DNA of 64,000 bases from Spinacia oleracea (lineage: Eukaryota; Streptophyta; Magnoliopsida; Caryophyllales; Amaranthaceae), in NCBI RefSeq assembly GCF_020520425.1, contig NC_079487.1:105248141-105312140 (forward strand), written 5' to 3'. The notes below the pieces were generated by a model. It had not been told where the DNA came from, made no database searches, and worked only from the letters and a program-made list of their open reading frames with translations. This document shows positions 1 through 64,000 of the stretch, piece after piece (position 1 is the first letter of the stretch; the number at the start of each line of letters is the position of its first letter). Both the position numbers and the translations under genes were made by a program.

Positions 1-57
1 CACCATCAACTTGATGGTGTGACGCACGAAACTAATATGAGGAGAAAGTTATTGACG

Positions 58-612
58 AGTGTTACTTCACTTTCTAGCTGGTGTTACTTATACATTGTAT
101 TCGCCGTTACTTTTCTGGTTTTGCTACAGTTTATTGAATTTCATGTTAGAGGTTGCTTGTATAGACTGGTTTTACTTGAACTTCTATGTTGGTGTTACTT
201 ATACATTGTATTTGTTGTTACTTTTCTATTTTATTGCAATTTCATGTTAGAGGTTCCTTGTATAGACCGGTGTTACTTGACTTTCTATGCTGATGTTACT
301 TTACGTTGTATTCCCTGTTATTTTCTTGTTTTACTACGGTTTCTTGAATTTCATGTTCGAGGTTCCTTGTATAGACTGATGTTACTTGACTTTTTATGAT
401 GGTGTTACTTTTAGTTATTGCAGTTTCTTGAATTTCATGTTAGAGGTTGCTTGTATAGACTGGTGTTACTTGAATTTCTATGATTTTGTTACTTATACAT
501 TGTATTTGTTGTTATTTTTCTTGTTTTATTGCATTTTTTTCAATTTCTTGTTAGATGTTATTTGTATATAGTGATGTTACTTTATTTTCTATGCTGATGT
601 TATTTTGTTTTC
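58..612. repeat. Degenerate tandem repeat, unit about 105 bp, five copies
   Basis: A block of roughly 105 bp recurs about five times. Each copy has the order TGGTGTTACTTATACATTG, then TTTCATGTTAGAGGTT, then CTTGTATAGAC, and then restarts. Copies differ by substitutions and small indels and the last is the most decayed. Reading frames across it are open only because the repeat is T-rich, so I do not treat them as genes. The array may begin before the window. Confidence 0.85.
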
Positions 613-683
613 TGACTTTAAATGCGTTGAGCTTATTTATAAGTGTAAACATGCCATATTATCAAGTTGATGATGTGGCTGGT

Positions 684-759
684 CACATATAAGACTTGAG
701 GATATTTGTTTGTGAGTATTGACAAATAACATATAAGACTTGAGGATATTTGTTTGTGA
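684..759. repeat. Short direct repeat, two copies of 31 bp
   Basis: The segment 684-714 (ACATATAAGACTTGAGG and following) is repeated at 729-759, 45 bp apart. The flanks TTGATGATGTGGC at 667 and 763 are also shared, so this is a local duplication of about 95 bp in which part was lost. Confidence 0.8.
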
Positions 760-1410
760 CTTGATGATGTGGCGCCTAATTTTTTGTTTTTTTTGGAAGT
801 CTTAAGGAACAACGTAGAGGTTGAATGAAGATTTAATAATTCCATGAAACTAATAAAAAGGGGATAAATCGAGATTAGGCCCGGATAATTAAATGAGTCA
901 TTAAAATTAAAACTTCTTGGGGCCAAACTAGACCATAGGTTAGCAATCTTGATTCGTGATACACTGATACTTGTTAAAAAATGGATGGCTAAGGGTTTTT
1001 GGGCCTTGAGTCAAAGGGCGTGTCAAATAACGGATAATCTTGCTATAAAGGCTTTTTTTTTTTTTTTGAGACATTGGCAAACCATATTTTTTTAACACTG
1101 GGCACGACTACCCCAAATCTTCAGACTTGAGAAGTGGTGGCATGACATGTGACTCATCTAATTTAAAAATCAGACAAATAAATTTGTAGCATTAAAATTG
1201 ATGAGTATTGACAAAGTTTTAAATTGAGTCTCGGAAAATTAAAACTCAACTTAATTAAGATGTATGAGTAGAATAAATAATAAAATAATGTACGGAGTAA
1301 AATATAAATTTACAAGTCTTAACAGAATTTGTGAGGGTGCAGAGCTAAATTTGATTGAGTCTTGATGAGTCCTAACAATTAGGGGCAATTCTTAGTTAGG
1401 ATTGAGGTGG

Positions 1411-1615
1411 GCCCGACCCCCTGACCGGAAAATTTTATAGTGCATTTTTAGTTATTGCCCTCGCTAAAATTTGTGTATAATACATAGTATATTGCTTAAT
1501 TTTTTTTCTACCAGCCCGAACTCCCAATCGGAAAATTTTGTAATATATTTTTAGTTACGGCCCTCCCTAAAATTTGTGTATACTTACATGGTATATTGCT
1601 TAATTTTTCTACCAT
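1411..1615. repeat. Tandem duplication, two diverged copies of about 100 bp
   Basis: Segments 1411-1510 and 1513-1615 share GCCCGA, CGGAAAATTTT, TTTTTAGTTA, CTAAAATTTGTGTATA and GTATATTGCTTAATTTTT in the same order. They look like two diverged copies of one unit, probably debris of a repetitive element of unknown class. Confidence 0.75.
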
Positions 1616-2182
1616 CCCCCCTCGTAAAACTGTTCAAGATCCGCTACTACTAACAATAATTTAATTTGGAATGCTGACATTGCATGTCAAGAAAGTCTTA
1701 AGACATGACCCCCACCATTTTAGGAATTTAGGCCGAGACATTTCGCCCAACCCTCCATAGAGCGGTCTGAAGATCTACCATGACCGTCGGCCTAAAAGAA
1801 CACCTTTAAATATTCCGGAGTAATAATGTTAATAAATGATAATATCTTGTGTTATTGAGTATTAAATTATTGGTAAATTTAGTAGGTCTTCGATTTCGAT
1901 TTGATTCTGGTCTTTTGTACGGATCATATTCGGGTTAATTTTATTTTTGCAGTTAGTTTCGGTTCAAGTTACTTCGATTCATGGTGAAGATCGGTTCAAT
2001 TAGTTCAATTCGAGTCAATTCAAGTATCAAGTCATTTCGTGGAAACTCAATTTAGTTTCGATCTCGGTTTCAAGTCTGGTCTATTGGATTTTGGGTTTTC
2101 GGGTCAAAATCAGGCAAATCTGATATTGTAGTCTACATAATCAATTCTAATTTTGTCAAATCTACTTAAAAATATATGGTAT

Positions 2183-2374
2183 TGAAGAGACTGGGCAAAA
2201 TATCAGAGTAAGCAAGAGAGAATTGTATTCCAGAATTTAGTGAATAAAAACATAATTCATTACTTGAGAAACAAGTAGACTAGGGAATATATACAAAGAC
2301 CCTAACCAACTAATAACAGAAATTAGTTATGGAAAAATAGATAAAATAATAATATAAATTATATATTTCCTATA
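2183..2374 (-). repeat. 3' LTR of the first Copia element
   Basis: 192 bp, starting TGAAGAGACT and ending TTTCCTATA on the plus strand. It differs from the partner at 7229-7420 at about six positions. The adjacent CTCCCCCCTC (2375-2384) is the reverse complement of the polypurine tract. The polyprotein stop codon (2370-2372) lies inside this LTR. Confidence 0.93.
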
Positions 2375-4111
2375 CTCCCCCCTCAAGCTGGACCTTGGAT
2401 AAGAGACCAAGCTTGGCAGATAACAAGTGGTGTTGAGAAGAAGGGAGAGGTTTGTTGAGCAAATCTGCTAACTGCTGAGAACTAGGAACATGAGAAGTGT
2501 TGATGAAGCCAGCTTCCACCTGTTCTCTGATGTAATGCATTTCTCGTGTGAGATGCTTAGTTTTGTCATGATAAACTGGATTATGTGCAAGGTGTTCAGC
2601 TGATGTATTATCACAGTAAAGAGTAACAGGCAGCTGAATATGAACTTGAAGATCTTCCAATAAGCGTTGTATCCAAACCAGTTCACTAGCAGTTGCAGAC
2701 ATGCTTCTGTATTCTGCTTCAGCAGAAGATTTGCTCACACTCTTTTGCTTTTTAGTTTTCCAAGATATCAGATTGGAACCAAGGAAAACAGCATAGGCAC
2801 TAAGTGATCTGCTGCTGTATTGACAAGAACTCCAATCATCATCACTGTAAGCTGAGATTTGTAAGTCAGAACTTGAAAATAAGCCATTGTCCAAAGTCCC
2901 TTTGAGATATTTAAGAACATGAAGAGCAGCACGCAAGTGAGGTATCCTTGGAGAGTGTACAAACTGACTTAAATGTTGAACACAGTAAGACAAGTCTGGT
3001 CTTGTGATGCCCAAGTACAACAATCTACCAACAAGCCTTCTGTAAGCATCTGGTTCATCTAGAAGATCACCAGCTTCAGTGGATAATTTCAATCCACAGG
3101 ACAAAGGAGCAGGTGCAGATTCACAGTCAAGCATACCAGCATCAGCAAGTATATCAGTGATATATTTTCTTTGAGAAAGAAAAATACGTTTGTCAGTTCT
3201 GTGAATTTCAATCCCCAAGAAATAGGCCAACTAACCTAGATCTTTGATTGTGAAAGCCTTATCCAAAGCAGTCTTGACTTCTTGCATTTGAGTCAATGAT
3301 GTTCCAGTCAACAGAATTTCATCAACATAGACTAAGAGAACCAGAAATTCTCCATCTAGATTTCTTGTGAATAAAGAGTAATCCTGTGTTGATTGCTGGA
3401 ATTTCAACACTTTCAGAAACTTGCTAAGCTCCTTGTTCCATTGTCTGGAAGCTTGTTTCAAGCCATAAAGAGATCTTTTAAGTCTGCAAACCTCACCTGG
3501 TTTTGCTTTGGTGTAACCAGCAGGTGGTTTCATGTACACCTCTTCATCCAAAAATCCATGCAAAAATGCATTATTCACATCCAATTGGCACAAATTCCAA
3601 CCCTTAACAGCTGCTAAGGCAATAACAATTCTTACTGTAGCCAGTTTAGCAACAGGAGAGAAAGTTTGTGTGAAATCCTTGCCCTCAATTTGTTGATAAC
3701 CAATAGCTACCAATCTGGCTTTGTACTTGTCTATGGAGTAATCTGGATTCAGTTTAGTTCTGTACACCCACTTGGAGACTATTGCCTTTTTGTCCTTGGG
3801 GTAACAAGGTTAAATCCCAAGTATCATTGCTCTCAAGAGCAATAATTTCTTTCGATCTCCATGGCTTGCATCCAATTAATATCATCTTTAGCTTGATGAT
3901 AGGTTTTGGGATCATTGGAAGAAAGACTTACAGAAAAAGAAAGAGAATCCCAGATATCATAACTGTCCAAAGCCAGATTTAATAACCAACTATCATCATC
4001 AAAATTACCCGTTTCTGTATGAATAGAAGAATCAACAGAAAAAGAAAGAGACTCACTAGTCTGTGTTTCTGGTTCATCTCTGTGTGGAACATAGCTTCCA
4101 ACAAATTTTTT
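2370..4111 (-). pseudogene. Copia reverse transcriptase and RNase H, interrupted
   Basis: After the linker the frame is displaced twice, near 3855 and near 3788. Together these shift the downstream frame by two, as the open-frame positions confirm. From 3767 leftward come RT motifs (LCQLDVNNAFLHGFLDEEVY, RSLYGLKQASRQW, LLVYVDEILLTG). The catalytic box reads YVDE where YVDD is normal, a further sign of decay. An in-frame TAG at 3231-3233 falls right after TIKDLG. The RNase H domain follows with KSSAEAEYRSM and ADLLNKPLP, and ends at a stop overlapping the LTR. Confidence 0.88.
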
Positions 4112-5485
4112 TTAGACAACAGGAGGTTTGATAGGTCTTGTAGATTTCCTTTGAACAGGAATTACACTCTGATTGGGAACAAGAGGAAGGTGAGAATGAG
4201 TAGAGGAGTCAGAAGAAATAGAAGTAGGTATGGATTGTGAAGAATTAGAAGGAGTGGTCTGTATGTAAGGAGTAGGAGAAGTTGGAGGAGAAAGATGAGC
4301 AATGTCATTTGGTGAAGTCAGGGAAATATGGGGTGAAAGATTTGGAGTAGGAGTGGATATAGTGGAAGAAGAAGTGTTTGAGATAGGAGTTTGACAAGAA
4401 TTAGTGCTTAGATCAATCATAGGAAGAGAAGTAATCATTGGAATATCATATGCAGATGCCAGCTTGTAAGGGAAAACAGTCTCAAAGAATATCACATCCC
4501 TTGAAACAAACACTTTGTGTGTGTCAAGATCATATAATTTAAAAGCTTTACATCCAGCAGGATACCCAATGAACAAACACCTTTTAGTTCTTGAGTCAAA
4601 TTTGTCTCTCTGAATGTGAGAATTGTGAACAAAACACAGAGAGCCAAAAACTCTAAGATTTGCATAAGCAGGAGGAGTGTTAAACATGATCTCAAAAGGA
4701 GTTTTCCCATTTAAGACTTTGGAAGGGATTTTGTTGATCAAATGAGTAGCAGTGAGAACACACTCTCCCCATAATTTCTTAGGAAGGCCTGCATGAAATT
4801 TTAGAGCTCTAGCAATTTCCAGCAAACTTCTATGTTTTTTCTCAACTCTACCATTCTGTTGAGGAACATAAGGCACACTTCTTTCATGTAAAATGCCCTT
4901 GCTGGCAAACATGTTTCTACAAGATTCCTTGATTATTTCAGTGCCATTATCAGTTCTAATTTTCTTTACTAGTTGATTAAACTGAGTTTGGACCGTAGAG
5001 AGGAATTCAGAGATAATTTTCTGAACTTACAACTTATTATGAATCAGGTAAGTCCAAGTTATTTTGCTATGGTCATCAACTATAGTTAAGAAATAAGAAG
5101 CTCCATCTAAATTTCTGACTCTGTATGAACCCCAAAGATCAATGTGAATCAGATCAAAACATGCAGCAGCTCTACTGTTACTCACAGGAAAAGGAAATTT
5201 TTGTTGTTTGGCACTATAACAGATATCACAGTTGTATTCATTGATTCCTTTGCAACATTCAGCATTCACAAATTTCATTTTTGACAGAAAAGGGTGACCC
5301 AATCTAGCATGTAACAAATCCAGAGTATTTCTAGCATCATCCTTAGTCTTAGAAATACTAGTAGCAGTTTTATTTGGCAATCTCATCATATGTACATCAA
5401 CCATACTATCAACTGTATTGCAGCTAGGTAACTGAGAACTATTACCTTGACAGATATTAACTGGAGTTTTGACAAAATAGTAGAG
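4112..5485 (-). pseudogene. Copia integrase region, interrupted
   Basis: Continues the Gag-protease frame after the TGA. The pre-integrase zinc region is visible (LLHARLGHP, then CDICYSAKQ), then the catalytic core beginning DLWGSYRV, the RTDNGTE motif and the PQQNGRVEKKHR block that holds the catalytic glutamate. An in-frame TAA at 5027-5029 splits the domain between the first and second catalytic acidic residues, and another TAA at 4112-4114 ends the stretch after a Ser/Thr/Pro-rich linker. Both halves are in one frame, so only point mutations are needed to explain it. In family terms the enzyme would insert element cDNA into the genome, but this copy cannot do so. Confidence 0.88.
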
Positions 5486-7045
5486 TCAATTTGTCCTTTT
5501 TCCAGCACCAAGTATCTTGGAATTAGAGGGGTCCTGGAAAATGTATCCAGTTCTGGTAAATGTCACTAGGATTCCAGTATGTTCAATCAATCTCCCAACA
5601 GACAGTAAATTATGCCTAAAACCTTTCACTAGTAGCACATTATGTAAGACCAAATCATCACTGAGGATAGTATCACCAATTTTCTCAACTATCATCTGAG
5701 TTCCATCAGGCAAACCAACTTTGATAGGCTGAATAAGAACTCTTATGTTGGTCAAAATATTTTCATCAAAGGTCATATGATCACAAGCACCAGAATCAAC
5801 AATCCATAAATGATCATGACCTAATTCAGTTGTAGTGCAGTTAAAAGAATGAGAAATAGTACCTGCATAGTTTGCATAGGAACAACTTGCTGCAGGAGTA
5901 TTTGCATTCTGAAATTGTTGTCCTTTCATCACCTTCATGACTTCTTGACAAATGGCATTAAGCATTGCACTGTTAACCAAACCATTATCTGCTGCTGTAT
6001 TATCAAGAGGATCATCACCAGCATCAGTTGCAGAATTTACATTAGCAGCAAATCTAGTGTTGCTTGAGTTACTTCCTTTAGATGCCTTGATAGAGTTGTA
6101 CCAATCAGGATAACCAATTATCTTGAAACATTGTTCTGCAGTATGGCCTTTCCATTTGCAATGAGTACAAAACCTATTTAACTTCTCTTTCTTAAGCTCT
6201 TTCCAATCTTTCTTTCCATGATTTCCATCATTCTTCTGGACCTGATTTCCTTTGTAAAACTGTGCAGCCATGGCACTACTATTCAGAATGTTATGCTCAA
6301 CAACAACATTACTCACTTCCTTCTGTTTTTCAATCTGCTGAGTGATTGAAAACACTCTATTCAAATTAGGCATAGGATCCATAGCCAACACATTAGTGAT
6401 GGTACTGTCAAAACCTCCATTCAAACCAAGCAAGAACTTCATCATTTTGTCCTCTTCTTCGAACTCAGCCACTTTCTTCAAAAATTGACAACTACATGTC
6501 AACATAACACCACAAGTATAAGTAGGAAAGGCTCTTAAAGTCTGCATCTCATCCCATAACTTCTTCAGCTTACTGTAATATGACACTATAGTCATATTTT
6601 CTTGAGTCAAATTCTCTATTTCCTTCTTTAACTGATAAATCAATGGACCATTAGATTGTCCAAATCTTTCAGCCAATTCAAGCCACAAGTCAGCAGCATT
6701 ATCAATATAGCCAAAATCATCAGCTAAATCATGATTCATAGAGCTTAAAATCCAGCTCACTACCATAAAATCAGCTCGTTTCCACTTCAAGTAATCCTTA
6801 TGATTAACAACAGGTTTAAGCAACTCACCATTAATGAAACCTTCCTTATTCTTAGCTATTAGAGCTCTTTTAACATTCCTACTCCATCGAACAAAATTCG
6901 CACCAGTAAAAGGAACAGCAACTAAACTAGAAGTAGGATTGTCTGAGTTTGCTATGAAATAAGGATCAAAGTTATTGTTGTTACCTTCAGAATTTGATTG
7001 AGAACCTTCACTTTCATTGTTTCCAATCGCCATTGCAGAAGTCAA
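5486..7045 (-). pseudogene. Copia Gag and protease part of a broken polyprotein
   Basis: An open stretch of 519 residues from a plausible ATG. Residues about 50-230 match the plant Copia Gag region (UBN2 type). A CCHC zinc knuckle (CTHCKWKGHTAEQC) sits near residue 293, and the aspartic protease motif DSGACDHMT near residue 417. In the full family the frame continues through protease into integrase. Here an in-frame TGA at 5486-5488 ends it just after a GAGKRTN stretch, and the following codons stay in the same frame, so a point nonsense mutation is the simplest reading. The Gag part itself is open and might still be translated from a genomic RNA if the LTR promoter worked. Confidence 0.88.
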
Positions 7046-7215
7046 TTTCAGTAAGAATCAATTTCTTCAGATTTCGTGCAAGAAATTTCGCAACAATCGC
7101 AAGAAATTTCGCAGCAAAATTCCAGTAGGAACTTCAGTGATCAAACACTATTAATCTGAGAAAATCGAAGAACAAATCTCAAATTGAGAGACCTCAATCT
7201 CTTATCAGAGATTAT

Positions 7216-7228
7216 GGCTCTGATACCA
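7216..7228 (-). other. Primer-binding site, initiator tRNA-Met type
   Basis: On the minus strand this reads TGGTATCAGAGCC immediately inside the 5' LTR. It is the common plant Copia primer site complementary to the 3' end of initiator tRNA-Met. Confidence 0.9.
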
Positions 7229-7420
7229 TGAAGAGACTGAGCAAAATATCAGAGTAAGCAAGAGAGAATTGTATTCCAGAATTTAGTGAATAAAAACAGA
7301 ATTCATTACTTGAGAAACAAGTAGACTAGGGAATATATACAAAGACCCTAACCAACTAATGACAGAAATCAATTATGAAAAAATAGATAAAATAATAATA
7401 TAAATTATATATTTCCTATA
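7229..7420 (-). repeat. 5' LTR of the first Copia element
   Basis: 192 bp, flanked on the right by the target duplication GGTAT at 7421-7425. It should hold the promoter of the element, reading leftward. No clear TATA box could be singled out in this AT-rich LTR. Confidence 0.93.
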
Positions 7421-7425
7421 GGTAT

Positions 7426-7915
7426 CAAAAATCAAGTTCTAACTTTATACACGGAAGGGAGTTAGGAGAGATAGGAAAATCAACGACGGCTGGTCGGACG
7501 TGGGCTGTCTGTAAAAGGGAGAGCCTGCTTTCATTTTTTTCCAAACTCTACCACTTTGCAAAGCCAAACAACCCTAATCTTTTGTTTTGAAAAAGTGTGT
7601 AGATAAGTTAAAATGATAAAAGTGACGTGGACTGACCAAGTACTTGTTTTGATTTGATTCGTCATCAAATTGTTTTCATTTGTTAGGGTTCATTGAACTT
7701 TGGTTCACATAAAACCTTATCTTACTCCATTATTTTTCAGATAAAACCACTAAGCATCGTACGTCATTCAATTATTTCACTAAAATATCGGAGCTAAACA
7801 TATCAAAAGCAAACATGTGCTTATTTCATTACGTGTTATCTGATTTATCCCTATGGTTCAAATGAATCCCAATATAATGCTATCCTCAAACAACTAGGCC
7901 CAACGATAATTATAT
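7426..7915. other. Intergenic, nothing recognised
   Basis: Mixed AT-rich sequence between the Copia element and a MITE. I see no coding region, RNA gene or clear repeat. Confidence 0.5.
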
Positions 7916-7925
7916 TCACTATTAT

Positions 7926-8311
7926 GATTTTTTTTGTTATTTAACACCTTAAAAAAAATAGTTTTTGTAATTTAACACCTTACTTATTTATTATTGTTTT
8001 TAAACACCTTAAAAAACAAAAAAAATTAGAAATCAACACCACTTGATGATTTTTGTTAGAAAAAACATTAGTTTTTAACTATTCTAAAGTTCCCAAGGCA
8101 TGATATGGTTGTAAACAACTCCTTCTACCATCAAATTATGCTTTGGAAGCTATAGCATGGTTAAAAATCAAGGTTTTTTTCTTATGGAAATCGTTAAGCG
8201 GTGTTGATTTATAAATTTTTAGATTTTTAAGGTGTTTAAATATAATAAAAATAAGTAAGGTGTTTAATTACAAAAACTAATTTTTTTAAGGTGTTAAATG
8301 ACAAAAAATCC
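7926..8311. mobile_element. Mutator-type MITE with long inverted repeats
   Basis: The left arm (7926 on) and the reverse complement of the right arm (ending 8311) share GATTTTTTGT-ATTTAACACC, with further paired blocks of TAACACCTTACTTATT. The inverted arms extend over about 100 bp. The host sequence TCACTATTAT is duplicated at 7916-7925 and 8312-8321. A 9-10-bp duplication with long TIRs indicates a MULE-type non-autonomous element. No transposase sequence is present. Confidence 0.85.
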
Positions 8312-8361
8312 TCACTATTATGGTCAAAATATAAAGAGGTAAATATAAACGGATAAATTAA

Positions 8362-8433
8362 AACTACAAATCCCAAACCTTTAAAATGCATGAACTCAAA
8401 ACACTATGCTTAACAATGGTGTATTGAGTCACA
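8362..8433 (+). repeat. Segment duplicated at 12258-12318 within the Helitron
   Basis: ATCCCAAACC-TTAAAATGCA, then a GCTTAA-AACA-TG-GT stretch, occurs here and again at about 12258-12318. Both copies precede pyrimidine-rich, UTR-like sequence (8620-8700 and 12320-12520). The Helitron may therefore be a composite of two capture units with a shared start. Confidence 0.55.
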
Positions 8434-8916
8434 TTTAGGTGAAATTCACTATTCATAAGGAAAATTTTATTTTCCTTCCCTTTGAAAGCTCTATCAGCCT
8501 TGCTCAATCAACCGAGGTTCGATTCTTGATCCTTGCATATTTCCAACTATTTTTGCTATCCCTTTTCTCCTTTCCTTTCTTTCTTCTGATCCACCTCCTG
8601 GATCGTTATCAATTTCTAACCTAAGTTCCTCTCTCCTCTCTCCTCTCACCTCCGCCCCCTCTCCTCAAATCAAACTCCACAACGAGCCACCAAATTCCGA
8701 TCTTCCCACCACCATTCATGTGCCGTTCGTCACAGACTCAACCAGGTGGTGGCGGTGCTGCGTTCCAGCTGAATCGTTTCTTCGAGGCCGGATTTTTTTC
8801 CTGTCGCAACACCTAGACGCAACTTGTTCATCGAAAAACCCTAATTCCTCCGAGTTCATCTTCATCAACATCGATGCGATCCTGAATTTTCAGCAAATTC
8901 TCTCTCCTCCTCTGCC

Positions 8917-9260
8917 ATGGCTGCCTTATGCAGGCTCATTCCCTTACGCTTCCGTGTTTTCTCTCGGACTTACAGTACCTTTACCCTTGAAGGTTTTTTT
9001 TTCAGTTTCTCCTGAAATTCAACTTTTCTTGTATCGAATTTGGTTATGATGTGAGTATTTTGATTTTTTGATGAAATGAGTTCTATTTTCAGGAATTGGA
9101 GGGAGTTTGCGGCATTTCAGTGACCAGAAAGTGCTGAAGATCGAGGACGAGGTGATCGAGGATGAGGTCAAGAAAATTCGGCGTGAATTAGATGCTGCCA
9201 AGGAGAGTTTCCTTAGAATTCCACATGCTCTTAAGTCTATGCCTAAGATGAATCCTGAGG
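8917..9260 (+). pseudogene. Fragment of a 5'-nucleotidase domain (NT5DC, HAD family) gene
   Basis: Two exons can be read. Exon 1 (8917-8992) begins MAALCRLIPLRFRVFSR, Arg-rich and without acidic residues at first, like a mitochondrial or plastid targeting peptide. Exon 2 (9093-9260) follows a TTCTATTTTCAG acceptor and contains AAKESFLRIPHALKSMPKMN and then PEG before a GTATGG donor. To my knowledge the ALKSMPKMNPEG stretch is the conserved block just before the HAD catalytic motif in plant 5'-nucleotidase domain proteins. The downstream catalytic exons are absent: the next 900 bp hold no continuation. It is thus a captured 5' gene fragment. Family assignment is from memory of the motif. Confidence 0.65.
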
Positions 9261-10210
9261 GTATGGTACTACCACCATTTCAGATTAATTGATCACGTAA
9301 CTAACTTTTCAGAATTTTAGTTCGTATAGTTTGCGACTGAAAATATTTGCACTTTGTTGCCGCGTTTCAGTTAGCATAGCAATGCATTGAACACCAATGC
9401 AACACCTATTTGCATAGTGTTAATTGTTAAAAGACAATATGAAGTGAAATGGAAGTAGTGATGTTTGTTTAATTATTTGCACTTTGCTTCAGATTAGTAA
9501 GTGAATCGCACTTAAAATAACGTCAAAGAGATTTATATTAGAGGGAGTACTATTTGTTTGATGGTTTAAATGCACTTTGTTCGGCTTTGATTGCTTGGAT
9601 TTATCATGTAGTATAGATCCGCTAAATCGCAGCCCTTGGCTTATGAACCACTCTCCTCTTGTCAAACTCGATAAATTTAGTGGCCCCACTGTCAAGCTAG
9701 AGCGGCTCCCTTGTCAAACTTGATATATTTATTGGCTCCACTATAAAGCTCGACGCCATTGTTGTTGCCTCCATTATAAAGATTTTTTTCGGTATAGTTA
9801 GCTTCTTTTTTTCGGTTTACACTTTTGATTAAATAATTTATGATTTATAGTTTCATTCGTATGAGTGTGTGATGATATACTGATGTCAAAGTGGTTTTCT
9901 CTCTCTTTTGCTTGATCAATTTTGTTAACTTTCTATTGCTAAACAATACATTTAATTGGTTGTCATACTACTGTGATTTGAAAGTGTGATTTTATCAAGT
10001 CAAACGGACTTATTCAGGGGGCTCAACTCTGTTCCTCTTTGGCTGATTCAAAGATCCGGGGTGGGGATTGTCGTCTAATGGTATGGGCCTTCTGGTTGTT
10101 TGAAGCCTTTCTTAGGTGGTTAACAAGTTCTATAGTTGAGCAGTTCTTAAATCTGATAGTTTTGTATATCTTGGGTATTTTGAGTGGTTTTTATTTCATG
10201 CTATTTTCAG

Positions 10211-10414
10211 ATTTTGACTTGACTTGCATAGTCGTTGATCTGTCTGCAATATTAGCTGCAATTGTAACAGCTCTGAAGTCTGATCAAAGTCCAACTTACA
10301 GTCAAATTACTTGGATGTCATTTACTGATTTGAGAAATACATGGAGTGATTTCCCAAGGCAGTACACAGAGGAATACGAGCAATGTATCGAGACTATTCT
10401 ATCAGCGAATAAAG
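10211..10414 (+). pseudogene. Captured exon of a TH2-like thiamin phosphate phosphatase (HAD domain)
   Basis: An exon of 204 bp bounded by TATTTTCAG and GTATCT. It encodes DFDLTCIVVDLSAILAAIVT and continues with DLRNTW and QYTEEYEQCIE. The DFDLT box is the HAD nucleophile motif, and the context resembles the phosphatase half of plant TH2 (TenA-HAD fusion), where DFDLTCTVVDSSAILAE is expected; two residues seem deleted after SAILA. No TenA domain and no later HAD motifs are seen, so it is a fragment. It lies in the same orientation as its neighbours. Confidence 0.6.
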
Positions 10415-10843
10415 GTATCTACATCATGGTTTCTATTTTTATGTATTTTGAGGGTTGGAGGGGTGGAGTGGTTTGTGCAGAGGCCTTATGTGTTTTGGTT
10501 TGTTTAATTTTGGTCACTGTTTTTGAAGAAATTGGCTCACTTTTTTTTTGAAAAATCTTCAAATCCCTCCTTATCTCAGGAGCAACGTATACAAATGAAG
10601 TCTCAGTGCAACAAATATGGACCATAATATCTTAAACTTACATATAATCAAACAACAAAAATCTTTCTTTTTGTGAAATTGACGTTTAGGGTGTGTTGTT
10701 GATTAGTTTGCAATCTGAACCTTTTTTTTGTTTGCAAAAATCTTTGTTTTTGTATCGATGAACAGAACACATGTACTCTCCTTTTTTTTGAAGCTTGCAT
10801 TGAATTTATGAGGTCTTTTCTCACACATTATTGCTGATTGCAG

Positions 10844-10996
10844 GAAGATTTTTCAAGAGTGCAGGAGATATCGTAGAAGTAAGATTTGCTCAGACCGTAA
10901 TGGTTGTAACCTGCGAATGGGCATGGTGGCTGAGGCAACATATCTGCATAAGAGAGTCCATGTTCTATCAATGGTCCAATCAATGGATAGCATTGT
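10844..10996 (+). pseudogene. Probable nucleolin-type RRM exon fragment, frameshifted
   Basis: After a TTGCTGATTGCAG acceptor the sequence reads FFKSAGDIVEVRFAQ, like the first half of an RRM in plant nucleolins (FF..AGE.VDVRFA). The match then changes frame: a reading starting DRNGCNLRMG continues in another phase, suggesting a small indel. No RNP1 box is recognisable. It is a third fragment of unrelated origin in the mosaic. Confidence 0.45.
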
Positions 10997-11425
10997 GAGG
11001 TGCTTTTCTAGCTTGATCATTGAATTGATTCGATCTTTGTTTTTGTTAATCTATTGTGTTAATATCTTACTTTGTATGCTCCTTCGTGATCTAAATTGAA
11101 CTGGTCATTTGAGTTCATGGAAAAATTATAGTACATGGAAAAATTAAAATATAATTGACATTCTTGCAACTCACCTTGGGACTATGGTTGCCTTTGTGTC
11201 TCCTGCCACTTAATCTTTGAAAGCGTTATTTATGTCCTAACTATTCAAGTGTTTACATAAGTCTGTTTGTATCTTTAGAAAAAACAACTAGACGCGGATC
11301 CTATATCATACCAAGTGGTTGTTTGTTTTATTTTATTTTTGTTTAAAGCCACTGTCTATATCCTCAAAAGTCAAAGTACATTTCCTCTTGGGAATTATTA
11401 GTTGGTTGTCAATGTTTGTCCTCCG

Positions 11426-11428
<3 letters not shown>

Positions 11429-11458
<30 letters not shown>
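11429..11458. repeat. Compound (AT)n(AG)n microsatellite
   Basis: ATATATATATAT followed by AGAGAGAGAGAGAG; simple sequence in the non-coding part of the mosaic. Confidence 0.9.
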
Positions 11459-12086
11459 TTTATTCTATAAGGAAGAAGGTTCATCTTAATATTTATGAGA
11501 TGATTTTTTTCTTCCATTTTTTGGGGGGTTTAAACAATCTGATTTAAGATAGTATTTGCTTGGCCATGCTTGAGTCTAAACTGCTCAAATGCTCAACTGA
11601 ACCCTTCTGTTGCAAATTTAAGTGCTTTTATGTAAGGAAATTGATCAGTTGACATGTCTTGTATGAGTAAAACTGTCAACATACATAATCAAAAGCTCAA
11701 TTTGTAATTTCTCAATTTTGTATGCCAACTTATATTAGATGATAAACTTCCCCTTAATAGTATTCTGAATCCTTTCTTTCAAGGCCACAAGGCCCACAAT
11801 CGCTTATCTATTTCTTCTCCCTACATATCTAATCTAAACAACCTTCTTTCGCAAACTCGTAGACAATGAACACTCAAATATCCTAGATTTTGTTCCTTGA
11901 TCGTCCCATTTCAAAAGAGAATAGAGTTCCATCACCAAATTAGGCTAAATTTAGGTCCTACAAATAATGTAAGAGAAAAAAAGCATGTAACTCTGCTCTT
12001 TCATAAAGAGGTTGAAACATCATAGACATATACAAGAATGCATAAGTTGTTGCTCAACTCTTATAGTACTCGGGGCTCAAGAGGGA

Positions 12087-12308
12087 TAATTGCTTATGAA
12101 AAGTATGGCCAAGGAGGAAAGTTGTGTTGGGATCAATGATGAAGAACATAAATTACTACAACGCATTGTTTGTATAAGAGGAAATGGAGGGGAACAAGCT
12201 CCCTTGTTTGAATTGAAGGTTGTAGAAAGGAAGTGGAGGGAGAGGGATTACGGGTATCTATATCCCAAACCCTTAAAATGCAAGAGATTGGAGTATTGTG
12301 CTTAATAA
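12087..12308 (+). other. Exon-like open stretch of unknown origin
   Basis: About 70 residues stay open from ATG 12090 (MAKEESCVGINDEEHKLLQR), with codon usage less AT-biased than the surroundings. No family is recognised. It may be another captured exon or chance. Confidence 0.25.
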
Positions 12309-13279
12309 CAGTGTTTCACGTGCTTCCCTCCTGCTACACGTGCTTCCCTTCTTTTACCCATTTCCCCCAATTTTCGCTGCTCTTTCAACCTACCTCTCAT
12401 CCGCCCCCTTCTCCTCTCTCCTCCATCCTTCGCTCCCTTCTCCACCGGACCACCATTTTTCTTCTTTTCACTCTCCATCATACCTTCAATATCTTTATCC
12501 TCTAATCTCTTTCTCTATCTATCTATCGCTCGGACATGTGAAACCTCTACTCATTTGGTCGATTTTTGGATGATTTTTTCTTTGTTCTTCTTTTATAATT
12601 ATTTAATTCTATTTCATTTTATGTTTTCTTGGGTGATTTGTTCTTTTGTTCTTCTTTTATAACTATCTAATTATATTTGATTATATTTTTCGCAGATTTG
12701 TGGATCTGTTAAATTTTTAATTTGTTTTTCGATTGTTAATATTGTTTATCGTTCTTCTTTTATGATTTTACTAGACTTGTGGGGGTTCCCCCGCTGTTTT
12801 CATTAAATTATTGCAGATGATTGCTGTCTTTTTTTTCTGGTATTTTGATTTCAGTTGGAATTGAAGTTTCGGTAATTCTGTAGGGATCAAAAGACAATTT
12901 GTATCAGTGTTTAATGTCTGTGTTGTCTTTAAGAAGTAAATTAGGCTGGTAAATTTCAGTTGATTGATATCTGTTCATTTTTTGGGGGGTTTCTTCTGAT
13001 CTTAGGCATTTCTTGAGTTAGACTTGGTTTAACTCAATTTGCTGAAACTGTTAATTTATTGTTCTTCGGTCTTTGGTGTTTAAATGGAATTTATTGGCTT
13101 TTCGAATTTCTATACATTGTTTACTAGCTAGCATTATGTCATTACGTCAAAACAAAATTGTTTCCTATAATATAGGGAGGATTTAGGGCTTTGCAAGCAA
13201 GTATGACTCTAAACGGTACTATTTGTCCAAGTTGTATTTTGTTTGACTTAAATTCTTATATGTACGACCTTAAAATCCA

Positions 13280-13403
<124 letters not shown>

Positions 13404-14577
13404 TGGAGGGAGGAAGAATAGGTTGGTCTTCTATTAGCTAATCTTCTCCTATTTGTAATGAACTGTTTTTGTGATTTAGTTGTTGTTCGAATAAGAATTG
13501 TCTCTTTTAATCAACTTGAAACCACTTACTGATGTTTATAGAAATAAAAGTTCAAACAGAGGGGAAGGGTGTGGGCTGTGGGGAGAACAACAAAATATTC
13601 ATGGTTCAATAAAGCAACTGTAAAAGTTCTTAACTCACTAATAATTATTGATGTTGCTTCAAGTTGTGATACGAAGTTGCTGAATTCTATCACACAACGA
13701 CTTAGGGGGTCGCACGCCTGTATAATGAATTCGCATTCAAGAACAAGTGGTTTTAGTTCCAGAACTTTATTTACGAAATAAATGTTCATTCAGTTTTCTA
13801 GAATTCAGGACTTGCTCCAAGTTTTCAGGTTTCAAAACCTTAGTTTACAAGAATAACAAGACTATTAACTTGTAATGCTTGTTTATGATTGGTACTTGCT
13901 ATTGAGCAATGAAATTAGGTGACATGTTGGCCGTGATGTTTGCTTGTTGTCCTGCTCACTAGAAAAAAGTAATTAGTTTATGGTTACTCTTATGTTGGAT
14001 GGATGGGTTTTGGAAAGGCTTCAGGGGAGGTGGTGGTTCTGAGAAACTGTTTTTCAAGGCAGAACGGACGCTGAATACATTTAGTAAAACAGAGTTGAGT
14101 GCAACTCTAGCCGGAGGGAACGGCACAAAATTTGTATTTGCAATAAGAGGTTGCTTTTCTTTTGAACTTTCACCATTTATCAAGACAAATATGTAGTAGC
14201 TCATAAGCACATTTATATTTCTGTTACTAAATTTCTTACTGTCCAATCTTTCTTTTGCTTGTGAGTTGTGATTGCTGCATCCTTGCATCAATCATAGATT
14301 ATTTGTGAGTTTGACAATAGTTTTCATTGATGCAGACAAATCTCATTTACAAGTTTGGTTTCAGGAAACATTTCTTGGGGAGGACCAAATTTATAGTAAC
14401 TATGTATATTTCCTGGATTTTGCGATTATTGCTTCAATTATTTTGATATTTTTAGTTTTTATACATTGGGTACAACCGATGGTTGATTTTGAAATGCTTC
14501 TACCAAACTTGCAATGCCACACAAATTTACTCTATTTTTTCCACACACAAAACTTGTAATACTCCCCGCTTGATGGT

Positions 14578-14710
14578 TTAAGGTTGAAGAAGAAGAAAGG
14601 AAGCTTGAAGCTGAAGAAACAGAGAAGCAGTGCTCGAAAGTAAACACTGAACTGAAAGAATAGGAGATTAAATCCAACCGTTTTAAAGAGTTGGAGGAGA
14701 GGTAGCCAAA
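14578..14710 (+). pseudogene. Charged coiled-coil exon fragment of unknown gene
   Basis: Reads VEEEERKLEAEETEKQ, then NTELKE and a stop, then EIKSNRFKELEER and another stop in the same frame. The heptad-like acidic/basic pattern suggests a fragment of a coiled-coil protein with two nonsense codons. Parent gene not identified. Confidence 0.4.
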
Positions 14711-15017
14711 TCTTAGTTTCCAAGGGGAATATATCTTATGAACAGTAATATATCGTATGATGATTAATGTTCTTTAGTTTCCAAGGGGAAGTGTTGTGTT
14801 TTAGATTTAAGTATCACGTTACACTTTGTTTCAGGTACTGGAATGAGTTCAATAGCTTCCGGTTTCAACTAATATCACATAAGGTATGTTGGATTTGTCT
14901 TGCATTCTTTATTGTTTTTAATAATTTCGTAAATTTGTGATTTTTAGACTGAGCATTCATTTGTTTAGTTTTCTACTGGCTTGTCTAACACTGTTCATGT
15001 CTTTGTATTCCATTTGT

Positions 15018-15279
15018 TAGGTTAACCAGCATGAGGACGAAGATAATAGGCGTGTCTTCTTTCATGGAGATCTCAACCAACATCTTTAAAAACGGGAGAT
15101 TACCGCCTTTTAACTCGATTGATGCAGTGAGGTTTAAAGAGGAGATAAAAAGGTGTGCGAGAGGTGTTATGAGATATGCAGACTATTGTAGTAGCTCTTG
15201 TGATCTACATAAGGATGGTGGTTTGGTGAATGTTTTTTCAACTCAAAATATGGAAATGAAGGTGGAAATCTTTGTGTAA
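15018..15279 (+). other. Exon-like stretch of unknown origin near the Helitron 3' end
   Basis: It follows a TTTGTTAG acceptor-like sequence. ATG 15031 opens 82 codons (Cys-rich, e.g. CARGVMRYADYCSSSC). Another frame begins QHEDEDNRRVFFHGDLNQHL and soon stops. I recognise no family; possibly another captured fragment. Confidence 0.25.
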
Positions 15280-15379
15280 TTGAATTTTTTTCGCTCAGCG
15301 CCTTTTCCCGAGGTTTTCTCCCCTAATTGCTCTTCTTGTTTGCTAATTTTGTTTTGACAACTGATTTCAATATCTTGGG

Positions 15380-15415
15380 GGACCGTGCGCGTTAGCGCGC
15401 GGTCCAACAACTAGT
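15380..15415 (+). other. Helitron 3' terminus: hairpin plus CTAG
   Basis: GGACCGTGCGC (15380-15390), loop GTTA, then GCGCGCGGTCC (15395-15405): 10 of 11 bases pair. AACAA and CTAG (15411-15414) follow, and the host T is at 15415. This spacing and end sequence are the family hallmark. Confidence 0.85.
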
Positions 15416-15513
15416 AACTTTAAGTACTCCCTTTATACTTATTTGTACAACACGTTTGACGTACATGCACCACACAGTCCACACCACATCTTATAAGGAG
15501 TAGTTACATTTAC

Positions 15514-15672
15514 TATTAGGGATTATATTATGCATTTGTGTATTTGGGCTTTCCTAGACAACTCTTGTATTTATTAGGTCTAACAAGAAGCCCGTAGCTG
15601 CTGTAGTTGTATATAATGCAAACTCATATGAAATACATACTCAAGGAAATTCTAATCCTAACAAACTTGTCA
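15514..15672 (+). repeat. 5' LTR of the second Copia element
   Basis: 159 bp, from TATTAGGGATTATA to CTTGTCA. It contains TATATAATG at about 15611 as a promoter candidate. The partner LTR differs at A/C near 15522 and T/C near 15657. Confidence 0.93.
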
Positions 15673-15684
15673 TGGTATCGGAGC
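15673..15684 (+). other. Primer-binding site, initiator tRNA-Met type
   Basis: TGGTATCGGAGC directly after the 5' LTR; one base differs from the usual TGGTATCAGAGC. Confidence 0.85.
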
Positions 15685-15806
15685 TAGCAGCCTAGCAAAC
15701 CCTATCATCTCAACGTAAATTTTCTTCACCTACAATTTCTATTTGTCTCGCCGTTTTTCTCATTTTTTTTTTCACCTTCATCTAAGTACCTTGTTCTCAT
15801 ATACTC

Positions 15807-16853
15807 ATGGATAACGACGGCAAAATTGATCCCGCGTCTCCGTATTACTTAAGTTCTGGAGATCAACCGGGAATTCTTATCACTCATGTATTGTTACGGG
15901 GTGGGAATAATTATATGGCGTGGACTAGGGCTGTGCGGCTCTCGCTACAGTCGCGCCGAAAATATGGGTTTGTTGATGGAACAATAACACAACCTACGGA
16001 GAAGAGGAAGCAACTTGATTGGGTCACGGTTAATTCTATGCTTGTTTCATGGATGTAGAAGAGTATGGAGCCCAAGATTGCTACCACTATTCCATTTCAC
16101 GATAACGCTAAGAAATTATGGGATTACTTAGCCAAGAAATACGACATTGCTAATGGGCCTCGACTACAACAACTTCGTCGCGAAATTGTAGCTTGCAAAC
16201 AGGGTAAGGGAATGTCCATAGAGGAATACTACACTACTCTGACGGGCTTGTATGACGATTTGGTTCAATTCAAGCCGTTGCGGGCTTGTGAGTGCGGAAG
16301 TTGTTCTTGTAAACTGACTGAGAAGGTACAGGAAGACCACGACAAGGAGATTTTTCATCATTTTTTTATTGGAGTTGATGATGATCTATATGCTACGGTG
16401 CGTACTAATCTGCTTTCTAGAGTCCCCATGCCCACGCTAGACGAAGCATACCTAGCATTCGAACAGGAGGAGGACTCTAGGGGTATTGCTGCGAAGGTAC
16501 AAGTGCACCCACAGTCAATTTTCGCTGTACAGACCGAATATCCTAAGGTGCGAATTGACAGGCCTGACAAGTCACTACTGACTTGTACTCATTGCAAGCG
16601 TAATGGTCATGACAATAGCACGTGCTTCAAACTCCATGGATACCCGGAGTGGTACGAGGATATGCGGGCTCGTTGTGCCAAAGGAGGGCCTGCTAGGCCT
16701 GCTTCTGCTTCTGCTACAGCAGCCCGGGGCCGCGGCATCCCAGCTAGGGCCAACGCCATCTCTGGTGGTGCTGTAGGGGAGAGTAATCCCGTTTCCAGTA
16801 GCGTGGCAGCAGTTAATGTGGAGTATTCTCCTCCCAAATTCAAGCTATTATAA
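15807..16853 (+). pseudogene. Copia Gag, one nonsense codon and a terminal frameshift
   Basis: ATG at 15807 (MDNDGKIDPASPYYL). The first 83 codons match the N-terminal Copia Gag block (NNYMAWTRAVRLSL). An in-frame TAG at 16056-16058 follows MLVSWM, and the frame then continues as KSMEPKIATTIPFHDNAKKL. The zinc knuckle CTHCKRNGHDNSTC lies near 16585-16626. Near 16840 one base seems to be missing, so this frame ends at 16853 while the pol frame, displaced, begins upstream of 16874. Gag normally forms the virus-like particle. Confidence 0.85.
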
Positions 16854-16873
16854 ATGCTCTTAATAATTCTCAT

Positions 16874-19800
16874 TTGGATAAAATGACAGGTGATTGCTCA
16901 CATTTACCTTGGATTATTGACACGGGTGCATCCCGACATGTCACGGGTGATGCTTCCCGTTTGATAAATATTCAATCTATCATTGCTTCCCCACTTGGTT
17001 TACCTGATGGAAACCACGCTATTGCTACTCAAGAGGGTCGTGCGGTCCTCTCTCGGGATTTAATTCTTGAAAATGTTTTATATGTTCCTACATTACATTG
17101 CAATTTAATATCGGTGTCGCAATTAATTGATGACTCTCATTGTTTTGTTCAATTCACTGACTCTATTTGTGCTATACACGACCAACGTTCTGGGAGCCTG
17201 ATTGGAGCCGGTGAACGGAAAGATGGACTCTACTACTTTCGGGGGATCCCTACAGTGTGTGCGGTGACCATTCCGGAAGTGTCTACGTTTGAGCTCTGGC
17301 ATCATCGTTTGGGGCATCCGTCTGATCGTGTTCTCAAGTTTGTTCCAGCAATTAAGAATTGTTCTAGTAATGTTACTAAGAAATTAAATAAAGCATGTGG
17401 CATTTGTCCGCAAGCTAAACAACATCGTGATAGTTTTCCTGTTAGTGATAGCAAGTCCAGTAGATTGTTTGAATTAATACATTGTGATTTATGGGGGCGC
17501 AACTCTATTTCTTCAACAAGTGGTGCGCATTATTTTTTGACATTGGTAGATGATTTTTCTAGAGCAGTTTGGGTGTATCTATTACATTCAAAAACAGAAG
17601 TTTATAAAGCTTTTCTTTCTTTCTTTGCCATGATTGAACGTCAGTTTGAATCTAATGTCAAATATGTTAGGAGTGATAATGGTACGGAATTTAAATGCAT
17701 GTTGGATTATTTCGATGAAAATGGGATAATATTTCAAACTTCTTGTGTTGGTACTCCTCAACAAAATGGTCGGGTAGAACGGAAACACCAACACATCCTA
17801 AACGTTGGTAGAGCTTTGATGTTTGAGGGTAATCTACCGATCTCTCTTTGGGGTGAATGCATTTTGGGTGCGGTCTATTTAATTAACCGTACTCCTTCTG
17901 GCTTGTTACAAAACAAAACTCCTTTTGAGATTTTGTTTGGGAAAGAACCTGAATTGGATCATCTTCGCATATTTGTTTGTTTGAGTTATGCATATAATCA
18001 GAAATCTAAGGGTCATAAATTTGCTTCTCGAAGTAGAAAATGCGTGTTTGTTGGTTATCCTAATGGCAAAAAGGGGTGGAAAATGTACGATATGGAAACA
18101 AATGAAATTTTTGTCTCTCGGGATGTTATATTTCATGAAAATGAGTTTCCCTTTGCCGTTGAAAATGTTGATGCATTGGGGGAGATCACGGATGCTTGCA
18201 ACGAAAATTTAGGTGTTGACGTTGGTGGGTTGGATGATATGGAAAATATTTTGGCACTTGATGATATGACGCACAATTTGGCTAATGCTGAATTAAATGT
18301 CGAAAATAATGTGGAATTGGCTGAAAATAATATTGTTGAAAATAATCTTGATGTGGAAATTGTTGATCATCATGGGGGTATAGCAGTAGAAGCCACGGCT
18401 GGGGTGTGGGATAGGTCCACAACCCACGGTCTGCATGTGGACCTTGCTGCCCCTACAACACAACATGAATTCCCCACACAAGCCCAAGCCCATGATAACT
18501 CTCCACAAACAAATCAGCCATTTGTGCCTTCCCCTGCAGGCCCACGTGATCCATCCCCTTTTGTCCCTGCTCAGGAGTCCGTGCAAGGGCCTTCACTAGG
18601 ACAGCAGGCCCAACCAACTCCCCATGAGTTGGGCGCTACATCATTATCATCTGATGTTCCATTGGGTTTAGGTAAAGGCCTTCGCCTCAAGCGCCCTTCG
18701 GTTCTTCTCAAGGATTATGTCGCACACACTATTCCCACACCGAGTCCATCAACCCGTTCATCATCCTCCACTAGCTCCTCAGGTACTCCCTATCCTATAG
18801 CACATTTTGTGAATTGTAATAAATTTTCAATACGACACCGCATATTTCTTGCAGCTGTACTTGCAGGACTTGAGCCTCAAACTTTTAATGAGGCAATGAA
18901 GGATGCCGGCTGGAGGGAAGCAATGCAAAAAGAAATTGGAGCACTGGAGGACAATGAAACTTGGGTCATGGAGGAATTACCGCCAGGAAAGAAAGCCCTC
19001 GGATGTAAATGGGTTTATAAAATAAAGTTTCATGCTAATGGTGATATTGAGCGTCTGAAAGCGCGCTTGGTAATCTTTGGGAATCATCAAGTTGAAGGTA
19101 TTGACTACAACGAAACATTTGCTCCAGTGGCAAAAATGGTCACTGTCCGGGCATTTCTTGCGGTAGCTGCGGCAAAGAATTGGGAATTGCATCAAATGGA
19201 TGTCCATAATGCATTTCTGCATGGTGACCTAGATGAAGAATTTTACATGAAATTACCTCCTGGATTCTCTGTGGGCAAACCCGGTATGCTTTGCCGCCTG
19301 AAAAAGTCTCTTTATGGTTTGAAACAAGCACCCCGGTGTTGGTTTGCTAAGTTAGCTGCATCTTTGAAGAATTATGGTTTCCTTCAGTCCTATTCGGACT
19401 ACTCACTCTTCACTTTCACAAAGGGCAAGGTTCAACTTAATGTGCTTGTGTACGTCGATGATTTGATTATCTCTGGTAATGACTCTTCCGCTATTGCTGC
19501 TTTTAAACAATATTTGGGCGAATGTTTTCATATGAAGGATTTGGGTGTGTTGAAATACTTTCTTGGCATTGAGGTGGCTCGTAGTCCTGAGGGTCTTTTC
19601 TTATGCCAAAGGAAATATACTCTGGACATTATTGCAGAAGCAGGGTTATTGGGGTCGAAACCTGCCGGATTCCTCATTGAACAGAATCACAATCTCGCTC
19701 TCGCAAGCGATGCTCTCCTTGACGACCCGGAACCTTATCGACGCCTTGTGGGCCGTCTTATTTATTTGTCCTTCACACGCCCGGATTTGGCTTATACTGT

Positions 19801-20407
19801 TCACATTTTGGCCCAATTCATGCAAGCAACGCGACAAGATCATTGGGATGCAGCCATTCGGGTTGTACGCTACCTGAAAGGGTGCCCGGGACAAGGTATT
19901 CTACTCCGAACTGATTGTGATCTTCTTTTATCTGGTTGGTGTGATTCAGATTGGGCAAGTTGCCCCTTGACTCGACGATCTCTTACTGGGTGGTTGGTAT
20001 TTCTCAGTGGATCACCTGTTTCCTGGAAAATAAAGAAACAACATACAGTTTCTCGCTCGTCTGCGGAGGCCGAGTATCGGGCTATGGCAGCCATTACTTC
20101 GGAATTGAAATGGCTTAAGGCACTGCTTCACAGTCTTGGCGTTGAGCATCCCCGTGCCATGGCTCTGTTTTGTGACAGTAAGTCTGCTCTACACATTGCA
20201 CAAAATCCCGTCTTCCATGAACGCACGAAGCATATTGAGATTGATTGTCACTATGTCCGGGACGCTATCCAAAAGGGCGTCATTGTCACTGATCACGTTT
20301 CCACCGACCAGCAACTTGCTGACATTTTCACAAAGGCTTTGGGCAAGCGCAAATTCTTGTATTTACTTCGCAAGTTGGGCATTTGTGATCTCCATGCTCC
20401 AACTTGA
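16874..20407 (+). CDS. Copia Pol: protease, integrase, reverse transcriptase, RNase H
   Basis: 1177 codons with no stop. The first codon listed is TTG; the true polyprotein would enter from Gag, so no independent start is claimed. Protease WIIDTGASRH lies near residue 15, pre-integrase HHRLGHP near 144, integrase core with HCDLWG near 207, RSDNGTEF near 268 and QQNGRVERKHQ near 301. RT motifs include HQMDVHNAFLHGDLDEEFYM near 780 and the intact catalytic YVDDL near 860. RNase H shows SRSSAEAEYRAMA near 1060 and ADIFTKAL near the C-terminus. All catalytic boxes appear intact, in contrast to the first Copia element. Stop TGA at 20405-20407 abuts the polypurine tract. Confidence 0.93.
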   Translation: MDKMTGDCSHLPWIIDTGASRHVTGDASRLINIQSIIASPLGLPDGNHAIATQEGRAVLSRDLILENVLYVPTLHCNLISVSQLIDDSHCFVQFTDSICAIHDQRSGSLIGAGERKDGLYYFRGIPTVCAVTIPEVSTFELWHHRLGHPSDRVLKFVPAIKNCSSNVTKKLNKACGICPQAKQHRDSFPVSDSKSSRLFELIHCDLWGRNSISSTSGAHYFLTLVDDFSRAVWVYLLHSKTEVYKAFLSFFAMIERQFESNVKYVRSDNGTEFKCMLDYFDENGIIFQTSCVGTPQQNGRVERKHQHILNVGRALMFEGNLPISLWGECILGAVYLINRTPSGLLQNKTPFEILFGKEPELDHLRIFVCLSYAYNQKSKGHKFASRSRKCVFVGYPNGKKGWKMYDMETNEIFVSRDVIFHENEFPFAVENVDALGEITDACNENLGVDVGGLDDMENILALDDMTHNLANAELNVENNVELAENNIVENNLDVEIVDHHGGIAVEATAGVWDRSTTHGLHVDLAAPTTQHEFPTQAQAHDNSPQTNQPFVPSPAGPRDPSPFVPAQESVQGPSLGQQAQPTPHELGATSLSSDVPLGLGKGLRLKRPSVLLKDYVAHTIPTPSPSTRSSSSTSSSGTPYPIAHFVNCNKFSIRHRIFLAAVLAGLEPQTFNEAMKDAGWREAMQKEIGALEDNETWVMEELPPGKKALGCKWVYKIKFHANGDIERLKARLVIFGNHQVEGIDYNETFAPVAKMVTVRAFLAVAAAKNWELHQMDVHNAFLHGDLDEEFYMKLPPGFSVGKPGMLCRLKKSLYGLKQAPRCWFAKLAASLKNYGFLQSYSDYSLFTFTKGKVQLNVLVYVDDLIISGNDSSAIAAFKQYLGECFHMKDLGVLKYFLGIEVARSPEGLFLCQRKYTLDIIAEAGLLGSKPAGFLIEQNHNLALASDALLDDPEPYRRLVGRLIYLSFTRPDLAYTVHILAQFMQATRQDHWDAAIRVVRYLKGCPGQGILLRTDCDLLLSGWCDSDWASCPLTRRSLTGWLVFLSGSPVSWKIKKQHTVSRSSAEAEYRAMAAITSELKWLKALLHSLGVEHPRAMALFCDSKSALHIAQNPVFHERTKHIEIDCHYVRDAIQKGVIVTDHVSTDQQLADIFTKALGKRKFLYLLRKLGICDLHAPT

Positions 20408-20414
20408 GGGAGGG

Positions 20415-20573
20415 TATTAGGGCTTATATTATGCATTTGTGTATTTGGGCTTTCCTAGACAACTCTTGTATTTATTAGGTCTAACAAGAAGCCCGTAGCT
20501 GCTGTAGTTGTATATAATGCAAACTCATATGAAATACATACTCAAGGAAATTCTAACCCTAACAAACTTGTCA
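20415..20573 (+). repeat. 3' LTR of the second Copia element
   Basis: 159 bp, same ends as the 5' LTR, followed by target duplication TTTAC. Two differences from the 5' copy. Confidence 0.93.
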
Positions 20574-20578
20574 TTTAC

Positions 20579-20864
20579 GCAAGTTTACTATAACACCACT
20601 TAAAAAGTGTATAAGTAATTGAGCTTTAGCCAATTTAAAGCTATTTTTTCCTTAAAACAAGTAAGGTTGATAAATTGATCAAAAAAATTTCATCGTAGAC
20701 CCAAAATTGAGGGCGACATTTGATCTAACCTCAAATATTAAATTTAGAGTTTTAACTTGTTATACATAGATGTGACTATATGTTGAGCAATTTCATAGTT
20801 GTATTTGCCATTTGAGGGAGTGTGGGAACAACGACCGGAGCATTATTAAGATATACGTAGTAGA
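20579..20864. other. Intergenic, nothing recognised
   Basis: AT-rich sequence between the Copia element and the CACTA element, with no coding or repeat signal I can support. Confidence 0.5.
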
Positions 20865-20877
20865 TAGCACTACAAGA

Positions 20878-21090
20878 AACCAAGTGTGTCTTGACCTAGT
20901 GGAAAGGATTCCACCTTCCAACTAAAAGGTTGGGGGTTCAATCCCCACTAGGGGCACTTTGAGGGAGGGTTCCCCTTATCACTCCCCCACTCTCAAAGTG
21001 TCTAGTCTGCTAATCCGGGCGGGTTGACCCGTGCGGGGTTCCGACCCGGTAGGACTATTCATCTTACCTTGCAAAAAAAAAAAAAAAAAA
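20878..21090 (+). mobile_element. tRNA-derived SINE with poly(A) tail
   Basis: About 213 bp with an A-box-like TGACCTAGTGG (20892-20902), a B-box GGTTCAATCC (20935-20944) and a 17-A tail (21074-21090). It is flanked by a duplication AGATAGCACTACAAGA of 15-16 bp (20862-20877 and 21090-21105). The duplication includes the first ten bases of the CACTA terminus, so the SINE landed inside that terminus after the CACTA insertion. Family not named. Confidence 0.88.
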
Positions 21091-21639
21091 GATAGCACTA
21101 CAAGAGAAGCGCGATTGTACGACTGAAATGGTAAATTACGACCAAATTTTATAAAACTTCCGACTACAAAGTAGTCGTGGAATAATTCGACCAAAACCCA
21201 AAATTCTAAAACATTTACCGACCACAGTTACCGACTAATTTGTTTACGACTACGTCATTTTGGTCGGTATTTACCAACTAAATTTTAATTAGTCGTTAAA
21301 TTAGTCTTTTACCGACTACATTTAAGTGGTCGGAATTTCGCGACCATATTTTACAACCCTTTTTGTAGTCGCAAAATTTGAAACCCACATACCCAACAAC
21401 ATTTTGGTCGGTTAATTCACGACTTCAACCAAAATCAAAACAAAACCCCACATTCCCTCAGATCTGGAACCGGAAACAGGCGACCCACAACACTCCACCC
21501 CCGTTTCCGGCCACTCTTCGTCGCCGGCTAATTCACGACGCAGGGAATCGGAAACAGGCGACGCAGACCACCATCAACCGTCGCCGGCCTCTTGACGACG
21601 CGACACACTTCTTAGTCATCAACCACCACCGACCCTTCA

Positions 21640-22053
21640 TTGTCGGCTACTTCACCGACGCAGACCACCCATCCGAAGTCACCAGCCACCGCTTTCGTCA
21701 CCAGCCACCGCTTTCAACAACAATTTACTCAAAAGACCCAACAGTTGGAGGCGACACAAGCCCAGATATTAAGGGAGAGAGAAGAAGAGAGACTGGAGCG
21801 ACAAAGGGAGAAGGAAGAGTTACAAAGGGAGAAAGAAAAGCTACAAAGGGAGAGAGATGCAGAGCGACTTGAGCGCCAAAGGGAGAAACAAGAAAAAGAA
21901 GAAAATGATAGGGCCCAAGCAAAGGTGATTGCCGAGTTGAAAGAGGCAATGGAGAACTATGGAAGGATGTTCAGTCAGTGTAGTCAATTTCAGTCTCAGG
22001 ACCCTCGAGGTCCCCCCGGCGGAGGGGCAGGGCTAGGCACACCTACGGGCTAG
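21640..22053 (+). pseudogene. CACTA transposase-associated C-terminal coiled-coil remnant
   Basis: An open frame encodes a Gln/Glu/Arg-rich coil (QILREREEERLERQREKEE repeated) and ends NYGRMFSQCSQFQSQDPRGP, then a Gly-rich tail. Many plant CACTA transposase-associated proteins (Transposase_24/Ptta type) end in a similar coil. The DNA-binding and catalytic parts are missing and the N-terminal residues derive from subterminal repeat, so this is a leftover of the deleted gene. The other open frame over the same bases (21378-21872) is a shadow. Confidence 0.55.
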
Positions 22054-22968
22054 CTACTTTGTAGATTTTTTCAAACATATTTTGTATATATTTATGTATT
22101 AACTCGTAGTAATGCATTATATATTCCTATCAGTATGAACAAGTTTGTTAATATTATCAGGAATATATTTCTATCAGTAGATCGTGTTTTGAATATTGTG
22201 GTCGCAGGAATTATATTGAATAGCAGGAAATTGAATGCTTTGGTTAAATATTTGATGTGTTAACGACCACTTAAATAGTCGTAATTTTTCGATTGTGTGA
22301 TAGCTGGATTTGAAGTTTGCGACTACATTTGTAGTCGCTAAATTCCGACCACAAATGTAGTCGCCAAAATACGACTGCAAAGGTAGTCGCAAATTTAACG
22401 ACCACAATTGTAGTCGCAAATTTAACGACCACAATTGTAGTCGCTAAATCTCCGACTACAGTTGTAGTCGTATTTTAGCGACCATATTTGTGGTCGGAAT
22501 TTAGCGACCACAAATGTAGTCGTTAAATTCCGACTACATTTGTTGTCGTATTTTTTGCGACTACAATAGTAGTCGGAAATTTAGAAACCAAAAATTGGTC
22601 GATAAAGTAGTCGGTGACCTTTACCGACCACTTTTTAGTCGTAAATTTCTAATATTCCGACTAGGATTTTTCCGACTACGTCTTTGCGACTACTTTCAGT
22701 CGCAAACCTTTTTAGCGACTATTTTAACCAATTTTCCGACTATTTTTAGCGGTCGGAAAATTGGTGATTTCTTGTAGTGTAGTGTAAATGTGTAATCACT
22801 GTAATGAGACATTGAGACCCAGAGGTTGAAGTTGTCTAATGGGTTGGTGACACGTTTTGTAGGGTATTTAACTAATTAGTCTAATCACCTATCCAGCCAT
22901 CCTCCATGTTTCTTTTATAGATGTTGATTGATGATGACTACGTAGCTCATTATTACTAAGCCAAAGAT

Positions 22969-23410
22969 CTGGACATATCGGCTCTGATCTGGACATGATC
23001 TATACAGATCGGTTATGATTTGAATATTTCAGTTTGGATCTAAACATGATCAGTACCAATCGGTTCAAATCTGCACATACTGGTTCTGATTTGGACATAA
23101 TTTGTACAGTTCGGTTATGATCTAGACATGATCTGTTCATACTAGTTATGGTGTAGACATATCGGTTCTCTGGACATGAACTATATGGACATGATCTATA
23201 CATATATATTATGATCTGGACATATCGGTTCTAATTTGCACATGATCTGTACAGATCGGTTCTAATCTGTACATGATACGTACAGATCATTTATGATTTA
23301 GACATGATCTGATCATATCGGTTCTAATCTGTACATGATACGTAAAGATCATTTATGACTTGGACATGATCTGATCATATCGGTTTTAATCTGGACATAT
23401 CGGTTCAGTT
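22969..23410. repeat. Degenerate tandem array, 25-50-bp unit
   Basis: Units of GGACATGATCTGTACAGATC and CGGTTCTGATCTGGACATAT recur about a dozen times with substitutions and indels. The unit contains the partial palindrome GATCTGTACAGATC. No coding sequence. Confidence 0.85.
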
Positions 23411-23458
23411 TTAGACAACATCGTTTTATTACTAAAGCAATAATAGTAATAAAATATT

Positions 23459-24443
23459 GGAAAATTTGTAATTATTAATCCAACCTTTACCCGGTTTTCT
23501 TTAATTAAGCCTACCTATGCGATATTTCTAAATAATCCAACCTTTATGACCCAACTACTATTATTAAGCCTGGATGACCTGTTACCTGCTACAAAGTCAA
23601 CGTTAAAACGTTGACAACCTAAAGTTGGTTTCCCTTCTAAAATATTGGACACGTCATCATCACTTGCCTAAACAAGGATTTCATTATTTTTTTCAAAAAA
23701 CTCTTAACCCTTCTCTTCTCTGTACCGTGTTTCAATTCCTCTCTCCTCCATTACTACTGCTTCAACCACAGTTGTACTGGTTCATGACATCATCAGCGAT
23801 TTTCTTGTGGAAATAGATGACTTCATCCACATGCATTCAAATTTCGTCTCCAGAATCGTACAATTGAAGGTGAACTTCCTAGCGTTTTTGTTCCTTTTAT
23901 GGTAAATTTGAATTTTGGGCTTCCTTGATGGTCAGTTCGTAAAAACCCTAGCTGTTGTAATAATATAGTTTTTTTTTTATCTTGTGGGATGTTGGTTATT
24001 GTGGTCTTGTTGAAAATTTAGAAAAAAAAAACATTGAATTTGAAGAAGATCCAGATCCAACAGGCAATTGCTTTACCCCAGCCATAACAATTGCTGATTA
24101 TTTTTGATGAACTTCAAATGGAGAGGTATGAGAGATCAACAATGGTGGAGAAGAGAAATAATGGAGATGAGTGCAGAGATGAAGCAGATAATCGCATAGG
24201 AGAGAGGAACGAAAATTAAAACAGCAAATAAAGAAAAGGAGGGGAAAAAAATGAAAAAAAAAAAAAAAATTATAGCTGTTATATGCCACGTAAGGGTGAA
24301 TACCGCTTACAGCAGGTTAGTAACTTGTTAGGCTTAATAATAGTAGTTGGGTCATAAAGGTTGGATTATTTAGAAATATCGCATAGGTAGACTTAATTAA
24401 AAAAAAACCGGTTAAAGGTTGGATTAATAATTACAAATTTTCC
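23459..24443. mobile_element. Mutator-like non-autonomous element, 985 bp
   Basis: Terminal inverted repeats of more than 100 bp begin GGAAAATTTGTAATTATTAA at 23459 and are mirrored at 24443. The host 9-mer TAAAATATT is duplicated exactly at 23450-23458 and 24444-24452. Inside lie pyrimidine-rich and purine-rich blocks resembling a captured 5' UTR (about 23700-24280), but no recognisable protein. Nine-base duplication plus long TIRs fits MULE. Confidence 0.92.
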
Positions 24444-24455
24444 TAAAATATTAGT

Positions 24456-24465
24456 AATATAATAC

Positions 24466-24520
<55 letters not shown>

Positions 24521-24538
24521 CCGTAATAATAATAATAA
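24456..24538. repeat. (AAT)n microsatellite
   Basis: Mainly AAT/TAA repeats interrupted by ACT and CCG. It is followed at 24539-24610 by a short duplication of TGATATGATCTTATTTTTTC-type sequence. Confidence 0.9.
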
Positions 24539-25093
24539 TCTGATATGATCTTATTTTTTCTGATCTGATATGATATTAACTTATTTTTTCTGATCTGGTC
24601 TAACCTGATTAAATATGAAATAAGTAATAAGGTCATGAAATAAGGTGAACTAAACAGGGCCTTAATTAAAAATAGAGAATATTCATTTTCCTCTATATTT
24701 ATTACTTGTTTTATTTACGGGGTACTTAATTAGTATTCCGTATATACTCCTACTTTAACTCTTGAAATAAAAATAAAAAACTCACTTTAAAGTTACTCCT
24801 TCCGTTTCAGTTTTCCCTGATTTTTTAATTGGACGTTATCCAATACTTTTTCTGTTTTTAATTTTAGACTTATACTTTTCCTCACTTTTCCATAAATCAT
24901 GATTATTTTTTCTTACACAAATTTATTTTTTCCCACCCAAATATCCAACCATACTCACATCCACTTTTATTTGTACTTTATCAATAAACAATCCTCTACT
25001 TATTATTAGAAACAAGCTGATATTGTTGTCTATTTTGTATTTATAACAGGGTCGGAGACTACATTGAACCACAGTGAACGTACCTAAATAATA

Positions 25094-25350
25094 CTCCCTC
25101 CGTCCCTTAATACTCGCACCGTTTTGACTTGACGCGCTTGCCAATGCACAACCTTGACCACCAATATCTTTAACTAAATATTATAAAAACTTATAAAAAT
25201 ATTAATAGTTTGAAAATATGTATTAAGATGAAGCCAACATTATATTATATATTAACATTTATTTTCATATATTAAAAATAAAATAGGGTCAAAGTGAATT
25301 ATGTGAATAGTGCAAAAAATTCAAAACGGTGCGAGTATTAAGGGACAGAG
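25094..25350. mobile_element. Stowaway-type MITE, 257 bp
   Basis: Left end CTCCCTCCGTCCCTTAATAC and mirrored right end GTATTAAGGGACAGAG, with about 30 bp of paired terminal repeat including CTCGCACCGTTTT. TA dinucleotides flank both ends (25092-25093, 25351-25352). This is the Tc1/mariner-derived Stowaway type common in plants. Confidence 0.92.
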
Positions 25351-25359
25351 TATACGGAG

Positions 25360-25931
25360 TAGTCCGTTCGTACTACTCCTTATGGCATAAAATTTGTTCA
25401 ATTCTTCCCCACTCATGAAGTGTTGCTTGTTCTAAAAGAAAAGAGTTTCCATAAGCATTTTGTCAGTACTAGATCTTTTCTTTGGTGATGATATCTGGGC
25501 CATCTACCCATAACTTAATAAATCTCAACTTGCTAATCCACTTATGGTCTGTCAAGTAGATGTTTATAAAATGTGTCAATGAAAATAAATTTATATGTAA
25601 ATTTATAAGAAAAATTAATATTTGTTTCCGTAGTAATAATAGTTCACTGAAAATTATCTCTCTTTTTTTATAAATTTTCATTACAATCCATTATATTTCT
25701 ATTTGGAGAGTGGTATTAGGAGTGGTTGTAAATTTATGAAGAAAAACACAAAGTGTAGATAAAATTTCATTACCATGGACATCATGATGCATGTTATTTT
25801 CTTACCAAATAAAACTTAGATTTATTTCCATAAAAAATAACTTAGATTTATTCTCATTCTCACCTTTATCACCAGCTATCAAATGGACCGTTACTAGACC
25901 AATAGTGCCATAATAAATGTGTTTTAGAATT
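25360..25931. other. Intergenic, nothing recognised
   Basis: AT-rich DNA between a Stowaway and a hAT-type element; no gene or repeat supported. Confidence 0.45.
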
Positions 25932-25939
25932 GTTTTATC

Positions 25940-26657
25940 CAGGGGCGGACCCAGAAATTTATAAATGGGGGTCCAAAAAAAAATTAGGATTTGCTTTCTA
26001 ATTTTTCATAATTGCTCTTTATAGAGGGTTAAAGGTGAGAGGTAAGTACTCGAAATATTAAAAACGGCCTAATAAAATATGTGGAGGATTTATGAACTTT
26101 AATTTTGGATTTTCATAGCAATAAAACTCAACACCTAGTCCAAATTGCAAACAATAACTTGGCGCGATTTCAATTTAAAATGAAAAAAACGAGTTTTTAT
26201 ACTTAAAATGAGATTTACTTTATTACAATAACTACCACTAGAAGTATATCTTAAGAAAAACACAAAATATCTTTGAAGAAAAAATAACATTACTATTTTC
26301 TTGTGTTTTTGTAAAAGCAAAATCATGAACCATTCTAAAAAAAAAGCGATGAAGAAAAAAAAATAAACATAAAAAATTTAGACGATCAACAAAGGGGACA
26401 AAGTAAAAGACAAAAAAATAAATGGAAAAAATCCATAATTAACTTCACTTAACAGGATTTGAACCCTGGTCACATGAGTAATATATTAATCAAGCAACAT
26501 TATGCTTCAAGTACATTTAATTGTTATAAATGTAAGTTACTATACATAATTTAACTATTTCAACTGTAATTAATTCTCCCAATATCAATTTTACAAAAAA
26601 AATTCAAAAATAATGGGGTCCCTTTGGACCCCTCTAGGGGTACATAGGTCCGCCCTG
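25940..26657. mobile_element. hAT-type non-autonomous element, 718 bp
   Basis: Ends CAGGGGCGGACCCAG (25940) and GGTCCGCCCTG (to 26657), with the inverted pair continuing GGGGGTCC/GGACCCC. The 8-bp host sequence GTTTTATC is duplicated at 25932-25939 and 26658-26665. CAGGG-type ends and 8-bp duplications mark the hAT superfamily. The interior is AT-rich without transposase. Confidence 0.93.
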
Positions 26658-26665
26658 GTTTTATC

Positions 26666-27049
26666 TATTTAAACGTCAGGTCAAAGGGGTTCAAATGTTA
26701 TAGACATGTTTGAAGTGTTTACTACCTACATGGCTACATGGCAACATGTCACTAGCTACATGCTTCAATAAACATGCATAAAGATATTTATATCTTCAAC
26801 AACGGACATTGAAAATAATGCATTCGTCTTTTCAGGATCATAACTTAGGTTTATAAAACAATGAAATAAGTTACATACCCGTGTGGCTATGAAATATTAA
26901 CATTGCATATAATTTTTTTTTATCGTACAAAAAATTAAGATTTCCATATTTCGCTAAACTATATTATCTACACAAATTCAAACTCAAATGTAACTTAAAC
27001 ACAACTTGACAATCTTAGCAATTAAGATGAAAGTTGTAGTCTTACAAAA
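26666..27049. other. 3' flank of the kinase gene
   Basis: AT-rich sequence downstream of the kinase gene (which reads leftward). It will include its 3' UTR. No single polyadenylation signal can be chosen. Confidence 0.4.
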
Positions 27050-28396
27050 CTAATAACACAAGTTCCACCAAGGGAAACTTTCATCCTCATCACCATTATT
27101 ATTCCTCCTAAGAGACCAATCTCCTTGCCATTTCCAAACCACGTCCTTCATTGCCGGCCTTACCTCTTCCTCCATCAACTTCAAATACTCAATAAAGTCC
27201 CCTCCCCTCTTCGAAAACTCCACCACCTTAACCACCGGCGACACCACCTCAAACACCTCTACACTCACCACCAACCTCCCTCTCCTACCCACTTCTCCGC
27301 CTTGCAACACCACCCTTGACTCTTTCTCTTTTCTTGCTTCATACTTCAACCCTTCCGCCATCTTCTCCACCTTCTTCATCACTTCCTTAATCGAACACTT
27401 TGTCACGAACAATGTCCCGAGTTTCCTTTTATGACTCTCAAACAAACCGGACAAGTCTAAACCCGAAGCCATAGACAACATAAAATCAAATGCATTGAAA
27501 GGAGATTGATCAGGGGAAGAACAAAACAAACTCGAATATAAATCACCTTCATATATTAATCCCTTCTTAAACCAAGGACTTGTCATTATTTCTGACATTA
27601 TAATCCTTTCACTTGGATTACGTACCAAAATCTTCTTAACCAAATCCTCAACTTCTTTAGGAAATCCCAAGGGAAACTCATACTTACCAACCCTAATCTT
27701 CCTCAACATTTTGGTTCGACTCTCATCTTGGAAAGGTGGATAACCAGCAAGTAAAGTGTACAAAATCACACCACATGACCAAATATCAGCCATTTTACCA
27801 TCATATCTCTCACCTCGAATAATCTCCGGTGCCATATAAGCAAATGCACCACAAGCAGTGTATAAAAGAACATCAACATTATTATTATTATTATTATTAT
27901 TATTCTCTTCTTTCCCAACAAGAAATGTAGCCAACCCAAAATCACAAATCTTGACATTATCACCATTTGAGTCCAACATAATGTTCTCAAGCTTAAGATC
28001 GCGGTGACAAACACCGCGACTATGGCAGAAATCAACAGCTGTAATAACCTGCTGAAAATACTTCCTAGCAAGATTCTCTTCAAACCTACCTTGTTTGACA
28101 ATCTTGGTGTACAAGTCACCCCCACCAACATACTCCATTACTAAATATATCTTTGTCTTTGTAGCCATGACTTCTTTAAGCTCAACGATGTTCGGGTGCT
28201 TAACAAGCCTCATAAGGGATATCTCCTTCTTCACTTGCTCTATCATACCATGTTTCTTCACCTCTTCTTTGTTCATCATCTTTATGGCAACTATTTCTTC
28301 TGTTGTGAGGTTTTTTCCTTTGTATACTTTTCCGAAATTACCCTCGCCTAAAAGATGTCCGATCTCATATTTGCCAAATAGAATTCTACCTTCCAT
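27050..28396 (-). CDS. CBL-interacting protein kinase (SnRK3/CIPK), single exon
   Basis: Ser/Thr kinase of 448 residues that, as a family, is activated by calcineurin-B-like Ca2+ sensors and phosphorylates transporters and channels. The kinase domain (about 10-276) has the Gly-rich loop GEGNFG (17-22), Lys39, Glu58, HRDLK (131-135), DFG (152-154) and APE (189-191), so the catalytic set is complete. The NAF/FISL motif PFNAFDFMLSMASGLDLSG (299-317), which binds CBL proteins and autoinhibits, is followed by a PPI-like region KRKLGTLFVTK and a C-terminal regulatory domain. Intronless, as in one CIPK clade. Odd points: nine consecutive Asn (165-173), encoded by an AAT microsatellite, lie in the activation loop; GAFAYMAPE replaces the usual GTPNYVAPE; the catalytic loop reads CHRDLKLEN instead of CHRDLKPEN. 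Which CIPK number it corresponds to cannot be told. Confidence 0.93.
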   Translation of the reverse strand: MEGRILFGKYEIGHLLGEGNFGKVYKGKNLTTEEIVAIKMMNKEEVKKHGMIEQVKKEISLMRLVKHPNIVELKEVMATKTKIYLVMEYVGGGDLYTKIVKQGRFEENLARKYFQQVITAVDFCHSRGVCHRDLKLENIMLDSNGDNVKICDFGLATFLVGKEENNNNNNNNNVDVLLYTACGAFAYMAPEIIRGERYDGKMADIWSCGVILYTLLAGYPPFQDESRTKMLRKIRVGKYEFPLGFPKEVEDLVKKILVRNPSERIIMSEIMTSPWFKKGLIYEGDLYSSLFCSSPDQSPFNAFDFMLSMASGLDLSGLFESHKRKLGTLFVTKCSIKEVMKKVEKMAEGLKYEARKEKESRVVLQGGEVGRRGRLVVSVEVFEVVSPVVKVVEFSKRGGDFIEYLKLMEEEVRPAMKDVVWKWQGDWSLRRNNNGDEDESFPWWNLCY

Positions 28397-28850
28397 GTTG
28401 AAGAGGATTTTAGGAGAGGGAAAGCAGTGTGTCCTGTATCATATGAAACAGGAGCACTCTGTTTTCCCCTGTTTTTTCAGGTGAAAGAAAAGAAAACACA
28501 AGAATTGAAATGGAGGAGTGGAAAATAATAATGACAATGTTAGAAGATAATTAGGGATATTGTTTGGGATTAATTTATTACAAAGGAAGAATTCAAGTAG
28601 TATACGAATCAATGATTTGCTGTATTTTAGTAATTATTTATGGATTTGATGTAAAGGGTTTCAATCATAGTAATCTGTTTTCCTCTGTTTTTTTCATTAA
28701 TTTTTTTTTATGTAAAATGTTATTGGTAAATTTCTTTCTATTCTATGTGATGTCCACTAGTTTACAACTTGCAAGATTTATTTTGTTAAAAAAATTTGAC
28801 TTTTTATGTTAGAAAACGCCAGGCGGTAATTAATTAAATCAAATCCAGTT
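28397..28850. other. 5' flank of the kinase gene
   Basis: AT-rich presumed promoter and 5' UTR of the leftward kinase gene. It contains a pair of GGAAAACA/TGTTTTCC-like inverted words near 28440-28500, but no element I can assign with confidence. Confidence 0.35.
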
Positions 28851-28854
28851 TCGA

Positions 28855-29385
28855 CATTTTTGTTAGTATTCGGATTCGGACTCGATTAAAGTTCGTTCAT
28901 ATTTGTTAATTTAATAAATGAGCCGAACTTGAACAACTTTTGAAGTCCGTTAATGAACATGAACATATGTATGCTCGTTCACTTATGTTCATGAACATCT
29001 CGTTTATTTATGTTTATGGACAAGCTCGTCTATTTGTTGATAATCAAACTTTTTATACATAATTGTATGAACATAGATAAAAGTCGTATTTTGACTTTAA
29101 TTTTAACAACCAAAAAAATATATCATGGAATAAGCATATTTTGAGTTTAAATGGTTAAATTAGTACACATTCAAAATTTTGTTTTCAAATGATTAAAATT
29201 TAAAGTGCAAAACTCGGTTAATAAGCAAGACGTTAATGAATTGTTCACGAACACAAAATCTCTTAAATGAACCAAGTTTGAACAGATTTGGAGCTCGATT
29301 TAAAATTCAAGTTCGGACTAGAACTCAAGCTCGCCTAAATTAAACGGACATGAACATAAATATAATAGTACTCGACTCGGCTACA
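28855..29385. repeat. Diverged repeat rich in GTTCATGAAC and GAGCTCG palindromes
   Basis: Words such as GTTCATGAACAT, GAACATGAACAT, CTCGTTCA and CTCGACTCGG recur on both strands. The composition is that of an old dispersed element, but no termini or target duplication could be defined. Confidence 0.45.
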
Positions 29386-29599
29386 CCCCCCAGTTGTCAG
29401 GCTTTGGTGAAAATCGTCTAAACGTATCAACCAACGATTCGTTGATCTTTCATCTAGTAACGAGAGGGGTCAACGTAATACCAGCTCTAAAATAATTGCG
29501 CACTGATAATCTGTAATGTTGCTGACTTGCTGTAGTGTCGTTAACGTAGTATGAGAAAGAAAGTTGTATATTGTAGTTTTAATAATATGTTTCAACAAA

Positions 29600-29671
29600 G
29601 CCTTCTTAGCTCAGTGGTAGAGCGCGTGGCTTTTAACCACGTGGTCGTGGGTTCGATCCCCACAGACGGCG
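29600..29671 (+). tRNA. tRNA-Lys (anticodon UUU)
   Basis: 72 bases fold as a tRNA. D-arm contains AGCTCAGTGGTAGAGC, the anticodon arm is CGTGG-CTTTTAA-CCACG with anticodon TTT, and the T-arm is GTGGGTTCGATCCCCAC. Internal promoter boxes A (TAGCTCAGTGGTAGAGC) and B (GGTTCGATCCC) are intact, and a run of 12 Ts from about 29678 can terminate RNA polymerase III. The acceptor stem pairs GCCTTCT with AGACGGC except for one T-C mismatch at position 4:69, where I would expect G-C. It may be a slightly decayed copy or a working variant. Its 3' end matches the primer site of the Gypsy element in this window. Confidence 0.93.
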
Positions 29672-29689
29672 AATTCTTTTTTTTTTTTT

Positions 29690-30960
29690 AGTGAATCTGT
29701 CCATCAAAAGCCAACCTTTAACTCGGATGTCAATTATGTTTATTTTTTAAAAGATTTTTAAAGTATACCGTGAGACACGAACCTGATAAATTAAGCTAAG
29801 TGACATATTATTATAGTGATTTAAACACCTTGAGACCTATGGTTTTAAAACAAAATCATATATTTCGTACTTAATTTGTTTTATTGTTTAGACTATTTAT
29901 TATCGTCTCTAAAGAGATTAGGTATGCCTATATACAACAAATAAATAAAAAATAAAGTCATAAAACTATCCTACATCAAATTCTAAAATATATATTCCAT
30001 GTATCAAAATAAAATTAAAAATAGAGTTAAACCAAATCACTCAACCAGTCAACCCTTGGCTACATGAACACTCAACTTAGTTAAACTAAATTATCTACGG
30101 CGTATCATCCCAATATTACTAAGCTTACACTCAACATTTAACGTTTCATATTTTTGTGGATTTCAGTTGGTTAAATCTGAGATCAAACCTTGTCCATACT
30201 CCCTCTGTCTCTTAATACTCGACCCTTATCTTCATATTCGGATTAATTTGCGACTTGTGTTCGTTTTGCTAGACATCCTACGGGCGTGTAGTGTAGACTT
30301 CATATAGGTCTTCATATGGGCTTTGTCTTCTTTGACGGGTCCAATATTGCCATTCAACGTCTAACTCCCTTGTTGGACAAAATATCAAGGTGTTTTCATC
30401 CTAAGTGTCTCAGTGATAACCTTGATAGTAAACATGATTGAAATTTTTGCATTATTGAGTGATTTATCTTACGAAATAATCCATTGAACAACCATTTATG
30501 TACGGCCCGCAGTAAATTTATGTGTGTTCTGTTACATTCCATGGAGGTATCACATGAATTAGTTAATGATTTATTAAATGTCTAAATCAATCAAAAAAAT
30601 CTATAAGATAAATATAGATCTAACAAATACATGATAAATTGAATCAAATGAAGGTATTCTTCATCAAAACTACGGTCGTTGAATAGATCTTGTACTATAG
30701 AATGTCTCCCGTATATAACGCTGGAACATGCAACCTTCTCAGAGAGAGGGTCTAACGATTTGTTGTAGCCGCGAGAATGATTTCCACCTAATTCAACTGA
30801 ATGTACTCGAAAGATTGATATTTGTTGCTATGCCGCATAAAACTTTACCAATGGACCAATTCTACATAAATCCACTACGAGTGAACGACAAACCAAAGTT
30901 ACTAAAACTAACTCCCCCATAGGGAGACTAACGAACAAGGACGAACTCCGCCCATATGGT
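29690..30960. other. Intergenic, AT-rich
   Basis: No coding region supported. Contains a Stowaway-end-like TACTCCCTCTGTCTCTTAAT at about 30199 without a visible partner. Confidence 0.4.
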
Positions 30961-30968
30961 GAAAATTT

Positions 30969-31100
30969 ATTGAATTTCAGAGACAATACCTGAATCAAAT
31001 GAAGACAAATGGTCGGAAATAGTCTAATTTCCGAAGAAATTAGACTATTTCCGGCCTATGTCGTCCAAGAAAATAAACCCTAGAAAAGGAGATAGAGGAG
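30969..31100 (-). repeat. Dispersed repeat copy with a 45-bp near-perfect palindrome
   Basis: Palindrome at 31011-31055 (GGTCGGAAATAGTCTAATTT, centre TTCCGAAGAAA). With flanking GAAGACAAAT and CCCTAGAAAA blocks it is an inverted copy of the repeat at 37140-37330. Class unknown. Confidence 0.7.
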
Positions 31101-31374
31101 AGAAAACGGCAAGACAAAACCCTAGTTTAATTTTGGTTGCAACTAGTATCAATCAAATTAATTACTCTTGTAATATTCAATCAATCGGTAACTGATTCTA
31201 AACCATTTTAAAATTTATTTTACCAATATATATTGACCTAATGGTTAAGAATAAATCTCTCTCCATTTGAAACTTGTATTTTAAGTTCAACGTGTTATGA
31301 ATGAAGGAACTTTTAGGCTTGAATGTTGATTTGTATGACAAATTTAATGTTGGAATAATGAGAAGAAAATAAAT

Positions 31375-32190
31375 GAACAAATTAAAACGCACACAAAGAT
31401 TTAAGGTGGTTCACTCTTCAATGAGCTACATCCACCATGAGGGAGTGTTTGGAATTTGTATTACTCTTCAATGGAGAAAGGATTACAAAGAGGAATTCTC
31501 AAAGGTGAAGAGGAGAGAATTCTATGTATGCTTAGATCTAGGGTTTGAACCTCACTTGTATTTCTCTTTCTTAATTCTGAAATTCTCATTACATTTGGTA
31601 TTAATAGTGTTAGAAATCAAACCAATCTAAGGGACAAGGAAAGGCCACGTCGATTGAACCTTTCGAAAGAAAAAAAGTTCACCCGCATGGTTCGGTCGAA
31701 CCTTTAAAGGGTTCGGCAGAACCAAGCTAGGTCAGGTTCGGCAGAACTTACCCAAAGTTCGGGCGAACCTCCAAAATCTCAAAGTTCCTGATTCTCTTCA
31801 TGTTCGGTCGAACCACCTAAGAGTTCGGTCGAACTTCCAGCAGGTTCGGCCGAACTTCCAGCAGGTTCAGCCGAACTTCCCCTGCTACATGACAGCTTCT
31901 CGTAAAATAGTCATAACTCCCTCATTTTTCATCCAAAATGAGCTTATGACCAGGCGTTGGAAAGCTATTGACTATTGAGCAAAGCTTTCACCTCCAACTT
32001 GAATCAACTCAATCTAATGAGTATATCATGAGATATGTCCATTTGAAGTCAGACTTTCCACTATAACACCCTAACATCCTTCAAGAAAGATTCGAGGCAC
32101 ACATAAAATTCTCCACCTTGACTTGAATCCTCCACACTTCCTCATAATGTAATACCACACTATACTCCAAACACACTCCCAACAAGTCTT
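31375..32190 (-). repeat. Probable solo-like LTR of a Copia remnant
   Basis: On the minus strand the sequence from about 32186 begins TGTTGGGAGTGTGTTTGGAG, a usual Copia LTR start, directly after an RNase H remnant (32250-32316). The left end is uncertain (about 31375). Inside, at 31680-31880, the palindromic word GTTCGG(T/C)CGAAC and close variants recur about ten times. Confidence 0.55.
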
Positions 32191-32249
32191 TATGGGGTTA
32201 CATCGACCATGGAGAAAGACCAATTAAATCCACACACAAAGTGAACTTA

Positions 32250-32318
32250 GTTGTCGGCAAAGACTTTGTCAACATGTCGGCGGGACTCTCCTCGGTACCA
32301 ATCTTCTTCAAGAGAAAT
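32250..32318 (-). pseudogene. Copia RNase H C-terminal remnant
   Basis: On the minus strand this encodes LKKIGTEESPADMLTKSLPT, the conserved end of Copia RNase H. Nothing upstream of it in that strand remains; the sequence to the right is replaced by a LINE-like tail. Confidence 0.75.
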
Positions 32319-32329
32319 TCGAGATTTCC

Positions 32330-32520
32330 CCGACTGCCAGTTTGAAATTGTTAGTCTTTGCAGGGATATCTTATATATAATTAATGACTTGGATGTTTGT
32401 TGTATTAGGAAAAGTTCTAGATTAGATGTTAAACGTGCCCATGATCTAGCTGTTTCAGCTAGGAATGATGGACACTAGCTTTTCTCTTTTGTGTGTAATT
32501 ACTGTCAAAAAAAAAAAAAA
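32330..32520 (+). mobile_element. 5'-truncated LINE tail with poly(A)
   Basis: Reads CQFEIVSLCRDILYIINDLD, then RAHDLAVSARNDGH and a stop, followed by a short UTR and 14 As (32507-32520). The RAH.LA..A pattern resembles the end of the RNase H-like domain of plant LINEs. It appears inserted in the Copia remnant. Target duplication not resolved. Confidence 0.5.
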
Positions 32521-33059
32521 GAGGGGGAAGACTCACAGAGTAGCGTTATATACTTGTTTACATGTTTATCTCGTAACCACGTTTCTTCCCGAGAAACATT
32601 ATTACCATTAGTCTATTATCTTTATCTAAATGATAAACTATGAAGGTTTTCATTCGACGTCCTATTTCGCAAAATATCACCCTGGTATTAACTGTGAAAG
32701 TACCTTAATTCCCTTATACAAAATCATCCCCTCCCCTTCACCTCTCCCCGCACCCTTCACCTCTCCCCTGCCGTCAACCACCACTTCACGCCCACAACCA
32801 CCAAAACCTCACTACTGCACTCTGCTCCGACCACCACATCAATGCACACTTCACTATGCACACACACGTCACTCTTCTCCGAGGCCACATCAAAAACTCC
32901 GAGGAGGAGAGAGAACAAAGGAGAGGAGGGAGAACAGAAGAGCCGCGAAGAGTGGAGCAGTCGCCAAATTTAACGACTCCAGGGAGATGCCGCCTTCGGC
33001 CAATGCTTCAAACAATAGAATTTAATTTTTGTTTTTATTTTTTATGACTGCCACTCGTA

Positions 33060-33165
33060 TTTGGTGGCCGCCAACATGGCCTACACGGCTATGGTGGTGG
33101 CCGCCAAACATGGGCAACAGCTTCATGGTTATGGCCGCTAATTCTGGGCGGCACCCCTCTTCCCC
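33060..33165. repeat. Cluster of GGTGGCCGCCAA-type repeats, left block
   Basis: GGTGGCCGCCAACATGG, TATGGTGGTGGCCGCCAAAC and related words recur in about 100 bp. The same word family reappears at 33495-33705 on the other side of the (TA)n tract. Confidence 0.6.
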
Positions 33166-33305
33166 TCTTTTCGTCCTTTGTTCCCCCTCCCCTAATTTCC
33201 GATTTATTTAATTTTTTTGATTTTTGTTTAATGATTTATATTTTCTAAGTTTTTTTTAACAATTCTTAAAAAAAATTATATGCTGAAATTGAAATTATAA
33301 AATAA

Positions 33306-33422
<117 letters not shown>

Positions 33423-33494
33423 AAATTTTTTTTGGTTTGTTTTGGTAACAAGCACGAAAATAGATTTCAAATGGATTTTTGTTTAAAATAAAAA

Positions 33495-33705
33495 CTACCG
33501 CCCAGTATTGGCGGCACCCAACCATGGTGTGCCTCTGAGAATTGGCGACACCCTGCCATGGTGTGTCGCCTAGAATTGGCGGCTGCCACCATGGCTCAGC
33601 CGCCCAAGATCTGCGGCTAATCCATGGTGGCGGGCCTGGCGGCCGCCAATATATTATGGGCGGTACACCATGGTTGGGCGCCGCCAATCCTCGGCTGCAG
33701 TTGTG
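33495..33705. repeat. Cluster of GGCGGC...CCATGG repeats, right block
   Basis: ATTGGCGGC, CACCATGGT and GGCGACACC alternate with a period of about 45 bp for four to five imperfect units. Confidence 0.65.
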
Positions 33706-34076
33706 AATCAGATTCTTTTAAAAAAAAAGTACGTGGTGGTGTGTGAAGGTGTTTCTACGTGAAGGTGGTGGTGCATGAATGACCGAGAATGTTAAGAAGA
33801 AAGCTGTCAGAATGTCGCCGGATTTTAGGAGTAGGCGGTCGGAGATAGAGGGTTAAAAGTTGGAGGTGAGAAGTGAAGGGAGGGGGCGTAGAATTTATAA
33901 GGGTAAAATCGTACTTTTACGTAAAATACGCGAGCGATTTTAACGTATGCGGACGTCGAATAGCGATACACTAAACTATTAATAGGATACGTTAAAACGT
34001 TCTCATCCATATCTAAAAATTCCAACAATATCATCCGTTAAAGTATATAGGTGAAACAAATTTTCAATGTTATTAG

Positions 34077-34274
34077 AATTACGATCGGGATCGTAGGACT
34101 GTCTTGATTGCTCAACTTATCAAACCTGCTTTCCTTACCGATTCAAAGTGGGATCCTGATCATGACATACTTGCTAATTTCCACCCCGGCAACACGTCAA
34201 GAGCACCTGGAAACGTTCATGCAGGGGCTTGGTACATCGGCTATAGAAAAACATGCTCCAGGAATCCAGGATGA
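34077..34274 (+). other. Exon-like open stretch, unknown protein
   Basis: 65 codons open in one frame up to TGA at 34272 (LIAQLIKPAFLTDSKWDPDH, then GAWYIGYRK), with balanced codons unlike its AT-rich flanks. No ATG at the start, so it would be an internal exon or a captured fragment. I do not recognise the family. Confidence 0.35.
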
Positions 34275-34465
34275 TTAGCTTCAGGACGTGCAATTTGCAG
34301 CACAAAGTTAGTTGTGCGCATTTACCACTTATGCATGAAAACCAACAAATTGAGCATTACTGCATGTCTGCATTACTCTATTGTCTCTATTCTACGAAAC
34401 ACAAACTAGTCCATCCAAATTATAAAAAATTGTAGTACTTCATAATTACACTACAAAAATTTGTA

Positions 34466-35019
34466 CTCCCTCAGTTCCTAAATACGTATCCAGTTCCTAT
34501 AAATAGCGTTTCCTTGTAAATGTTTAGTTTCCATTTTTGGACATACACCTTTCCCACTTTTCCATACACTTTTCTCACTTTTCCACACACCTTTCCCACT
34601 TTTCTATAAATCATTTTACTTTTTCTTACACATTCTACACTTTTACCACTTTTTAATCACCACATTCACTTTTATATATACTTTATTAATAAACAATTAT
34701 CTACTTTTTCCTTTAAAAAAAAAAAAAACATTCCCAATCATTACCTCTTACACACCATTCAGTTTTATTAATTACCGTGTAAATGTCCAAAGGTCCTACA
34801 TATACCCTATGGGTATGGAATAATGTCATACCCTGGGTTGTGATTGGTTTAGATTTATAAATATCATGTGGGGTTGCTATTTTAGATTTAAATTTAAATC
34901 CCATGTGGGGTTGCTTGTGTGAAAATAACCAATGAGAGCCCAGGGTATGACACTATTCCATACCCATAGGGTATATGTATCAGCTTTCAAAGTGGACACA
35001 TATTTAGGAACGGAGAAAG
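34466..35019. mobile_element. Stowaway-type MITE nested in the CACTA element
   Basis: Left CTCCCTCAGTTCCTAAATAC, right mirror ATATTTAGGAACGGAGAAAG, flanked by TA at 34464-34465 and 35020-35021. It interrupts the CACTA element 17 bp from its left end and itself carries a smaller MITE. Confidence 0.85.
34799..34977. mobile_element. Small MITE nested in the Stowaway
   Basis: CATATACCCTATGGGTATGG at 34799 is mirrored at 34958-34977. The paired arms extend about 40 bp (including GTCATACCCTGGG/CCCAGGGTATGAC) around a short centre with the direct repeat CATGTGGGGTTGCT. TA dinucleotides flank it. Confidence 0.85.
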
Positions 35020-35274
35020 TATCTTTTATGACAACCTAATAACGACGGGTAAAAATCCCATCGTAAAAGAGCTTTTACGACGGGGATAACAACCCAACAA
35101 AGACGGGAACAACCGTCGCAAATGTCTTTTACAACGGATTAACGACGGGATTTTCCATTAACGACCGCCCCTTTTATGACGGGTTCGCGACGGAAAATCC
35201 CGTCGTTAATCAACAATTATTTACCTTTAGCGATGGGATTTCCCGTCGTTAATAGTACAATTTCTTGTAGTGTA

Positions 35275-35895
35275 AAACACTGGTGTAACATAAACTACTA
35301 TAGACTACTCAACATTATCAAAATAAATTTGTTAAAAGCGACAATTATTTTGAAACGGAAAATAAACTTTCCCAAACCTAACAAGGTACACCGTAACACC
35401 CCTCAACAGTATACAATGAACGAGAAAAAAAAAAAACAGGGAGTCAAAAGTATACTGTATATTCCTAGTGTAATGTCTCTATCCTTCCAAATCATTAAAT
35501 ACGGAGTATGAAAAAGAATCATGAAATATGGTTCTATCTCCATCATATACAGTTTCCACCCCCGAAAATTAATGTTGATATTTCTTTCCATTTCTGGATT
35601 ACTTTGTGTGTTTGGGTGGCTGCTGTTTAAAGGGGCCATGCAAGAATTCTACCTAAATAAACAACAACTAGTCAGTGGCGAAGCGAGGATTTTTTTGATG
35701 GCTTGTCACCACCGTCTACTTATTATACTTCAAATTGGGGATCAATTGTTTAAACTTGATAGGACACCTTCAAATACGCTAATTTGAAAACCTGGATTTG
35801 TTAGACATAATAAAGTACAATGAATTGTCTTATTTTAAAAACAATTACATTAACTACGTCATGTATTTATTTATTAAAAAATGGATTTAACGCAA
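35275..35895. other. Intergenic, nothing firm
   Basis: AT-rich. A possible hAT end CAGTGGCGAAGCGAGG at about 35674 lacks a partner. Confidence 0.4.
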
Positions 35896-35898
35896 TTC

Positions 35899-36158
35899 GT
35901 GGACTATGGACCGTGGTGCACATAGAGCTACGTGCACCAAAAGAACATGTGTGCATAAGTAAAAGAACACGACACTACGGCAAAAGAACATGCGATATAA
36001 TATTTCACTTTTTTATTATAAAAATAATTGATTATTTTACTATTTATTAAAACCTAAATAAAAAAAAATACTCATGTTCTTTTCTCGTAACCAGATGTTC
36101 TTTCAATTATATACTGTGTTCTTTTAGTGCACGTAGCTCTATGTGCACCATGGTCCAC
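35899..36158. mobile_element. MITE with about 45-bp inverted ends, superfamily unclear
   Basis: GTGGACTATGGACC, GTGCACATAGAGCTACGTGC and AAAAGAACA at the left are mirrored by TGTTCTTTTAGTGCACG, TAGCTCTATGTGCACCATGG and TCCAC at the right, 260 bp overall. Each arm also has internal GTGCAC palindromes. Target duplication not clear. Confidence 0.8.
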
Positions 36159-36159
36159 C

Positions 36160-36805
36160 TTCTAAATTGCGGGTTTAACGTCAAAATTGTTCGCTTTTAC
36201 TCTTCTTTAAAGTCATAATTTTTAATTTCGAATTAGATAAATACAGTATATAACAGGGGAAGGATAAAAGTTTAGAAAATAAAGAAAATGGAAGTTTTAT
36301 AAGAACAAATGAATGGAGAATGCATATAAAAATAGGGTTGCAGATTGCAATCTATCAACAAGAGTAAGAAGTGGAAGAGATATTGGGAAAAAAAAGAGAG
36401 GAATAAGTGGTGCATTGCTTAAACATAGTGGGAGTTGAACCAATAAACAAAAAGGATGAAAATAATAAAAGGGGCGCAGGAGTTTGGTTTCGAAAACAAT
36501 TCACCAACTTCATGTTGCGCGCAAACATTCTAACCACTGAACCAAATGAACATTTTATGTCTCCTTGTCCACGACTCCACGCTAATGTTATAAGTGTTTT
36601 TTTAGTTTGGGAATGGTATCACGTAACACACCATGCCCAAGGATAGTTCTGCCCCTAAGGCCCCAACTAGTCTCCTATCACACAATCGATCTAAAACTTA
36701 CGAAGTACTTACTTAAAAGTTAAACTTATTCCTTATAATATTTTGAACGTGGTGAGGTGACATGACATGGGGTATGAAACAAGATCTTCTACAAAAATTT
36801 GTAAG
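36160..36805. other. Intergenic, nothing recognised
   Basis: AT-rich sequence with no coding signal beyond short chance frames. Confidence 0.4.
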
Positions 36806-36809
36806 CAAA

Positions 36810-37118
36810 CTATATTATTAAAGCGGAGTGGTGGTTAATGTGAGTGCTCCAAAATCCCAATTCTCAAACTACAACTACTCCATGTCATCACCCTTAATTC
36901 CCTTAAATTAAGCTAAACCAAATAGAAGTAGGAAACTACCAAAGGATGGAATTAAAATATCAACACGAGGCAAAAAATACTAACAAAACAGAAAAGTATT
37001 AAAAACTTTAATCAATTTAAATAATAATATGAATAAAGAAGGAAACTAAAATTATTACTCTAGGAAATATTTACTAATTTTATAAAAATCCCGTGCATTT
37101 TGCACGGGCACAAACTAG
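36810..37118 (+). mobile_element. Small non-autonomous Helitron
   Basis: The right end has a perfect hairpin CCCGTGCA-TTT-TGCACGGG (37090-37108), six bases, then CTAG (37115-37118) before host T. The left end CTATATTATTAAAGCGG at about 36810 resembles the TCTATATTATTAAA start of many plant Helitrons, though its first bases do not read TC. About 300 bp and without coding sequence. Confidence 0.75.
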
Positions 37119-37129
37119 TATTAAAATAA

Positions 37130-37400
37130 AGTAAATGATATACTCCAGAAAAACCCTAGCCGTCCTCCCTTTTTTTTTTCTCTATAGGGTTTACAAATTT
37201 CAAAGGATTTTTAGGCCGGAAATAGGAAATTTCTTCGGAAATTTGGCCATTTCCGGCCCTTTTGGTTTAATTATTCATGTGTTTGTCTTCAGATTCAATA
37301 AAACTACATCCTTTGAGTGTAGTAAATTTCCCTACGGTGGGATTAGTGAGTTTAGTAAGCTCCCCTATAGTGGCCGGGATTAGTTGAGTATTTGGGTTTA
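37130..37400 (+). repeat. Dispersed repeat copy with palindrome (partner of 30969-31100)
   Basis: Palindrome at 37214-37258 (GGCCGGAAATAGGAAATTTC, centre TTCGG, mirrored to TTTCCGGCC). Upstream AACCCTAG and downstream GTCTTCAGATTCA match the inverted copy at 31 kb. Class unknown. Confidence 0.65.
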
Positions 37401-38870
37401 GTACTCCGTATTATTTATTAGGAAAGGGAAAAGGGATTGGAGGTAATCATTTTCCCCTCGTTTTGTTGTTGAAAAGATTTAGAAGAAAAGTGCAAACTTG
37501 ATCACATCTTCCACCCATCACCTTTCTTTCTGTTCACTATATATCCTGAGTATTTTTTGGTGCAAGAATCACTATGATTTTATGAAGAAAAGCTTACTCC
37601 GGCTCGTACGGTAGTAATTCATACTCTGTAATCTGTATCATTCACATTTGACGACATTGTACTAATTGTAGCCATGACAAACGCGCGTAGGTCATAATTG
37701 ACACTGACGAAAATGTTCGTACGCACATATTCCAGAGGAATTGAAAAACCCAAGATTATATTATTGATCTGACCGATCTGTGCGCATGAGGTTCAAACCG
37801 ATAACTTCAAAAATTAACAGCCGTTCGTTATCGCCTTTTACGTACAACTAGTTAGTATCCCGAATAATGTCCATAATATTACATATAATTTGAGTTTTTT
37901 TATATAGTCATTTTAAATTTACTTATAATTATATTTTTGTATATATACACAGCTTGAGAAAAATATGAATTTCATTGTATATGAGTTTCAAGAATAAAAT
38001 TGGCTAACCAACCATCTATAAACTAAATTTTTGAGTAATTTGTATTATTTGTGTAATTTTTTTTTGTACTACTTTATTTATGACTTATACGAAAACAATT
38101 CAGTTACAACTGTACATTGATCGAGTTACAATATCAAAATATATTTAAGAGGAAAAAAAAAACATATTTGATTATCTAAAAGAAAGCACAACATTTTTTT
38201 TCCCCTTCTTTTCTTTGTTAATTTCATGATTTTTTAATCTAAATAAATTTATAGAAAACACGTAGAAAAAATATGTCATTTATAGAAACGGTGCAAGTGT
38301 TTCGGGACAAATTTATAAGAAAAGCGGTGCAAGTATACCGAGACGGAGGGGGTAATATTTTTCAAAGAGTGTTAATAATACTTTTAAAATGTAAATTTGT
38401 TAATAGCAGTACATTAAAAATACACTTAAAAGTTCATATACAAAGTATATATTTTTATCAAAAGTTTTTCTTATTTAGATTAAAAAAAATTATGTTTTCT
38501 TTGGTATTACAATTAGGCCAATTAGGGATATCATAGACGGAGTATAACAATTTTTTTATATAAACTTATACTATAAGTCATTGTATTTTAACTATTGTTT
38601 TTAACCATTTATCGCACGGGCTTCAAATAAGTGAGCAAATACTTAAAAGCTGGTAAGACTTCTATCCTGCCCAAGTTGATTGTATTTAAAATTAAGATGA
38701 TAAAGACTTTTATTCCCCTCTAGGATACCCCCTTTATAACTCCTCCTATGCACTACACCCTTCCCTTCACTAAAGCCCTTCCCTCTCACCTCCAATGCCC
38801 CATTATTCACCCTCTACTTCTCTCTTCTTTCCCACACCAAACTACCATTGTCTAACAGTATCCCTCAATC
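37401..38870. other. Intergenic with a decayed Stowaway end
   Basis: AT-rich. Near 38285-38352 AACGGTGCAAGTGTTTCGGGAC and GGTGCAAGTATACCGAGACG (ending GAGGGGGTA) are two tandem copies of a Stowaway-like terminal repeat; the opposite end is not clear. No gene. Confidence 0.4.
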
Positions 38871-38874
38871 TAAT

Positions 38875-39829
38875 GTTGTCAAAACGGTTACTCGAGTCGG
38901 GTCCTGGTCTGATCATCTCGAATCTCGGGTCATGATCCGGTCGAGTCGTATTGGGTCATTTTATCACTCCGGTTGAGGCCAGGTTTGCAGATTCGGTCAA
39001 CTTGATTTTTTGTCTAGTCATGTCGGGTAATTTTTTCATTTCGAATATAGATCGGGTTTGGTTCCGGTCTTATTCCTGTCGGGTACAATTTCATATTTGG
39101 GTCTTATCGAGGGTTTGAGTCGATTTGAGTCGGGCTTGTAGAAGTTAATTTTGGGTTCAGATAATTTATCGGGTCGGTTAAAATTCAGGTTGAGTATACT
39201 CTAAGACACGGGTTAAGACCTGGTCTGATGTCTATCAGGTCTAGTCAAATTTTAATCTTATAATTAATTTTTCGGTTAAATTATTTTTCACCTCCTAAAA
39301 AAATTGAATAATTGTTTTTTACCACCTAAAAAAAATTGTTATTTACCACCTAAAAAAAAATTGTTTTTCGCCACCTCTTAACTACAAAATGGATGCAAAC
39401 TTTATGTGAATTAACGGAAAGTAAGGAAAAATTGTAGCTTATATACATGAAAATCGTGGGAGAGTAGAAGGAAATAAAAAAATATAGTCGTTGAAATGGG
39501 ATCGCATAAGATTTTCGTCCATATTTCCGGTTAAGATGTACAGTTTTAAATTTGTAATTCAACAACAAGTTTCATCAGCTTATAATCGATTTCGGGTTGA
39601 TATGAGGTCGGATGTTGAATCGGGTTGGGGTCATATTCAAGTCGGGTGTTGGGTTCAGGTCCGGGTAAAGCATTAATGTGTCAAAATCGATCGTCGGTTT
39701 TAACGTGTTGGATAAGGTCGCATTATGAATTTTCTGTTTCAACAACATTTTGAGTCTTGGGTCGGATCCAGATCCTTAAGAATACAGGTCGGTGCAGGTC
39801 AATTTCTCGAATGGAGTCAGTTTTTGACA
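38875..39829. mobile_element. Possible hAT-like element with CGGGTC-rich interior
   Basis: Ends GTTGTCAAAA (38876) and TTTTTGACAAC (to about 39823) are inverted. The interior is dominated by CGGGTC/GGTCGGG/TCGAGTCG words. Nested inside at 39280-39380 are tandem ACCACCTAAAAAAAATTGTT units. The flanks TCTAAT and TCTACT are only similar, so the duplication is unproven. Confidence 0.45.
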
Positions 39830-40275
39830 ACTCTACTCAACCTTCCCGCACATAACTAGGTCACCATTGAACATGGTTAATGAAGACGTAAGACAACCTA
39901 ATGGGCACAGGGATGGTCAAATAAAAAAGATATCATTGGACATGGATCTATTGGACATGTTTTTTTTGTCATGGTCTATTTATATAAGTCAAAATAATAC
40001 CCAAATAAATCTAGAATCTAAGGTACTTGCGATAAGAAAATACTAATGCTTGTTCAGTTAGAAGTTGTTTGATGCAAATTAGTTTGTGTTTAATTCAGAA
40101 AGTTATTTTATGTGTTTTGTTAAGAGTAGTATAGACAACCTATTAACTAACTGGTTATTTTATAACTGAAAAGTTTTATATTCACGTGTGCTCACATTTA
40201 TCTCTATCCTTACTCGAATACTCGATTATTGGCAATTAACTATTGATCCACAACCTGCTCTGACTCGATCTTGAC

Positions 40276-40613
40276 TAAAGATGGCCGTGGGCTGGGCTGG
40301 GCTGGGCTGGGTCGGGTCGGGCTTCGGGTCGGGCTTCAGGTCGGGTCGAGCTTCGGGTCAAGCCACGACCCGCATTGTATCATGCCAAGCCATGTCAAAA
40401 AGTTCAAAACAAGGCCCAAGCCCACGGGCTTTTGTGTCGGGTCGGGCCAGTCCGTCGTGTCTAAGACTAATTTTACTAAATTTAGCGTGTTTTATCGAGT
40501 CGTGCTTTTTCCAAAAAATTAAGGCCCAGGCACGACCCACGAATTTGTGCCCGTGTCGTGCCGTGTTTTTTTCGTGCTCGTGTCTGGTCGAGCCCTGCCC
40601 GCAGCCATCTTTA
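40276..40613. mobile_element. hAT-type MITE, 338 bp
   Basis: Ends TAAAGATGGCCGTGGGC (40276) and GCCCGCAGCCATCTTTA (to 40613) are inverted repeats. The host 8-mer ATCTTGAC is duplicated at 40268-40275 and 40614-40621. The interior is GGGCTGGGCTGGG and CGGGTCGGGCTTC low-complexity sequence. Reading frames across it are chance. Confidence 0.92.
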
Positions 40614-40621
40614 ATCTTGAC

Positions 40622-41611
40622 TCAACTCAACCCGTCAAACAACCTTGGGCACCACCCCCTCGCAACCGCATCTTCCCTTGTTAAATACATACACATCTTC
40701 CGGCCCCCACCCACCCTTTGGTAAACAAACACCACCTAAAAATATCTATGCTACTTACCTCAAACAAAAGTTGAAAACCCTTTTACCTCGAGTCAGCTTA
40801 ACAGGCGACCTAGAAAGTACTTTAAGGACCACAAAACTTTACAAGCCAAAAGTTATAGGACACCCCTTTTATTTTAGGACCACAAACAAACATGATAAGA
40901 GCTACGACCTTGAGAATTAAATAGAGATAAGTACACTGTTTCTCACTTTTCTCATATTGGATTTGGACCATAATTGTGTTATTTATGGTTCAATTTAACA
41001 ATGTCCTTGATTCAATTGGCTTCTCCTTTATCATTGGCCCCTCAACATCACCGAAAGCCACTCTTTGTAAAGTGCCCTTGTACCTCAAATATGTCCCAAA
41101 CATGCAAACAACCCCTTAATTATTATTTAATTAACTAACCAACACTTTCATCTTTGAACTAATTAACCCTAATAAATCCACTCACTCAAAGATTGGCCCT
41201 CTCTTTCCACCGGACAAGGTCTCGGTTCACACCCCGTCGGTCTATTGCTCTTTGCTCGGAATATTTTGACATACGTCAATATGCGGTGCACTTTGTTTCG
41301 ATTTTATACTAAACCAACATCTATCATCGATAGACGCTTGAGAGCAAGGGGTGAAGGGGTAAGGGGAAAGCCCACTCCCAAGAACATGTTCGTGAATGGT
41401 AAGGCTCGAACATATGACCTCCACGTCACAAGGTGAGTTGCACACCGTCTCTACCAAGCAAACTGGTTTGTAATTACTCTTAGTTGATCACAATACAACG
41501 TTGTTCTTCTCAAAGGGAAAAAAAGAAGTTAAATACAATACATTTGAGAGCTTAGACCACTACTTGTCTAGTAATTAAGGGGTGGTCCCTTAACTGCAAA
41601 GAGTATTAATC
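40622..41611. other. Intergenic, nothing recognised
   Basis: Mixed sequence between the hAT MITE and the Gypsy element, without supported genes. Confidence 0.4.
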
Positions 41612-41616
41612 CTATT

Positions 41617-42041
41617 TGTTCCGGTGTTGTAAAGATGGAAACAATGGGCTTCGAATGAAGGCCCTTTTGTATGTGTTGAAGATCTTGCTTGTTTGAATGA
41701 GTGGAGTCCGAATTCACCTGCACAAGAGCAAAGTCACTGGCCTCGGGGGTGTTTCCGAGGAAAGCCCCTCCGATGCCTAAGTAAGAATGATGCTCGGATT
41801 CTAGAGAGAAGTTCTCTAGAAGAGTAGTCTTAAGGCGATAAATTGGACGTACCTTGAGGTGTGAGCCTTGGCGGCCTATTTATAGTGTTTGCATAATAAA
41901 TGCCCATAGGTCACTTATTGTTATTGGGCCTTGGGCCTTAATGGATGGCTGAATAGCCATTGGTAGGTTTGATGTTGTTGTTTAGAGCCATTGGGCTTTG
42001 GACTTAGTGGCCCAATTGAGAATTAATTGGGAGCCCAAACA
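41617..42041 (-). repeat. 3' LTR of the Gypsy element
   Basis: 425 bp, TGTTCCGGTG to GCCCAAACA on the plus strand. The neighbouring ATGCCCCCCAGA (42044-42055) is the reverse complement of the polypurine tract. Because the antisense gene starts only 440 bp to the right and reads away from it, this LTR also forms part of that gene's upstream region. Confidence 0.95.
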
Positions 42042-42220
42042 ACATGCCCCCCAGACCCGGTCCATTTAGAATTAAATGGGTGGGTTTCCAGCTGTCAGAA
42101 GTCCGAAAGTTCCCTCTCTTTTTTGAAAAGGGATGATTTGCATTGATGACAAGTGTTGGGAATTGTACTGTGTCATGGAGATCGTGGGTTTGAGGAAGTT
42201 GATGCGCCCTTTCTCTTTTC

Positions 42221-42227
42221 TATAAAT
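42221..42227 (+). promoter_or_regulatory. TATA box candidate of the antisense gene
   Basis: TATAAAT in TTTCTATAAATACTGGG, 256 bp upstream of the antisense ATG and outside the LTR. A pyrimidine-rich leader follows and contains a likely 5' UTR intron (42401-42465: AAAAAG before GTAATT, and CCCTAG before the next exon). Confidence 0.6.
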
Positions 42228-42482
42228 ACTGGGTGCCTTGCTCCTTTTAAACTTTTTACTCCTTATTTCAAACCCATTCTCTCTCTAAATTCCGGCGATC
42301 GCAGTGCAATTTGCTTCTTCAGATCTACGAAATTCGGCCAACTTTAGACTTCGGGAACTTGTGTTGTTCGCTTTATCGGCGAATTCCGCTTCGGAAAAAG
42401 GTAATTTGTTTCTGAGTTCTCCTTTTTTCTTCGTTCTTCCTTCTACCCCTCAATCTAAACCCTAGATCGAGATTTCGCGACC

Positions 42483-45400
42483 ATGGCAAAGAATAGGGGC
42501 AAAAACAAGTTCGTTGTTGGCTCCTCTAGTGAGAGAGAGAACGTGCCTTCGGGGAGGTTACCGAAATCTTCGAGGGGTCGACCTTCGGAGAGGCCGTTGG
42601 AGAAGAGTTCGATTGGTTGGGATGCTTCCGAAGATGAACGTGCAACCTCTGGTGAGAGAGCTGGTTTTTCGGGTGTTCGTCGTCGTTACTCCGAGTTTCC
42701 AGTTCATTGGTCGGAAGCTGATCCGAAGGGCAAGTATGCCTCAATTTTGCATGAGACCACGCAGATCGACGGTCCGTTGGAGAAATCGGTCAGCGGTGAC
42801 TGGTTGGTGGAAGCGAAGTTAGGGAATTATCATCGGAAGGCCGAGGAGCTATACGGAATTCAGCATGCCTTGGGGTACTGGTGCGAGCTTCCTGAACAAG
42901 AGCGTCCTCGGGTGACTCATCCACCGAGGGGGTTCATTTCCGTGTATACTCACCATTTGGAGAATGGTCTCCGCTTTCCTTTGGATCCGTTCGTATCCGA
43001 GGTTTTGGTGTCGTACAACATTAGTTTGGCCCAGCTCACACCCAAATCTATGTGGCACATAATCGGATTTAGATGGGTGTGTGACTTCGTCAATTTCCCT
43101 TGCTCTGTCGCTATTTTTCGGGATCTTCACGATCTGGTTCTCAACCATGCTTCCAAGGGTGATGGGTATGGTTGGTGGACCATTGTCAACAAGAAGTCCC
43201 GAAAGAGGGGGGATCCGAACTACATCACGGCGTACCCCTACCTTAGCTCTGACCACAATTGGAAGACGGAGTGGTTGCTCGTCCGTGTGCCGACGGATCC
43301 GAAGCATCCCAACTTTTATCGTCCTCCGAAGTGGTTCGTGGCTCCTGATCCTGATATGAGGGGTGTGGCGGCTCCAGATCGGAACCATCGCCACTATGTG
43401 GACCTCCTCCAGTGGTTCTTGGCTCAAGAGGATAACCACCGACTGCCGTCTAGCTGGCTCCCGAATCTCAATTACATTCTGAGGGAGGACATTCTTGCTG
43501 TTGCCGGTCTCAGCAGGATTTTTGACAGGGGTAGGTGTCTTTCGGCTGAGACCGTTTTTTCAGTGAGTTTGTCCTCTTTCCTGTTTCGTTTTGCTGACAT
43601 GTTTTGTGCTTTGTTTTTGCAGAGTACGGCTTTAGCTGCATTGATCCTAAGAAGTTGGGCATTTCTTTGGATTTGAAGACTATTCACGACCCGGCTCCCG
43701 AGTACAAGTTCGGAAAAGATAACCCTCGTAATCCTCGTCTGAAGGATTACGTGTTGTCTCCTTTGGGGGTTGCTCGGATATCCGAAGTTCGAGCTGATCC
43801 GTGGGATTCCGCCTCTTCTGTTGAAGCTGTTCCTGTGAAGGTTGTGCTTCCTGAGTTGAAGACGACTTCGGATCCGGTGAGTGTTCATTTATAGGCTCGA
43901 TTTTCTGTTTATCTTTTTCTTTTCGGTTGGCCGTCGGCTAACGTCTTGGTCCTGGACCATCTTTTTAGGGTCCTGGGACTGACGCTGTGCCGCGTGCCGT
44001 TCCTTCGGTTTCATCTCCGGCTCGGATAGATATCTCTTTATCTAGGAACCGGGTATTTCCCGCTTTTTTCTCTATTTCTTCCTTTTTCTTCTTTTACATT
44101 CGTTGACCCTTGGTCTCCCCTTTTTAGGATCAACGCAAAAGGAAGGGTAGCACTCTTTTGAGGCCTTCCACGCATCCGAAGAAAGCGAAGGCTTCTCAGC
44201 CCTCGGAGAAGGTATTTGTTCTGACTTGGAGTTTTTGTAGTTCGTTTCTCCCCTTTTCGGAAACTAATCTTTGAATGCTTGCTATGCAGGAAGCAGTTTC
44301 GGAAGTCATGCCTCCTCCTAAGAATCTTCTTCACTTCATGCCCTTGCCCGGGCAGAAGTTAAAGAGTGTGGTGGTTGCTGAACCGCCGGCCGTGGATCAG
44401 CCGCTGATCGAGGAAGATATCATCCCTTCTCCCCTTAAACCATCTGCTGCTTTGGGGATCGAAATCCAGGATATCACCGAGGTGATGGAGGCGATTGAAG
44501 CCGATTTTGTTCCTGGTTCGGATGTCCCTGAGGTAGCTGGGGAGAAGAAGGAGTCTGCTGATCTTCCCTTCGAGAGGGAGAAGAGTCCAGACAAGGAGAT
44601 GATAGATCTCTCGGGCCCCGAAGCTGCGGTCCCCGAGGTTCAGAAGGAGGTTCCCTCTGCTGGAGAGGAGGAGCAGCCCGAGCAAGGTTTGACGAGGAAG
44701 AGGCGCCACTCAACTTTGGGTTCTACTTCTACCTCGGCCCTGGATAGGCTGATCCATGCTGATCCCTGTTCGGATGTTCCGCTAAAACGGATCCCCGAAG
44801 AAGTAAGGGAGGCGATGGCTCGATATGCCAGGGCTCCGATTTTGGGAGAGGACCCTTTGGCTCACGTGGGATCCTTGGTGGGCCCCGAGGCTGCTCGGGA
44901 GAATCTGCTTCGTGCTAACCCGCAGTGGAGGGTTCCTGGGGCCGAAGAGAGGAATCCGGCAATGATGGCCCAGTACTATCTGAACGAGGTAATTTGCTAG
45001 ATTTTTCTCTTTGAGTTGTGTTTTTGTTTTATGTTTTTCCTATTTTGCTCATCTTTCTCTCGTTCCCAGGCTGTTTTCTGGTCTTCGTTCGCTTCCGAGT
45101 GTAGCTCGGTTGAGGAGAAACAACTGAGGAAATATCGTGAGGCTTATGCTCGTGATATTCCCATTTTGGACCAGAAGGCTGGGCAACTCCTCTCCGAGCT
45201 TACGGAACTCAAGCAGCTGTACCTTCACTATAGTCGCGAGGCTAGAGAGTCTGCTGAGAAGATCGGGACCGAGGTTAGCCAGCTCATCTTCCGAGTTGAA
45301 GAGGATGCTGAGAAGATCGCTTCCTTTGCTGAGGAGAAGAAGGATATGGCCGCTAAGTTCGCTAGCGAACTTGAGGAAAAAGATAGACTCTTCCAGGAGA

Positions 45401-45870
45401 TGAAGTCTAAATTTGAAGCGGCCGACAAGGAGCGTAAAGAGGCGGAGTTAAGGCTCCACCATTTTGTCCAGCATCGGGAGCTGATCCAGCAGCAAGCTGA
45501 TAAGGTGCCTGTCCTTCGGCTGAAGCTTCGGGAAAAAGATGACTATATTCGGAAGCTGGAGCAGGAGCGAGTCAACCTCTACACTGCTGATCAGTGTAGA
45601 GAGCAGTACTGGAACGGCATCCTGGGTGCTCGGCGCATGTTTGCGAAGCACATGCCTCACTTCCCTTGGAACGAGAAAGTTCCTCTATGGATGCAGGCCG
45701 AGGACCACTTGGTGGAATGCCAAGCTGATCGAGATGAAGCTGAAGCTGAACGCCAAGCTGCTCTTGCAGAGGCTCGGGCCCAGAAGGCAACTTCCGAAGG
45801 TGATACCACTGCTGGGGGTTCTTCGAAGGATGCTCCCCTAGGGGCCGCTTCTGAGACTCCCAAGAGTTAG
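42483..45870 (+). CDS. Spliced antisense ORF of the Gypsy element (Transposase_28-like protein)
   Basis: Six exons join in frame: 42483-43530, 43623-43876, 43969-44052, 44128-44211, 44290-44988 and 45070-45870. All introns start GT, end AG and are 75-92 bp. The product is 989 residues. The start fits a plant Kozak site (GCGACCATGGC). Residues about 145-225 (RFPLDPFVSEVLVSYNISLA, then QLTPKSMWHIIGFRWVCDF) resemble the 'putative gypsy type transposon' domain Transposase_28, known from plant Tat elements. Exons 3-4 encode basic, nuclear-signal-like patches (QRKRKGS, HPKKAKA). Exon 6 is a long coiled coil (SELEEKDRLFQEMKSKFEAA). It reads opposite to Gag-Pol and converges with it. Function unknown; Tat antisense ORFs are conserved but uncharacterised as far as I know. 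The splice model is my reading and untested. Confidence 0.82.
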
Positions 45871-46101
45871 GGATTCGGGCAGTCGTCTTCTTCAGAGTCG
45901 GTCGGTTCCAGTTGAGGACTTCCGAATATGTGCTTGCTTTTCCCCCTTTTGCCTCGGCGCTGCGTTGTACTCATTTCTTTTTGTTTTCTTTAGTACTTCG
46001 GTAGGCCGGTATTGTCTGTTGATGGCTGCCGATTTTAACTTGTTTCATTTTGTTTTCAATTTTTGAGGTTTTCGATGTGTTTGTACTTCCCCCAAATATT
46101 G

Positions 46102-46107
46102 AATAAA
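46102..46107 (+). terminator. Polyadenylation signal of the antisense gene
   Basis: AATAAA 232 bp after the stop, within TTGAATAAAAAATGAATG and after T-rich sequence. Suitable position for the 3' end of the plus-strand transcript, just before the tandem array. Confidence 0.6.
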
Positions 46108-46164
46108 AAATGAATGTTTGTTACTTGGCTGCTTCTTTTCAACTTGTTCTTTCGCAATTTTTAG

Positions 46165-46495
46165 GTCTTTAAATCCGTAGATTTCTCGAGCTCCTCTTTC
46201 TGTAGACTTGCTAAAAACCTTTTGATCTTGCGAGCTCTTTAAATCCGTAGATCTGCTAAGAGACTCTTTAGTTTTGCGAGTTCTTCAAATCCGTAGATCT
46301 GCTAAGAGACTCTTTGACTTTGTGAGTTCTTCAAATCCGTAGATCTGCTAAGAGACTCTTTAGTTTTGCGAGTTCTTCAAATCCGTAGATCTGCTAAGAG
46401 ACTCTTTAGTTTTGCGAGTTCTTCAAATCCGTAGATCTGCTAAGAGACTCTTTAGTTTCCAGACTCTTCAAATCCGTCGATCTGCTCAGAGGTTT
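46165..46495. repeat. 46-bp tandem array inside the Gypsy element
   Basis: The word AAATCCGTAGATCTGCTAAG recurs with CCGTAG starting at 46245, 46291, 46337, 46383 and 46429, exactly 46 bp apart. A diverged unit precedes (46175) and another follows (46474, CCGTCGATCTGCTC). It lies between the converging 3' ends of the antisense gene and Gag-Pol. Confidence 0.95.
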
Positions 46496-46879
46496 GGATT
46501 GTTCTTCCGATCTCTTGTGGTTCGGAAACCTGGGCAAGAGATCGCTAGTCTGCCTCTTTAGTTATGCCTTTGGCGATCCGTGGATCTGAGCCGGAGTTTT
46601 ATAACTTGATTCGAGCGACTGTTTGTTGCGAACAAATTTTATTAGGGTACCGCGAATCCGAGGATTCTGGACGGTTCCCTGAAGTGTATGATTTGGTCAT
46701 TTCTTGCATTTTATCAAGGAATGGGCAAAGTCAACCTATTTTTGGTCTCGGATTGATCAGATCCGAGGCTGCATATATATATAAAGGGACAATAAATGTA
46801 GAGATAAGTTTAATGAAACACATGGTGCCAATGGCTTTCCTCTTCTCATTAAACAACTTACTTGGTTTACAGACAGAGA

Positions 46880-49800
46880 TCATACAAAATATTTCTTGAG
46901 AACATCGGTATTCCAATGGTTCTTCAGAATTGTTCCATCTAACTGTTTCAGCATATACGTGCCTGGCCTTTTTTCGGAATGGATGATGTATGGTCCTTCC
47001 CAAGTGGCTGAGAGTTTGCCATGGATCCGTCCTTTCTGAACCGAGGCGGCGTTTCTGAGTACTAGATCACCGACTTTTAGGGGTCTGGCGTTGACTCTTC
47101 GGTTGTAATGCTTGTTGACCCTCTGCAAATAGGCTGCGTTGAGTGTCCTTGCATCGTTCCGAGCTTCATCCAGTAGATCGAGAGCTTCGGATAGAAGCTG
47201 GTTGTTGCTTTCTCCTTGGAGCCCATCATACCTGTTGTATGCCTGGATCCTCAGGCTTTCTGTTCCGATTTCCACAGGAATTACAGCTTCGGATCCGTAT
47301 ACAAGGTGGAACGGTGTTTGTCCGGTAGCTTCTTTTTCAGTGGTCCGAAGGGACCATAGCGTTCCGGGTAGCTCTTCTAACCATTTGTTTTTGTCATCCT
47401 CGACTCTTTTCTTGAGTGCGTTGAGGATGAGTTTGTTAGCGGCTTCGGCTTGCCCGTTGCTTTGTGGGTGACAGACTGCCGAGTATGCTAGGTGTATGCC
47501 GAACTGTTTGCACCACTTTTGCAACGGGGTGTTGTCGAACTGTTTCCCGTGGTCGAAGACCATCAGTCTTGGTATGCCGAACCTTGTGATGATGTTCTGC
47601 CATATGAACTTGCGGACCTGAGGTTCGGTGATGGAGGAGACAGCTTCGGCTTCGATCCATTTGCTAAAATAGTCGACTCCTACAATCAACCACTTCTTCT
47701 GGTTCGTCGCTGAGGGGAAGGGACCAATGATGTCTAACCCCCACTGTGCGAATGGTAAGGGATACAGTGTTGATTGTAGGGCTTGAGCTGGTTGATGGAT
47801 GGCTGGTGCGAACTTTTGGCATTTCTCGCATTTCCTTGCCATCTGCTTTGCCTCGGAAACCATAGTGGGCCACCAGTACCCAGCCCGAAGGGCTTTATGT
47901 GCTAATGTCCTACCTCCAATGTGGTTTCCGCATATCCCGAGGTGGATTTCCCTTAGGATGTAGTCAGCGTCTGTTGGACCCACACATTTTAGCAGCGGAG
48001 CAGAGAATGATTTCCTCATGAGCTCTCCTTCGGCGCTGATGATGAACCATCTGTTGAATCTTTTCAGTTTTCTCGCTTGCAGCTTATCTTCAGGAAGTTC
48101 TCCCCTTTCTTTGTATGCAACTACTGCGTCCATCCAGCTCGGTTCGGTGCGTAAGCTGCATACTGTGGTGGGTAGCAAGTCGATGCTTCTCTCCTGGTGA
48201 ACTTCCACGTGGACCGACCTGTTTAGGTCGATGAGTGTCGAGCTTGCGAGTTTTGACAGTGCGTCTGCTTGCGCGTTCTGTCCTCGGGGAATGAGGATGA
48301 CTTCAAAGGATCTTAACTTTGACGTTAAGGATTTAATCTTTGCTAAATAGGCTGTCATGCTGGGCCATTTGGCCTCATACTCTCCTCGGATCTGGTTGGC
48401 TACAAGCTGGGAATCAGTTTTGAGGCGAACATGTTCGGCCTCCAGGGATAAACAAAGCTCTATCCCTGCGATTGCGGCCTCGTATTCGGCCTCGTTGTTG
48501 GTTGCTTTGAAGCCGAACTTCAATGCATACTCTATGCTTTTCCCCGTCGGGGGGATTAGTACAACTCCTGCCCCTGAGCCGTTTACTGTGGAAGATCCGT
48601 CAGTGAAGACCTCCCAAGTGCTTTTCGTATCATCCAACATTTCCTGGTATGAGCACTCGGCCAAGAAGTCTGCCAATGCTTGTGCTTTGATTGCTGTCCT
48701 CGGCTGATATTTGATGCCGAACTCTGATAGTTCGAAGGCCCAGGCAGCCAATCTTCCTGACCTCTCTATTTTGTCGAGTACTTTTTCGAGCGGTTGGTCA
48801 GTTAGCACTGTGATCTGGTGGGAGTCGAAGTATGGCCTCAGTTTTCGTGCAGCTACCACTACTGCATATGCGACTTTCTCGATGAGTGGGTACCGGGTTT
48901 CGGCTCCTGTAAGTGTTCGGCTGGTGAAGTAGATTGGCTGTTGCTTCTTTTCTTCTTCCCGAAGAAGCACTGCGCTGACGGTTCCAGGGCTAACTGCGAC
49001 ATATAGGTACAGGGTTTCCCCCTCCTTTGGTCTGGCCAGTGTCGGCAGTTGAGCTAGGTGGGCTCTGAGTTGCTGAAAAGCTTCTTTTTGCTCCTGTTCC
49101 CATATCAGTTCGGGATCCACTTTCCTCGGGACCCCCTTTTTCTTGACTGGTTCTGCTTCTCCTCCGGGGAGGTTCTTTGGTTTCAGTGCCTTGAAGAAGG
49201 GGGCTCCCTTGTCCGAGGCTTTTGATATGAACCTTGTTAGTGCGGCTAACCTGCCGGTTAGCCTCTGCACATCTCTCTTGGTCTTCGGCTCGGGTAAATC
49301 CAATGCCGCTTGGACTTTGTCTGGGTTCGCATCAATTCCTCTTTCGCTCACCATGAATCCGAGGAATTTCCCTGACTTCACCCCGAAGACGCATTTTTTT
49401 GGGTTCAGCTTCATGCTGTATTTCCTCAGATTTCCGAAGGTCTCTGCCAAGTCTTTGACATGGTCTTCCTCCTTGATGCTTTTTACGATGGAGTCATCCA
49501 CGTAAACCTCCACGTTCCTCCCTTTCTGGTCGGCGAAGACGTGGTCAACTAACCTCTGGTAGGTGGCTCCGGCATTTTTTAAGCCGAAAGGCATCATTTT
49601 GTAGTTGAACACTCCTGCGCTTGTGATGAACGCTGTCTTTGCCCTGTCATCGGGGTGCATGAATACTTGGTGGTAGCCTGAAAAGGCATCCATGAAGCTG
49701 AGCAGTGCATGGCCGCTGGTGGAGTCAACCAGTTGATCTATCCTTGGCAGGGGATAGCAGTCTTTGGGGCAGGCTCGGTTCAGATCTGTGAAATCTACGC

Positions 49801-52630
49801 ACATTCGCCATGAGCCGTTCGCTTTCTTGACCATCACCACGTTGGCCAGCCACTTCGGATACATGCATGGTTCGATGAATCCGGCCTCTTGCAACTTTTT
49901 AACCTCCTCGGCGATGGCTTTGCTTTTCTCCGAGGAGTAATTTCTCTTTTTTTGCTTGATTGGCCGAGCTTCAGCGTTGACATCCAGCTTGTGACAAATC
50001 AGCTTCGGATTTATCCCTGGCATATCTGCTGCTGACCATGCGAAGATGTCTTTGTGATCCCTGAGTAGTCGGATCAAATCGATTCGGAGCCCCGAGCTTA
50101 GGCCCTTGCCTATTCGGACGCTCCTGTCTGAATTATCTTCGAGGAAGATATCCTCCATTTCTTGATCTGGTTCGGGAGATAGGGTTTCGGGGCGAGCATC
50201 AACTTCTGCGGGAGACAAGCTGCTCGTGCTTGCTCTTCTTCTTTTTGCCTCGCTTTCTTCTCCCTTAGCTCCTTTTTCTTCCTCGGGGCCGTCCTCTAGT
50301 TTGGGCTTTCGGACAGCAGTGTGGCAGGTTCTTCTCGCCACTTCTTGATCACCCCTGATTCGTTCGGCGAATCCTGCATCCGAGACGTATATCATCAGCT
50401 GGTGGTATGTGGAGGGGACTGCTTGCATCTTGTGAATCATGGTTCTCCCCATGATTACGTTGTATACGGAGTCGCAGTCCATCACCAAAAATTCGTCCCG
50501 AAGGGTTTTTGCTGCCTGGCCTTCGCCCACTGTGACTGGCAGGGTGATCTTTCCTCGAGGGATAGCTGCGGATCCGTTGAATCCGATCAGAGGATAACTG
50601 ACTTTCGTCAGTGCTTCCTCTGGCTCTTCGAGGATCAGCTGCTCGAAGCAGTTTCTGAAGATGATATTGACGGCACTTCCTCCGTCGACTAATACTCGAT
50701 GTACGTTGTGGTTATTGAGGTCCATGGAGATGACCAGAGGATCATCATGCTTGTACTGGACTCCGAAGCAATCATCAGCAGTGAAGGTCATGTTCGGGGG
50801 GTGTGGCTGGTTGTCTCCCACCGCGCTGAAGTTGACCCGATGGGAGAGGGCTCTTAGGTGTTTTTTGCTGGCCTGGCCGGACTTCTGTCCCCCGAACACC
50901 ACTAGGATGTCATTTTTCTTGTGCCCTGTTGCTTCGTAGACCCTTTTCTGGGGTTGCTCGTGTTGTTTGCCGCTTGCGGCCTTTTCTTTTTCCTCCCTTC
51001 GGTCTAACAAGTACTGTTTCAGGTAGCCTCGGCGAACGAGGTCCTCAATGTTGTCTTTCAGCGAGTTGCATTCTTCGGTATGGTGACCGAAGTCATCATG
51101 GAACTCGCACCATTTGTTCTTGTTTCTCCGAGCTGGGTTGGACTTGAGCTTCCCAGGTAGTTTCCACTTTTCGTCATTTCTGTTGAGGCTGAATATCTCC
51201 TTTCGGGGCAGAGCTAGTGGAGTGTAGTTGGTGTACTTGGGTTGAAGTTCACCCCTTCTCCCGTCTTTCTTCGGGCTCATCTCTCTAGCTCCTACTTTCT
51301 CTTTCCCCTTCCTTGAGCTACCCTCGGGCTTGCTCTGGGTATTCTTTGTGTCTCTCGGATCCGACGATCCTTTCAGTCTTGCAGCGGCCTTGTTGAACTC
51401 CTCGGTTCTGATGAACGCGTCAGCCATTTGGAGCACGTCAGCTATTCTGGAGGGGTTCTTCATTGAGAGTTCGTCACGGAACTTCCCTTCCTGGAGCGCG
51501 TGCTTCAAGGCGAAGATGGCCACGTCTGGCTGCAAGTTTGGTATGTTTGTTGATTCCTTCATGAATCTGGCCATGAATTCTCTCAGACTTTCGTCTCTTT
51601 CTTGTTGGATTGAGGTCAGTTCTGCTGTGGTTCGCTCGGGGCGATTGTTGCTCACGAACTGTGTGCAGAATCTCTTTTTCAGCTTTTTCCAGCTCTTGAT
51701 CGATCCCTTCGGCAGCGATCTAAACCACTCTCCCGCCACTCCGGTTAGCGTGGTTGGGAAGTATTTACACCAGCATGCTTCGGAGTAGGGACTCAAGAAC
51801 ATTTGCTGCTCGTAGGAGATGACATGATCCCTCGGATCTGTGATTCCGCTGTAGGTTAGGTGAGCTGGCAGTCTTACCTTCGGTATTTCTTCCATAATCA
51901 GCTCGTCCGAGAAAGGGGATGACGTAGGAGTCATGATTCTTTTCCCGAGTCTAGCCCTGATGCCTTCGTTTGCCGAGGTTCTATGATTAGAACGTTCGGG
52001 CGTACGATGGGGGCTAGGGGTTCGATCATGCCTCCTGTCTCTTCTTCTTTCTCGGCTACTGACCTCGGGTCGTTCGCCAGATCTGCTCGACTCACCTACC
52101 CCGAGTCTCGTGTGGATCGAAGGTCTTAACCTTGAGTGGACCGAGGGCCTCAACCTGCTGAGCACCGAGCTTCGGATCCGAGTGTTACGAGTAGTTGATT
52201 CGCTTTGGAGAGCTGTTGGAGTAGGCGATGGTCTCGCAAACCAATCTGGTTGCTGTTGTGCCCTTTTTTGGGTGTCCCACGTGCTTTCCGTCCACCTCGA
52301 CGTCAAGTGTGTTCCTGTCAAGGGAAGGAGTTCTCGTTCGGGTCTGGACACTTCCGCACTGGGTGGCTCGTTCAGCCTTCGCCTGGTCCTCCTCTCTTCT
52401 CTGCGGTCGTTTGCCAGTCCTTGCTGCTTCTCATTGAAGAGGAAGTTTTGCATGATGGTCATGGCCGCAGTGAGCTCTTCCCTAGTTGGAATCGGAGGTC
52501 CTGCATTTGTGGCGGTCGTAGCTCTGCTTGGCTGTGACCTCGCCATCGATTGAGGGTGCCCCTCTTGGTCAGATTCTGAATCTGACCGCACCATCATATC
52601 GTCGTCATTGTTAACAACATCATTCACCAT
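46880..52630 (-). CDS. Gypsy Gag-Pol polyprotein, Tat type
   Basis: About 1916 codons without a stop from ATG at 52630 (MVNDVVNNDDDMM). An earlier in-frame ATG at 52807 lies in the LTR and is unlikely to be used. Gag spans about 250-420 (EWFRSLPKGSIKSWKKLKKR). A CEFHDDFGHHTEEC zinc-knuckle-like motif is near 508 and the protease, RVLVDGGSAVNII, near 645. The RT (about 900-1090) holds DFTDLNRACPKDCYPLP and the catalytic YVDD (1042). A first, RT-linked RNase H (about 1200-1320) is followed by a second one (FTDGSS 1341, NNEAEYEAA, KTDSQLV). Integrase shows a zinc finger (H1562, H1569, C1600, C1603) and DDE residues near D1632, D1692 and E1728. Everything needed for retrotransposition appears open. 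A second RNase H is typical of the Tat lineage. Confidence 0.95.
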   Translation of the reverse strand: MVNDVVNNDDDMMVRSDSESDQEGHPQSMARSQPSRATTATNAGPPIPTREELTAAMTIMQNFLFNEKQQGLANDRREERRTRRRLNEPPSAEVSRPERELLPLTGTHLTSRWTESTWDTQKRAQQQPDWFARPSPTPTALQSESTTRNTRIRSSVLSRLRPSVHSRLRPSIHTRLGVGESSRSGERPEVSSRERRRDRRHDRTPSPHRTPERSNHRTSANEGIRARLGKRIMTPTSSPFSDELIMEEIPKVRLPAHLTYSGITDPRDHVISYEQQMFLSPYSEACWCKYFPTTLTGVAGEWFRSLPKGSIKSWKKLKKRFCTQFVSNNRPERTTAELTSIQQERDESLREFMARFMKESTNIPNLQPDVAIFALKHALQEGKFRDELSMKNPSRIADVLQMADAFIRTEEFNKAAARLKGSSDPRDTKNTQSKPEGSSRKGKEKVGAREMSPKKDGRRGELQPKYTNYTPLALPRKEIFSLNRNDEKWKLPGKLKSNPARRNKNKWCEFHDDFGHHTEECNSLKDNIEDLVRRGYLKQYLLDRREEKEKAASGKQHEQPQKRVYEATGHKKNDILVVFGGQKSGQASKKHLRALSHRVNFSAVGDNQPHPPNMTFTADDCFGVQYKHDDPLVISMDLNNHNVHRVLVDGGSAVNIIFRNCFEQLILEEPEEALTKVSYPLIGFNGSAAIPRGKITLPVTVGEGQAAKTLRDEFLVMDCDSVYNVIMGRTMIHKMQAVPSTYHQLMIYVSDAGFAERIRGDQEVARRTCHTAVRKPKLEDGPEEEKGAKGEESEAKRRRASTSSLSPAEVDARPETLSPEPDQEMEDIFLEDNSDRSVRIGKGLSSGLRIDLIRLLRDHKDIFAWSAADMPGINPKLICHKLDVNAEARPIKQKKRNYSSEKSKAIAEEVKKLQEAGFIEPCMYPKWLANVVMVKKANGSWRMCVDFTDLNRACPKDCYPLPRIDQLVDSTSGHALLSFMDAFSGYHQVFMHPDDRAKTAFITSAGVFNYKMMPFGLKNAGATYQRLVDHVFADQKGRNVEVYVDDSIVKSIKEEDHVKDLAETFGNLRKYSMKLNPKKCVFGVKSGKFLGFMVSERGIDANPDKVQAALDLPEPKTKRDVQRLTGRLAALTRFISKASDKGAPFFKALKPKNLPGGEAEPVKKKGVPRKVDPELIWEQEQKEAFQQLRAHLAQLPTLARPKEGETLYLYVAVSPGTVSAVLLREEEKKQQPIYFTSRTLTGAETRYPLIEKVAYAVVVAARKLRPYFDSHQITVLTDQPLEKVLDKIERSGRLAAWAFELSEFGIKYQPRTAIKAQALADFLAECSYQEMLDDTKSTWEVFTDGSSTVNGSGAGVVLIPPTGKSIEYALKFGFKATNNEAEYEAAIAGIELCLSLEAEHVRLKTDSQLVANQIRGEYEAKWPSMTAYLAKIKSLTSKLRSFEVILIPRGQNAQADALSKLASSTLIDLNRSVHVEVHQERSIDLLPTTVCSLRTEPSWMDAVVAYKERGELPEDKLQARKLKRFNRWFIISAEGELMRKSFSAPLLKCVGPTDADYILREIHLGICGNHIGGRTLAHKALRAGYWWPTMVSEAKQMARKCEKCQKFAPAIHQPAQALQSTLYPLPFAQWGLDIIGPFPSATNQKKWLIVGVDYFSKWIEAEAVSSITEPQVRKFIWQNIITRFGIPRLMVFDHGKQFDNTPLQKWCKQFGIHLAYSAVCHPQSNGQAEAANKLILNALKKRVEDDKNKWLEELPGTLWSLRTTEKEATGQTPFHLVYGSEAVIPVEIGTESLRIQAYNRYDGLQGESNNQLLSEALDLLDEARNDARTLNAAYLQRVNKHYNRRVNARPLKVGDLVLRNAASVQKGRIHGKLSATWEGPYIIHSEKRPGTYMLKQLDGTILKNHWNTDVLKKYFV

Positions 52631-52679
52631 TTTCGCGGAAAGAGGTGGTTGATGTCTTCCAAAGGCTTTGAAGTGTTCT

Positions 52680-52697
52680 TCCCCACAGACGGCGCCA
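52680..52697 (-). other. Primer-binding site for tRNA-Lys(UUU)
   Basis: On the minus strand it reads TGGCGCCGTCTGTGGGGA, three bases inside the 5' LTR. It is complementary over 18 nt to the 3' end, with CCA added, of the tRNA-Lys gene at 29600-29671. Confidence 0.92.
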
Positions 52698-52700
52698 AAT

Positions 52701-53125
52701 TGTTCCGGTGTTGTAAAGATGGAAACAATGGGCTTCGAATGAAGGCCCTTTTGTATGTGTTGAAGATCTTGCTTGTTTGAATGAGTGGAGTCCGAATTCA
52801 CCTGCACAAGAGCAAAGTCACTGGCCTCGGGGGTGTTTCCGAGGAAAGCCCCTCCGATGCCTAAGTAAGAATGATGCTCGGATTCTAGAGAGAAGTTCTC
52901 TAGAAGAGTAGTCTTAAGGCGATAAATTGGACGTACCTTGAGGTGTGAGCCTTGGCGGCCTATTTATAGTGTTTGCATAATAAATGCCCATAGGTCACTT
53001 ATTGTTATTGGGCCTTGGGCCTTAATGGATGGCTGAATAGCCATTGGTAGGTTTGATGTTGTTGTTTAGAGCCATTGGGCTTTGGACTTAGTGGCCCAAT
53101 TGAGAATTAATTGGGAGCCCAAACA
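52701..53125 (-). repeat. 5' LTR of the Gypsy element
   Basis: 425 bp, no difference from the left LTR found by eye. It drives Gag-Pol leftward. Confidence 0.95.
52961..52968 (-). promoter_or_regulatory. LTR TATA box
   Basis: TATAAATA on the minus strand (context CACTATAAATAGGCCGCC), placed in the 5' LTR so that RNA would start near 52930. The same box occurs in the other LTR at 41877-41884. Confidence 0.7.
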
Positions 53126-53130
53126 CTATT

Positions 53131-53599
53131 TAAAGTTAATCAACTCCCACTACTCCATTGCGATGCTCTTGCGCGCTCAGACAGTCACACTAATGCCTGG
53201 AGTAATAAGTAATAACGTTACAAATTTGAGTAATTCGCCCACTAGTTATGGTCTGTTTGTTTCAACTTAGGCCCAGAATTCAAACGACAAAAGACAATAT
53301 ATTTTTCCAAATAACCCAAACACAGCACGCAGCCGATGCCATGGCACGAAAACCAAAGCATGAAGCATGCACAAAGTCGACCTAGGGACGATATGTTGCA
53401 ACCAAGACACATAAAACCTCGGCTGAACAACATATGTAAAATGAATACACATCCAAATTAAGACACTTTTTTTTTAATGTAAAATACTAGCCCGGAAAAT
53501 AATAGTAAGACTCCGTCTTTTTTGTGAAAAATACTTTCCCGGAAAATAACTCTCATTTTTCGTCGTTTGTTTTAAGGATAAAAAAAAATTCCTTTTGAA
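53131..53599. other. Intergenic, nothing recognised
   Basis: Right flank of the Gypsy insertion; no gene or repeat supported. Confidence 0.4.
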
Positions 53600-53608
53600 A
53601 AAGAAGGT

Positions 53609-54144
53609 GGATAAATAGTTTTTTACCACCTATAAAAATCAAAAAATTAGTTTTTACCACCTAAAAAATTAAACTTGTATTTTACCACCCAAAGAAAATT
53701 ATAACTTGTTTTTTTACCACCTAAAAACGAAAAAATAGATGAAATTTTCATGTGCGGCTACCTAATTCAATTCAATTTTCCTCCAATGTTTTACACTCCT
53801 GTGTAATTTTCTTTAACACTTATACTCTTCTCTCTTTACTTTAATTAAATTTTGTCAATTTTGTGAATTAACGATGGTGAAAAATTATGTGAATTCATTA
53901 AAGATAAGGAAACGGGAGAAGTGAAGAGAGTTAAATGCATGAAATCTTAGAAGAAGAGAACATATAAAAAATATTTCCGTTATTGCGCCCCCAACGTAAC
54001 TTTTGCATCTATTTTCCATTTTTTTTTTCAGGTGGTAAGAAAGAAGTTCTAAATTCTTTTTAGGCGATAAAATACAAGTTTTGGTTTTTTAGGTGATAAA
54101 AGTATTTTTTCGAATTTTATTAGGTAGTTAAAAAACAATTATCC
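53609..54144. mobile_element. Mutator-like MITE, 536 bp
   Basis: Left end GGATAAATAGTTTTTTACCA, with three further TTTTTACCACCTAAAAA units, is mirrored by TAGGTAGTTAAAAAACAATT and ATCC at the right. Flanks AAAGAAGGT (53600-53608) and AAAGAAGAA (54145-54153) agree in 7 of 9 bases, a decayed 9-bp duplication. Related fragments occur at 39280-39380. Confidence 0.8.
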
Positions 54145-54606
54145 AAAGAAGAAATGTCACATTTTACCCTATATTTCTTTGTCTCTTCCCGATCCTATCC
54201 ATCTCTCTTTCCACTTTTATGCACTTTTTCTTAATAAGTTTTCTTGAAAGGAAACAAACAAATAAAAACTATTTTCCCTCAATATTTTCTCTTGGAAATT
54301 GTTTGATTCTCTGTTTAAACAAATGGAGACTAAAGTAAAGTAGACGTGAAATACTAATAGACCAATTAGTTTGTCATGTACTCATGTAACACAAGACATA
54401 ACTATACGTTGTGGTGCTACACCAGGATGCACATAGACTAAGACTAAGACATGACATCAATATAAGTTCATATGACACCTTTTTTATGATACAAATTAGG
54501 AGATATTGCAGGTTACCACTTTTGAACAACCAAAAAATACCACCACAAAATAGAACAGGGAATTGAACTGAAGAGGCCACTCAAAGCAAACTTCACTTCC
54601 TGCTTC

Positions 54607-54843
54607 ATGTATGAAAGCAAAGTGGATCAAGAAGAGAGAGAACTGGCAGTAAATCATGCACTCACCGTACCGTTCAAGTCCGGTCTTCTAGAACGAAGCT
54701 TCGTATCGCATCCCAAGCCGTCCAAATACACCATACCGATTAACAAAATCCATCAGCAAACTCTAGCTTCATCTGGTTTTCGCACAGGTACGCTCAGTGC
54801 TCTTTCAAGTCTCAAACACCGGTTCAAGTTTGGGTCTGTATAG
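54607..54843 (+). other. Small open frame of uncertain status
   Basis: 78 codons (MYESKVDQEERELAVNHALT, ending HRFKFGSV) with less AT-biased codons than the flanks. No family recognised, no splice context convincing. It could be a fragment of a gene or chance. Confidence 0.25.
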
Positions 54844-54849
54844 CAAACC

Positions 54850-56645
54850 TAGCTGTTGTAGAGTAGTTTACATTAAGCTTTCAATGTTTTTGTTAATTAA
54901 TTGATTCAAGAAGAAGTGTTTGACAAAACTACTCATTGGAGTAGTAAAAGGTAAGTTCAAATTGTTTGTTTGTTTTAGTTCAAATTGTACTTCGTATAAA
55001 ACAACAAATAATTAAAGGTAACTCCTGATTTTAAAAAGAAGACATTTCTGCAGTAGAAATCACTCACTAAATATAGCCTAGAATATTTACTTTTAGATTC
55101 ATAAGAACTAGTGTCCTTTTTGCATATCTGGCGATAAATAAACAATAAATATTCTCCTAATGAATAATTAGATTAGTTTTTTCATAATTAACTACAGTAA
55201 TAAACTACAAAATTGAGCTATTACTTTGAACAAAGGGATTCATGATGAGACAGCAGCACTTAGTCCACTTAATTACCAGCAACTAACACATAAATTCTTA
55301 ATTGCACTTCTTTTCCCAGATAGTGAAGTCAATTCATTAATAGAAAGTTCGTATAGCACTTAAAACAACACTTTGATTTTTAATTTCAATGAACAGCTAC
55401 ATCGGCAATATCATTAATCAAAACTTGGGAGTTGATACTGATTTAACCTAGTTAAAATCAACGACTACTCCAAAAACTATTGTATATATGTCAAAGTATA
55501 CACATGCAATATACTAAGCAATTAGGACTAAAATATAGCAGCCAGAAATAGAACATTGTAACACTAAAATTATTGGTGAAAAATTCAAATAATAATATGA
55601 CAAGCGGATGAAATCTGGGTGGTTTGGAATCGCCTTGTCATATAATTAAGGGGATATGAGCTCAATCTCCTGGAAAACACAACTCTCATCCCAGAAAAAT
55701 GTTACATAAAACAACACCCTCAAGGTACTAATGGAATGTTTAAATCATTAGATATCCATATTAAGCAAAATTACCATTGACCATTGACCAAACTAAGAGA
55801 CTTGTAAAATAATTTAAAAGAAAAAAGCCCTTTCAATTTTTCAATATTTTCAAAATGGAAAGGCCCACTTTTCATTATTAAATTTTTGGTTGGTTGCTAT
55901 AGTTGCCTACTACTACTTTTAATTTTTTGTTCTTTTTTTGGGTCAAGGTAGTAAAAAAGTTCATTAACCATCAAAATTCAAAATCCTAGGGGTGCACAAA
56001 ATCATTTGGATTCCCAGGAGACCAATTTCCATGATAAAATAAAAATAAAGAAAACCGTGACGCAAAAAAAATTACTACTCCGTATTTAAAATAGTAAAAT
56101 AATAATAAAAAGACTCATCTTATCCTATCCCTTGTGGCAATATATCCAGGACAATATGCAACTAGTTAAACTATTTCTATTCTTCGAAAGGGTAGGGAAA
56201 ACTTTTTTAAGGGGGGCATCTTATAGATGTTCATGAAAATTTAGGAAATAATGATTTTATTGCTCAATGGATTCAAAACTTTGTTTTCCCAAGTTTTCGA
56301 AAATCAAAAAATATATATATCATGATGACCTCCAAGAAGCATTTCTACCATAAGATTTGTTCTAATCCCAATATTTAGACAGGCCTTAACAAGTATTTGT
56401 AATCAACTAGTGTTAGTGCTTTGAGTAATTAAAAATGCACACTAGGTATTACTATAGATCTTTTTCATTGCGTTGTGTGTTTCGAGTAATTTTAAATACA
56501 CCTTAGGGTACTAGGAACCAGAAATATGTAATTCACAAGAAAAGAAAATATAACATAACACTCTTTTATAGCACTAGAGAATATACCAACAAGAATTTTT
56601 GAAGAATGAAAACCTCCAGCTATTTTGTAGTTTTATCCGACATTT
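54850..56645. other. Intergenic, AT-rich, nothing recognised
   Basis: No coding region, RNA gene or clear repeat seen over about 1.8 kb. Confidence 0.45.
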
Positions 56646-56650
56646 TCTGA

Positions 56651-57025
56651 GAAATTTGTCAAAAACTATCAAATTATTTTTGCGAGAAACTACCTTATGA
56701 AATATGTTGTAATTAACTACCTTATAAAAAATTATGTTGTAATATACGAAGTATTATCTTTGGCCGAATTATGAACGTTGACTCAAAATTGGTAGGTTGA
56801 CTTTATGATTTACATCTCACGTGTCATTTAATTACCCGTTTCCCATGTGATTTCACGTGAATACACATAGTAAAGTCAACCCAACATTTTTAGTTTACGT
56901 TCCTAATCCAACAAAAGGTACGTAGTACAACATATTTTTTTATAAGGTAATTAATTACAACATTTTTTTATAAGGTAGTTTCTCGCAAACACTCAATTTT
57001 ATGAGTAGTTTTTGACAAATTTGCC
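56651..57025. mobile_element. MITE with long inverted arms, MULE-like
   Basis: AAATTTGTCAAAAACTA, GCGAGAAACTACCTTAT, TATGTTGTAATTAA and ACCTTATAAAAAA on the left recur in inverted order on the right up to 57025. The arms span about 100 bp each. No exact target duplication; superfamily is a guess from the long arms. Confidence 0.75.
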
Positions 57026-60000
57026 CTTTTTTATTGAAAATACTTGTGTTGAAAGCAATAAGCAACCTGCATAAAGAACCAAAATTCCTAGTAATGGAGT
57101 TTAGGCCTGTATGAACACTCCTAAGCTTGCATTGATTGCCACGTTTAACGACTAACAAGGTAGATTTAAGAATAATGAGATCATGTTAATAACTTTTCTC
57201 GCTTCCTGACATCTCTAACACGTAATACTTTTCTTGAACAGTTTCAATTCAGATCAATAATAAGAGAATACTAAGATAAAGACATAAAGCTCGATCTTAT
57301 TATTTATTAACCAGTACCAAGAAAAAAGAACGTACCCGTGGATGTCAGGCAGAGGAAACAAGTTTAACCAAGTTTATCCTAATAACTTGCAAAAAACAAG
57401 ACCATGCACTAATTGGGTAAAATCATTATTGCTGCCTCGTTAGAGATAATATTAGAATAACAAAGAAACTAACCAAATGGCACATTTCACACGAACATAT
57501 ATCATGACCTCCAAAGCATGAAAGACGATTATTCCTCGATCTGAAACAGAAAAAAGTGAGTAGGATCTCATTAACAATTACGGAGTAGTATCCAAAAGGT
57601 CATGCACCAATATAACCAAAAATGAATATAATTATGGGACGCAAACCATTGCTAAATGCATTCATTGCAGGGCATAATTATATTGATAGCTTAGTGGCAT
57701 AGTGGTGGAAATTGAATATTGTGAACTTTGTAATCCACTGATAAAGTACCTAGAATAATAAAAATAACAAAATGTAATCAAAGCAGCCACGTACTTCATT
57801 TAAAACAACATTAGTGCAATAGTATACGTACTAAGATCATTCGTTAAAGGGATAGAACCGAATCCCGTATGGCATGTAGCTGTACGTAGTAAGCTCAAGC
57901 TAAAGAAGCTAAAACAACATAAACCTTCCAATCATGCAACAAACTAGTAGAAGCCAGCAAATATATTCCTCGGACAACTTAAAAGATAGAGAGCTAGAGG
58001 AAAGAAAATCAGCCACCAAAACAAAATCAAATCTACTTTTGTTTTGGTTAACAAAATCAAATCTACTTACTGGCTGGCTTTTCACAAATGTCAAGTACAT
58101 ATAAGCATTCCATCATGCCACCTAATCCTCTCTGTAATATATTCTTTTTCCAAATAATCCGCCATAAAATCTTTCAAAGATAGGGAGGCAGGAGGCTTAG
58201 CTTCGGGCTGATACAAGCAACAACTATACATCAAACATGAGAGTTGTCAACTACAAACAGCCAGCAAAACCACATAAGTACTCACGATGCGTGCACACCT
58301 AAATTCTAATCAGTTTAATTTCCTGGGAGTACAGCCTTAATTTTTGTAACATGACAATGAATACCTTCACTGCAACTTCAATCTTCAAAGAATTGACATC
58401 AAATTAACCTCTCAGTTGGTACCATTCGAAAGAGCCAACAACGTACTTTCCCAAAGGTTTATTCGACTTGAGTAAACACTTGCATCCGACCCCTAATACG
58501 TGGTTTTAACTGAATGTCGCACCATAAAAAACAACCTATAAGCAATATAATTCTCCATGCTAACATGCATTGGAGATTGCTAGCACTAATTTCCTCTCTG
58601 ATGTCCTTAAACCTTGGCCCCCAATAACAAAGTGCTACTCATCCTTCCTTAACGCACAAATAAAAATTAGCATCTCAAGCCCTAGTCTGTAATTCTGTAT
58701 GTACGTATAGAATCCCAGCAGAAACCATTAACATAATTCCAATGATGAGAAATTCAACAAACTTCTACCGATCATAACTCAAGATAGATAAAGGACAATC
58801 AATCTCCGATTTTACTGTAGTACGTAGTACATGCTTACACACTATATAGTTCTCACAAAGCATGTACTCATGCAAATAACTGCTTAGAAATATGCCTCTT
58901 TTCACCTAATGAACCACAAACCCAAAGTAATATATCTGCTTCAAAATATAAGAACCTAAGTATATAGCATCAGGCCGGGATAAATATGTTCATCACCTGA
59001 AAGTTTCACGATGACTACGTAGTACTAGTACTTGTTACACAGTAACAACGCATAAACGAATGTCAATTAGCAGAAACAACGGCAAAGAACTACAGTACAA
59101 ACAAAAAATCTACAAAATTAAAGAAGAAAATTCTCATCACAAATTCACAACTTTACCTACCACCAATAGAAAAGGGGAAAATAAGGATATACAAAAGGTT
59201 CTAAAGTAGAGAGAAAACAGAATCAGAATCCTTTTGTGATCTTCCTTTCTCTATTTTATTAATACAAAGAAGAAAACTTTCCTTTATTGTCTTCCTTCAA
59301 ACTCCAAACTCAGCCTCCCAAAATGTAAAAGACCAACAATATTTTGCATTCAATCATTTAAAAGAAACCTCGAAAAGCAAGCACGTACCTAATTTAGCAT
59401 AAACCAAATGAGTAAAAATAGTATAAACAACAACAACAACAAAATAATTCAACCAAGCTTTATAATGATTATGCAACTGTCCTACATGTTGCATAAGAAA
59501 AATACGGAGTATGAAGTACTAGTACTCCGTATGTCATAAACATGGATGATTACCGGTATTAGAAATAGCTAATTTCCTCATTCACCATGTCTACTAAAGC
59601 TCTAGTATTTTTTAGTTTACTCTTTGTGAAAATACTATTTATAACTCGATCAAAAAATACTACTAGTCTTTTGTCTTCCTATGGTTTCCATAAACATCTA
59701 AAATCAGCTGCCCCACGATGCTCTATACAAAAAATGTTGATCAAATGACGAACATGAAAAAACAACAATCCTTACATTTCGGATACATGGGTAAAACAGG
59801 TTGAAAGATCTAACAAAATTAAACACGACCTTACATCATGTTATCGAAACTACTCCATAAATTACAATATGTTGTTGGAAGATTTCTAATACACTCCGTA
59901 ATGATTGATCAGTTGTAAGTTTAACAAAAAATAATAAAGAAACAAATCATCAAATTTTCAGTAATACTATACAAAATCACCTATAATTAGGATCTAAAAT

Positions 60001-60250
60001 GTGAACGAAGAGTGCATATAAATTCTACTACGAAGTATATGTGATGAATAACAAGAAATGCTTTCGCCTCAAAGCATTTGTAATACCTAGTTGAACATAC
60101 TAAACAAGGTTGTACAATCAACCATTTATGCGTAAAAAAGAAGGCAGATAATTCAAAACTCCGTGTGAGCATGAAATTTAAGAAACAAACAAAAAAAACA
60201 ACATAAACCAAATACTAGCCTGATCTATATATATTAATATACATATTACA

Positions 60251-60263
60251 ATTTCTTGTAGTG
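60251..60263. other. Isolated CACTA-type terminus
   Basis: ATTTCTTGTAGTG is the right-end sequence of the CACTA elements in this window but lacks the usual subterminal repeats; probably a truncated remnant. It sits 25 bp beyond a predicted exon. Confidence 0.4.
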
Positions 60264-60494
60264 TAGAAAGAATGTGCATATCCACATACCTGCTGAAGCG
60301 ATTAGCACTCTAAGGGCCAAATATTTGAAGTAGCATTCAGGTGTTTGCAAAATGTTGCTCAGCTTCAAATGTTTTCAAATCAGCGAATATTAATTCATCC
60401 TAGCTTGACAATTATCTGCAAGAGAACACATTGATCATTAAATTCCGCTAATAGTGATTGGTAGTTGGAAAGCACGTCTTGTCTGTAACATCCT

Positions 60495-60752
60495 AGATAC
60501 TTCATCCGTTCCATAAATATCGCATCAAGGTTGACTTTTACTCCTCTCACACACTACTTTGACTCTTAATATATCAAATTAGGTGTAAGTAAAAATTATA
60601 AAAAATTAATATTCAGAAAATATATATCGATACGAATCTAACATGACCCCACATGACTACAATTTTCTTACATATGAATTGCAGAAAATGGCCAAAGTTG
60701 TGGTGTGAATAGTGCCAAAAAATGGTGCGATATTTACGAAACGGAAGAATTA
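60495..60752. mobile_element. Stowaway-type MITE
   Basis: ACTTCATCCGTTCCATAAAT and TCGCATCA on the left, mirrored by TGGTGCGATATTTACGAAAC and GGAAGAAT on the right, with TA at both sides. It lies within the putative pri-miR156 intron between exons at 60.4 and 61.5 kb. Confidence 0.8.
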
Positions 60753-62199
60753 AATACAAGCTTGATTATCTCCCAAATTTAATGTTGTCGGCTAGGTCAT
60801 AGGTTGTTAGTATGGAAAATGATATTCAACTATGACACAACCACAAAGTCACAATTAATGAAATAATGCAAGCAGGAAGTTTTGTTTTAGCTTAGCTTAA
60901 GTATGAGACACACAATTAAGCAAACTAAAATCAACAACAGTTGTAAAAGTCGAGTTGTCGAGTTATAACTGCATGATACACAACTTCAAAGTTCAAACCA
61001 ATCAAATTGAAACACCATCTATTTAATCAAAACTAACATGATGTGCCATATGATAATGACTCTTTGTCACAAAATCGAAGTTCATCTCCTAAACCAACAA
61101 GTAAAATGCAATACATATCAAATCAAGCATAAACAAGTAAATCAACAATGAAATCAATACGTATTATCTACCTATCTATCTATCAAGGGATCGAAGAAAG
61201 CGATCGATCATCCGCTTCAACAAAAAAAGAACTTCTAAATTCATGGCTCAGCTCACATATGATATAGCACGATCAAGAAAATAAAACACGATTTCAATTT
61301 TCACCGTTACACTAAGATCGATCCTCGACAAATATCATTTTGAATATACTGGTTAGTACATTGCTAGATTTAAAATAATTTTCTTTTATAGAAATAAACA
61401 TGAAAGAAATTATAGATTTTTGAATAGTCGAATGCATACCGATAACAGGTCAATTCCGCCGCCAATTATCGCCTTATCGGCGTCCTGGTAATGTATCAAT
61501 TTGTAGTTGATGATAGCTGCAAAATCAAAGAAAATGATGCAACAAGCAAGCATTCTATTGAAGAATCAATGGGGGAAGAGAGAGAAAGATGATCATGTTG
61601 GTTCCTCCTCAAACGACGCCATGGATTCAGGCGAATCATCGCATGCGCAAGCAACAACATAGAAACCAAATCACAAAAAATGCTTAATTTAGATTTAAAA
61701 AAAAAGGGTTGTTTTGTGGGGATGAAGCTAACCTAATCTTAATTAATTAGCTACGGAGTATTCTATATCCATATCTACGAACCTGATTAGCATGGTCCTG
61801 TACTGTATTACTATTAAATCTAATCTGTCTCCTCTCCCTCAAAAGTCACGCTATTACTTACTTTTATCGGAATTTGGGAAACAATTTTACTCATCACTAT
61901 TTTATCAAAAATTACAAAAATCAAATAATATACCAAAAACGATTATTTACAATGTACTCCATATATTAAACTGATTATTATTATTTACAATTAATAGTGG
62001 TAGGGATGCGTATATCAAAACAGATTTGATAATTGATAGAACAGAAAATGGGGGAGGTGATTACCACTAGACCAAGACTTTATTGATATCGATTATTGGT
62101 ATCGATTGACCAAAATATGAAAATAATGGAATGGGTAGGGATGCATAAATCATAACCGATACGGAGTAATTAATAAAAGAAGAGGTGGGGTTGGAGTTG

Positions 62200-62358
62200 G
62201 AAGGGAAGATGACAGAAAGAGTAGTGAGCACAAAAAAGGAATAGTATTCAACTTCTCTCTAGCTACCTTCACTTTCTCTCTCTTACAATTCCTCAATTCA
62301 TTCTGGCTAATACCATTTCTGCCTTTCGGTGCTCACTCTCTTCTGTCAATTTCTCACT
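62200..62358 (-). ncRNA. MIR156: MIR156 precursor hairpin
   Basis: The 5' arm holds TGACAGAAGAGAGTGAGCAC (minus strand, 62348 to 62329), the canonical 20-nt miR156. Preceding T at 62349 gives the known 21-nt form. The 3' arm carries the star strand, GCTCACTACTCTTTCTGTCA and TC, at 62229 to 62208. The arms pair closely, with a few bulges around the centre of the duplex, and continue GCACCGAAAGG against CCTTTTTTGTGC. The loop is about 90 nt. miR156 silences SPL transcription factors and sets the juvenile-to-adult transition. Star and mature are both recognisable, so this is a gene and not a target site. Which MIR156 locus it is cannot be told. Confidence 0.95.
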
Positions 62359-62689
62359 CCTCCAACCCAATAAAATCTATGACTAAATTTTACTAAATTT
62401 GGAAACAAATCAGACCCGATTTTTCCACAAACAAGCCTTTTTTCAGTCTTTCAGATCTGCAAACTGTACTAATTTCCAGGGTTTTTTCACATTTAAGGAA
62501 AACATTTTAGGGTTTTATTTGTACTTTTTTTTGTTGGGTGTGTGAAAATTATTAGATTTAAAGGAAAACAAAAAAAAGAAAAGAAAAAAAAAGGTATGAT
62601 TATATCGACATGCAGAAAACAAGGAATTGAATGTTAAATCGAACAGTACGCCCACCTGCAGAACGCAACAATCTGAAACACACAAGAAA

Positions 62690-62760
62690 ATAGATGAGAG
62701 ATAAAGGAGAGATTGAGGAGAGAGAGAGAGAGAAGGAGAGAGAGGAAGTAAGGGGTTGTT
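62690..62760 (-). promoter_or_regulatory. CT-rich leader of the putative pri-miR156
   Basis: On the minus strand a CTCTCTCTCT-rich block, as found near the starts of many plant transcripts. It precedes the predicted first exon border at 62656. No TATA box was assigned. Confidence 0.35.
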
Positions 62761-63229
62761 TGGGTGATTATTAATTCTTATACAAGGAGAGAAAGGGGGG
62801 ATGTGTGTGGTGGGGGGTGGGAGGGTGGGGGAGAGGTTAAGCTTTGTTTGTGTAGAAAGACAGAGAAAGATGTTTGTGTTGATGGGCTGTAATTTGGGAG
62901 TGATTGGATGGGGTATGTGGATACGTGTTGGTCTTTTCTTATTCTTAATCCCCAAATTAATACTCCAATATCTTTATTTGGCCGATAAAGTACTCTGTAT
63001 AAGTGTCTCGGTCTGGTAAAACGGACTCGTATTCGATTACTCGTCCTAATTTACTCAATTTGAACACCAAATTCTACGCGATAAATCACTTGATCTGAAT
63101 TGTACAAATTCCGATTTTGACCCGATGTACCTAACTGAACCTATTGGCAATAGACCTAATATAACTCAATCCGAACCGACCAAATTAAAATCAATACGGC
63201 ATATGATTTATTCTTTAACCAAAATTGTT

Positions 63230-63464
63230 TATAGTCGCAAGCTTCTGATATATGTCACAGGCCATCAGTCGCAGCGAAGTCGTTAATGTTAGTCGCAAAA
63301 AATTAGCTACAATAATAGTAGTCGTCGCCAAAAGTATTTTGTGACAAGGGTTTCAGCGACTAACAACCAGCGACTGCTCATCAGTCGCAAACCCACTTTT
63401 GCGACTGAATTTCCTATTTTTGCGACTAATCTAAGCTGTCGCTAAATCAATTTTTCTTGTAGTG
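63230..63464. mobile_element. CACTA-type right end, truncated or diverged
   Basis: Ends TTTTTCTTGTAGTG at 63464 and contains many AGTCGC/GCGACT words in both orientations, like the subterminal repeats of the CACTA superfamily. A left CACTA terminus was not found before the AT-rich DNA at 63.2 kb. Confidence 0.65.
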
Positions 63465-63506
63465 TGTTTGGTTGCGATAGGTTGCACACTTATATCCTCA
63501 TTGTAA

Positions 63507-63751
63507 CAAAAACGTTGACAAAAACATTATGATTATATAAACTTCATAGTAGAGTTTGAACTTGGGACAACAACGACGACAACAACAACAACAACAAAGC
63601 CTTAGTAAAAAAAAAAAAAACAAAGTAGAAGATCAAAATTTACAACAATTGATTATATAAACTTCTACTTTGATTTTTTTAATTTATTTGTCCCAAGTTC
63701 AAACTCTACTATGAAGTTTATATAATCATAATGTTTTTGTCAACGTTTTTG
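63507..63751. repeat. Perfect 64-bp inverted repeat around a 117-bp spacer
   Basis: 63507-63570 (CAAAAACGTTGACAAAAACA through GAACTTGGGACAA) is the exact reverse complement of 63688-63751, as far as I can check by eye. The spacer contains (CAA)n, a run of 14 As and a partial direct copy of GATTATATAAACTTC. Probably a MITE or a foldback element of recent origin. Confidence 0.88.
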
Positions 63752-64000
63752 GTATGATGAGTCATAAGGGCGAGGTCTTGACCGTAAGTTTTCAATATTA
63801 TATACATCAAAATGTTATTATATAGGCGAGGTCTTGTTAGATTCCTCTCGATATTTATTTTTAAAATATCAACTTTTTATAATTATTTTGACATACAAAA
63901 TTGAATATATTAATTAGATTTTAAATATTGCATAGGAGTGCAAGCAAACATTAAGTTTTAACAACTTTACGAACAAATTTAGTATATATGAATATCTATT
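63752..64000. other. Intergenic, AT-rich
   Basis: Nothing recognised up to the window end, apart from a GGCGAGGTCTTG word repeated at 63769 and 63824. Confidence 0.4.

Follow-up and report, generated by a model that had tools for sequence, protein, structure and literature searches.

Antisense open reading frames with a TRP28 (Transposase_28) domain, which is predicted to bind DNA, are an already known hallmark of the Retand lineage of plant Ty3-gypsy retrotransposons, being present in 97% of the Retand clusters surveyed in PMC11963269. In maize, gene23 of the Grande element likewise lies antisense between pol and the 3′ LTR and has its own promoter and a nuclear product, and in Silene latifolia ORF3 and ORF4 of Retand are likewise antisense, with TRP28 in ORF4 and weak ubiquitous expression (PMC7264820); we liken both to the locus studied here by description. 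The authors of PMC7264820 recommend that antisense and spliced transcripts be examined. Introns are generally absent from plant LTR elements, with Ogre and EVADE as exceptions; those in sense orientation are removed by splicing and disappear from new copies, a property exploited by reporter cassettes (PMC12786077). The role of the antisense frames in this abundant plant retrotransposon lineage is the question addressed here.

We analyzed a 64,000-nt window of Spinacia oleracea (NC_079487.1, assembly GCF_020520425.1, positions 105,248,141–105,312,140 of the forward strand), whose own numbering is used throughout. It contains a young, complete Tat/Retand Gypsy copy on the minus strand (41617..53125), as testified by an LTR pair, a CTATT target duplication on both sides and the Pfam domains. 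The 3′ LTR (41617..42041, minus strand) and the 5′ LTR (52701..53125, minus strand) are both 425 bp long and show 0 differences over the 425 positions; a primer-binding-like site beginning with TGGCGCCGT adjoins the 5′ LTR on the minus strand. The gag-pol open frame (46880..52807, minus strand) has 1975 codons in a mechanical listing, whose start lies inside the LTR, so that the true start is further in. It encodes Retrotrans_gag, RVT_1, RT_RNaseH (1265–1363), a second RNase H (RVT_3, 1403–1520), Integrase_H2C2 (1616–1668) and rve. Ogre and Retand share this arrangement, in which the second RNase H sits between the first and the integrase (PMC6317226). An earlier sequence-only reading of the same DNA had described a recent Tat-type Gypsy element, and the identical LTRs, the duplication and the second RNase H bear this out. 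The presence of an antisense TRP28 frame between pol and the 3′ LTR, a Retand trait according to PMC11963269, together with dimensions that match a published Retand cluster, fits an assignment to Retand within Tat. This cluster, 'Spinacia oleracea 1' (Vicient 2025, PMC11963269), comprises 54 copies from the same species, with a 425-bp LTR, one tandem array and, again, an antisense TRP28 frame between pol and the 3′ LTR. Its internal region measures 10,719 versus 10,659 here and its pol–3′ LTR interval 4,850 versus 4,838 (Table 1 of PMC11963269), so the element family matches it by dimensions and description.

Opposite to gag-pol, on the plus strand, six exons join into 2970 bp, that is 989 codons and a stop codon, with 0 internal stops: exon 1 (42483..43530, 1048 bp) with TRP28 at residues 154–216; exon 2 (43623..43876, 254 bp); exon 3 (43969..44052, 84 bp), a frame-neutral alternative exon; exon 4 (44128..44211, 84 bp) with a basic NLS-like segment; exon 5 (44290..44988, 699 bp), in which an acidic stretch precedes the strongly conserved residues 641–723; and exon 6 (45070..45870, 801 bp) with coiled-coil-like heptads, a conserved tail and the stop codon. 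The evidence comes from exon joining and copies of the element (exons 1 and 2, with Pfam for the former and public models for the latter), public models and C-type copies (exon 3), exon joining and composition (exon 4), dN/dS (exon 5), and a heptad score with dN/dS (exon 6). The five introns are all of the GT-AG kind, and the junctions are in phase 0 except for the first, which is in phase 1. The error-free frame, the phases, the two 84-bp exons and the orientation opposite to gag-pol had all been read from the letters alone and hold as claimed. Three signals of the same reading are present as well, the 5′-UTR intron as a possible one, and are conserved among copies. These are a TATA box (TATAAATA at 42221; 42219..42228, plus strand) inside the element and adjoining the 3′ LTR, identical in all 21 A-type sequences (the near copies and the window), with TATAAATA also kept in the 8 diverged copies that cover the region; a possible 5′-UTR intron (42401..42465, plus strand), whose GT and AG are retained in 21/21 A-type sequences and 8/8 diverged copies; and a poly(A) signal region (46098..46116, plus strand; AATAAA at 46102) kept in 20 of the 21 A-type sequences. 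The start codon, in the context ACCATGG, is kept in 8/8 diverged copies.

A DNA search gave at least 40 places at 99–100% identity, window included (the best 40 of 704 candidates), and 20 of the 39 other near copies were compared. The whole frame is intact in 19 of these, one of them with a 27-base in-frame insertion, and is broken in L028 by a 2-base insertion; the splice pairs are GT-AG in 100 of 100 cases. Since near copies are chosen by similarity, which favors intact frames, this intactness by itself proves little. Over 46880–51500, gag-pol is broken in 4 of the 20 (three non-triplet indels and one stop). In the antisense gene, the variants among the near copies give a pN/pS of 0.25 (singletons) and 0.37 (shared variants); the corresponding values are 0.31 and 0.09 for the gag-pol part, and 1.32 and 1.12 for the antisense gene read from the opposite strand. 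Shared variants are few (9 in the antisense gene, 16 in gag-pol), and the 5′ part of one copy, L022, is recombinant.

More distant copies carry the argument. A protein search with the public spinach model P0002 found at least 44 exon 1 loci (the best 44 of 4551 candidates), and exon 1 is stop-free in 39 of these 44 scored loci. Thirteen diverged copies were compared with the window: dN/dS is 0.13–0.14 at a dS of 0.053–0.059 in all five B-type copies (L034–L038), 0.11–0.14 at a dS of 0.46–0.59 in the four C-type copies (L039–L042) and 0.15–0.25 at a dS of 0.04–0.09 in the four D-type copies (L043–L046). In ten of them (L035, L038 and L039–L046), with dN/dS of 0.11–0.25, the splice dinucleotides are GT-AG at 50 of 50 pairs, exon lengths change relative to the window by only 0, 27 or −3 bases and intron lengths by −6 to 15. 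Between the window and L039, the differences at codon positions 1, 2 and 3 number 95, 49 and 279. The comparison of dN/dS among family copies that the sequence-only reading had proposed thus rejects neutral decay of the frame; together with the kept frame and splice signals, it supports the exon map independently of gene models. One point counts against our best explanation: the C-type introns differ by 0.16–0.22, well below the C-type dS.

Two alternatives bear directly on these numbers. Chance open frames, or a captured gene decaying without function, could account for the broken copies (L028, and L037, L041, L042 and L044 with a single stop codon each), but they are already contradicted by the sequence comparisons: dN/dS is far below 1 at every distance, splice signals are kept, exon indels stay in frame in the ten diverged copies, and the longest stop-free run on the plus strand of 42042–46170, 405 codons, lies beyond the maximum of 345 obtained in 2000 first-order Markov simulations of both strands. 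We regard this explanation as extremely improbable. The antisense RNA itself could instead be the working product, pairing with the genomic RNA and limiting the element through dsRNA, a possibility discussed in PMC7264820 and compatible with the overlap between the unit and the 3′ portion of the genomic transcript; such an RNA-only role would not preserve a frame over five junctions, and it is the amino acids that are under selection, with most changes at third positions and a dN/dS of 0.11–0.25, which makes it very unlikely. That the locus is a spliced antisense gene under purifying selection appears, by contrast with both, very probable, and selection on the protein suggests that the element needs the gene product.

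The selection is unevenly distributed along the protein. In comparisons of the window with L039 and L040, respectively, dN/dS is lowest in residues 641–723 (0.03 and 0.01), and amounts to 0.05 and 0.05 in the TRP28 region (109–240), 0.07 and 0.06 in the tail (901–989), 0.09 and 0.09 in residues 241–349, 0.14 and 0.16 in the coil (724–900), 0.15 and 0.17 in exon 2, 0.12 and 0.18 in the acidic stretch (491–640) and 0.23 and 0.31 at the N-terminus; in exons 3–4 the changes are too few for dN/dS. The Transposase_28-like domain expected by the sequence-only reading is matched by Pfam PF04195 at residues 154–216 with 41.6 bits, against a curated cut-off of 26.2, and with E up to 1 PF04195 also matches every one of the 74 proteins in a selected alignment. 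Residues 641–723 match no Pfam family up to E 1; this conserved segment, the module divergence and the near-invariant alternative exon 3 described below go beyond the sequence-only reading. The basic middle of that reading is found again in exon 4, as the clusters RKRK (at 465) and KKAK, and its C-terminal coiled coil in exon 6, as a heptad pattern (windows starting at 755–835, by a crude home-made score). The structure model of exon 1 has a mean pLDDT of 47, with residues 111–220 at 60–81 in blocks; this poor model gave no PDB fold match better than E 2.4, so the DNA binding put forward here follows the prediction of others. A PDB sequence search with P0002 returned two weak matches (E 0.18 and 0.86), and an Rfam search over 41500–46800 no match up to E 1.

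An alignment search for relatives returned 213 proteins, the 120 listed being mostly from Ensete and Musa, a species spread biased by an Ensete protein in the query alignment. A Rubroshorea protein (P0015) shows, by eye, TRP28, a basic stretch and a coiled-coil-like end in matching order. A distant spinach family has 25–28% identity in exon 1, which ends at the matching place, where one member (L003) has, by eye, a possible phase-1 donor. The coiled-coil-like exon 6 could also suit a structural accessory protein that aids particles or the pre-integration complex and is no regulator, and selection of similar order on the gene (dN/dS 0.11–0.25) and on pol (0.05–0.08) would agree with it. Against it, the NLS-like clusters and TRP28, a predicted DNA-binding domain (PMC11963269), suggest a nuclear location, and a particle protein would hardly be expected to have a promoter of its own; we consider such a structural role unlikely.

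Public spinach models follow the exon map to varying extents. P0001 (937 residues, 47-member cluster) agrees with the map across all five junctions and diverges at its end; exon 3 is left out in P0002 (962 residues, 'isoform X2', 45 cluster members) and in P0003 and is present in P0004, and P0003 and P0007 are without parts of exon 1. NCBI isoforms of this kind are usually backed by RNA reads. The junctions that the models share with the window point indirectly to splicing in vivo. Processed copies were also considered as proof of splicing and dropped: a 27-base pattern for the exon 5–6 junction gave 0 matches with up to 3 mismatches, a weak negative, and a 104-base query over this junction gave half matches only (80 at the best 40 of 466 candidates).

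Exon 3 is nearly invariant between the window and the C-type copies, differing at 0, 0, 1 and 1 of its 84 bases. Pooled, the C-type differences amount to 2/336 in exon 3 versus 1536/11196 in exons 1, 2, 5 and 6 (∼11–17%), while the introns flanking exon 3 differ by ∼8–18% and exon 4 is intermediate (22/336). In L039 and L040 a stretch of 131 aligned bases carries 0 substitutions; it reaches from 44 bases upstream of exon 3 to 3 bases downstream, with a one-base gap on each side of the alignment. Because the same exon is skipped in two public models, the pattern can fairly be read as a constraint on regulated splicing; a short conversion tract is the rival reading. Strict constraint on exon 3 in all comparisons was not upheld, since the four D-type copies differ at 5/336 bases (1.5%) versus 2.6% in exons 1, 2, 5 and 6, and P0004 differs at 6 of the 28 residues. 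An exact 84-base match to exon 3 occurs at 40 of 40 scored places (the best 40 of 520 candidates), all on a single contig, which reflects which candidates were scored. Its RNA folding z-scores are slight, −1.17 on the plus and −2.15 on the minus strand, or −2.13 and −2.97 with flanks.

The divergence of the antisense gene is out of step with that of the element around it. In the element carrying L039, the gene has a dS of 0.587 from the window, whereas pol (L047) has a dS of 0.099 and a dN/dS of 0.07 over 1176 codons, a comparison that ends at 50415 and sets aside one stop codon. The L040 element behaves similarly, with a gene dS of 0.491 and a pol dS of 0.126 (488 codons); that of L042 is partly older, with a pol dS of 0.319 (394 codons) and 0.162 (81 codons) and a gene dS of 0.457. 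In the D-type element of L044 the gene dS is 0.079 and the pol dS 0.133 (487 codons), and since the gene is here below pol, a generally faster synonymous rate as the cause of the large A–C difference is ruled out. Pol was compared in these four elements; a further sequence, L050, was set aside because it failed to match the element. In the L039 and L040 elements, then, a gene type of old origin sits in a young body, as recombination between elements would leave it. L039, L040 and L042 are 77–89% identical to the window in 45292–45791 and 95–97% from 45792 on, which places one module border near the stop codon.

Taken as a whole, our best explanation, which we consider probable, is that the element carries a second, antisense and spliced unit encoding a trans-acting nuclear regulator that binds DNA or chromatin. 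This unit would converge on gag-pol, starting from a promoter just inside the 3′ LTR and giving an mRNA with a 5′-UTR intron and six coding exons. Its protein of 989 residues, or 28 fewer upon skipping of exon 3, would line up the TRP28 domain, basic NLS-like clusters, an acidic linker, the second conserved segment and the coiled coil. It would enter the nucleus, oligomerize and bind DNA or chromatin of the element family, and thereby set transcription or silencing in trans between copies. Given how the domains are ordered, how selection acts and what has been published on relatives, the most likely product is a nuclear regulator of the element that oligomerizes and binds DNA or chromatin; a regulatory role taken singly is quite possible and short of likely. 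The introns would be read backwards in the genomic RNA and go unrecognized, and we infer that they survive reverse transcription for this reason.

Between the converging genes lies a 46-bp tandem array of 5.8 units (46228..46491), whose unit is identical at 46/46 positions in the window and in L047, a C-type element. The unit has a 10-base core that is found again, in inverted orientation, in the 5′ UTR of the antisense gene, and a 9-base part of this core is kept in 7 of 8 diverged copies. The protein might then act like VANC in anti-silencing, binding non-coding motifs such as this array and lifting silencing from family copies. Besides the shared unit and the inverted core, this would agree with the tandem arrays of about half of the young Retand clusters (PMC11963269) and with VANC targets, which are often tandem repeats, and the intron-bearing VANC genes (PMC5735166). 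Ten-mers of the unit, however, occur at 3 places outside the array, which is weak evidence, since rough arithmetic (unshuffled) expects ∼1 by chance, and the neighboring pol is also 94–99% identical, so that the array is not specially conserved; we give this anti-silencing role a small chance.

For the broader model, in which the product is a nuclear regulator, a speculative and rather doubtful extension is that Retand antisense genes in general are intron-bearing, alternatively spliced, trans-acting genes for anti-silencing or self-regulation, swapped between elements as old divergent modules. The extension loses a little weight through the exon 3 differences of the D-type copies and P0004. 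In it, the nearly invariant cassette exon 3 would switch between two protein forms, and the antisense orientation would let a retrotransposon keep introns and gain splicing control.

In PMC11963269 the frames came from ORF Finder and stand unjoined, whereas here the exons are joined into one gene; in its main text 'intron', 'purifying' and 'selection' are absent, and 'splic' and 'exon' occur in references only. In the open-access papers searched we found no account of a spliced antisense gene in Retand elements, of the joined multi-exon gene with its selection and module divergence, or of the near-invariant 84-bp alternative exon; the original accounts of Grande gene23 (2013), of extra gypsy ORFs (Steinbauerova 2011) and of Retand (Kejnovsky 2006) may already describe an intron. 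If the exons do belong to one selected gene, surveys that list a TRP28 ORF and a coiled-coil 'Smc' ORF may have split one protein, and the correct full-length protein can be made and tested, with module divergence and the alternative exon as two direct handles on function. Among known systems, the antisense HBZ gene of HTLV-1, with its nuclear product, is a comparison drawn in PMC11963269 for which we claim no homology. The VANC genes of VANDAL, which we liken by description, are also accessory and intron-bearing, in elements with tandem repeats, although VANDAL is a DNA transposon, unlike the LTR element described here (PMC5735166).

Within the TRP28 domain of the antisense gene, residue 191 (window 43053) is a tryptophan in the window copy alone, and an arginine occupies this position in all 20 near copies. 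One of these, L022, has a diverged 5′ part (92% identity over window 42042–42637) and carries an insertion of 27 bases like that found in three D-type copies, two features which together indicate that it is probably a recombinant between subfamilies. Around exon 3, a tract of 131 bases (window 43925–44055) shows zero substitutions relative to L039 and L040, two diverged copies of the C-type.

Outside the element, the window contains three long open frames, one on the plus strand (16065–20407) and two on the minus strand (2370–7045 and 27050–28396), as well as inverted repeats at 33292–33438 and 34789–34987, with arms of 61–70 nt that are 87–93% complementary.

Elsewhere in spinach, the protein model P0012, named SWEET13-like, consists of a sugar-transporter part fused to sequence of exons 4–5 of the antisense gene, reflecting either an insertion or a wrong gene model. 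A second, distant TRP28 family is also present in the spinach genome, at loci L001 (2730–3194) and L003 (1102–2217); in L001, a coiled-coil-like frame is located downstream of the TRP28 frame.
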